Source: an uncultured Lachnospiraceae bacterium
GTDB taxonomy: Bacteria > Bacillota > Clostridia > Lachnospirales > Lachnospiraceae
Direction: 5' to 3'
Length of the DNA stretch: 37,413 nucleotides
Assembly (NCBI GenBank): GCA_946544235.1
Contig: CAMNMC010000073.1
Location: forward strand, 1 to 37,413
Position 1 is the stretch's first letter. Every line of letters starts with the position of its first letter. Shown piece by piece: positions 1-37,413 of the stretch. The position numbers and the translations under genes are program-made. Below the pieces are notes generated by a model. The model did not search any database. It was not told the origin of the DNA and saw only the letters and a program-made list of their open reading frames with translations.

Positions 1-761
1 GCCTGTGCAGCGATACCGATACGTCCGCCATCAAGAGTATGCATAGCTATATTGAAGCCCTTACCCTTCTGTCCAAGGAGATTCTCCTTAGGAATACGGC
101 AATCCTGGAAAATAAGCTCATATGTAGATGAACCGCGGATACCCATCTTCTTCTCCTTTGTTCCGAATGTGAAACCAGGAGTACCCTTCTCAACGATAAA
201 TGCTGAGATTTCCTTCATCATCTTGCCGCGCTTTTCAACAGTACCTGTAACTGCGATAACGATATATACATCAGCTTCCTTACCATTTGTAATGAAACAC
301 TTAGAACCGTTAAGTACCCACTCATCACCGTCAAGTACAGCCTTTGTCTGCTGACCCTGAGCATCAGTACCTGCGCCAGGCTCTGTAAGACCGAAAGCAC
401 CAAGTTTCTTTCCTGAAGCAAGATCAGGAACGTACTTAGCCTTCTGTTCCGGTGTACCAAAGGTTACGATAGGGTCAACACAAAGTGATGTATGAGCTGA
501 TACGATAACACCTGTTGTACCGCAAACCTTAGAAAGCTCTTCAACGCACATAACATATGTAAGTACGTCACATCCCTGACCACCGAGTTCCTTTGGAACA
601 GGAATTCCAAGGAAGCCTGCCTTAGCCATCTTCTCAACTGTTTCTCTCGGGAACTTTTCTGTTTCATCAACTTCCTGAGCGAGAGGCTTTACTTCTTTCT
701 CAGCGAACTCACTGAAGAGAGTTCTTGCCATTTCATGCTGTTTACTGAGTGTAAAATCCAT
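1..761 (-). CDS. bcd: Butyryl-CoA dehydrogenase, partial (3' end outside window)
   Basis: Short-chain acyl-CoA dehydrogenase, a cytosolic FAD enzyme that reduces crotonyl-CoA to butyryl-CoA, in clostridia coupled to EtfAB electron bifurcation. About 253 N-terminal residues are visible out of roughly 380 for the family. The protein opens MDFTLSKQHEMAR and carries family blocks such as VLNGSKCFITNG and, near the window edge, LDGGRIGIAAQ. The catalytic glutamate lies beyond the edge. Start: ATG at 761 with GGAGG nine bases upstream. It is the last visible gene of thl-crt-hbd-bcd, where etfB and etfA would be expected next, off the window. The 87-bp spacer to hbd holds a 14-bp hairpin. Butyryl-CoA as substrate is inferred from operon context; the family call itself is firm. 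Confidence 0.93.
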   Translation of the reverse strand, partial: MDFTLSKQHEMARTLFSEFAEKEVKPLAQEVDETEKFPRETVEKMAKAGFLGIPVPKELGGQGCDVLTYVMCVEELSKVCGTTGVIVSAHTSLCVDPIVTFGTPEQKAKYVPDLASGKKLGAFGLTEPGAGTDAQGQQTKAVLDGDEWVLNGSKCFITNGKEADVYIVIAVTGTVEKRGKMMKEISAFIVEKGTPGFTFGTKEKKMGIRGSSTYELIFQDCRIPKENLLGQKGKGFNIAMHTLDGGRIGIAAQ

Positions 762-794
762 GAATTTATTCCTCCATATAATTTTATATTTACA

Positions 795-833
795 TGACAA
801 CAAAGTGAATCATTACAACTCACTTTGTCGTCA
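795..833 (-). promoter_or_regulatory. Intercistronic hairpin between hbd and bcd
   Basis: The 14-base arms 795-808 and 820-833 are fully complementary, with one G-U pair in the minus-strand RNA, around an 11-base loop. No T-run follows on minus, so this is not a classical terminator. It may be a processing or mRNA-stability element or a partial attenuator upstream of bcd. The structure is seen; the role is inferred. Confidence 0.6.
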
Positions 834-848
834 ATTTAGTACGATGTT

Positions 849-1688
849 TTATTTATTGTAATCGTAGAAGCCCTTACCTGTCTTACGTCCGAGCTTTCCT
901 GCACGAACCATCTTGCGAAGAAGCGGATGAGGACGATACTTGGAATCGCCTGTTTCAGCCTGAAGAACTTCCATGATGGCAAGTACGATATCAAGACCTA
1001 CAAGATCACCAAGTGCAAGAGGTCCCATTGGGTGTGATGCACCAAGCATCATAGCTGTATCGATATCTTCAACTGAAGCAATACCCTCAGCGTAGATACC
1101 TACTGCTTCGTTGATCATTGGGATAAGGATTCTGTTTACTACGAAACCAGGAGCTTCCTTAACCTGAACAGGAGTCTTACCGATCTCTGTAGCGATCTTC
1201 TTGATCTCTTCAACGTATGCATCAGAGGTATTCTCACCTGCGATAACTTCAACAAGCTTCATTCTGTCAGCTGGGTTGAAGAAATGCATACCGATGATCT
1301 CTCTGTCAAGACCTGCACCGATCTCTGTGATTGAAAGAGATGATGTGTTTGAAGCAAACTTACATGTTGCAGGAACGATCTCCTGAAGCTCCTTGAAAGT
1401 TGTCTTCTTGATGTTCATGTTCTCAGGTGCAACCTCGATTACGAGATCACAATCTGTACAGATATCCTTAAGTCCTGTCTTGATCTTGCCAAGGATCTCC
1501 TCACCCTTCTCAGCGGTGATCTTCTCCTTGCCAACAAGGAACTTGATATTCTTCTCGATCTTAGCCTTTCCGCCATCAGCAAACTCCTGCTTGATGTCAA
1601 CGAGACGTACTTCATAACCGTCTGTCATAGCGAAAGCCTGTGCAATACCTGAACCCATTGTTCCGGCACCGATTACACCTACTACCAT
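849..1688 (-). CDS. hbd: 3-hydroxybutyryl-CoA dehydrogenase
   Basis: Reduces acetoacetyl-CoA to 3-hydroxybutyryl-CoA in the cytosol, the second step of butyrate synthesis. At 279 residues it has the normal length of the clostridial enzyme. The N-terminal Rossmann motif [10 protein letters not shown] is at residues 7-16. The catalytic histidine block [17 protein letters not shown] is near residue 133, and the C-terminal dimerisation domain includes [15 protein letters not shown]. The start has GGAGG seven to eight bases upstream. It sits between crt (88-bp spacer) and bcd. Cofactor preference, NADH or NADPH, cannot be read with confidence. Nothing is truncated or missing. Confidence 0.96.
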
Positions 1689-1726
1689 TTTTTTATCCTC
1701 CTAAAAAATATTATTTCCGAACCAAA

Positions 1727-1750
1727 GGGACGACTGTATCTCGCCGTCCC
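1727..1750 (-). promoter_or_regulatory. Intercistronic hairpin between crt and hbd
   Basis: GGGACG and CGTCCC arms (1727-1732 and 1745-1750) enclose a 12-base loop. On minus they are followed only by TTTGG, a weak T-run, so strong termination is unlikely. It lies 39 bases upstream of the hbd start and parallels the hairpins in the other two spacers of this operon. Confidence 0.45.
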
Positions 1751-1776
1751 AATGGCACATTTGTTAACAATTTCAA

Positions 1777-2610
1777 TTATGCATTCTTAAATGCAACAAC
1801 CTTGACCTTAGCAGGGTCATCCTTCTTACGTAAGAAGTTTGCCATGCCTTCCTTCTGGTCATAAGACTCGAAGCAGTCTCCAAAGAGCTTCTCCTCAACT
1901 TCAACAGCTTTGTCGATGCCGAGTGAAATACCATCATTGATAGCCTTCTTGCAGTTACGAACTGCGATTGGAGCATTTGCAGCAATTATAGAAGCCATCT
2001 TCTTAGCCTGTGCAAGAAGGTTCTCCTGAGCAGTTGCAGTAACATTTCCTGCCTCATCCGTTACTGCTGAATAAACAGCATTTACAAGACCGATACGAAG
2101 AGCTTCGTCAGCCTTGATATTTCTTGCAGTATAGATAAGCTGCTTAGCCATACCGATACCAACCGTTCTTGCAAGTCTCTGTGTACCACCGAAACCAGGT
2201 GTGATTCCAAGACCTACTTCAGGCTGTCCGAACACTGCATTGTCAGAGCAAAGTCTGATATCGCAGCTCATAGAGATCTCGCAGCCGCCGCCAAGTGCAA
2301 AGCCGTTAACAGCAGCGATCACAGGGATTGGGAAGTTCTCGATCTTAAGGAATACATCGTTACCCTTCTTACCGAATGCTTCACCCTCTGCCTTTGTAAG
2401 TGTAGACATCTCTCCGATATCTGCGCCTGCAACAAATGACTTGTCTCCTGCACCTGTAAGTACAAGTGCTCTTGTTGTCTCAAGATCAACACTGTCAAAT
2501 ACTTCTGAAAGTTCATCAAGTACCTGGCTGTTAAGCGCATTAAGAGCCTTTGGTCTGTTGATCGTAATAACACCAACAAATCCTTCCTGCTCATATGTGA
2601 TAAATTCCAT
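1777..2610 (-). CDS. crt: Enoyl-CoA hydratase (crotonase)
   Basis: Dehydrates 3-hydroxybutyryl-CoA to crotonyl-CoA. At 277 residues it is slightly longer than the usual 260, because of a C-terminal extension (KKDDPAKVKVVAFKNA) and a small insert around YSAVTDEAGNVTATAQ. The crotonase oxyanion-hole motif AAVNGFALGGGCE and the second catalytic glutamate in QPEVGLGITPGFGGTQR (near residue 131) are both intact. Start: ATG at 2610 with AGGAGG eight bases upstream. It is the second gene of the butyrate operon, 76 bp after thl. The fold is certain and the crotonyl-CoA assignment rests on operon position. Confidence 0.95.
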   Translation of the reverse strand: MEFITYEQEGFVGVITINRPKALNALNSQVLDELSEVFDSVDLETTRALVLTGAGDKSFVAGADIGEMSTLTKAEGEAFGKKGNDVFLKIENFPIPVIAAVNGFALGGGCEISMSCDIRLCSDNAVFGQPEVGLGITPGFGGTQRLARTVGIGMAKQLIYTARNIKADEALRIGLVNAVYSAVTDEAGNVTATAQENLLAQAKKMASIIAANAPIAVRNCKKAINDGISLGIDKAVEVEEKLFGDCFESYDQKEGMANFLRKKDDPAKVKVVAFKNA

Positions 2611-2645
2611 ATTTCTTTCCTCCTGATATGAAACCCGTCAAATTA

Positions 2646-2662
2646 TCCGCCTTATAAGCGGA
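2646..2662 (-). promoter_or_regulatory. Small intercistronic hairpin between thl and crt
   Basis: TCCGC (2646-2650) pairs with GCGGA (2658-2662) across a 7-base loop. It is the weakest of the three spacer hairpins in this operon and is listed because each spacer has one. Confidence 0.35.
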
Positions 2663-2686
2663 CAAACAAATATTTTAAGTAATAGA

Positions 2687-3880
2687 TTAGTCTCTCTCAA
2701 CTACAGTTGCACAGCCCATACCACCGCCGATGCAAAGTGTAGCAAGACCTCTCTTAAGGTTACGAGCTTCCATCTCGTGAAGAAGTGTAACAAGGATACG
2801 AGCTCCTGATGCTCCAACAGGATGTCCGAGTGCGATAGCACCACCGTTTGGATTAAGCTTAGCAAGATCAAAGTTAAGCTCCTTACCAACTGCTACTGAC
2901 TGAGCAGCGAAAGCTTCGTTAGCTTCGTATACATCGAAATCATCAATTGTAAGACCTGTCTTGGCAAATACCTTCTTTGTAGCTGCAACAGGACCGACAC
3001 CCATGATTGAAGGATCAACGCCGCCAAGTGCACCTGCAATAAATGTAGCCATAGGCTTAACACCAAGCTCTGCAGCCTTCTCCTCGCTCATAAGAACGAT
3101 CGCAGCTGCACCATCATTGATACCTGAAGCGTTACCTGCTGTAACAACTCCATCCGGATTAAGCGGACGAAGCTTTGCAAGACCTTCAAGTGTTGTTCCA
3201 GGACGAGGACCCTCATCCTTAGCGAATGTGATAACTGCCTTCTTCTGCTTAACTTCTACAGGAACGATTTCCTTATCGAAAGCACCTGATTCCTGAGCTG
3301 CAACTGCCTTGTTCTGTGAAGCTACTGCGAACTCATCAAGTTCTTCTCTTGTAAGTCCCCACTGCTTAGCTACATTATCAGCAGTCTGGATCATATGATA
3401 ATCATTGAATGCATCCCAAAGAGCATCATTAACCATTGTATCAACAAGGGCGCCCTTGCTCTGGCTTGGCCATGTCATTCTGTAACCATAACGTCCCTGT
3501 GGGATAGCGTAAGGAGCCATAGACATGTTCTCCATACCACCTGCGATAACAACGTCAGCATCACCGTTCTGGATCATTGAAGCTGCTGCATTTACGCAGT
3601 GAAGTCCGGAACCGCAAACTACGTTCATTGTAACTGCAGGTACTTCAACAGGAAGTCCTGCCTTGAGTGCTGCCTGACGAGCTACGTTCTGTCCAAGACC
3701 GGCCTGGATAACGCATCCCATATATACATGATCAACATCTGTAGGAGCAATTCCTGCTCTTGACAGTGCCTCTTTAATAACGATTGATCCAAGTGTTGCC
3801 GCAGGTGTTGTACTAAGTGTACCACCCATTGTTCCGATAGCTGTACGACATGCACTAGCTATAACTACTTTCTTTGCCAT
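2687..3880 (-). CDS. thl: Acetyl-CoA C-acetyltransferase (thiolase)
   Basis: Condenses two acetyl-CoA to acetoacetyl-CoA, the entry step to butyrate. With the start at 3880 the protein is 397 residues, close to the 392 usual for clostridial ThlA. The start is the ATG of [16 protein letters not shown] because GGAGG lies just upstream; the same frame is open to 3937 but the added N-terminus is not thiolase-like. The nucleophilic cysteine is in [10 protein letters not shown] (near residue 88). The base histidine is in [14 protein letters not shown] (near 351), and the second active-site cysteine is in CIGGGMG near the C-terminus. It is the first gene of the operon, with a TTGCGA-N17-TATGAT promoter and a leader of about 84 bases. 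Confidence 0.96.
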
Positions 3881-3970
3881 AGATTGATCCTCCATTAAAA
3901 GTTTATGTTTTTTATCCCTCAACGTACGTATGGGCATAATTCACCCACTACGCGCCGAAAAGCTTCTACA

Positions 3971-3999
3971 ATCATAACATAAATGTAACACATTCGCAA
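3971..3999 (-). promoter_or_regulatory. Promoter of the butyrate operon
   Basis: On minus, the -35 TTGCGA (3994-3999) is separated by exactly 17 bases from the -10 TATGAT (3971-3976). Predicted transcription start is near 3964, about 84 bases before the thl ATG at 3880. No recognisable operator or riboswitch was found in the leader. Confidence 0.7.
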
Positions 4000-4050
4000 T
4001 AATACTTTTTACTGCAAATACTTTGTTTTGTATGTATTTTTTGTGTATTT

Positions 4051-5070
4051 TTACTCTTCTTCCATCTGGCTCTTCTTAATCTCTTCCTGAACCATGATAT
4101 ATTTGCCTGCAAGACCGGTTCCGAGAGCTACCATACTCTCCGCTTCCTCGCTGGCTACAACCTTGATCTGAGACTTTGTTGCGATCAGCTTCTGCATTCC
4201 CGCAAGCCTGCTTCCGCCGCCGGTAAGCATCAGTCCTTCCTGTGCAACATCATTTATCAGTTCAGGCGGAGCAGTTTCCAGAACCTGATTTATGGCATGA
4301 ATAACCTGTCCGGTAACTTCCTCGAAGGCCTCTACTGTCTCATTTGCATGCAGCTTGATGCCTACCGGAAGTCCGCTCAGAAGATTCTTGCCCTTAACCT
4401 CCGTATAAATATCATTCTTACGTTTCATAACCGAACCGACTGCCTCTTTAGCCTCTTCGGCAGAGATGACGCCAAGCTCAACATTATATTTTCTGCGGAC
4501 ATATCTGATAAGAGCATCGGTGAAATCATCGCCGGCGCACTTGAGCGAGGTACTCTCCGACAGACCACCCGATGAAATAACGGCAACATCAGTCGTTCCG
4601 CCACCGATATCAACTATCATGTGACCATAGGTTTCCATTATGTCCATATCCGCTCCGATTGCAGCAGCGATAGGCGATTCCAGTACAAATACCTGCTTTG
4701 CACCGGTTCTTACAACCGCATCCTCGACCGCTCTTCTCTCTACCTCGGTAACACCTCCGGGTATACATACGCAGATATTCGGTCTTCCCCAGAATTTCCT
4801 CTTGGTCATTGCATTTTTAACGAATGCCTTGATCATTCTTTCGGCAAGCATATAGTCTGAGATAACACCATGCTGTATCGGCCTGGTGACAATGATACCC
4901 TCCGGAGTTTTGCCCATCATACGCTTTGCCTTTGCTCCGACAGCTATGATATTCTTGGTTTTCTCCTCGTATGCAACATAGGTAGGCTGGTCTATTACCA
5001 CTCCCTTATCTCTGACAAACACCCTGACATTTGAAGTTCCGAGATCTATTCCCAAATCTATTCTGTACAT
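4051..5070 (-). CDS. MreB/Mbl-like actin homologue
   Basis: Bacterial actin of the MreB family (339 residues, family 330-350), expected to form membrane-associated filaments that guide cell-wall synthesis. The ATP-binding signatures are intact: phosphate-1 loop GIDLGTSNVRV (N-terminus), ESPIAAAIGA, phosphate-2 loop VDIGGGTTDVAVISSGG and adenosine motif LTGGGSRLAG. The C-terminus is a charged tail (EEIKKSQMEEE). The start has AGAGG nine bases upstream. No mreC, mreD or other wall gene is adjacent, so it is more likely a stand-alone Mbl/MreBH-type paralogue than the mreBCD gene. It lies downstream of, and on the same strand as, the large coiled-coil protein at 5363-8554, 292 bp away. Family is certain; which paralogue is not. 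Confidence 0.9.
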   Translation of the reverse strand: MYRIDLGIDLGTSNVRVFVRDKGVVIDQPTYVAYEEKTKNIIAVGAKAKRMMGKTPEGIIVTRPIQHGVISDYMLAERMIKAFVKNAMTKRKFWGRPNICVCIPGGVTEVERRAVEDAVVRTGAKQVFVLESPIAAAIGADMDIMETYGHMIVDIGGGTTDVAVISSGGLSESTSLKCAGDDFTDALIRYVRRKYNVELGVISAEEAKEAVGSVMKRKNDIYTEVKGKNLLSGLPVGIKLHANETVEAFEEVTGQVIHAINQVLETAPPELINDVAQEGLMLTGGGSRLAGMQKLIATKSQIKVVASEEAESMVALGTGLAGKYIMVQEEIKKSQMEEE

Positions 5071-5175
5071 TTTATATCCTCTGTTATTTCTATTTTCTGT
5101 TTTTCATATTCATAAATCATATTATAATCATATTTTTTATCACGGCACCATCCGTATCTTCGGGCACAACAGAAG

Positions 5176-5235
5176 CCGTCAAATACAATTTGAAATAAAT
5201 ATCATACGACACAATCATAATCCGTCAAATACAAT
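5176..5235. repeat. Direct 14-bp repeat, 46-bp period, upstream of mreB-like gene
   Basis: The sequence CCGTCAAATACAAT occurs at 5176-5189 and again at 5222-5235. Weaker similarity continues after each copy (ATAAATATC versus ATACATATC), suggesting an old 46-bp duplication in this gene-free stretch (5071-5362). Function unknown. Confidence 0.5.
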
Positions 5236-5279
5236 ACACGATACATATCACCGAACGTAAATATCCTCTTCCACGCATC

Positions 5280-5322
5280 AGGGCGCCGACAGATACATTA
5301 TATCTGTCGGCGCCCTGTTTTT
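5280..5322 (+). terminator. Strong hairpin with U-tract on the plus strand, no plus-strand gene upstream
   Basis: A perfect 16-bp stem (5280-5295 with 5301-5316), loop CATTA, is followed on plus by GTTTTT. Read on plus it is a textbook intrinsic terminator, yet no plus-strand gene precedes it. On minus the hairpin lies about 45 bases downstream of the stop at 5363 but has no T-run after it; it could still protect the 3' end of that mRNA or end transcription weakly. Confidence 0.65.
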
Positions 5323-5362
5323 CAACTAAATTGATTTTTAAAATATTCTATATTCTGATGAT

Positions 5363-8300
5363 TTATACAAAATCCTCAGGAATAAGAAGGTGCTTATCTG
5401 GTGTACCATCAGCCTTCTCTCTGTTATCGCATCTTGCGATAGCATCATCAACAGCCTTCATAAGACGATCGATATTTCCAACTTCCATTGCAAGGAGGAT
5501 ATTGCTCAGCTTGCTCTCAAGATTCTCAGCAATCCTGTAACCGCGCTGTACACAGTATCCTTTACCGATACCGATCATATCGTCATTATCGATCATGTTC
5601 AGCTGGATGAGGTTGGTGAATTCATCCTCAACATCCTCAGCAGCTCTGAAGAGCCTTGTTACGGAATCAATCTCGCCTGTAAGGATAATAACGAAATCAT
5701 CCTTATCATCCTTGGAAAGCTTGATAACCTCCTTCAGTCTGTCGATATTTACAAGGCCGGCATTCTCTACTACCATACATCCGCCCTTAAGCTTATCCAT
5801 GGCTCCCTCGAGTTTAGCCTTGTCAAGCTTGTTAAGAGCCTGAGCCTTGATCTTGGCAATACTCTTGGAATTAACGATACCCATATCATAGAAGCTTCGA
5901 GCAAAGTCCTCACCTACACCGGTTGAACCAAAGCCCTGTCTTCCGAGGATAACGATATTTCTGTCTGATGGATTGTCGGCAACTTCATTAAATGCATCAA
6001 TAATCTGCTGTCCGATTTCTGTTGCGGTATACTTTTCGAGGTAGTAAGCACCAAGCGGAAGTCCGCTTGCTCCTACAACTCTTGTAAGATCAGCTACTGA
6101 ATTTTCAGCTTCCTCAGCCTTCTTCTTAGCCTCAGCCTCAGCTGCCTTAGCCTCATCAAGAGCCTTCATAGCCTCTGCAGCCTTCTTCTTGAGTTCTGCA
6201 GACTTAGCCTTATTCTCAGCCTCTGCCTTTACCTTACTGTCTTCATAAGCCTTTCTCTTAGCTTCAAGATCAGCCTTAACCTTCTCAGCTTCCTTAGCCT
6301 TTGCAGCAGCTGCATCTTCAGCCTTCTTTATTGCATCAAGAGCAACCTTCTTCTTAGCTTCCGCAGCCACCTTCTTCTTGAGTTCTTCAGCTTCCTTAGC
6401 TTTTGCAGCAGCTTCTTCCTTTGCCTTGGCATCAGCCTCAGCCTTAGCCTTTGCATCAGCAGCAGCCTTCTTCTTAGCATCGATCGCTGCTTTTCTCTTT
6501 GCAGAATTATCAGAACGCTTCTTAGCTTCAGCTTCATTCTGCTTCTTAACAGCTTCCAGCTTCTTCTCTGCTTCAGCTATTTCTTTATTTGCAGCATCCT
6601 CTGCAGCCTTTGAATCAGCTACAGTCTTATTTGCCTCATCAATCTTCTTCTTGGTTTCTGCTACCTTCTTCTCAGCTTCGGCAATCTTCTTCTTAGCTGA
6701 CTCTATTTCATCGTTTGCAGCCTTGATCTCAGCATTTGCTGCTTCGATCTCTTTGTTGGCTGCTTCGATATTCTTATCAGCCTCAGCCTTGATCTTAGCT
6801 GTTTCCTCAGCCTTAGCCTTTGCAGCTTCCTTAACAGCAGTTACTGCCTTCTCTTCTTCAGCAAGCTTAGCTTTGTCTTCTTCTACATTCTTAAGGTCTT
6901 CAGCCTTAGCCTTAACCTCTTCATCATCAATAGCCTTAAGATCAGCTTCGTATTTTGCGTTGATCTCTTCAAGGACTTTACTATGCTCATCGTCCTTAGC
7001 CTTTGTAGCAGCTTCTGCTTCAAGCTTGATCTTCTCAGCTTCTTCTGCTTCCTTCTTAGCTTCTTCTTCAGCTCTTGCCTTAGCATCAGTAACGATCTTG
7101 GCAAGTTCAGCAGCTTCAGCAGCAAGCTTCACATCACGCTCTTCAAGCTTCTTTATCTCTTCTTCATCCTTCTGAGAAGCGAATGCGGAATTCTTCTTTA
7201 ATTCTTCCTCAGCCTTACGTGATTCTTCGATTATGCGGCTTGCCTCTTCAGCTTTCTTACGTGCTTCCTCTGCTTCCTTATCAGCAGCTTCTCTTGCACG
7301 CTTGATAGCCTTTTCTGCAGCCTTCTTTCTGGCAGCATCTGCAGCCTTCTTACGCTCAGCTTCAAGAGCCTTACGCTTAGCCTCATCCTCTGCTTTTTTC
7401 TTCTTCTTGGCTTCTTCTGCAGCCTTTTTCTTCTCCTCAGCAGCCTTTTCAAGTGCCTCACGTTCCTTACGTTCAGCTTCTTCTCTTGCTGCCTCCTCAG
7501 CCTTTCTGGCTTCTTCTTCAGCCTTTCTCTTGGCAGCTGCCTTCTGTCTTGCCGCCTCAATACGCTGTCTTTCAGCCTCAGCTCTTTCTATTCCGGATGT
7601 AGCCTTCTTCTTAGCCGCATCCTTCGCCTTCTGATCAGCCTTAGCTTCAGAAGCCTTTACATCATCTACATCAACAATATTTTCGCCTTCAGATTCAAGG
7701 TCGGACTTGTTATCATATGCAGCCTCGAAATTGCTTCCCTTAAGCTGATCATCGAACTGAGTATCCTCATCGTCGATGTCATACATAGCATTTACATCGC
7801 CGGTCGGAGTAGTTCTGTTCTCAGGAAGAATACTGTCAAGCTCGTCACGGCCGCTGCCCTTCTTGTCACCACTCTTAGCATCTGCCGACTGCCATCCTGA
7901 ATCGCTTCCTTTGATGGTTCTGGTTCCGTCAGCCGAGAATGCACGATCCTTCTCGTCCTCAATAATCTTAACCTTGCCCTTCTCATCCTTTGATTTTTCA
8001 GGTGTAAGGTCTACACCAAGGCCGCCTCCGCCGATCGATCCGAGACCACCGAGGCCACTTGTTGATTCAGTACTTCCGAGACCTCCGAGGCCACCGCCAA
8101 GACCACCAAGTCCGCCGAGACCTCCGAGTCCGCCGCCAAGTCCGCCAAGACCTGATCCTTCTTCGGCTTTCTTTTCAGCCATTTTAGCCTTAGCTGCCTC
8201 TGCAGCTTTTTCTTCAGCTGATTTTTCTTCAGCAGCTTTTTCTTCTTCAACCTTTTTGGTTTCTTCAACAGGTTCCGGTTCAGCCGGTGCATTCATCCTG

Positions 8301-8554
8301 TCAAGCTCTTCAAGGGTAATACCCATAGCTTCAGCACGTTTTCTACGCTTTTTCTCTTCGATACGTGCCAGGTCTTCTGCTGAAAGAGTTTTGAACTTCT
8401 GCTTCTGGGTATCTTCAGTCTTCTTAGCTGCTCCACCCTTAGCGAACATCATAGCTTCCTGCTCTTTTTTGAGCTTGGCCGCTTTCTCCGCTCTCTCCTT
8501 TTCAACCTGTTCCCTGATTGCCTGTATCAGGGCTTCTCTCTGATCAATTGCCAC
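5363..8554 (-). CDS. Giant Gly-rich/coiled-coil protein with degenerate AAA+-like C-terminal domain
   Basis: A 1063-residue protein I cannot assign to a named family. Order of parts: charged N-terminus (1-133); Gly-Leu repeat built from GGLGG units (about 134-178); acidic, probably disordered segment (180-300); a very long Ala/Lys/Glu coiled coil (about 310-835); then a globular C-terminal domain (about 840-1063). The last domain resembles CbxX/CfxQ-type AAA+ modules. There is a P-loop-like ILGRQGFGST (near 870) in which the expected Lys is Ser. A Walker-B-like GGCMVVENAG (near 924) has Glu-Asn in place of Asp-Glu, and FVIILTG follows. It is therefore probably not an active ATPase. The start is GTG at 8554, nine bases after a perfect AAAGGAGG. 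No signal peptide or membrane segment is seen, so it is cytosolic. It is the third gene of a cluster, 35 bp after the acidic protein. Function unknown; a scaffold role is only a guess. Confidence 0.85.
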   Translation of the reverse strand: MAIDQREALIQAIREQVEKERAEKAAKLKKEQEAMMFAKGGAAKKTEDTQKQKFKTLSAEDLARIEEKKRRKRAEAMGITLEELDRMNAPAEPEPVEETKKVEEEKAAEEKSAEEKAAEAAKAKMAEKKAEEGSGLGGLGGGLGGLGGLGGLGGGLGGLGSTESTSGLGGLGSIGGGGLGVDLTPEKSKDEKGKVKIIEDEKDRAFSADGTRTIKGSDSGWQSADAKSGDKKGSGRDELDSILPENRTTPTGDVNAMYDIDDEDTQFDDQLKGSNFEAAYDNKSDLESEGENIVDVDDVKASEAKADQKAKDAAKKKATSGIERAEAERQRIEAARQKAAAKRKAEEEARKAEEAAREEAERKEREALEKAAEEKKKAAEEAKKKKKAEDEAKRKALEAERKKAADAARKKAAEKAIKRAREAADKEAEEARKKAEEASRIIEESRKAEEELKKNSAFASQKDEEEIKKLEERDVKLAAEAAELAKIVTDAKARAEEEAKKEAEEAEKIKLEAEAATKAKDDEHSKVLEEINAKYEADLKAIDDEEVKAKAEDLKNVEEDKAKLAEEEKAVTAVKEAAKAKAEETAKIKAEADKNIEAANKEIEAANAEIKAANDEIESAKKKIAEAEKKVAETKKKIDEANKTVADSKAAEDAANKEIAEAEKKLEAVKKQNEAEAKKRSDNSAKRKAAIDAKKKAAADAKAKAEADAKAKEEAAAKAKEAEELKKKVAAEAKKKVALDAIKKAEDAAAAKAKEAEKVKADLEAKRKAYEDSKVKAEAENKAKSAELKKKAAEAMKALDEAKAAEAEAKKKAEEAENSVADLTRVVGASGLPLGAYYLEKYTATEIGQQIIDAFNEVADNPSDRNIVILGRQGFGSTGVGEDFARSFYDMGIVNSKSIAKIKAQALNKLDKAKLEGAMDKLKGGCMVVENAGLVNIDRLKEVIKLSKDDKDDFVIILTGEIDSVTRLFRAAEDVEDEFTNLIQLNMIDNDDMIGIGKGYCVQRGYRIAENLESKLSNILLAMEVGNIDRLMKAVDDAIARCDNREKADGTPDKHLLIPEDFV

Positions 8555-8589
8555 CTCAAGTTACCTCCTTTATGTAATGCCTATCCCAA

Positions 8590-10956
8590 TCAAATGTCTA
8601 TTCCAAGTGATTTAAGAAGTTCCTCTGCCTGTCTCTGCAGTTCAGCTTCCTTCCTCAATCTTTCGTCAAGTTCACTTTCCTTTTTCTTGACATCATCAAT
8701 CTCGTTCTTCACCTCTGATTTTTCTCTCTCAGGGAAGAGTGATGATGTAAATTTAGGATAAGATTCCTCAACTGTTTCTGCGACTGTTTCTGTAACTTTT
8801 TCCTCAGTAACCGCTTCGACTGTCTCTGCTACAGGTGTTTCAACAGTAACCGCTTCAACTGTCTCTGCTACAGGTGTTTCAACAGTAACCTCTTCAACCA
8901 CCTGCTCAGAAACCGTTTCAACCGTCTCTGCTTCAACTGTTTCTTCAGCTGCACTTACTGTTATATTCTCTACAGCTTCATCAGTCGTTACTGATGTGCT
9001 ATCTTCAGCAGTTATTTCATCCTGACTGATGATATCTTCGTTGACAACTTCCTGAACGATCTCTTCAGGTGCTTTATCTGATTCTTCAACAACAGTCTCC
9101 GAAACTATTGGCTCTGAAACTGTCTCGACCTTCTCAGGTATTATCTCAGTTTCTTCAGCAACAACCTCCGAAACTATTGGCTCTGAAGCCGTTTCGACCT
9201 TTTCAGATATCGTCTCAACTTCGTCCTCTATGTCGATTATCTCCGGTTCAGGTTCATAATCTGATGTAGATTCATCAACATTATTGATCTCAAGTTCGAT
9301 TCTCAGATCATCAAAGCTCTTGCCTGTTGTTTCAATCTCCGAATTCTTCTTTTCCTCTTCATCCTTTTTGTATGCACTTATGCTGTCAAAAGGATTTGAG
9401 AAATCAAGCGGAGTATCATCAAGTTCAGCTATCGTATCTGACTCAGGTGCGAAGCCATCATCAAAATCATATGAAATCAGGTCATCAATACTTGTGTCAG
9501 GTTTTAATTCCCTCATGTTATCCTCTGTTTCTATTTTTGTTTCCTGTGATGCCTGCTCAGCTTTTTCTGCATCAGTCACGGCATCTTCTAAAATGATCTC
9601 ATCATCTTCAGAGTTTTCTTCCTCTGTTTTTTCTGCCACAACCTGATCAGTCTTTTCAGATTCGTCCTTTCTGCCGGATTCCTCTGTTTTTTCAGGTTCA
9701 GGCGTCTTCACCGTATCCTCAGTCTTCACTGAATCCTCAGTTTTTTCAGGCTCTGCAACGCTTGCCGATTCATCATTTTTCCTATTGTCGTCAGAATCTT
9801 GAGCCGAATCCTTCTGTTCAGACTGAGCCTTGTCACCGATTTTCTCCGGTTCTTCTTTCTTTTCGGCTTCCGGAGACTCGCCCATCTTTTCAGAATTCTC
9901 AGGCTCATCTTTCTTTTCAGACTTCTCGGTGTTATCATCCGAATCAGTCTTCTCAGCCGATTCTTCGGTAGTTTCTTCCTCATCTTTATCGGCTTCTTCA
10001 CGTCTGAATTTACGTTTGATAAAATCTTTAATACTGTGTTTTATACTCTCGCCTGCAGAAACATCCTTTGCATCAGACTGTTTATCAGAACTGTTTTCTT
10101 CGTCGACGTTTTCCTCTCCGTTTTCTTCTCCGGACTGCTTCTCCGCTTCTTTCCTTAAACTCTTAAGTAATTCCTTGCGGTTCTTCCTCTCAGCCTTTCT
10201 CTTCTGTTTATCCGTGAGTTCCTCCTGAAGATCATCCACCATAAGAAGTATCTCAGGATCCTTTGGATTTCTCGTATAATAATCCTTTTCAAGCTGTTCG
10301 GCTTCAATAGTCCTTATTTCTTCCTCGACAGGATCATCATCGACAGCTTCCTCTTTACTGAAGATGTAAAACATTTCTTCTGCTTTTTTTCTGTCAGAAA
10401 AAGCTGCTTCTATATTTTCAATTCTCTTACTGTTTTTAAATGTTGCCAGATAATCAGAAACAAGGATATCCAGTCCATCATACTTACCGAGTATCATTGA
10501 TAGAAGTATAAGCTCATAGCTCCACTCCTCATCCATATTGTCTCTGTAATAAGGATACAGGGTATCATACATTTCATCGGTAACTTCACCCTCGGCTTTT
10601 TTCATGATATATTCAATATCCGCTTTCTTCCTCTGTGAAGCCTTTTCTATAAAAATGAAATGCTCGTAATATTTCCGTGCCAGTTCCTTAAAACCACGCT
10701 TCAAATACAAAATAATAAGCGACTGGATCACTTTACTGTTGCCCTCAGCCATAATGTGTGCTCTCACATACTGCTTCCTGGCATCTATGTATCTTCCGAC
10801 ATTTTCATAAACCTCTCCGCAGGTACGTACGAACTGCGGATTAAGGGATTTTTCAAGATCCTGAGCATCAAGAATATCAACTGCAACACTATAGTCTCGG
10901 GACTCAGCCAGCTCTTTTATCTTATTGACACTGGCCATACTTAATCCTGATCCCAT
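8590..10956 (-). CDS. Helical-repeat N-terminus plus highly acidic low-complexity protein, unknown function
   Basis: A 788-residue protein of no recognised family. Residues 1-210 form paired helices reminiscent of TPR repeats (for example FVRTCGEVYENVGRYIDARK). A basic segment (KQKRKAERKNRKELLKSLRK) follows, then about 450 residues very rich in Glu, Asp, Ser, Thr and Lys with internal repeats. The end is a short coiled coil (ELDERLRKEAELQRQAEELL). There is no signal peptide or membrane span. The start ATG at 10956 has GAGGTGG five bases upstream; an internal ATG seven codons later is less well placed. It lies 19 bp after the YbjQ-domain gene and 35 bp before the giant coiled-coil gene, so the three are probably co-transcribed. 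A protein-interaction or scaffold role is inferred from composition only. Confidence 0.85.
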   Translation of the reverse strand: MGSGLSMASVNKIKELAESRDYSVAVDILDAQDLEKSLNPQFVRTCGEVYENVGRYIDARKQYVRAHIMAEGNSKVIQSLIILYLKRGFKELARKYYEHFIFIEKASQRKKADIEYIMKKAEGEVTDEMYDTLYPYYRDNMDEEWSYELILLSMILGKYDGLDILVSDYLATFKNSKRIENIEAAFSDRKKAEEMFYIFSKEEAVDDDPVEEEIRTIEAEQLEKDYYTRNPKDPEILLMVDDLQEELTDKQKRKAERKNRKELLKSLRKEAEKQSGEENGEENVDEENSSDKQSDAKDVSAGESIKHSIKDFIKRKFRREEADKDEEETTEESAEKTDSDDNTEKSEKKDEPENSEKMGESPEAEKKEEPEKIGDKAQSEQKDSAQDSDDNRKNDESASVAEPEKTEDSVKTEDTVKTPEPEKTEESGRKDESEKTDQVVAEKTEEENSEDDEIILEDAVTDAEKAEQASQETKIETEDNMRELKPDTSIDDLISYDFDDGFAPESDTIAELDDTPLDFSNPFDSISAYKKDEEEKKNSEIETTGKSFDDLRIELEINNVDESTSDYEPEPEIIDIEDEVETISEKVETASEPIVSEVVAEETEIIPEKVETVSEPIVSETVVEESDKAPEEIVQEVVNEDIISQDEITAEDSTSVTTDEAVENITVSAAEETVEAETVETVSEQVVEEVTVETPVAETVEAVTVETPVAETVEAVTEEKVTETVAETVEESYPKFTSSLFPEREKSEVKNEIDDVKKKESELDERLRKEAELQRQAEELLKSLGIDI
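8812..8889 (-). repeat. Tandem 39-bp repeat in the acidic gene (2 copies)
   Basis: Two adjacent 39-bp units, 8812-8850 and 8851-8889, differ at one base and encode a 13-residue unit (EAVTVETPVAETV). This implies recent in-frame duplication within the low-complexity region. Confidence 0.85.
9067..9204 (-). repeat. Two 23-residue repeats in the acidic gene
   Basis: Two adjacent 69-bp units encode related 23-residue segments, each opening EKVET-x-SEPIVSE and ending in a proline. The units are more diverged than the 39-bp pair, suggesting an older duplication. Confidence 0.7.
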
Positions 10957-10975
10957 TTAAACCACCTCATGATAT

Positions 10976-12061
10976 TTAGTCATCTTCAAATACTTTTTCA
11001 ACTTTTTCGATTACGCTGTCCTTCATGTTGCCGCGGGTCTTCTCATACTGCTGGCCTGACTCCATAATCTCAAGAAGCTGTAATCTGTATTTATTATCGA
11101 TGTCTTTGATGTAGCCCATAAGTACGTCCTTGATCTCATTGACATACTCTTTCTCTCTCATCTCATCGATCATCTTTTCATAATCAAACTTGGTATTGAC
11201 CTTCATATCCTCCTGCTTACGTCCGCAGACAACGCATTCCTCGTTTCCTGCCTCATTAACATGACCGCAATTACAGGTCCAGATCATACCATCTGTACGA
11301 TATTTCTCAACAGCATCAATACCACGCTTAGCTTTAAGAGCTTCAAGTCTTCTCGTAGACATAGATACATTGATTGGATTGTCATTGCATGCAAAAATGC
11401 CTCTCGGAGTAACATATTTGCTGACAACAACCTTTGCATCCTTGAGAAGCTTTATATCATTTACCGATAATTTACATGAAACATAATCTGATTTGATAAG
11501 GGAAACATTGCCCTTGTCGATAATGAAATCAACACCCTTGATAACAAGCTTCTCGTCATAGAGATTGGTGAGCTCGATATCACCTCTGATGGCATTGATA
11601 TCATCAAGATTGTAATTATAGAACCATACAGAAAGACTTACTTCGTCCCTGCTGCCTTCGACAACAACCTTAACAGGTCTCGGAACAAGTCTGGTATAGT
11701 AATTGGTAACAAAGAGTTCTTTATGAACATCCGGAATAATGCTTTCCTTCTTCTTTATTTTAACAGCAGTTCCTGTCATAACAACTGCGAACGATCCTGA
11801 AGCAAGCTGTGCATATCTCATTTCAACGCCTATAATAGCATTGGCCTTCTTAGCCTTTGCAGCCTTCATGAGATTCTTCTTAACTTCTTCATCACAGTCA
11901 TTAAGGTCGTCAAGATCCTGATCCTCAGAACCCTGAATATCTGCTGCGATTCCTTTGATAAATTTGGACTGGTAAACAGCCTGACCAACTACGAATCCAA
12001 GATACTCCTGAATCTCGTAATCTTCAAACTCATCACCAGTCGTCAGTAATAAATCTGCCAT
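10976..12061 (-). CDS. YbjQ-domain protein with C-terminal zinc ribbon
   Basis: A 361-residue protein. Residues 1-105 match the YbjQ/UPF0145 (putative heavy-metal-binding) family: YEIQEYLGFVVGQAVY, then AKAKKANAIIGVEMRY and SGSFAVVMTGTAVKI. The middle (about 120-250) looks beta-rich and is unassigned. A zinc-ribbon-like motif follows (WTCNCGHVNEAGNEECVVC, near residue 265), then a charged helical tail. The start is ATG at 12061 with GGGAGG just upstream; the frame is open to 12118, but that extension has no ribosome site. It is first of the three-gene cluster and has its own predicted promoter. YbjQ proteins have no firmly established biochemical role, so function stays open. Cytosolic. Confidence 0.85.
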   Translation of the reverse strand: MADLLLTTGDEFEDYEIQEYLGFVVGQAVYQSKFIKGIAADIQGSEDQDLDDLNDCDEEVKKNLMKAAKAKKANAIIGVEMRYAQLASGSFAVVMTGTAVKIKKKESIIPDVHKELFVTNYYTRLVPRPVKVVVEGSRDEVSLSVWFYNYNLDDINAIRGDIELTNLYDEKLVIKGVDFIIDKGNVSLIKSDYVSCKLSVNDIKLLKDAKVVVSKYVTPRGIFACNDNPINVSMSTRRLEALKAKRGIDAVEKYRTDGMIWTCNCGHVNEAGNEECVVCGRKQEDMKVNTKFDYEKMIDEMREKEYVNEIKDVLMGYIKDIDNKYRLQLLEIMESGQQYEKTRGNMKDSVIEKVEKVFEDD

Positions 12062-12123
12062 TTCAAACCTCCCAGTTTTTCGCCCCCACAGGCGAAAGAA
12101 TTTTATAAAATACACCATATTTT

Positions 12124-12152
12124 ATTATATCATATTTCAGCCATAAATCAAA
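12124..12152 (-). promoter_or_regulatory. Predicted promoter of the YbjQ cluster
   Basis: On minus there is a perfect -10 TATAAT (12124-12129) with a weak -35 TTTGAT (12147-12152) at 17-base spacing. The leader can fold a small TTTCGCC/GGCGAAA hairpin just before the GGGAGG ribosome site. Confidence 0.5.
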
Positions 12153-12199
12153 CAAATCTTGTCAGAATAATGCCCATGAAAATATACATCAAATGCATC

Positions 12200-12706
12200 C
12201 TAAAATAGTGAAAGTGGTGCGTTATTTACATATTTTCTGAACGTATATTCAATGGAGAAGCATGTTTCTTCCTCGCTCTCCTCTACCATCTCCCATTCAG
12301 GAAGCTTATCGAGGTTCGGAAAATATGTATCAGCCTGATATTTGTAATCGATCATGGTAATAATAGCTTCATCGCAATAAGGTACGAGCATTTCATAAAT
12401 CTTACCGCCGCCGATCACGTAGATATCATCACTGTCAAGTTCACTGAGTATCTCCTTAAGTTCGTCAAAGGAATTCGCAACAGTTGCTCCCTTAACCTTG
12501 AAATCCGGATTTGCAGAAAGGATTATATTATTTCTGTTTACCAGTGGCAGACCGTTTGGAAAGCCCGCAAGTGTTTTTCTCCCAAGCACGATCGTATGTC
12601 CTGTGGTAAGTTTTCTGAAATTCTTCTGATCATTAGGTATCCTGATAAGGAGATTATCCTGAAATCCGATAGCCCAGTTACTGTCAACAGCAGCAATTGC
12701 TTTCAT
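12200..12706 (-). CDS. folA: Dihydrofolate reductase
   Basis: Reduces dihydrofolate to tetrahydrofolate with NADPH, regenerating the folate oxidised by ThyA. It has 168 residues (family about 160). Family features are AAVDSNWAIGFQDNLL, the NADPH-loop block TIVLGRKTLAGFP, and IYVIGGGKIYEMLVPYCDEAIIT. The position usually holding Asp or Glu in the N-terminal helix is met by the PNDQKNFRKLT block. The start has GGAGG seven to eight bases upstream. It follows thyA by 47 bp in the same direction, the usual pairing. Confidence 0.95.
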   Translation of the reverse strand: MKAIAAVDSNWAIGFQDNLLIRIPNDQKNFRKLTTGHTIVLGRKTLAGFPNGLPLVNRNNIILSANPDFKVKGATVANSFDELKEILSELDSDDIYVIGGGKIYEMLVPYCDEAIITMIDYKYQADTYFPNLDKLPEWEMVEESEEETCFSIEYTFRKYVNNAPLSLF

Positions 12707-12753
12707 TTATATATCCTCCGTTGTATATCTGTTTCTTATCTGTTTTTTTATGA

Positions 12754-13584
12754 TCACACTGCGATCGGTATATTCTTGATCTGTGGTCCGGTCTCGTAAT
12801 TCTCTATCGTAAAGTCATCAACCGTAAAGTCATAGAAATCCTTAACATCAGGATTGAGTGTAACCTTAGGTGCCGGGAATGTCGGTCTTGTGATAAGCTC
12901 TTCAACCAGTGGGATGTGCCTGTCATAAATATGTGCATCAGCTATAACATGAACAAGCTCACCCGGCTTAAAGCCAGTAACCTGAGCTATCATCATAAGA
13001 AGTGCACTGTATTGAACAACATTCCAGTTATTCGCTGCCAGAACATCCTGAGAACGCTGATTAAGCACTGCGTTAAGCCTGTCTCCGGTCACATTAAAGG
13101 TCATGCTATAGGCACATGGATAAAGTCTCATCTCATGAAGATCCTGATGAACATAGATATTTGTCATGATCCTTCTGCTGTATGGATTATTCTTCAGATC
13201 ATAGATGACCCTGTCAACCTGATCAAACATCCCTTCTTTATACTCATGTTTAACACCGAGCTGATAACCATAGGCTTTGCCTATGGAACCATTTTCATCA
13301 GCCCACTCGTCCCAAATGTGGCTCTTCAGATCCTTGATATTATTTGACTTCTTCTGCCATATCCAGAGTATCTCATCAATTGCAGATTTGATATAGGTCT
13401 TTCTGAGTGTGATCGCCGGAAATTCTTCAGCAAGATCATACCTGTTCACAACGCCAAATTTCTTGATCGTATAGGCGAGTGTTCCGTCCTCCCATTTCGG
13501 TCTGACCTTCTCTCCTTCCGTACTGTATCCGTTATCAATGATATCCCTGCACATATTTATAAATAATTCATCCGCGCGGCTCAT
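12754..13584 (-). CDS. thyA: Thymidylate synthase (ThyA type)
   Basis: Makes dTMP from dUMP using methylene-tetrahydrofolate. At 276 residues it is near the usual 264. The nucleophilic cysteine is in LYPCAYSMTFNV (near residue 157) and the phosphate-binding block is NQRSQDVLAANNW. The conserved NVVQYSALLMMIAQVTGF and HVIADAHIYDRH are present. The residue after the catalytic Cys is Ala rather than the His of the E. coli enzyme, a variant I take as family variation. The start has GGAGG a few bases upstream. It leads thyA-folA and is divergent from the XRE regulator (165-bp gap). Confidence 0.95.
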   Translation of the reverse strand: MSRADELFINMCRDIIDNGYSTEGEKVRPKWEDGTLAYTIKKFGVVNRYDLAEEFPAITLRKTYIKSAIDEILWIWQKKSNNIKDLKSHIWDEWADENGSIGKAYGYQLGVKHEYKEGMFDQVDRVIYDLKNNPYSRRIMTNIYVHQDLHEMRLYPCAYSMTFNVTGDRLNAVLNQRSQDVLAANNWNVVQYSALLMMIAQVTGFKPGELVHVIADAHIYDRHIPLVEELITRPTFPAPKVTLNPDVKDFYDFTVDDFTIENYETGPQIKNIPIAV

Positions 13585-13749
13585 ATTTCTCCTCCAAATG
13601 TCAAGATTGAAATAGCATTATAAATAAAAAATACGGTTTCAATCCCTGCAGAAGCATGATTGAACCCCCAAATCATCTTTTTCCTGCAGTATATGGTATC
13701 ATAAAACAGCAACAAAAAAAAGAACAAAAGTACATGGGAGGAAAAAAAT

Positions 13750-14097
13750 ATGGAACAGCTTTTATTCTGGGGAGAAATATTAAAACAGGCAAGAAAAATG
13801 CGCAATCTGACGCAGAAGGAGGTCGCCGATATACTTCATATTTCAAGGCAGTCCTACAGCAGCTACGAAACCGGACGCACCCGTCCGACACCCGAGCTAA
13901 TAGCCATACTTTCAAATATTTACGACCTCAATCTGTTTGATCACGCAATAAAATATATGCCTGCGGACTATCTGGCCGAACAGCACGAATTTAAAGCATC
14001 AATACCGTCCTCGCCGGAAGTATCCGCAGGCAGAAAGACCAATATCAGGAGAAAACCCGAACAGATATACCCTGATAATATTGAATTTGATAAATAA
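13750..14097 (+). CDS. XRE-family DNA-binding regulator
   Basis: A 115-residue protein with an N-terminal helix-turn-helix of the Cro/CI (HTH_3) type: LKQARKMRNLTQKEVADIL then SRQSYSSYETGRTRPTPELI (residues 10-50). The C-terminal half is short, charged and unassigned; no peptidase or sensor domain is seen. The start has GGGAGG eight bases upstream. It is divergent from thyA and convergent with the pseudo-phosphorelay gene, whose stop is 21 bp away. Targets cannot be inferred; autoregulation and control of the divergent thyA-folA are possible only by position. Confidence 0.88.
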   Translation: MEQLLFWGEILKQARKMRNLTQKEVADILHISRQSYSSYETGRTRPTPELIAILSNIYDLNLFDHAIKYMPADYLAEQHEFKASIPSSPEVSAGRKTNIRRKPEQIYPDNIEFDK

Positions 14098-14118
14098 ACA
14101 CCCGGTCAGTTTTTCAGA

Positions 14119-16164
14119 CTAGATCAGGTTCTGCATAAGCTTCTTGGTTTCAAGCTTAACCACCTGGAAGTTCTTATTGTCTATGTCTCGAAGAAGCTCA
14201 AACAGTATATTTCTTACATCAGGACTGAGGTCATACTCTGATGCAGAATCTATGATTTCCTTAGCCTCTGAAGAGATATTTCCGGCATCGATGGCAAGAA
14301 GCGCTCTGTTAAGCATTGCCTTAAGATCTCTGTTGGAAAGCTTGATACCGTTTGATTTAAGAGGCATGCCCTTGATATCTCCGAATTCTTCGAATCCAAG
14401 CCATACTCTGAATGCCTTAACGGTTGCAAACCATTTCTGTACCAGAGTCGGCCAGTTGCTTGCCGCAACCTCAAGAGAGTCTTCTTTGGCGATATTAACA
14501 TGGTCATCAAGCATATCTGCCAGATAAAGAGCTCCGAGGCCCGAAGCCTGATCTCTGAGATCTCTCGCCATGTTCATATAGCCTCTTTCATCAGTTCCGT
14601 CAAGGAAAGCCATAAGCTTATCCGACTTCTCATCATATTCCTTACAGAACTCAAGAGCCGCTCTTCTGTAGAGCTTCAGATTTCCGCCGAACTTCTTCAT
14701 GCCGGCTGTAAATGAGATACCGCTCTTCTGCAGCTTTTCTTCCTGACGAGCCATGGCAACAGCCTCTCTGAGAAGATCCTTATCATCCGGAAGATCAGCT
14801 TTCTCCGCATTCTCGATAAGGAATTTAATGAATGTATATTTTCCGAAAGGCTTTCTGATAATACCCGCGAAACCGCTCTGGAGCAGGAATTCATCACTCT
14901 CATCGTGATCTTCATTTATTACTGCATACATTCTGGCACCGTAGCACCTGTTCATGGTAAGGTTTTCAAGATTATGAAGCGTCTGGAGGCCATCCATTCT
15001 CGGCATATATCTCGGAATAAGAATAACTGCATATTCGCTTACCTTAACCCTGTCAAGGCACTTGATGCCATTATCAACGAAATCAACAGTAACGCCGGCT
15101 ATATCAGCATATTCCTTAAGAAGATTCTTATCAGCCATATCATCTGTTACAGCAAGGATAGCGAACGGCTTTTTAAGCCTGAATTCATCTCTTCTGATAA
15201 CTCCTTCGGCAGTAACGTCAACATAGTTTTCTGTCTTGCCCTTCTTAAATACATTTTCCTTAATCGTATCTTTAACGCTTGTAAATACAGCTTTTGCCGA
15301 GTGTTCCTTCTTCGCATCAGGACCCTCTCCCGGCGGTGTAACAAGCCCCGTCGTTGCTTCACCTATAAGCTCGCTTGTTTTTGTCGAAGCATCGATATCC
15401 GACCAACCATTGGCATCAGGACTTGATGAAAGCATCATGTCTTCTCTGCTGAAAGCGTCAAGGCCGTTATTTCCGAACAGGTCACTTTCCACACCGTCAA
15501 AATTGAATTCCTTCTGCGCATAACTGATAAGGTTTCCTGTTTCTGTCGCCGGAATTCCGACCGTATTACGTGTTGTGTCGGCACGAGCAGCTGCTGCTGC
15601 CTCTCTTCTTGCAACCTCAGCCCAGTACTCAGAGGAATTCTCCGCCTGGTAGTTCTGCTGAAGCTGTTCTGCCGAAGCCGGTTTAGGTTCAGCATCACGT
15701 ACAACATATCCATATTTTTCAAACATCTGCTGATTATATGACTTGTATCCGGTATTTTCGGTCTGAGCTGCCTGACTTTGCTGAGACGTCTGTGCCGATG
15801 ATGCGCATGCTGAAGTATTTCCTGCCGAAGTATATGTATTCTGTGCATAGCCTCCGTTTGAAGCAGTGCCGGCAGCAGTCGTTGATGATGTATTTCCGGC
15901 ATATGTCTTTCCGGTTCCGGAAGCAGCCGAACTGTTTACCGCACCTGCAGCCGAAGCTGTCTGGGCTGCCGATGCAGCATTCTGCACCGTGCCGTTTGAT
16001 GAAGTATCCTCATCTCTTCTCTTCGCACCTGTTCTTGTACTGGCGTATACAGGCACCTCATTTACGTCGTAAACCGCATGAGTAACATTTGCGGAACTGA
16101 ATTTACTCTTCCATACAAAAGCTCCGATAACGAGCAGGACAAATACAACGATTATTACTGTCAT
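14119..16164 (-). CDS. Membrane-anchored protein with pseudo-receiver and pseudo-Hpt domains
   Basis: A 681-residue protein. An N-terminal membrane helix (TVIIVVFVLLVIGAFVW) leads into about 190 residues of Ser/Thr/Ala/Gln-rich low complexity. A receiver-like domain (about 325-445) follows: the phospho-acceptor site reads ILIPRYMPRMDG, where the active Asp is Pro. The later Thr/Ser is replaced (AVINED), while the RKPF lysine is kept. Next is an Hpt-like helical domain (about 490-575), FGGNLKLYRRA then ARDLRDQASGLGA, where the phospho-His is Arg. A second helical segment ends the protein. Neither domain should carry phosphate. The start is taken at ATG 16164, preceded by GGGGTG; in-frame alternatives extend to a GTG at 16215. 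It follows tyrS on the same strand. A cytoplasmic scaffold or protein-interaction role is inference. Confidence 0.82.
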   Translation of the reverse strand: MTVIIVVFVLLVIGAFVWKSKFSSANVTHAVYDVNEVPVYASTRTGAKRRDEDTSSNGTVQNAASAAQTASAAGAVNSSAASGTGKTYAGNTSSTTAAGTASNGGYAQNTYTSAGNTSACASSAQTSQQSQAAQTENTGYKSYNQQMFEKYGYVVRDAEPKPASAEQLQQNYQAENSSEYWAEVARREAAAAARADTTRNTVGIPATETGNLISYAQKEFNFDGVESDLFGNNGLDAFSREDMMLSSSPDANGWSDIDASTKTSELIGEATTGLVTPPGEGPDAKKEHSAKAVFTSVKDTIKENVFKKGKTENYVDVTAEGVIRRDEFRLKKPFAILAVTDDMADKNLLKEYADIAGVTVDFVDNGIKCLDRVKVSEYAVILIPRYMPRMDGLQTLHNLENLTMNRCYGARMYAVINEDHDESDEFLLQSGFAGIIRKPFGKYTFIKFLIENAEKADLPDDKDLLREAVAMARQEEKLQKSGISFTAGMKKFGGNLKLYRRAALEFCKEYDEKSDKLMAFLDGTDERGYMNMARDLRDQASGLGALYLADMLDDHVNIAKEDSLEVAASNWPTLVQKWFATVKAFRVWLGFEEFGDIKGMPLKSNGIKLSNRDLKAMLNRALLAIDAGNISSEAKEIIDSASEYDLSPDVRNILFELLRDIDNKNFQVVKLETKKLMQNLI

Positions 16165-16279
16165 ATTACACCCCATACCTTTCATTTTATAGCTTATCAG
16201 CCTGTTCTCCCCCACGAAACGAACTGCTGTTATTTATATCTGCCAAATGCAAGATTGTCACATACCTGTAACACTCAGT

Positions 16280-17497
16280 TTAAAGAATGATCTTCTTAAA
16301 ACTCTTCTTTCCTCTTCTTACGATAAAGTCATTATCAAATGCATCTTTTGTATAAGCAGTGTATACATCGGTAACCTTTTCATCATTAACGACTACACCA
16401 CCCTGCTCGATCGCACGTCTTCCTTCACTTCTTGACTTAACAAGTCCTGATCTTACAAGAATACCTATAAGATCCGCTTTGCCATCCTTGAAGTCTTCCT
16501 CTTCAAGTTGAGCAGTAGGCATATTTTCTGTTGAACCTGCTGAGAAAATACCCTTTGCAGCACTCTCAGCCTTTGCAGCCTCTTCATCACCATGAACAAG
16601 CTTTGTAAGCTCAAATGCAAGGATCTCCTTAGCTTTGTTAAGCTCTGCGCCCTCCCAGCTTTCCATAGCCTGGATCTCTTCGATAGGGAGGAATGTGAGC
16701 ATCTTGAGACACTTGATAACGTCCTTATCATCAACATTTCTCCAGTACTGGTAGAAGTCATAAGGTGATGTCTTCGCAGGATCAAGCCATACAGCGCCCT
16801 TTGCTGTCTTACCCATCTTCTTTCCTTCAGAGTTAAGGAGAAGGGTTATGGTCATGGCATGTGCATCCTTACCCAGTTTCTTTCTTATAAGCTCTGTACC
16901 GCCGAGCATATTTGACCACTGGTCATCACCTCCGAACTCAAGGTTACAGCCATACTTCTCATAAAGCATGAGGAAGTCATAGCTCTGCATAAGCATGTAG
17001 TTGAACTCAAGGAAGTTAAGACCTCTCTCAAGTCTCTGCTTGTAGCACTCTGCAGCAAGCATCTTGTTAACACTGAACTGCGAACCGATATCACGGATGA
17101 ACTCGATGTAGTTCAGATCCATGAGCCAGTCTGCGTTATTTACCATAAGAGCCTTACCCTCAGAGAAATCGATAAAACGGCTCATCTGCTTCTTGAAGCA
17201 TTCGCAGTTATGCTCGATAGTCTCCCTGGTCATGAGAAGTCTCATATCGGTTCTTCCTGTCGGATCGCCGATCATACCGGTTCCTCCGCCCACAAGAGCG
17301 ATTGGCTTATTACCATTCTGCTGAAGTCTCTTCATAAGACAGAGTGCCATGAAATGACCTACATGAAGGCTGTCTGCTGTCGGGTCAAATCCTATATAAA
17401 ATGTAGCTTTTCCTGCATTTATAAGCTTTTTGATTTCTTCTTCATTAGTTACCTGAGCTATGAGTCCGCGGGCAACCAGTTCGTCATATAATTCCAT
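16280..17497 (-). CDS. tyrS: Tyrosyl-tRNA synthetase
   Basis: Charges tRNA-Tyr with tyrosine in the cytosol. At 405 residues it matches the family length. The class I signature is HVGHF (near residue 45) and the KMSKS equivalent is KKMGKT (near 230). The tyrosine and tRNA pocket region [12 protein letters not shown] is present, and the C-terminal S4-like RNA-binding domain is seen as [29 protein letters not shown]. The start has GGAGG about ten bases upstream. It has its own promoter at 17540-17568. No T-box specifier or antiterminator sequence was found in its 220-bp upstream region. Confidence 0.97.
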
Positions 17498-17539
17498 TAT
17501 TTTATGTTCCTCCGATAAATATTAATATCAAACCAAGTT

Positions 17540-17568
17540 ATTATATCATTTTTCTAGACTTTTTTGAA
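17540..17568 (-). promoter_or_regulatory. Predicted tyrS promoter
   Basis: On minus, -35 TTCAAA (17563-17568), 17-base spacer, -10 TATAAT (17540-17545). The start would be near 17533, giving a leader of only about 35 bases, too short for a T-box. Confidence 0.6.
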
Positions 17569-17717
17569 GTATCTATAATGCGATTTTTATGTTATTTTTC
17601 GTATTTTTTTCGTTTATCATTAACATTACAGACTTCCGGGATCACTCGCTCCTATCTCACCACTGCATCGAACATTATTAATACTCATATCCGGCAATCA
17701 CAAATGGTTGAGTTTTA

Positions 17718-18356
17718 TCAAAGCAACTGTTCTCCGAGCAAATCAAAGGAATTGACGTTCTCGTACAGTTCCTCGTTCATCGCATCATAGTATCCGACAT
17801 TATCAAGGTGTTCGGCAATATGCCTCAGTCTGTAATCGCCGGCCGTTATCTGAGCCGTTATAGCTCCGAGTGCATGTACCGAATAGATTCCGGCAAGCGG
17901 CTGCATACCTCTCTCCTTTGTCCTTGCAAACAGGACATCCTCGCCCTTATAAGCCGCGAGTATTCTTCCGATCTCATTACAGTCATATTTAATCATATCA
18001 CAGGCAATGAACAGAACCGCAGAAGCATTGTCCTTCTCAGCCCTTTTAAGAACCGATGCGATGCCGCCTATAGGTCCGATACCATCATAAATATCCTCCA
18101 CAGATTCATAGCCGCTGCGGCTGATCTTCTGCCCCTTTCGGACGGAAATATATTTTATACCATTGTTTTCACGGAAGGCAGTATCAATCTCATCACATAT
18201 TTTATCCAGAAACGTTCTTCCGTCACCGGGAATAACTACCGTTTCCTTCGGTCTGCCCATTCTCTTTGATTGACCGCCTGCCATAACAGCGACAGCGATA
18301 TTCAAACCGCCAGCATTCATATCACCATTGTTCTTATCGTAAATACTGCCACACAT
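17718..18356 (-). CDS. mobA: Molybdenum cofactor guanylyltransferase (MobA)
   Basis: Adds GMP to Mo-molybdopterin, giving the guanine dinucleotide form that formate dehydrogenases of the DMSO-reductase family need. It has 212 residues (family about 195). The nucleotide-binding loop AVMAGGQSKRMGRPKE is near residue 22. VLFIACDMIKYDC carries the metal-binding Asp, and the block MQPLAGIYS matches the family. The start ATG at 18356 follows GGAG by nine bases; an internal ATG (MNAGGLNIAV) is possible. It is the last gene of the Mo cluster, 90 bp after the MobB-MoaC fusion. There is no adjacent gene beyond it on this strand for about 220 bp. Confidence 0.9.
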   Translation of the reverse strand: MCGSIYDKNNGDMNAGGLNIAVAVMAGGQSKRMGRPKETVVIPGDGRTFLDKICDEIDTAFRENNGIKYISVRKGQKISRSGYESVEDIYDGIGPIGGIASVLKRAEKDNASAVLFIACDMIKYDCNEIGRILAAYKGEDVLFARTKERGMQPLAGIYSVHALGAITAQITAGDYRLRHIAEHLDNVGYYDAMNEELYENVNSFDLLGEQLL

Positions 18357-18446
18357 ATCCTTTTACTCCGGAAACGTAAATAAACTATAATCATTCCTAT
18401 TATCAGCAATTCAGATATTTATCATATAAATACCATATTTTTCAAA

Positions 18447-19529
18447 CTAAACATCAGCATGGTACTCTCCATGAATCCCGCCGGTTTTATGAAGCAAATG
18501 TATATCGGTAATCCGCATATCACGCTGTATGCTCTTGCACATATCTATGACAGTAAGCGCCGCCGTACTGCAGGCACACAGAGCTTCCATCTCTACTCCG
18601 GTCCGCCCGTTGCACGAAACAGTTGCCTCAATATCCACACTGACCTTCTCCTCATTAAGTTTCAGCTTAACATCCGCCGAATCAATTATCACCGGGTGGC
18701 ACATCGGTATCAGATCCGGTGTTCTCTTGGCTCCCATGATCCCTGCAATCTGAGCAACCGTCAGAACATCACCCTTCTTAACACCGCCGCTTCTGATCAG
18801 TTCAAGTGTCTCTCTGTTTATCAAAACACTTGCAGCCGCCGTAGCAGTCCTTCTTGTTATATTCTTAGCGCCCACGTCAACCATGCGCGCATTTCCTTCA
18901 TCATCAAAATGTGAAAAATCCTTTTCTGACATATCACCTTTCACCCAATCACTGCTTATCGTTATTGACAGATCATCCGCCACATCTACTGACCGCCCAC
19001 TCCCTGCAGAATTACAATCCGGTCCATCAACCGCTTGCATATTCTTAGCAATCATAAGTCTTAATATGTACTCCACTATTCCATCAACATCATCAATAGA
19101 AAATACAGGTTTGTCATACCCACTGAAAAGATCAACATCATCAGTCAGTACCGCCAATGCTTTATCCATGTCATCCGGTTCACGATATTCATTTCCTTTA
19201 GTCATCACATATAGTCTTGGAATATCCTCGCTCTTAAAGCCTTCAACAAGAACTATATCCATACCTGATGAACCCTGCAGCATCTCACTCAGGCTTTTGG
19301 GCTTTTTACCTGTCTCGGCATACCCGGACATTTCGGATGAAATAAGCACCCTGTCAGCTCCCGCTTCTGCGAAACGATACGTATCCTTACCCTCATGATC
19401 CATCTGAAAGCCGTGAATATCATGTTTTATTACCATCACAGAGAGACCTCTTCTCTTAAGAACAGGTATCAGTTTTTCTATAAGCGTTGTCTTGCCTCCA
19501 CCCGAATATCCGGCTATACCTATAATCAT
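18447..19529 (-). CDS. MobB-MoaC fusion (Moco guanylylation adaptor + cyclic pyranopterin phosphate synthase)
   Basis: A 360-residue two-domain protein. Residues 1-165 are MobB: P-loop GIAGYSGGGKTT, VIKHDIHGF, and VLVEGFKSE. After a linker (about 165-205), residues 206-360 are MoaC: NITRRTATAAA, PMCHPVIIDSADV, GVEMEALCACSTAALTVIDM and the C-terminal KTGG. MoaC makes cyclic pyranopterin phosphate with MoaA; MobB helps the final GMP-adding step, so the fusion joins the first and last stages of the pathway. The start ATG at 19529 follows AAGGGTG; the frame is open to 19580 without a ribosome site. Both domains keep their key residues and no frameshift is seen. Confidence 0.9.
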   Translation of the reverse strand: MIIGIAGYSGGGKTTLIEKLIPVLKRRGLSVMVIKHDIHGFQMDHEGKDTYRFAEAGADRVLISSEMSGYAETGKKPKSLSEMLQGSSGMDIVLVEGFKSEDIPRLYVMTKGNEYREPDDMDKALAVLTDDVDLFSGYDKPVFSIDDVDGIVEYILRLMIAKNMQAVDGPDCNSAGSGRSVDVADDLSITISSDWVKGDMSEKDFSHFDDEGNARMVDVGAKNITRRTATAAASVLINRETLELIRSGGVKKGDVLTVAQIAGIMGAKRTPDLIPMCHPVIIDSADVKLKLNEEKVSVDIEATVSCNGRTGVEMEALCACSTAALTVIDMCKSIQRDMRITDIHLLHKTGGIHGEYHADV

Positions 19530-19661
19530 GTAGTTCACCCTTCGTCCTTCCGAAAATACCGTATAACAAACACAGTTCAAGCATATCTATTATTATTTCA
19601 ATAATATCTAAAACCAATTCACATGCTGTAACAAGCTGTCAATGCACATTTTTCTCTATGA

Positions 19662-20678
19662 TCAATATCTTCCGAATGTACAGTTCGGATAATGGCATGG
19701 ACTGCATTTCTGGCAGAGTCCGCCATCACCCAGATCGATCAGTTCCTTTTTTGTAAATCTCTCCCCTGCAAAAATCTGCGGAAGCATTACATCAAGCATG
19801 GTTGTCGGAAGCGAGATCGCCGCTCCTGGAACTCCCAGTATCGGCACATCTCCGAGATAGGCAACCAGAGTCATATTTCCCGGCTGTGCCGGCACACCAT
19901 GACTTACTATATCCGCCCCAAGTTCCTTTATAGCCCCCGGAGTAAGATCATCCGGATCTACCGACATACCACCGGTGAAAATAAGGAAGTCTGCACCTTT
20001 GTCGAGCAGTTCACGAGCCGCATCAACAATCATTTCTTTGTCATCATCACATATTTTTATATCCACTATCTCCGACGGATAGTAATCAAGCTTCTTTCTT
20101 ATGACCGGTTCAAACTTATCGCTGATCCTGCCATTATAAACCTCAGAACCCGTTATGATAATACCAACCCTTTTGTTATTATATGGCAATATCCTGATCA
20201 GTTCCCTGTCTCTGCAAAGCTCTTCAGCCTTCTTTATCTGCTCCTCTTCAGTATAAAGAGGCACTATCCTCATGGATGCAACCGCTGCCCCCTTTTCCAG
20301 TCTGTAATGATCAGGAAGCGTCGCAACAGTTATATCACCGATTCCATTTATTTCTATCAGAAGCCCGGTATCAACCCTGAGCATTCCCTTCACATCGGAA
20401 ATAAGTAAAACCTTCCCTTCAGAGGGACCTGTGTAATGTGAACCCGGAACCTGAACCATTTTGGAAAGCCTGATAGCGCAGTCCTCTTCATGAAGAAGCC
20501 CTTCTTCAGCCTCTCCGACATACACAGTTTTCTTGCCAATATCAAGCAGAGCAGATATATCCTTCTCCTCTATGATATGACCTCTTTTAAAAAGAGCCCC
20601 CTTGAAGCCGTCATACATAGCTGTTACGTCATGTGCCAGAGCCTGTCCGATTGCCTCTTCTACATCTATCTTTTTCAT
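19662..20678 (-). CDS. MoeA-like molybdopterin-binding protein with Cys-rich tail
   Basis: A 338-residue protein. The centre carries the MoCF-biosynthesis fold: GIIITGSEVYNGRI, LIFTGGMSVDPDDLTPGAI and GVPGAAISLPTTMLDVMLPQI. The N-terminal part aligns only loosely with the MoeA linker domains. The C-terminus ends in a cluster, CQKCSPCHYPNC, that could bind a metal or Fe-S centre and is not part of normal MoeA. It is 171 bp downstream of the true moeA, with which it is not interchangeable by sequence. The start is ATG 20678 (MKKIDVEEAIGQ) with AAGG upstream; the open frame runs to 20795. It probably helps Mo insertion or handling for formate dehydrogenase; that is inference. Confidence 0.85.
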   Translation of the reverse strand: MKKIDVEEAIGQALAHDVTAMYDGFKGALFKRGHIIEEKDISALLDIGKKTVYVGEAEEGLLHEEDCAIRLSKMVQVPGSHYTGPSEGKVLLISDVKGMLRVDTGLLIEINGIGDITVATLPDHYRLEKGAAVASMRIVPLYTEEEQIKKAEELCRDRELIRILPYNNKRVGIIITGSEVYNGRISDKFEPVIRKKLDYYPSEIVDIKICDDDKEMIVDAARELLDKGADFLIFTGGMSVDPDDLTPGAIKELGADIVSHGVPAQPGNMTLVAYLGDVPILGVPGAAISLPTTMLDVMLPQIFAGERFTKKELIDLGDGGLCQKCSPCHYPNCTFGRY

Positions 20679-20849
20679 ACATTCTACCTTTTCATTCTTC
20701 TTAATGCTCAAACATGCTTTCCAAAATCCACCGCCGGTCATACACGTGAATTCGAGTAAACTCACAAAAATGTCGTTTGATAAATTCGTTTTCATAATGA
20801 CATTCTGTTCAGATTACTATCATTTTTCTCACTGGCGAAGCAATACAAT

Positions 20850-22133
20850 TCAGCTGAGGAACCCCTTGATCATCTGCCCTTCCGAAATTTCTCCGGATTT
20901 TGGCGGAATGATTCCATAAGCATCACAGCCAACGGCACTGCTTATAACAACATTCCCCTGAGATGAACTATATTCAAGCCGGACTTCACCTGCCTCAAAA
21001 ATAAGCTTTCCTCTGAGAAATCGTGTGTTTCCGCTTTTATTTACGAATCCTTCCGTAAGCTTCATGTCGATCATCTGATGATCATATTCTGTATAACCCG
21101 CCATTTTCCTGAGCGCCGGCATGCAGATACACTGAAGATTTGTCAGACTTGACGCAGGATTTCCGGAAAGCGCAAGCATAAGCTTTCCGTCCTTCAGTCC
21201 ATAGGCCGATGCCATCCCGGGCTTAATGATCACTCCATCACAGAGGATTTCCAGACCTGCCTTCTTCATCGCAGAGATCACAAGATCATAATCGCCTGCA
21301 GATACTCCGCCGGTTGATATCAGAACATCACACTCCCGAAGTCCTTTTTCAATCACACCGACAATACTCTCCTCATCATCATTAACATGTCCGAGATACT
21401 TAGTCTCGATATTATATGTTTCCAGAGCCGCACTGATTGAATACCTGTTTGAATTGCGGATCTGTCCTTTTTTCAGTTCTTCGTCAGGCTCTGCAACCTC
21501 ATCACCCGTTGAGATAATTCCCGCGCACAGACGCTTGTAAACAGGAACAGTCAAAATTCCGAGAGAAGCCATAGCACCCGCAAGCCCCGCATCTACTACC
21601 GTACCCGCTTTGGCAATAATCTGCCCCTTTTTCATATCCTCTCCGGCATAGATCACATTTTCTCCGGATTTATATTTCTTTTTTAAAATAACCTCTGTTT
21701 CGGTAAAATCAGTATCCTCATATTTGCAGATGGCATCAGCACCATCCGGAAGGCATGCACCGGTCATAAGGCGTACCGCAGTTCCCGGTACTACCTTCTT
21801 CTCAGGAAGCTGTCCTGCACGTATATTTTCAATAACATGAAGTACCACTCCAGAGTTTCGGACTGATCCGTTCGATTCATCTTCTGTCGGTTTCTCCTGC
21901 TTAACAGCCGATGCATCATGTCCTCCAATAGCACCATTCAACAGAGCTGTATCTTCCGACCGAAATGCATAGCCGTCGTATGGTGATCTGTCAAAGGACG
22001 GAACATTCTCTGCGGCAACTATATCCTCCGCAAGTACTCTTCCATAACTGTTCTCCAGATCAACCATCTCAGCAGTTGTAACATTTATACTATCTATCAG
22101 TTTGTTCTTTGCTTCCTCGAACGTTAATCGCAT
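20850..22133 (-). CDS. moeA: Molybdopterin molybdenumtransferase
   Basis: Ligates molybdate to adenylated molybdopterin, releasing AMP. It has 427 residues (E. coli MoeA 411). Blocks seen: SFDRSPYDGYAFRSEDT (N-terminal linker), MTGACLPDGADAICKYED, IISTGDEVAEPDEELKKGQ, STGGVSAGDYD, and ALSGNPASSLTNLQ. A modest insert after the first block (about residues 65-90) is charged and variable. The start has GAGAGG upstream. The gene follows modB by 97 bp and is followed by the MoeA-like gene. Confidence 0.94.
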   Translation of the reverse strand: MRLTFEEAKNKLIDSINVTTAEMVDLENSYGRVLAEDIVAAENVPSFDRSPYDGYAFRSEDTALLNGAIGGHDASAVKQEKPTEDESNGSVRNSGVVLHVIENIRAGQLPEKKVVPGTAVRLMTGACLPDGADAICKYEDTDFTETEVILKKKYKSGENVIYAGEDMKKGQIIAKAGTVVDAGLAGAMASLGILTVPVYKRLCAGIISTGDEVAEPDEELKKGQIRNSNRYSISAALETYNIETKYLGHVNDDEESIVGVIEKGLRECDVLISTGGVSAGDYDLVISAMKKAGLEILCDGVIIKPGMASAYGLKDGKLMLALSGNPASSLTNLQCICMPALRKMAGYTEYDHQMIDMKLTEGFVNKSGNTRFLRGKLIFEAGEVRLEYSSSQGNVVISSAVGCDAYGIIPPKSGEISEGQMIKGFLS

Positions 22134-22230
22134 TTTTTATATATTCCTCTCAAACCAGTCTCAGTGCAGTATTATACACTGTTTATTTTCTGATTGCTCC
22201 ATCCATACTGTCTCTTAGGTCACATTTATT

Positions 22231-22902
22231 TCACTCATATTTTGCAGTCCTGCTCTTATCTTCTATCATGTTGATTGCTATAAGAACAACCGCCGAAATC
22301 GCAACATTTATCAGCACCCATTTGGTTGCCAGATCATCCTTGCCGGTTCGCCACAGCTGATAAACCGTAGTCGAGATCGTAGCTGTCCTGCCGGGAATAT
22401 AGCCGGCAATCATCGAAGTCGCACCATACTCCCCGAGTGCCCTCGCAAAAGCAAGAACACAGCCTGCTATTATCCCCTGCTTACAGCATGGCATTTTCAC
22501 CCTGAAGAATATATAGGATCTGCTGAGTCCCAGCGACTTACCTGCCCACTCAAGATTTTTATCAAAAGCTTCAAATGCCCCTCTGGCAGTTCTGTACATA
22601 AGTGGAAATATAACCACCGAGGTGGCAAAGATAGCCGACCACCAGTTCATGGTCAGTTTTACACCAAACACCGAAAGGAACATTTTTCCTATCACACGTT
22701 TCGGACCGAGAACCCTGAGCAGCAGATAGCCGATAACAGTCGGCGGAAGCACCAGCGGCAGTGTAAAGATACAGTCAAACACACCCTTAGCCCACTTCGG
22801 AAAACGGGTCACCAGATTTGCTGCCGCGATACCGATAATAAATATGATAATTGTACTTATTCCCGCGATCCGCAGGGAGTTCCACAGAGGATAATAATCC
22901 AT
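22231..22902 (-). CDS. modB: Molybdate ABC transporter permease
   Basis: Inner-membrane subunit of the molybdate importer, 223 residues (family about 225). Five or so hydrophobic segments are visible, starting with LRIAGISTIIIFIIGIAAA. The cytoplasmic EAA loop that contacts ModC reads EWAGKSLGLSRSYIFFRVKM, followed by ARALGEYGAT, a signature of ModB. The start (MDYYPLWNSLR) has only a weak AAGG upstream. It lies 84 bp after modA. The gene order here is modC-modA-modB. Confidence 0.94.
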   Translation of the reverse strand: MDYYPLWNSLRIAGISTIIIFIIGIAAANLVTRFPKWAKGVFDCIFTLPLVLPPTVIGYLLLRVLGPKRVIGKMFLSVFGVKLTMNWWSAIFATSVVIFPLMYRTARGAFEAFDKNLEWAGKSLGLSRSYIFFRVKMPCCKQGIIAGCVLAFARALGEYGATSMIAGYIPGRTATISTTVYQLWRTGKDDLATKWVLINVAISAVVLIAINMIEDKSRTAKYE

Positions 22903-22986
22903 ATATCTTAACCTTACAGTTTCTTTAATAAAATCTTATATTCAACCAACCAGTATTCATGCACCTTATTCATTTTGCAATCTGTT

Positions 22987-23838
22987 TTACCGGATGCAGG
23001 TAAACCCGATTCCTTCAAATACAGCCTTACTCTCAGCACTCTTGAGATATTCAAGAAAAGCCTTAGCAGCATCCTTATTCTTCGAATTCTTAGTTACAGC
23101 CGCCGGATAAATAACCTGGCCGCACATATCCTTGGTTGCCTCGTCAACAAACTTAAGTCCTGCAGATGATGCATCCGTAGAATAAATAACACCGCAGTCA
23201 ACCGCGCCTTCACTGATCTGAGATGTAACCTCTTTAACATTGCTTCCGTAAGAAATAACGCCGTCAGAAGCAAGTTTTGTCTCATCAAGCCCATAATATG
23301 CTAATATCTTCTGTGTATACTGACCAACAGGAACATCCTCGTTACCCATAGCCATCAGAATATCCTTTGCCTGAAGGTGAGCAACCAGATCATCAAAGCT
23401 GTTTATATTCTTCTTATTATCATCCGGTACAGCAAGAACAACCTTATTTTCAAGAAGGTCTGTTCTTGTGTCGGAGTCGATCAGATCGTTTCCGTCCGGA
23501 TTCTTTTCAGCATCTGCATTCTTGTCGAGAGCATCCATCTGCTTCTTAGCCGCAGAAATGAAAAGATCACAGTCCGCTCCCTCTTCGATCTGAGTCTTAA
23601 GTGTTCCGGATGAATCGAAGTTAAATACGATCTTCACATTCGGATGATCCTTCTTATAATTCTCTGCAATCTGTTCAAGCGACTCCGTAAGAGATGCCGC
23701 AGCATAAACAACAATCTCAACTTCCTTTTCAGCGTTCTTATCCTTCTTGTCCTTCTTACCGCAGCCAACTGTCGCAAAAACGATCATAAGTGCCAGTGCC
23801 AGCGCAAAACCCTTTTTTAAAATACTTTTTCTCTTCAT
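22987..23838 (-). CDS. modA: Molybdate-binding lipoprotein
   Basis: Substrate-binding protein of the molybdate importer, 283 residues. It has a lipoprotein signal with a basic start (MKRKSILKKG), a hydrophobic core and a lipobox ending FATVGC, so Cys26 would be lipidated and the protein tethered outside the membrane. A Lys-rich linker follows. Binding-fold blocks are VYAAASLTESLEQIAENY, NFDSSGTLKTQIEEGADCD and DCGVIYSTDA, typical of ModA. The start has GGAG upstream. It is separated from modC by about 200 bp holding three 41-bp tandem repeats. Confidence 0.94.
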   Translation of the reverse strand: MKRKSILKKGFALALALMIVFATVGCGKKDKKDKNAEKEVEIVVYAAASLTESLEQIAENYKKDHPNVKIVFNFDSSGTLKTQIEEGADCDLFISAAKKQMDALDKNADAEKNPDGNDLIDSDTRTDLLENKVVLAVPDDNKKNINSFDDLVAHLQAKDILMAMGNEDVPVGQYTQKILAYYGLDETKLASDGVISYGSNVKEVTSQISEGAVDCGVIYSTDASSAGLKFVDEATKDMCGQVIYPAAVTKNSKNKDAAKAFLEYLKSAESKAVFEGIGFTCIR

Positions 23839-23890
23839 TTGTTAATCTCCTTTTTATAATAACAGCCATCTCTTCAACCTGCTGCATAAT

Positions 23891-24013
23891 GCATCCGATT
23901 GATTATCTCACCGTTTCATACATTACTGATGGCATCCATATGATTGCCTCGCTGTTTCATACATTGCTGATAGCATCCATACGATTGTCATACTGATTTA
24001 TTCATCTTTGATG
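23891..24013. repeat. Three imperfect 41-bp tandem repeats between modC and modA
   Basis: Units start at 23891, 23932 and 23973, an exact 41-bp period. Each begins GCATCC and contains a GATT followed by a T-rich CAT block and ends CTGAT or TTGAT. The first two units are the most alike (TTTCATACATT-x-CTGAT is shared). The period is not a multiple of three and no gene covers it, so it is non-coding. Role unknown: possible protein-binding array or slippage product. Confidence 0.75.
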
Positions 24014-24040
24014 ACAGCAATTATTTTCATACATCTCATA

Positions 24041-25177
24041 TTATCCCCTGAGTATGATGATCTTACCCGGATCAATGTATAATTCATTCGGAACGAGAGT
24101 CTCTTCACTCTCATCATAAAGCGACCTCTCTTTTTTCCACCAAAGCCCGTTTTCGAGCATTATATACCATTCAAACGGCAGTCTGGTCACACTTGTTTTG
24201 CCGCATCTGATGATATTAAAAGTTTTCTTATTCGAGGTACCACCCGGTACGTCATCCCGAGCATTCCCGGTCGTAACTTCCACACCGGCTGCCGAAGCAA
24301 AGCCTTCACCGACAGCAGGTTCAAAATCATGTGCTCTGATCCCGATAAATCCCGCATCATCAGTTACTTTCATCTCTGTCACAAGCTCCAAACCGCCCCA
24401 GTCCAGTGCTCTCACTCTGTGATCAGAAAGCTTTTCTATACGACTGATATTCTTACATCCGGTCAGTTTAGCCGCTGCCACAGTACCAGGATTCATAAAT
24501 ACATCGTCTGTCTTTCCTGCAGCGATAACCTTTCCTTTTTCCAGAAGGATCAGATATTCGCACATCTGATATATTTCATCCCTGTCATGGCTCACAAGGA
24601 TAAAGCTCTTGCCAAGCTCATTCAATAGTTCTGCAAGTTCAAGTCTGGTTCTCTCTCTCAGAAAAGTATCAAGCGCTGTAAAAGGTTCATCAAGAAGGAG
24701 CAGTTTCGGGTCAGAAGCAAGTATCCTTGCAAGAGCAGTTCTCTGCTGCTGCCCGCCCGATATTTCTCTCGGATAACGCTTTCTTATATCAGAGATATTA
24801 AGCATATCCATCAGCTTATCAGCGGAAATATCAGCATTCTTTCCTTCTCTCCTTTTCAAACGTTCAGCAGCATGAATGGCCGCATTAATATTTCCCTCTA
24901 CAGTCATATTAGGAAAAAGCGCGTAACTCTGGAAGAGATAGCCTATACTTCTTTCTGCAGGGCTGACGTTTATCCTGCTGTTCTTATCAAAAAGGACATT
25001 ACCGTCAAGGGCTATCTTTCCGCTGTCCGGAGCAGCTATCCCCGCAAGAGATTTAAGACACATACTCTTACCGCCGCCAGACGCACCAAGTACACCTATC
25101 CTGTTACAATCAGTCGAAAAGCTTATATCCAGTTCAAAATCATGAAGTTTTTTTCTTATATCCGCCTCTATGATCAA
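24041..25177 (-). CDS. modC: Molybdate ABC transporter ATPase
   Basis: ATP-hydrolysing subunit driving molybdate import, 378 residues. Walker A is GASGGGKSM, the ABC signature is ISGGQQQRTALAR, Walker B is LLLLDEPFTALD and the switch histidine is in ILVSHDRDEIYQM. The C-terminal third (about 245-378) is a regulatory region with beta-rich character, probably a diverged TOBE/molybdate-binding module. The start is TTG at 25177 with GGAG seven bases upstream. It is the first of the mod genes in transcription order. The substrate is inferred from the ModA and ModB neighbours and Moco genes. Confidence 0.92.
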   Translation of the reverse strand: MIIEADIRKKLHDFELDISFSTDCNRIGVLGASGGGKSMCLKSLAGIAAPDSGKIALDGNVLFDKNSRINVSPAERSIGYLFQSYALFPNMTVEGNINAAIHAAERLKRREGKNADISADKLMDMLNISDIRKRYPREISGGQQQRTALARILASDPKLLLLDEPFTALDTFLRERTRLELAELLNELGKSFILVSHDRDEIYQMCEYLILLEKGKVIAAGKTDDVFMNPGTVAAAKLTGCKNISRIEKLSDHRVRALDWGGLELVTEMKVTDDAGFIGIRAHDFEPAVGEGFASAAGVEVTTGNARDDVPGGTSNKKTFNIIRCGKTSVTRLPFEWYIMLENGLWWKKERSLYDESEETLVPNELYIDPGKIIILRG

Positions 25178-25310
25178 TTTTTTACTCCATTATCTATCCT
25201 GATCACACAAACAAAAGATATACATCAATCTGTTTCTGCTTATCCATCATTTCATCAAATAACACGATTCACTCAATATTTTTCATAATCATCCAATTCA
25301 AAATATGTCG

Positions 25311-26276
25311 TTACTTCTCGTCAGAAGCACATTCGGACGCACTGCCCCTCAGTATTCTGATACCATGTTCAAGTCCACCGAGAATAAAACCAAGGCATTC
25401 CTTAACAGCCTTTGGACTGCCCGGAAGATTTACGATCAGGCTGTGTCCTCGTATAACCGAAGCCGCTCTTGAAAGCATCGCACGGTCAGTGATCTCAGCC
25501 GATTTCATCCTCATATATTCAGCGATTCCCGGCGCGTTTCTCTCTGCAACCTCGAGAGTAACTTCCGGAGTACGGTCTCTCATGGAGAAGCCTGTACCGC
25601 CGCTTGTTATAACAAGGTCTGCCTCTCTGGCATCGCAAAGCCTTATAAGTTCCTTTCTGAGAATAAGTGGTTCATCCGGAATAAGAAGAGTCTCTATTAT
25701 CTCATATCCGTTCTCTTTTAGTATCTCGCATGCAAGAGGCCCGCTCTTATCCTCGCGTTCGCCCTTAGATCCCTTATCCGAGAGGACTATTACCGCTGCG
25801 GTAAAAGGTCTGTCAGGCGCAGGCTCCTTAACAGTAACCTCGTCGCCCGGCTTTATCATACCGCCCTGTAATACCTCAACAAAAACTCCCTCCCTCGGCA
25901 TTATACAGTCACCGACGGAATTATATATATGACAATGGCTGTGGCATTCCTTACCCCTCTGAGTAAGTCTCAGAACCGCACCGCCATCTTCTTTTTCCAC
26001 AAAAAACAGGCTTCCAACAGGCAGTTTCCTGACATCGAAGCCTTCGATTATAAGATTTTCTCCAAAGTCGCCATCGTTAACATTAGCTCCTTTGCCGCGA
26101 AAATCATCTATTGTTTCAGCCGTAAGTATGCTGACCTGTCTGTGCCAGTTTCCGGCATGTGCATCTCCCTTAATCCCGAAACTTTCAACAAGTTCTGCCT
26201 CATCAACCGGATGCTTTGCAATTCCTCTCCTGTCACTTATACATATGGCTTTTATTTTACCCCTCATATCGTTCAT
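25311..26276 (-). CDS. MOSC-MogA/MoaB fusion protein
   Basis: 321 residues with two domains. Residues 5-150 are a MOSC domain: ESFGIKGDAHAGNWHRQVS, GDFGENLIIEGFD and QRGKECHSHCHIY with the conserved Cys. Residues 160-310 are a MogA/MoaB-type molybdopterin adenylyltransferase: AAVIVLSDKGSKGEREDKSG, LVITSGGTGFSMRDRTPEV and LIVNLPGSPKAVKECL. The MogA part would adenylate molybdopterin before MoeA adds Mo; the MOSC part may handle sulfur or bind Moco. The start has AAGGA upstream. It lies between moaA and modC. This combination is often seen in clostridia as far as I recall. Confidence 0.9.
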   Translation of the reverse strand: MNDMRGKIKAICISDRRGIAKHPVDEAELVESFGIKGDAHAGNWHRQVSILTAETIDDFRGKGANVNDGDFGENLIIEGFDVRKLPVGSLFFVEKEDGGAVLRLTQRGKECHSHCHIYNSVGDCIMPREGVFVEVLQGGMIKPGDEVTVKEPAPDRPFTAAVIVLSDKGSKGEREDKSGPLACEILKENGYEIIETLLIPDEPLILRKELIRLCDAREADLVITSGGTGFSMRDRTPEVTLEVAERNAPGIAEYMRMKSAEITDRAMLSRAASVIRGHSLIVNLPGSPKAVKECLGFILGGLEHGIRILRGSASECASDEK

Positions 26277-26444
26277 CTTTTATATTTCCTTCACATCTAT
26301 TCTTCCAATCTCAAGCAATCTGACAAAAATACATTATCAATCCTGAACAACATTATCCATCCAACATCATGTGGCACCATGACAGAATAATCTCCAGATT
26401 ATCTGTCTTATCTCCACGACCAAATAGTTTCAATCTACATCCCA

Positions 26445-27449
26445 TCATCCGCCTATAGATGACATAGCCCCGGTTTCAGTTATATTTTTCTCATCATAAA
26501 AGCAGTGCTTCTGAGGCTTCTTTAAAATTGCTTCAGCAATCCTTTCTTTAAGTCTCTGCTCCTTCTCATCCTCCGGAGCATCATCTCTTAAAACAGTTTT
26601 GATATCCTCTCCGGTATCAAAGCAAAGACAGCTTTTTATAAATCCTCTGGTCGTAAGCCTTATCCTGTTGCAGTCAGCACAGTAGCCTTCATGCATCGCA
26701 CTGATAAATCCAATACACCCCTTAAAGCCCGGAATATGATAATAAACTGCCGGTCCGTTACCCCTGACACTGTCCAGCTTCTCTATACCCGGATATTTTT
26801 CCTCTATCCTCTTCCTCAAAACACTATGAGGTATCGCTGGAAAGCCTTTTGCAAAGCCGAGCGGCATAAGCTCTATAAATCTTATGTCAACCTGTTTATC
26901 TCTTACAAACTCAATAAGCTTCCAGGTATCTTCCAGCGGATCCACGCCTTCTTCACCAAACAAGCTGCTTTCATACGAAACAGCATTGATATGCAGAGGA
27001 AGCCCCGCTTCAAGAACCTTGTCGATTCCAAGAAGCGCCTTATCAAGTGCATCAAAACCTGTCAGCCTTTCATATCTCTTTCTGTCCAGTGTATCAAGGC
27101 TTACATTTATCATGTCCAGCCCGGCACCGTGAAGTCTATCCAGTTTTTCAGGAAGCAATGTACCATTTGTGGTCATCGTAACCTGCTCTATTCCCGGAAT
27201 TGCCTTAATACTCCTGACAAGCTCCTCTATTCCGCGCCTGATAAGCGGTTCTCCACCGGTAAGCTTAACTCTCGATATACCCAGTTCTGCCATAGCGCTG
27301 ACAGCCTTGCATATTTCCTCGAAGGTAAGGATCTCACTCATCGGAAGATGCTTTATATCCTCAGGCATACAGTATCTGCACCTCAGATTGCATTTATCCG
27401 TTACGGATATTCTGACATAGTTTATATCTCTGTTATATCTATCAAGCAT
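26445..27449 (-). CDS. moaA: GTP 3',8-cyclase
   Basis: Radical-SAM enzyme that turns GTP into the precursor MoaC uses, the first step of molybdopterin synthesis. It has 334 residues (family about 330). The SAM cluster is CNLRCRYC at residues 20-27. The second, substrate-binding cluster is in CADCNRIRLT and FIKSCLC. The C-terminal double glycine (MSSIGG) needed for activity is present. ISRVKLTGGEPLIRR matches the family. The start ATG at 27449 follows AAAGG. It sits 135 bp after formate dehydrogenase, and that spacer contains a hairpin. Confidence 0.96.
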   Translation of the reverse strand: MLDRYNRDINYVRISVTDKCNLRCRYCMPEDIKHLPMSEILTFEEICKAVSAMAELGISRVKLTGGEPLIRRGIEELVRSIKAIPGIEQVTMTTNGTLLPEKLDRLHGAGLDMINVSLDTLDRKRYERLTGFDALDKALLGIDKVLEAGLPLHINAVSYESSLFGEEGVDPLEDTWKLIEFVRDKQVDIRFIELMPLGFAKGFPAIPHSVLRKRIEEKYPGIEKLDSVRGNGPAVYYHIPGFKGCIGFISAMHEGYCADCNRIRLTTRGFIKSCLCFDTGEDIKTVLRDDAPEDEKEQRLKERIAEAILKKPQKHCFYDEKNITETGAMSSIGG

Positions 27450-27505
27450 CTATCATACCTTTTTTTGACCACAGAACCCTGATCAATCCCCTACAATATC
27501 AGACA

Positions 27506-27545
27506 GGTCTCACCCCTATCATCACTGATCATAAAGAGTGAGACC
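27506..27545 (-). promoter_or_regulatory. Hairpin between formate dehydrogenase and moaA
   Basis: GGTCTCAC (27506-27513) pairs perfectly with GTGAGACC (27538-27545) across a 24-base loop. Neither strand shows a good T-run after it, so it is not a clear terminator. Its place directly ahead of the Moco genes suggests a leader or processing structure. I could not match it to the Moco riboswitch consensus. Confidence 0.5.
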
Positions 27546-27584
27546 CGTTTAATTCTAAATATAATCCTTGAATCTCAAAAGAGA

Positions 27585-30290
27585 CTATTCATTTATCTTC
27601 TCAACTCTGACAGCACATACCTTGTACTCAGGTATTCTTGCGAAATCATCAAGTGCTGCATTTGTAAGAACATTTGCCGGTGAATCCGGGAAGTGGAACG
27701 GCATCCAGGTCTCGCCCTGAGATACCTTGCGTCCGACTCTGGCAGTCGCCGTGATCTCACCACGTCTGCTTATTACCTTGACCTTTTCACCATTTTTGAT
27801 ACCAAGCTCCTCGGCATCACGGAAGTTGATCTCGATAAAGCCTTCGCCGGCTATATCCATAAGCCCCTGTGACCTTGCCGTCATTGCAGCCGCATTATAC
27901 TGATATAGAATACGGCCTGTCATCATGATGAGCGGATACTCATCATCAGGAACCTCCTGTGACGGTCTGTACGCAGCCGGATAAAGAAGCGCTCTGCCCC
28001 TTGCAGGACCCTTGGCATGCATTATCGCAGTACCCGGATGATCCTTACTGAGACATGGCCACTGGAGGCTCTCACCGCTGTCTAGTCTTGCATGTGAAAT
28101 ACCTCCAAAGCTTGGAGTAACCGATGCAATCTCATCCATTATCTCAGCACTGGTAAGATGTGGCTGAGGATAACCCATGGCATTCATAAGATCAATTATT
28201 ATATCAGTATCGAGACGCATATCGCCCTTTAGGGTAACTGCCTTACGGATTCTCTGAACACGCCTCTCTGTATTTGTAAAGGTTCCTTCCTTCTCCGCAT
28301 AGCTGACGCCCGGAAGGATAACATCTGCATACTGCGCAGTTTTGGTCATGAAGAGTTCCTGAATAACGAAGAACTCCAGACTTTCAAGCGCCTTGATGAT
28401 GTGATGTGTATCAGGATCGGTCACAACCGGATCCTCACCACAGATGTAAAGTCCCTTAATGCGTCCATCTATTGCAGCCGGAAATACATCCGTCGCCTTA
28501 AGCCCCGGCTTCGGATTAAGCTTTATGTTCCAGGCCTTCTCAAACTTCTCTCTTACCTGATCGTTATCAACCTTCTGGTAGCCCGGATAATCAGTAGGAA
28601 GTGCTCCCATGTCGCAGGCACCCTGAACATTGTTCTGGCCTCTGAGAGGATTAACTCCGCAGCCGCTTCTGCCTATCTTGCCGCAGAGAACAGCCATATT
28701 CGACATACACATAACGCCTTCGGTACCGGTAGAATGCTCGGTAACGCCCAGGCAGTAAATGATTGGTGCCTTTTTAGCCGTTGCATACATACGTGCAGCT
28801 TCAACAAGTCGGTCAGGATCAATATGACATATTTCTCCCACCTTCTCAGGCGTATATTCTTCAACAAGAGCCTTAAGCTCGTCAAAGCCCTCAGAATAGT
28901 CGCGTATATAATCATGATCGATAAGGTCTTCCTTTATCATCACATGCATCATACCATTGGCAAATGCAACATTGGTACCCGGTCTGATCTTCAGATGAAT
29001 GTCAGCCTTCTTAGAAAGGCCTATGTCTCTCGGATCAACCACTATAAGTCTGGCGCCATCCTTTACTGCCTTTCTTATCTGCATTCCGACAACCGGATGT
29101 GCTTCTTCAGGATTCGAACCGATGAGAAGTATGCAGTCAACGTCATGAGTAATATCATGTATAGGATTGGTCATGGCTCCCGAACCAAGTGTCTTGGCCA
29201 GACCGGCAACCGTTGCGGAGTGACAGACTCTCGCACAGTTGTCTGTATTATTATTTCCGAAACAGGTCCTTACCATCTTCTGGACCATGTAAATATCTTC
29301 ATTTGCAGAACGTGAGCATGCAAAGCCGGCAAGTGATTCCTCACCATATTTTTCCCTGATCTCCATAAGGCGCTTTGCAGTATAGGAAATAGCTTCTTCC
29401 CAGGAAGCCTCTCTGAACTCTCCGCTCTCCCTGTCCTTAATAAGCGGTTTCGTGAGTCTGTCCTTCGAATGAACAAAATCAAAGCTTCCCGAACGTCCCT
29501 TGACGCAGAGCCGGAAATGATTTGATGGTCCTGATGCAGGCTCGACATTTACTACTGTATCGTCCTTTACAACCAGATAATACTGGCAGCCTGTTGCACA
29601 ATGAGGGCAGGTTGTTAGTACCTTCTTAACCTCCCAGTTTCTGTATTTCTCCTGCCTCTTCAGAGTAAGAGCACCTGTCGGGCAGACGCTTGCGCAGTTA
29701 CCGCAGGTCTCGCATCCGGTCTCCTTATAGTTCTCGCCAAAAGGCGCATCCACGATGTGAAATACACCCGAGCGGCTGTTCTTAAGAGCACCGTTGCAGG
29801 CTATATTATGACATACGCTGATACAGCGCATGCAGTGAATACATTTACTCGGATCATAGCTTAAATACGGATTGCTGTCGAGGATCGGCAGCTGTTTTTC
29901 GATCTTATGCCTTGCACCTTTATGCTCGGCATGCTTGATACCATAACGATTACAGAGATTCTGAAGCTCGCAGGTTCCGTTGCCCGGACAGCTCATACAA
30001 TCAAGATTATGATTTGAAAGGATGAGCTTAAGCATATCCTCTCTGTAGGTCTGAAGTGTTTCGGATTCGGTATTTATTACCATACCTTCCTTAGCCTTGG
30101 TTCTGCAGGCCGGAAGAAGATTTGAGAAGCCCTCAACCTCAACCATACAGAGTCTGCACGAACCAACATCACTGACACCTTCCATATAACAGAGAGTAGG
30201 AATGTCGATATTATTCTTTCTGGCTATATCAAGTATGGTAGCACCCTCTTCTGCCTGATAAGCCTGTCCGTTTATTGTAAGATTTATCAT
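27585..30290 (-). CDS. fdhA: Formate dehydrogenase catalytic subunit (Cys form, NuoG-like N-terminus)
   Basis: A 901-residue molybdopterin enzyme interconverting formate and CO2. The N-terminus carries a [2Fe-2S] ferredoxin domain (SCRLCMVEVEG, near residue 47), a His/Cys-ligated [4Fe-4S] site (SNHNLDCMSCPGNGTC), and two [4Fe-4S] motifs (CIHCMRCISVC and CETCGNCASVC). Then come the Mo-domain cluster (CPHCATGC) and the Mo ligand NCARVCHSATVAG (near residue 352). The ligand is a normal Cys (TGT codon), not selenocysteine. The His following it is conserved. The start is ATG 30290, overlapping the upstream stop as ATGA, which implies translational coupling. No signal peptide or Tat motif, so cytoplasmic. 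Distinguishing it from related CO2 reductases needs a tree. Confidence 0.9.
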   Translation of the reverse strand: MINLTINGQAYQAEEGATILDIARKNNIDIPTLCYMEGVSDVGSCRLCMVEVEGFSNLLPACRTKAKEGMVINTESETLQTYREDMLKLILSNHNLDCMSCPGNGTCELQNLCNRYGIKHAEHKGARHKIEKQLPILDSNPYLSYDPSKCIHCMRCISVCHNIACNGALKNSRSGVFHIVDAPFGENYKETGCETCGNCASVCPTGALTLKRQEKYRNWEVKKVLTTCPHCATGCQYYLVVKDDTVVNVEPASGPSNHFRLCVKGRSGSFDFVHSKDRLTKPLIKDRESGEFREASWEEAISYTAKRLMEIREKYGEESLAGFACSRSANEDIYMVQKMVRTCFGNNNTDNCARVCHSATVAGLAKTLGSGAMTNPIHDITHDVDCILLIGSNPEEAHPVVGMQIRKAVKDGARLIVVDPRDIGLSKKADIHLKIRPGTNVAFANGMMHVMIKEDLIDHDYIRDYSEGFDELKALVEEYTPEKVGEICHIDPDRLVEAARMYATAKKAPIIYCLGVTEHSTGTEGVMCMSNMAVLCGKIGRSGCGVNPLRGQNNVQGACDMGALPTDYPGYQKVDNDQVREKFEKAWNIKLNPKPGLKATDVFPAAIDGRIKGLYICGEDPVVTDPDTHHIIKALESLEFFVIQELFMTKTAQYADVILPGVSYAEKEGTFTNTERRVQRIRKAVTLKGDMRLDTDIIIDLMNAMGYPQPHLTSAEIMDEIASVTPSFGGISHARLDSGESLQWPCLSKDHPGTAIMHAKGPARGRALLYPAAYRPSQEVPDDEYPLIMMTGRILYQYNAAAMTARSQGLMDIAGEGFIEINFRDAEELGIKNGEKVKVISRRGEITATARVGRKVSQGETWMPFHFPDSPANVLTNAALDDFARIPEYKVCAVRVEKINE

Positions 30291-32119
30291 TCGCCTCTGC
30301 CTCCTTCCATAGCACCACAACCGTAGTGATCACAGCGGAGACATCTTCCTGCTTCACGCATGGCCTCCTCATGAGTCATAGGCAGCTCAACGAATCCGAA
30401 GTTATCCTTTCTGGCGAAAGGATCCTTCTCTTCCACCTCAGCTCTTCCTGTAGGAACACAAGGGTTAGGATATGCCGGCGGAATCTCTATTTTATCATCT
30501 ATCTTATGATGATATCCGAGATACTCATCAATATTTGCGGCAGCAACCTGGCCGGCAGCAATGGCATTTATGGCTGTTGACGGACCTGTTACGCAGTCAC
30601 CGCCTGAAAATACGCCCTCCATGTCCTTAACCATACAGGTTTCATCCGCAAGGATGCGTCCTCTGTTAACCGGAACATTTTCCTTCTCGAAATCGGCAGT
30701 ATCACTTCTCTGTCCAACTCCGAGTATGAGAAGATCGCATTTGAATCGATATGGATAATTGCTTGAATGCTCGGTAGTCATCATTCCGTACTGATCATAC
30801 TCAGCGATGATCTGCGGCTGAAGCCATACCGCACGAACATTATTGGTTTCCTTATCAACCTCTATATTCAGGAAACTGAGCAGAGTTCTGAAGCTTACGC
30901 CCTCCTGCATAGCTCCTTCTATCTCGTCCTCAAGAGCCGTATAATCGTCCCTCTTACGTGTAAATACGTGTATCGATTCAGCATTAAGTCTTACGGCAGT
31001 CCTTGCAGCATCCATGGCAACGTTACCGCCGCCGATAAGAACAACCTTCTTACCTGTAAGGTCAGGAGCATCACCGCTAGCAACCTTCTGAAGGAAATCA
31101 GCCGCAGGAATAACATTTCCGGCGTCAGCATTTTCCATAGGCATGCGGTTACCAAGCTGAGCACCTATACCGATATATACAGCGTCGTATTTATCATGAA
31201 GCTCAGTAAAGCATATATCTCTTCCAATTTTTGTATTGTAATGGATCTTGATATCGCCCGAAGCGAGGATTGCTTTGATATCGCGATCAAGCTGTTCCTT
31301 CGGAAGACGGTATTCAGGAATACCATAACGAAGCATACCTCCTGCCTTCTCATGTTCCTCGAATATTTCAACCTCGTGGCCCATAAGGCACAGATAATAT
31401 GCACAGGTCATACCTGAAGGACCTGCTCCTATAACAGCTATCCTCTTGCCTGTTCTAACATTCGGCACAGGCGTAGGAACCGTATCAGCAGCAGCCTGCT
31501 CTACGGCATATTTTTTAAGAGCTCTGATATTGATCGGAGCATCGACCATGGATCTGCGGCACTTTCTCTCACACGGATGCTCACATACCATTGCACAGGC
31601 TGTAGGGAAAGGATTTCTCTTCCTGATTACCTTTACAGCACCTTCATAATTTTCATCCTTGATCATAGCAATATATCCGGGAACATCAACATGTGCCGGA
31701 CATAAAGTTATACAAGGCACAGTCTGAGCGGTATTCTCAGCACAGCGCCTCTCTAAAATATGACTTTCATATTCGTCGGCAAATTCCGAAAGCGATTCGA
31801 GTATCAGCTGAGCAGCAACAACGCCAACTGCACAGTCAGCAGTTTGGGCTATCATCCTGCATTTCTTCTCGATCACCTCAAGAGTTTCCATGGTTGCATC
31901 ACCATCAAGGATGGCTTTCAACAGATAATCCACCTCCGCAAGCCCGTCACGGCATGGAACGCATTTTCCACAGGACTGATTCATAGAGATCTGAAGTAAC
32001 GACCTGTACAATGCCAGCGGACACATTCCCGGTGGATATGATGTCATTCTTGATCTGAATTTACGAAGGACGACATCAATCCTTTCGTTCATATTACCCT
32101 TCTTAGCTAGTTTTTGCAT
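30287..32119 (-). CDS. fdhB: NAD(P)H oxidoreductase subunit for formate dehydrogenase (NuoF C-terminal Fe-S module + GltD-like)
   Basis: 610 residues in two parts. Residues 1-130 match the C-terminal Fe-S end of NuoF (SCGKCVPCRDG near residue 50), without the FMN/NADH-binding part of NuoF. From about 135 on it is a GltD/NfnB-type flavoprotein: Cys-rich N-terminus (CITLCPAHVDVPGY, CEHPCERKC), FAD motif IAVIGAGPSGMTCAYYL (near 232), a second dinucleotide motif VLIGGGNVAMDAART (near 363) and GVFSGGDCVTGPSTAINAI. A further Cys group (CLRCDHYGC) ends the protein. It should pass electrons between FdhA and NAD(P)H; NADPH is likely by analogy with GltD but not proven. Starts at 32119 or 32092 both have ribosome sites. 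It is 21 bp after the STAS gene. Confidence 0.85.
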   Translation of the reverse strand: MQKLAKKGNMNERIDVVLRKFRSRMTSYPPGMCPLALYRSLLQISMNQSCGKCVPCRDGLAEVDYLLKAILDGDATMETLEVIEKKCRMIAQTADCAVGVVAAQLILESLSEFADEYESHILERRCAENTAQTVPCITLCPAHVDVPGYIAMIKDENYEGAVKVIRKRNPFPTACAMVCEHPCERKCRRSMVDAPINIRALKKYAVEQAAADTVPTPVPNVRTGKRIAVIGAGPSGMTCAYYLCLMGHEVEIFEEHEKAGGMLRYGIPEYRLPKEQLDRDIKAILASGDIKIHYNTKIGRDICFTELHDKYDAVYIGIGAQLGNRMPMENADAGNVIPAADFLQKVASGDAPDLTGKKVVLIGGGNVAMDAARTAVRLNAESIHVFTRKRDDYTALEDEIEGAMQEGVSFRTLLSFLNIEVDKETNNVRAVWLQPQIIAEYDQYGMMTTEHSSNYPYRFKCDLLILGVGQRSDTADFEKENVPVNRGRILADETCMVKDMEGVFSGGDCVTGPSTAINAIAAGQVAAANIDEYLGYHHKIDDKIEIPPAYPNPCVPTGRAEVEEKDPFARKDNFGFVELPMTHEEAMREAGRCLRCDHYGCGAMEGGRGE

Positions 32120-32140
32120 ATACTCCCCTTATTTATGAAA

Positions 32141-32443
32141 TTACTCTTCAATGTTAAGGATTTCGGAAAATCCTGTTACCTCCAGTACATCCATAACCTT
32201 CTCAGGAACGTGTCTGATGATCATCTCTCCCTGCTTAAGCATCTTCTTCTGAGCTGTAAGCAGTATTCTGAGTCCCGCACTTGAAACATATTCAAGTTCA
32301 CCAAGATCAAAAACAAGTGTCTCCACATCCTCAATATCATTATTTACAATAGTTTCAAGATCAGGTGCCGTATTGGTATCAAGCGAACCGATCAGTTTGA
32401 GTGAAAACTCGCTTCCTTCTCTCTGTGTCTCAATACTAAACAT
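32141..32443 (-). CDS. STAS-domain anti-sigma factor antagonist
   Basis: A 100-residue single STAS domain of the SpoIIAA/RsbV type. The phosphorylatable serine lies in YVSSAGLRILL (Ser54 or Ser55). The protein ends MDVLEVTGFSEILNIEE as in the family. It would bind the kinase-like partner encoded just upstream unless phosphorylated. The start is ATG 32443 with GGAGGG upstream; five extra codons in frame are not needed. It is 34 bp after the partner and 21 bp before the formate dehydrogenase operon. No sigma factor or PP2C phosphatase gene is seen nearby. Confidence 0.92.
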   Translation of the reverse strand: MFSIETQREGSEFSLKLIGSLDTNTAPDLETIVNNDIEDVETLVFDLGELEYVSSAGLRILLTAQKKMLKQGEMIIRHVPEKVMDVLEVTGFSEILNIEE

Positions 32444-32477
32444 AGTTTTTCCCTCCAAATATAATTAGTCCCTGCAA

Positions 32478-32888
32478 TCAGGAAATATCCTTTACCATAA
32501 TAAGCTCATTGTGTCCGTCAGAATATCTGTAATCAACATCATCCATCAGCTTCTTTACGAGAAATATTCCAAGTCCTCCGATAGGACGCTTCTCTATTGC
32601 GAGAGTAGTATCAGGATCACCCTTCTGTAACGGGTCAAACGGTATTCCGCTATCAATAAAGGTTATTTTCAGGATTGTTCCTTCAGGATCTATATCCGTA
32701 ACTATCCTTGCCTCGCCTTTTCCGTCTCCGTAAGCATAACTGGCAATATTCACAAATACTTCTTCGATAGCAAGTCTGAGCTGCATCTTTTTCTTCTGTG
32801 AACACCCTGTTTCATCCAGCTGTTCTTCAACAAACCGAATAACGTCATCAAGATTATCTGTCAACGCATCTACCTTAAGCTCTTTCAT
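32478..32888 (-). CDS. Anti-sigma-factor-like HATPase (RsbW/SpoIIAB type)
   Basis: 136 residues, the length of a stand-alone GHKL ATPase. The N-box is LRLAIEEVFVNIASYAYG, the G1 box is FIDSGIPFDP and the G2 box is IGGLGIFLVKKLMDDVDY. Such proteins bind a sigma factor or another partner, and phosphorylate their STAS antagonist. The start ATG at 32888 has GGGGTGA upstream. It is first in a transcript with a strong promoter (TTGACG-N17-TAAAAT) and a leader hairpin. Its sigma or other target is unknown, since none is encoded in the window. Confidence 0.9.
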   Translation of the reverse strand: MKELKVDALTDNLDDVIRFVEEQLDETGCSQKKKMQLRLAIEEVFVNIASYAYGDGKGEARIVTDIDPEGTILKITFIDSGIPFDPLQKGDPDTTLAIEKRPIGGLGIFLVKKLMDDVDYRYSDGHNELIMVKDIS

Positions 32889-32919
32889 CGGTCAAATCAC
32901 CCCGCTTTTCATATTTCTC

Positions 32920-32939
32920 CCGGTTATGGTCTTAACCGG
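32920..32939 (-). promoter_or_regulatory. Leader hairpin before the anti-sigma gene
   Basis: The 7-bp arms CCGGTTA and TAACCGG (32920-32926 and 32933-32939) flank a 6-base loop, between the promoter and the ribosome site. It is not followed by a T-run. Confidence 0.5.
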
Positions 32940-32955
32940 ATCACTCTCCCTTAAT

Positions 32956-32984
32956 ATTTTAATATACATTGGCGAAATCGTCAA
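32956..32984 (-). promoter_or_regulatory. Promoter of the anti-sigma/STAS/formate dehydrogenase transcript
   Basis: On minus, -35 TTGACG (32979-32984) and -10 TAAAAT (32956-32961) at 17-base spacing. It looks like a housekeeping promoter. No other clear promoter is visible between it and the formate dehydrogenase genes. Confidence 0.7.
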
Positions 32985-33029
32985 TTTTTATCATCATTTT
33001 TTATATTTTTTTGTATATTATTTCAGTAT

Positions 33030-33065
33030 AAAAGGGACCCGCATTCATAACAATGCATCGGTCCC
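33030..33065 (-). terminator. Intrinsic terminator after the O-antigen-ligase-like gene
   Basis: On minus, GGGACC (33060-33065) and GGTCCC (33034-33039) with an inner GCATT/AATGC stem form an interrupted hairpin followed by TTTT. It starts nine bases after the stop at 33074. Confidence 0.75.
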
Positions 33066-33073
33066 CTATAATT

Positions 33074-34882
33074 CTAATCATTATTATGCATTTTTATCCT
33101 GCGATATCTGGCCATCCCAACACCCACTGCAAGCAGCACGAAGAAAAACGGTGTAGTGATCGGCTGCTCGGGATTGACCATAGCTTCCGCAAAATACGCT
33201 ATCGCTCCGGCGGCACAGGCAAATATCTCTGCTCTTCCCTCCGAATATTTAAACATATAACGAAGTGAAGCAAAGAACAGACCCAAATAAGCCACAAGAC
33301 TGAACAGACCTCCGGTGAGAAGTCTTTGAAGTATCACGTTATGGCAGCTGTCATATACCTTTCCGGTAATTTCAACCATTTCCTCATGACAGTTTGTAAG
33401 CATTATATCGCGAACAGTTTCATTTCCGTACCCAAAAAGCTGATGCATAATACCTGACCTGTTATATTCCTTCCATGCCCTCTTCCAGATATAGCCTCTG
33501 TATTCGCCCCATTTATCATTAAATACGAACAACGAATTCTTACTCTTTATTCCTATTATCGTAATGATTATCGCCGCAGCTATTCCCAGAACCGTGACTC
33601 CGGCCATCAGCCGTCTGTTCTGAAGCCTCTCATAGAATTCGTATTTCTTCAGTTTCAGAATGACAAATATTATTGAAGCAATTGCCGCAGCAGCCAGCAA
33701 GACTCCCATCACCTTAGGATTACCTGCTATCTCGGCAATACCGTTTATATGCCCCTTGTTTCCTTTTTTACTTTTATCCAGGAGACTCATAACAAACAGC
33801 CCCGAAGATATGAGAAGCAGCGACAGCAGCCACTCAGCCATTCTCTTCCTTCTTATTGCCACATAAAACAGAACGATCAAAGCCGCTCCAGTTCCCAGAT
33901 ATACATTATCGCTTTTGGCTGTCATGATCGTAAAAGCACCTGCAAACGTACCGATTCCGGACATTATCCTGTAAAAAAGCTTATCTGAAAATACAAACAC
34001 TGCTATGCTGATCGCAAGGAAGATACAGAGATACGAACCAAAGGTATTCATATTCCCGATGGTTGACACAAATACCGTCTTCTGTGACGCCTTGATATCT
34101 TTCCTCCAGTTTCTGTAATCCGTGCCGAAATGCTGAAGATATGCAATATAAAACATATAAAGCGATATCAGGAGCGTTATCGGATAGATACATCTCACAC
34201 TCTTCACGCCCCTCGAAATGATGATAAACATAACAAAAATGATCAGCATCATCATTAAGCCGATGCGCCTTCCCCTCTCACCGGTCACAGCATACTTGAT
34301 TCCTTTAAATATGGTATCGTTCTTCTTGGCCATAATAGCGTTTATAAATGTAGCTGCAGCCTGACTCACAATAAAGAGAACTGCCCAGAACCATGGTTTT
34401 TCATAATATCTGATGCCAGTCTCACTATTTACCCTGAAATAATCAGCCATCCCCTTCACACTGATCGCGCCGGTGCTTTTATTTTTTCTCCCTTTAGCTC
34501 CACTGTTATAAATAAATGCAGAATGAAGTATCATCTCCAAAGCCAGCGCAAGCACTGCCGTAATGATGAAGGCAGCTGTTCCGTAGATAAAACACTTAGC
34601 CCTCGTAAGAGTTATATCAAAATACATATCGTGCATATAAAGAGGATAAAACGTGCAGAGATATGTAAGATACAGCAGTATAACCGTATCAACCGCCGCA
34701 ATATCAAAGCTCTTCAGAACAGATTTATGGTTATTATTTGAATTGCTGTTTCTGTTTTTATTATTATTCTTATTATTGTTCTTATTGCTATTATTACTCT
34801 TGTTATTGTAGCTTGAATGTTTACTGCTGCTCATATTATTTCTTCTGTTCCTGTTCGTCATAACTATATCATGAAAAAACAT
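33074..34882 (-). CDS. O-antigen ligase/polymerase-like (Wzy_C) membrane protein
   Basis: A 602-residue polytopic membrane protein. After an Asn/Ser/Lys-rich N-terminus (residues 17-52, with Asn runs encoded by AAT/AAC repeats) there are about a dozen hydrophobic segments. The large loop near the C-terminus carries GYGNETVRD and CHNVILQRLLTGG, the pattern of Wzy/WaaL proteins where a His-Asn precedes a hydrophobic helix. Such enzymes ligate or polymerise lipid-linked glycans; in a Gram-positive a wall-teichuronic, capsule or exopolysaccharide role is more likely than LPS. No glycosyltransferase genes are adjacent. Start unclear: 34882 is used, with ATGs about 7 and 16 codons in. An extended -10 promoter precedes it. 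Confidence 0.8.
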   Translation of the reverse strand: MFFHDIVMTNRNRRNNMSSSKHSSYNNKSNNSNKNNNKNNNKNRNSNSNNNHKSVLKSFDIAAVDTVILLYLTYLCTFYPLYMHDMYFDITLTRAKCFIYGTAAFIITAVLALALEMILHSAFIYNSGAKGRKNKSTGAISVKGMADYFRVNSETGIRYYEKPWFWAVLFIVSQAAATFINAIMAKKNDTIFKGIKYAVTGERGRRIGLMMMLIIFVMFIIISRGVKSVRCIYPITLLISLYMFYIAYLQHFGTDYRNWRKDIKASQKTVFVSTIGNMNTFGSYLCIFLAISIAVFVFSDKLFYRIMSGIGTFAGAFTIMTAKSDNVYLGTGAALIVLFYVAIRRKRMAEWLLSLLLISSGLFVMSLLDKSKKGNKGHINGIAEIAGNPKVMGVLLAAAAIASIIFVILKLKKYEFYERLQNRRLMAGVTVLGIAAAIIITIIGIKSKNSLFVFNDKWGEYRGYIWKRAWKEYNRSGIMHQLFGYGNETVRDIMLTNCHEEMVEITGKVYDSCHNVILQRLLTGGLFSLVAYLGLFFASLRYMFKYSEGRAEIFACAAGAIAYFAEAMVNPEQPITTPFFFVLLAVGVGMARYRRIKMHNND

Positions 34883-34917
34883 CCAATGATATTTTTTGCT
34901 CCTGTATATATTTTCAG

Positions 34918-34939
34918 ATTATACCATGTCATATGGTAT
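34918..34939 (-). promoter_or_regulatory. Extended -10 promoter with overlapping palindrome (O-antigen-ligase-like gene)
   Basis: On minus, TGGTATAAT (extended -10; hexamer 34918-34923) lies about 36 bases before the start codon, with a poor -35 (TTTATT) at 17 bases. An inverted repeat ATACCAT-N5-ATGGTAT (34921-34939) overlaps the -10, a classic place for a repressor site. The repressor is unknown. Confidence 0.55.
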
Positions 34940-35091
34940 TAATAAACACGAAATTCCGGTGTTTCATCTAATATAGATTTAGTACAACATATGGTGCTAC
35001 AATATGCCCGATTTTCCTATAAACTGCATATACCCCCGGTAAACACACATAAACATAATGAAGCTTTAATAATCACGCATATAAATGCATC

Positions 35092-35217
35092 TTTGTGTAG
35101 ATGCTGACTCCGTCAGCTCATCCCCTCGTGACGAAGTCACTCGGTGATGGATATTCGCCAAATGTCTGCATACGCATGTTCCATGCATGCAGACACTTGG
35201 CTCATTATCTACACAAA
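35092..35217. other. Four-way-junction-like structured intergenic element
   Basis: An 11-bp perfect closing stem (TTTGTGTAGAT 35092-35102 with ATCTACACAAA 35207-35217) encloses three hairpins. They are 35103-35117 (GCTGAC/GTCAGC), 35119-35149 (GTGAC/GTCAC plus outer pairs) and 35157-35201 (15-bp GCCAAATG-type stem topped by GCATG/CATGC). No open reading frame fits. It lies in the 330-bp gene-free stretch 34883-35213 just past the tRNA-Leu terminator; the rest of that stretch (34940-35090) is AT-rich with nothing recognised. Could be a structured RNA, a cruciform or a degenerate repeat element. Confidence 0.65.
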
Positions 35218-35220
35218 AAG
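35183..35220 (-). repeat. Intergenic repeat motif, copy 1
   Basis: This 38-base stretch matches 37190-37226 with five mismatches and one missing A. The best conserved parts on plus are GCTCATTA and CTACACAAAA. It abuts the tRNA-Leu terminator, whose T-run is its 5' end on minus. Confidence 0.75.
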
Positions 35221-35249
35221 AGGTCTACAGCAAACTACTGTAAACCTCT
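35215..35249 (-). terminator. Intrinsic terminator of tRNA-Leu
   Basis: On minus, a 12-bp stem (35238-35249 with 35219-35230, one G-U pair) with a 7-base loop is followed by TTTTT. It begins 12 bases after the tRNA 3' end. Confidence 0.85.
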
Positions 35250-35260
35250 GTAAAATGTTG

Positions 35261-35344
35261 TGCGGAAGAAGGGACTTGAACCCTCACGACGTTACCATCA
35301 CTAGATCCTTAGTCTAGCCTGTCTGCCAATTCCAGCACTTCCGC
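35261..35344 (-). tRNA. tRNA-Leu, anticodon AAG
   Basis: 84 bases with a 7-bp acceptor stem GCGGAAG/CTTCCGC and discriminator A; CCA is not encoded. The AATTGGCAGA D-loop and the long variable arm are typical of leucine tRNAs. The T-loop contains GTTCAAGT. The anticodon stem CTAGA/TCTAG encloses the loop CTAAGGA, so bases 34-36 are AAG, reading CTT (and CTC if A34 becomes inosine). It has its own promoter and terminator. Confidence 0.96.
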
Positions 35345-35383
35345 ATCTTTTTTTCAGGTGATTTCTCACCCGCAACGATATGT

Positions 35384-35412
35384 ATATTATCACGGTGTGT
35401 TATCATTGTCAA
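35384..35412 (-). promoter_or_regulatory. tRNA-Leu promoter
   Basis: On minus, consensus -35 TTGACA (35407-35412), 17-base spacer, -10 TAATAT (35384-35389). The short leader contains a GGTGA-GAAA-TCACC hairpin before the tRNA 5' end. Confidence 0.85.
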
Positions 35413-35687
35413 CAACTTTTTATTATTTTTTTACAACTTTTTTTCAAGTCATTTTTTTCTATGTTTTTACTATATTAATACCAATTATTTATATACATCA
35501 TCAAAGCGTTTCGGCTTGTTTTAATCCATACGCTGTGGTAATCTTTTAGATGTATTTATAAAAATATCCTTCTTAGATCAATCCATTCTTTATACATACT
35601 ATTTTGATCTTTTTCAGATCAAAACAGCCTAGTATTAAGAGCATTTGACAAACATGAAGGAAAGAAAAAATAAGGGAAGGTGAAAAC
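35413..35687. other. Gene-free AT-rich stretch before the purine permease
   Basis: Together with the tRNA promoter this makes 343 bp without a gene. It contains long T-runs (35417-35456) and a perfect 9-bp hairpin (TTTTGATCT/AGATCAAAA) near 35600-35625 in the permease leader. I looked for the purine riboswitch core and did not find it, and no convincing plus-strand promoter could be chosen. Confidence 0.4.
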
Positions 35688-37043
35688 ATGTTAGAAAAAG
35701 TTTTCAAGCTCAAGGAACACAACACCAATGTCAGAACCGAGATTGTTGCAGGTATGACAACTTTCCTCGCAATGGCATACATCCTGGCAGTTAATCCGAG
35801 TATCCTCGGTACTGTAATGAACCAGAACGGTGTATTCCTCGCAACAGCCATTTCATCGGCTATCGCAACATTTATCATGGCATTTCTTGCCAACTACCCT
35901 ATCGCTCTTTCAGCCGGTATGGGACTCAATGCTTACTTCGCATTTTCCGTATGTATGGGTGATCTTGCCAAGGAAGGCGCAGACGCTTTCAAGATTGCAC
36001 TTACAGCTGTTCTCTGCGAAGGTCTTATCTTCATTCTTATTTCGATATTTAAATTCCGTGAGAAGATCATCAATGGTATTCCGCAGAACCTTAAATTCGG
36101 TATTACCAGTGGTATCGGTCTCTTCATAGCATTTATCGGTATTCAGGGTGCAGGAATTGCTCAGAATTCCGACTCAACACTTGTTGACCTCGGTGATTTT
36201 TCAAAGCCTGAGATGGTACTTGCATTAGTCGGAGTTCTCGTTATAGTAATTCTCAGTCATTATAAGGTTAAAGGAGCCGTTCTTATAGGTATCCTTGCAA
36301 CATGGGTTCTCGGAATGGGCGCCGAAGGCATCGGCTGGTATGACGGTGTAAGCGTATTCCCTGATTTCTCTGATGGTCTTGTTAATTTTGAAGACCTCAG
36401 TGATACAGCTTTCAAATTCAATTTTGCCTGGGTTGGTGATCACATTGTACAGTTCATCGCCATCCTCTTCAGTTTCCTTTTTGTCGATCTTTTCGACACA
36501 GTCGGTACTGTAGTAGGTGTTGCTGATAAGGCTGACCTCCTTGACGAAGATGGCAAGCTTCCAAGAGTAGGAAGAGTTTTCATGGCAGATGCAGTCGGAA
36601 CAACAGTCGGTGCATGTCTCGGCACTTCTACAGTAACAAGCTTTGTTGAGTCAAGTGCCGGTGTTGCTGAAGGCGGTAAGACAGGTCTTGCTTCATTTGT
36701 AACAGGCCTTATGTTCCTTATCTCTATCGTACTCAGCCCTATCTTCCTTGCTATTCCGTCATTTGCTACAGCTCCTGCTCTTATCTATGTAGGTATGCTT
36801 ATGTTCAGTTCAGCACTTAAGATCAAGTTTGATGGTGATATAGCTGATTCAATCGGTGCATATATGGCAATCATAATGATGCCTCTCACTTATTCAATTG
36901 CAAACGGTATCATGTTCGCTATCATCTCATGGGTTATCGTTAAGGTATTTACAGGCAAGATCAAGGACATCTCTCCTGTTATGTGGGGTGTATTCGTACT
37001 CTTCGGTTTACGTATCGCCGCACTGGTAACCAATTTCAGCTAA
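35688..37043 (+). CDS. Purine permease, AzgA/PbuG-type NCS2 family
   Basis: A 451-residue polytopic inner-membrane importer of adenine, guanine or hypoxanthine, driven by the proton gradient. Family blocks are VRTEIVAGMTTFLAMAYILA at the N-terminus, ALSAGMGLNAYFAF, KFGITSGIGLFIAFIGIQGA, FLFVDLFDTVGTVVGVADK and GTSTVTSFVESSAGVAEGG, all near-invariant in the AzgA branch. The start has GGAAGGTG upstream. It is the only plus-strand transporter gene here and is convergent with rplT. Exact base specificity cannot be read from sequence. Confidence 0.94.
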   Translation: MLEKVFKLKEHNTNVRTEIVAGMTTFLAMAYILAVNPSILGTVMNQNGVFLATAISSAIATFIMAFLANYPIALSAGMGLNAYFAFSVCMGDLAKEGADAFKIALTAVLCEGLIFILISIFKFREKIINGIPQNLKFGITSGIGLFIAFIGIQGAGIAQNSDSTLVDLGDFSKPEMVLALVGVLVIVILSHYKVKGAVLIGILATWVLGMGAEGIGWYDGVSVFPDFSDGLVNFEDLSDTAFKFNFAWVGDHIVQFIAILFSFLFVDLFDTVGTVVGVADKADLLDEDGKLPRVGRVFMADAVGTTVGACLGTSTVTSFVESSAGVAEGGKTGLASFVTGLMFLISIVLSPIFLAIPSFATAPALIYVGMLMFSSALKIKFDGDIADSIGAYMAIIMMPLTYSIANGIMFAIISWVIVKVFTGKIKDISPVMWGVFVLFGLRIAALVTNFS

Positions 37044-37054
37044 GCAATAGAAAC

Positions 37055-37188
37055 AAGCCATGCAACAAAACAAAGGAGAGCGGATGAATACTTGCATTCA
37101 TATCCACTCTCCTTTATTTTGTTATACGGCGCCTTCGGCGACGGTTCTTGATGTGCTTTGCACATCAAGAACAGAGCATGGCTTTTTT
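37055..37188 (+). other. Composite multi-hairpin region closed by AAGCCATGC/GCATGGCTT and ending in T6
   Basis: The 9-bp outer arms (37055-37063 and 37176-37184) enclose three hairpins: the terminator hairpin at 37066-37121, CGCC-TTC-GGCG (37130-37140) and a perfect 13-bp stem with a 3-base loop (37144-37172). A run of six T follows (37183-37188). It may act as a second, nested terminator for the permease. Confidence 0.55.
37066..37121 (+). terminator. Terminator hairpin after the purine permease
   Basis: CAAAA-C-AAAGGAGAG (37066-37080) pairs with CTCTCCTTT-A-TTTTG (37107-37121) with small bulges in the inner GGAT/ATCC stem. The second arm is T-rich. It starts 22 bases after the stop at 37043. 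Confidence 0.7.
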
Positions 37189-37189
37189 A

Positions 37190-37226
37190 ATTCATTCAGC
37201 CACTTTGCTCATTACCTACACAAAAG
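37190..37226 (-). repeat. Intergenic repeat motif, copy 2
   Basis: 37 bases related to 35183-35220 (five mismatches and one gap). As with copy 1, its 5' end on minus is the T-run of an intrinsic terminator, here that of rplT. Confidence 0.75.
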
Positions 37227-37257
37227 AAACGGATCATCCCGAAGGATGATCCGTTTC
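37222..37257 (-). terminator. Intrinsic terminator of rplT
   Basis: On minus, a perfect 14-bp stem (37244-37257 with 37226-37239) capped by a TTCG tetraloop and followed by TTTT. It lies 32 bases after the rplT stop. Confidence 0.92.
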
Positions 37258-37289
37258 AATAATTCTCTCACACTGTAAATCTGATTTAA

Positions 37290-37413
37290 TTAAGCAAGCT
37301 TAGCCTTAGCTACTTCTACAAGCTTAGCAAATCCTTCAGGATCGCTTATAGCCATCTCTGAAAGCATCTTTCTGTTGATATCAACCTCAGCAAGCTTAAG
37401 ACCATGCATAAGT
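37290..37413 (-). CDS. rplT: Ribosomal protein L20, partial (5' end outside window)
   Basis: The last 40 residues of L20, a primary 23S rRNA-binding protein of the large subunit. The visible end reads [20 protein letters not shown] and then [20 protein letters not shown] before the TAA at 37290-37292. This matches the conserved L20 C-terminus (MHGLK and NRK blocks). infC and rpmI are expected upstream, beyond the window. A strong UUCG-capped terminator follows. Confidence 0.95.

Follow-up and report, generated by a model that had tools for sequence, protein, structure and literature searches.

The window analysed here, a stretch of 37,413 nt, corresponds to positions 1 to 37,413 of contig CAMNMC010000073.1 from an uncultured Lachnospiraceae bacterium (GCA_946544235.1), a 2.87-Mb draft genome that is 82% complete. 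On its reverse strand, positions 14119..16164 encode a protein of 681 aa from an ATG start. Initiation at an alternative GTG (16215) would lengthen the protein by 17 residues; the ATG is backed by orthologues, since the same Met is found in three of the five closest. Residue numbers used here end at 698, and the N-terminal helix starts at residue 18, at the ATG end of the gene (16164). From its N-terminus onwards the protein is predicted to consist of a membrane helix, a long tether, folds of the receiver (REC) and Hpt types, and a C-terminal helical domain. An earlier, sequence-only reading of this DNA had recognised the dead receiver, the dead Hpt and the single N-terminal helix, and had overlooked the C-terminal helical domain. 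A Pfam scan of the protein detected neither HisKA nor HATPase, so that by domain content it is not a histidine kinase, and found no DNA-binding, enzyme or kinase domain.

The gene lies directly downstream of tyrS (16280..17497, reverse strand), a conserved neighbour, with a gap of about 64 nt to the GTG or 115 nt to the ATG. Forty-one loci were examined, and in all 38 in which both genes were recognised tyrS was directly upstream on the same strand; L045, L046 and L054, where ORF picking did not call tyrS, were left out of the 38. The intervening gap ranged from -8 to 136 nt, as measured from mechanically picked starts. The same arrangement was present in 3/3 loci from other genera, and the two genes are probably co-transcribed. 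Ahead of tyrS, the other-genus loci carry a homologue of an O-antigen-ligase-type gene, which in the window (Wzy_C) is located further from tyrS, beyond a molybdenum cofactor and molybdate transport cluster (17718-27449, reverse strand). This cluster includes MobB-MoaC and MOSC-MoCF fusions and is adjoined by a molybdopterin oxidoreductase pair; parts of it also occur beside tyrS in L065 and L066.

The other flank holds a small convergent HTH_3 gene (13750-14097, forward strand; Pfam), thyA, folA, a YbjQ-domain gene, an acidic protein, a coiled-coil protein and mreB. An HTH_3 gene near the focal gene accounted for 34 ORFs of the compared stretches. The YbjQ-domain protein (10976-12118, reverse strand), conserved next to folA, continues into what by eye is a Cys4 zinc-ribbon-like stretch. 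The acidic protein (8590-10956, reverse strand; 788 aa) has a repeat-like helical N-terminus, by eye, followed by a long acidic low-complexity part; it has no Pfam match, and its gene belongs to the same conserved block as the focal gene. The coiled-coil protein (5363-8554, reverse strand; 1063 aa) is rich in Ala, Glu and Lys, also lacks a Pfam match, and ends in a region that by eye is AAA-like, with a P-loop-like GRQGFGSTG that has no Lys. An STAS and HATPase_c_2 pair of the anti-sigma/anti-anti-sigma type (Pfam) was found at 32141-32888 on the reverse strand. No histidine kinase was detected among the 26 neighbouring proteins scanned, in agreement with the earlier statement that none is adjacent.

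The pseudo-receiver spans residues 351-470 (14806..15165, reverse strand) and was delimited by Pfam, alignment and structure prediction. Its match to PF00072 (36.3 bits) exceeds the curated cut-off of 30.2, a (beta-alpha)5 REC fold was predicted with high confidence, and the 50 Foldseek matches listed were all receiver-bearing chains. By alignment, the phospho-Asp position is occupied by P401 (15013-15015, reverse strand), the switch position is N434, and the pocket lysine, K455, is retained, as the sequence-only reading had proposed. A REC domain without the phospho-Asp is what has been defined as a pseudo-receiver (relevant passages of PMC12632262), and the window copy belongs to this class. 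Among 51 homologues from the same genus the position was Ala in 32, Pro in 6, Ser in 6, Thr in 3, Gly in 3 and Phe in 1, and in those from three other genera it was Ala, Ala and Ser; Asp was therefore found in 0/51 and 0/3, leaving none of the 54 with the residue of a phosphorylatable receiver. Pro itself, whose conservation the earlier note had asked about, is private to a six-member clade that includes the window copy. The switch position was variable among the 51, and the pocket position was Lys in 38, Met in 9, Arg in 3 and Val in 1. Sixteen of the 51 have Asp or Glu two residues past the lost Asp, where the window copy has Tyr, and unusual phosphorylation at that residue may, judging from sequence, occur in those 16.

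The pseudo-Hpt follows at residues 500-606 (14398..14718, reverse strand), as defined by alignment and structure prediction. A four-helix bundle was predicted with high confidence and a match to Hpts was obtained via VIA-align, so that both the bundle and the homology expected of an Hpt fold were found. The Pfam Hpt family was not: PF01627 gave no match to the protein up to E 10, and at E 0.1 was listed for none of 47 members of an alignment selected by the peptide pattern DDHVN, in which PF00072 was matched at E 0.1 or better by 47/47. Of 53 matches to this pattern 46 were confirmed as family loci. The motif is present in that alignment by construction; because of this bias, the counts quoted here were taken from the 51 homologues not selected for DDHVN.

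At the phospho-His position the protein has R551 (14563-14565, reverse strand; by alignment), as the sequence-only reading had stated. Arg occupies this position in 54/54 homologues (51 from the same genus and three from other genera), and His in 0/54, which leaves no member with the residue needed for a phosphorylatable Hpt. The third residue past it, Lys in the live Hpt motif, was Arg (R554) in 51/51, a mild change, and the next was Glu in 37 and Asp in 14. Over residues 351-698, 18 columns were invariant across the 51 rows, six of them being R551, R554, D570, D571, V573 and N574; H572 was conserved in 50/51, the exception, L084, having Asn (DDNVN). In place of the phospho-His patch there is thus a polar cluster of R551, R554, D570, D571, H572 and N574 across two successive Hpt helices, with an RxxR[DE] motif on helix C and DDHVN on helix D.

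The C-terminal helical domain (residues 620-698; 14122..14358, reverse strand) was delimited by profile alignment and structure prediction; predicted by itself it had a mean pLDDT of 76.8, and it is absent from L062, L063, L064 and L084. The family profile aligns this domain to the tails of long frames of the hybrid-kinase type, and a profile of the Hpt and C-terminal domains together matched other-genus proteins across both, mostly in long frames resembling hybrid kinases. Fifty-one non-family stretches were aligned to the Hpt-half profile, mostly long kinase-type frames and some short ones. All 48 that cover the Hpt site have His there, and in those whose receivers were aligned as well, the receivers retain Asp. 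In one further genome (L136, G293) an Hpt-like His stretch (AHTLR) follows what by eye are membrane-like segments, in a frame without a receiver match; it is possibly a separate Hpt type. In a tree of the 54 members and 11 kinase-type tails, the tails did not form a single clade, so the midpoint served as root. A long branch leads to the family; support was low, 0.58 at the node of the 54 members and near zero at several deep nodes, so the kinship claim rests on the profile matches and the site difference.

The membrane helix (residues 18-36; 16108..16164, reverse strand) was identified by hydropathy and composition, which bears out the single N-terminal anchor described earlier. The positive-inside rule is the usual basis for orienting such helices, and the K-S-K immediately after this one leads to the expectation of an N-out/C-in topology, which would place the REC/Hpt part in the cytoplasm. 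A membrane helix is present in 11/54 homologues, located in several separate tree branches that include all three outgroup genera. This pattern was read as an ancestral helix lost more than once, on a tree whose deep nodes are weakly supported. Re-attachment of the soluble homologues through an amphipathic helix was considered and set aside, as their N-terminal hydrophobic moments were not above those of shuffles (mean z 0.13, 43 homologues).

Past the helix, an alignment of six orthologues distinguishes three segments. A juxtamembrane segment (residues 37-66; 16018..16107, reverse strand) carries the motif HAVYDVNE, of which HAVYDV is identical in 6/6. Residues 67-160 (15736..16017, reverse strand) are variable and of low complexity (10-54% identity); A, S, T, G, N and Q are abundant across residues 60-250. 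Residues 161-245 (15481..15735, reverse strand) form a block of 85 residues with 75-95% identity, exceeding each of six other segments in 15/15 pairs (L015-L020). The 190-residue flexible linker proposed from sequence thus contains a conserved block that had gone unrecognised. Synonymous differences in the block are high (pS 0.57-0.86), and in combination with its high identity this indicates that selection acts on the protein. The block had no Pfam match and was found in 6/99 genomes searched, always inside a homologue of the focal protein; a seventh match (G003, E 0.03) looks like chance. Since the block is confined to the six-member clade and the helix to 11/54 homologues, neither is essential to the family's basic function.

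Homologues were present in 51/61 genomes of the genus, the window's own included, and in 3/198 genomes from other genera of the family (G138, G168 and G227), within a family survey of 200 genomes of which two belong to the genus. Members were separated from non-members by a gap in score, the weakest member having 111.7 bits and the next match 62.5. Thirty-eight genomes from the same order yielded nothing comparably strong (best E 3e-13), and a further 392 genomes, judged by score, added no members. The relatives recovered through the DDHVN pattern are labelled, for example, Eubacterium ruminantium, Eubacterium sp. or Lachnospiraceae bacterium, and many are metagenome bins from the ruminant gut. 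The ten genomes of the genus without the gene had weak profile matches, mostly in long frames. Three of them (G018, G042 and G048; L271, L269 and L268) keep the Olig-tyrS-thyA-folA block intact apart from the focal gene and are useful natural knock-outs. The HTH_3 gene was called in two of these three loci and is visible in the third. The TPR-like/acidic gene and the YbjQ gene both persist where the focal gene has been lost, and an obligate partnership with either was not supported. In G032 a different gene follows tyrS, in G010 and G046 tyrS extends to a contig edge, and in G038, G039, G050 and G060 neither the focal gene nor tyrS was found. These data were read as a narrow family with occasional loss, apparently inherited vertically.

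The REC-Hpt part is under strong purifying selection. Among 34 pairs above 78% identity, dN/dS was 0.027-0.128 in 26, the other eight being saturated for dS. These values, together with the conservation of Arg in 54/54, rule out a decayed copy, and orthologues with an intact Asp or His, which would have pointed to decay, are missing among the 54. As judged from the residues at the two sites, phosphate cannot pass through the protein by known chemistry. Since both phospho-residues are lost and selection is nevertheless strong, the protein probably acts by binding partners, and the conserved polar cluster, the strong constraint and the lack of a recognised output domain favour a binding adaptor. 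We consider it rather likely that the protein is a phosphorylation-independent adaptor and that its REC-Hpt-helical part was once the tail of a hybrid histidine kinase. The earlier suggestion that the dead pair was retained for a structural or binding role is thereby strengthened through the predicted folds, the sites in 54 homologues and the purifying selection, with binding itself and the number of partners being what we infer. A hybrid-kinase ancestor would have lost its kinase part and had both phospho-residues replaced while the remaining surfaces were kept; in the window's lineage a single helix would anchor the protein to the membrane on its cytoplasmic side. The tether block would bind one partner and the pseudo-Hpt surface, with RxxR[DE] and DDHVN, probably a second, so that the protein might co-localise the two, or keep one inactive, without phosphate transfer. 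Several observations count against such an adaptor: the gene is dispensable in places, as in the three natural knock-outs and G032; the tether block and the helix are each confined to some of the homologues; 16 of the 51 have the Asp or Glu near the lost Asp; the change from Lys to R554 is mild; and H572 could be a substitute phospho-His, though one homologue has Asn there. More tentatively, and at somewhat less than an even chance, the pseudo-Hpt with its own invariant site (RxxR[DE] and DDHVN) and the pseudo-receiver may together be a phosphate-free adaptor for binding or ligand sensing, which in the E. ruminantium clade would operate at the membrane with a tether segment lacking any Pfam match.

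Other explanations were weighed against this one, and two of them can overlap it. The dead tail may compete with intact REC-Hpt tails for docking to kinases or response regulators. Such an inhibitor would fit the descent from hybrid-kinase tails, a source genome in which 54 receiver matches reach E 0.001 and 6 Hpt matches reach E 1, four of the latter lying above the cut-off, and the precedent of AHP6, a plant pseudo-HPt thought to act in this way (as described in passages of PMC7402358). It is nonetheless rather unlikely: one might expect the docking surface of a live Hpt to be preserved in a decoy, whereas here His became Arg, Lys became Arg and Gly/Ser became Glu/Asp, a new invariant motif arose on helix D, no histidine kinase was detected among the 26 neighbouring proteins scanned, and the conserved tether block is left unexplained. 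The Arg/Asp/His/Asn cluster, or the altered REC pocket, might instead be a putative binding site for a metal or small ligand, in which case the protein would be a sensor whose input is something other than phosphate. The near-complete invariance of the cluster would suit such a site, and some pseudo-receivers do bind ligands, ShkA with c-di-GMP being an example given in the consulted portions of PMC12632262; however, the cluster residues may be salt bridges that stabilise the bundle, and we regard this explanation as distinctly unlikely.

A role in regulating or assisting tyrosyl-tRNA synthetase is suggested by the close, same-strand adjacency to tyrS in 38/38 loci. However, tyrS persists where the focal gene is lost, and the linkage may be mere shared transcription. 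Moreover, tyrS was found in 188/200 genomes of the family, five of which have the focal family. Regions downstream of tyrS were taken from 40 of the other 183, three being too short (L228, 1179 nt; L251, 251 nt; L255, 1300 nt), and neither a version with live sites nor any family member was found in the 37 testable regions, all from other genera. The strongest hit of the profile in these regions, in L216 (E 0.008; next 0.33), is by eye an OmpR-type response regulator with its Asp intact. A role tied to the synthetase is accordingly very improbable. Least credible of all is a pseudogene, that is, a degraded hybrid kinase on its way to being lost. The absence of the gene from some genomes of the genus would agree with it, but close pairs have dN/dS of 0.03-0.13, frames are open across the genus and three other genera, the same Arg recurs in every member and the fold is predicted with high confidence. 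The phosphate-independent binding adaptor is retained as the preferred explanation.

Receivers that lack Asp form an established class, making up as much as about 4% of receivers according to passages of PMC4395418. A 2025 review (PMC12632262, in the parts consulted) gives the share lacking the site as 2.0% for receivers and 0.9% for the Hpts sampled (90 of 10,312), and states that the Hpt His cannot be bypassed for phosphotransfer. Pfam is blind to the Hpt half of the present family, and surveys based on it would therefore miss this case. In the titles, abstract openings and some passages of open-licence papers, no bacterial protein with both sites lost was described; the pseudo-HPts named there are plant proteins, and bacterial His-less Hpts appear only as a count. 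Bacterial wording to the effect that a protein lacks the conserved histidine concerned, in those passages, a kinase domain in one paper and, in the nearest passage of a second, a transmitter domain. What appears new here is the double loss in one bacterial protein; pseudo-two-component proteins as a class are known. A family with both sites lost, Arg in all 54 members and purifying selection provides a natural test of REC and Hpt folds without phosphate.

Compared with known systems, the protein resembles the aspartate-less receivers RitR, FrzS, ChxR, ShkA, CikA and the second receiver of PleD in having a REC fold without the phospho-Asp, often with the pocket Lys kept. FrzS has Ala at the phospho-site (passages of PMC4395418), as do 32/51 homologues of the focal protein, whereas Glu, the commonest replacement of Asp in the survey reported there (26%), occurs in 0/51. 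Unlike the known pseudo-receivers, the REC domain described here is joined to an equally dead Hpt, with no DNA-binding, enzyme or kinase domain by Pfam. AHP6 of Arabidopsis is a small stand-alone HPt. Its His is replaced and it works without phosphate (passages of PMC7402358), as proposed for the focal protein, but it has Asn at the His site, whereas the present family has a fixed Arg, a preceding dead REC and rebuilt residues after the His position. RcsD, like the focal protein, is a membrane-bound protein of the phosphotransfer type, but relays its signal to RcsB by phosphotransfer (passages of PMC12785465), for which the focal protein lacks the His. The order REC, Hpt and C-terminal helices is shared with hybrid kinases of Lachnospiraceae and related families which, unlike the focal family, are long frames with Asp and His intact at the aligned sites.
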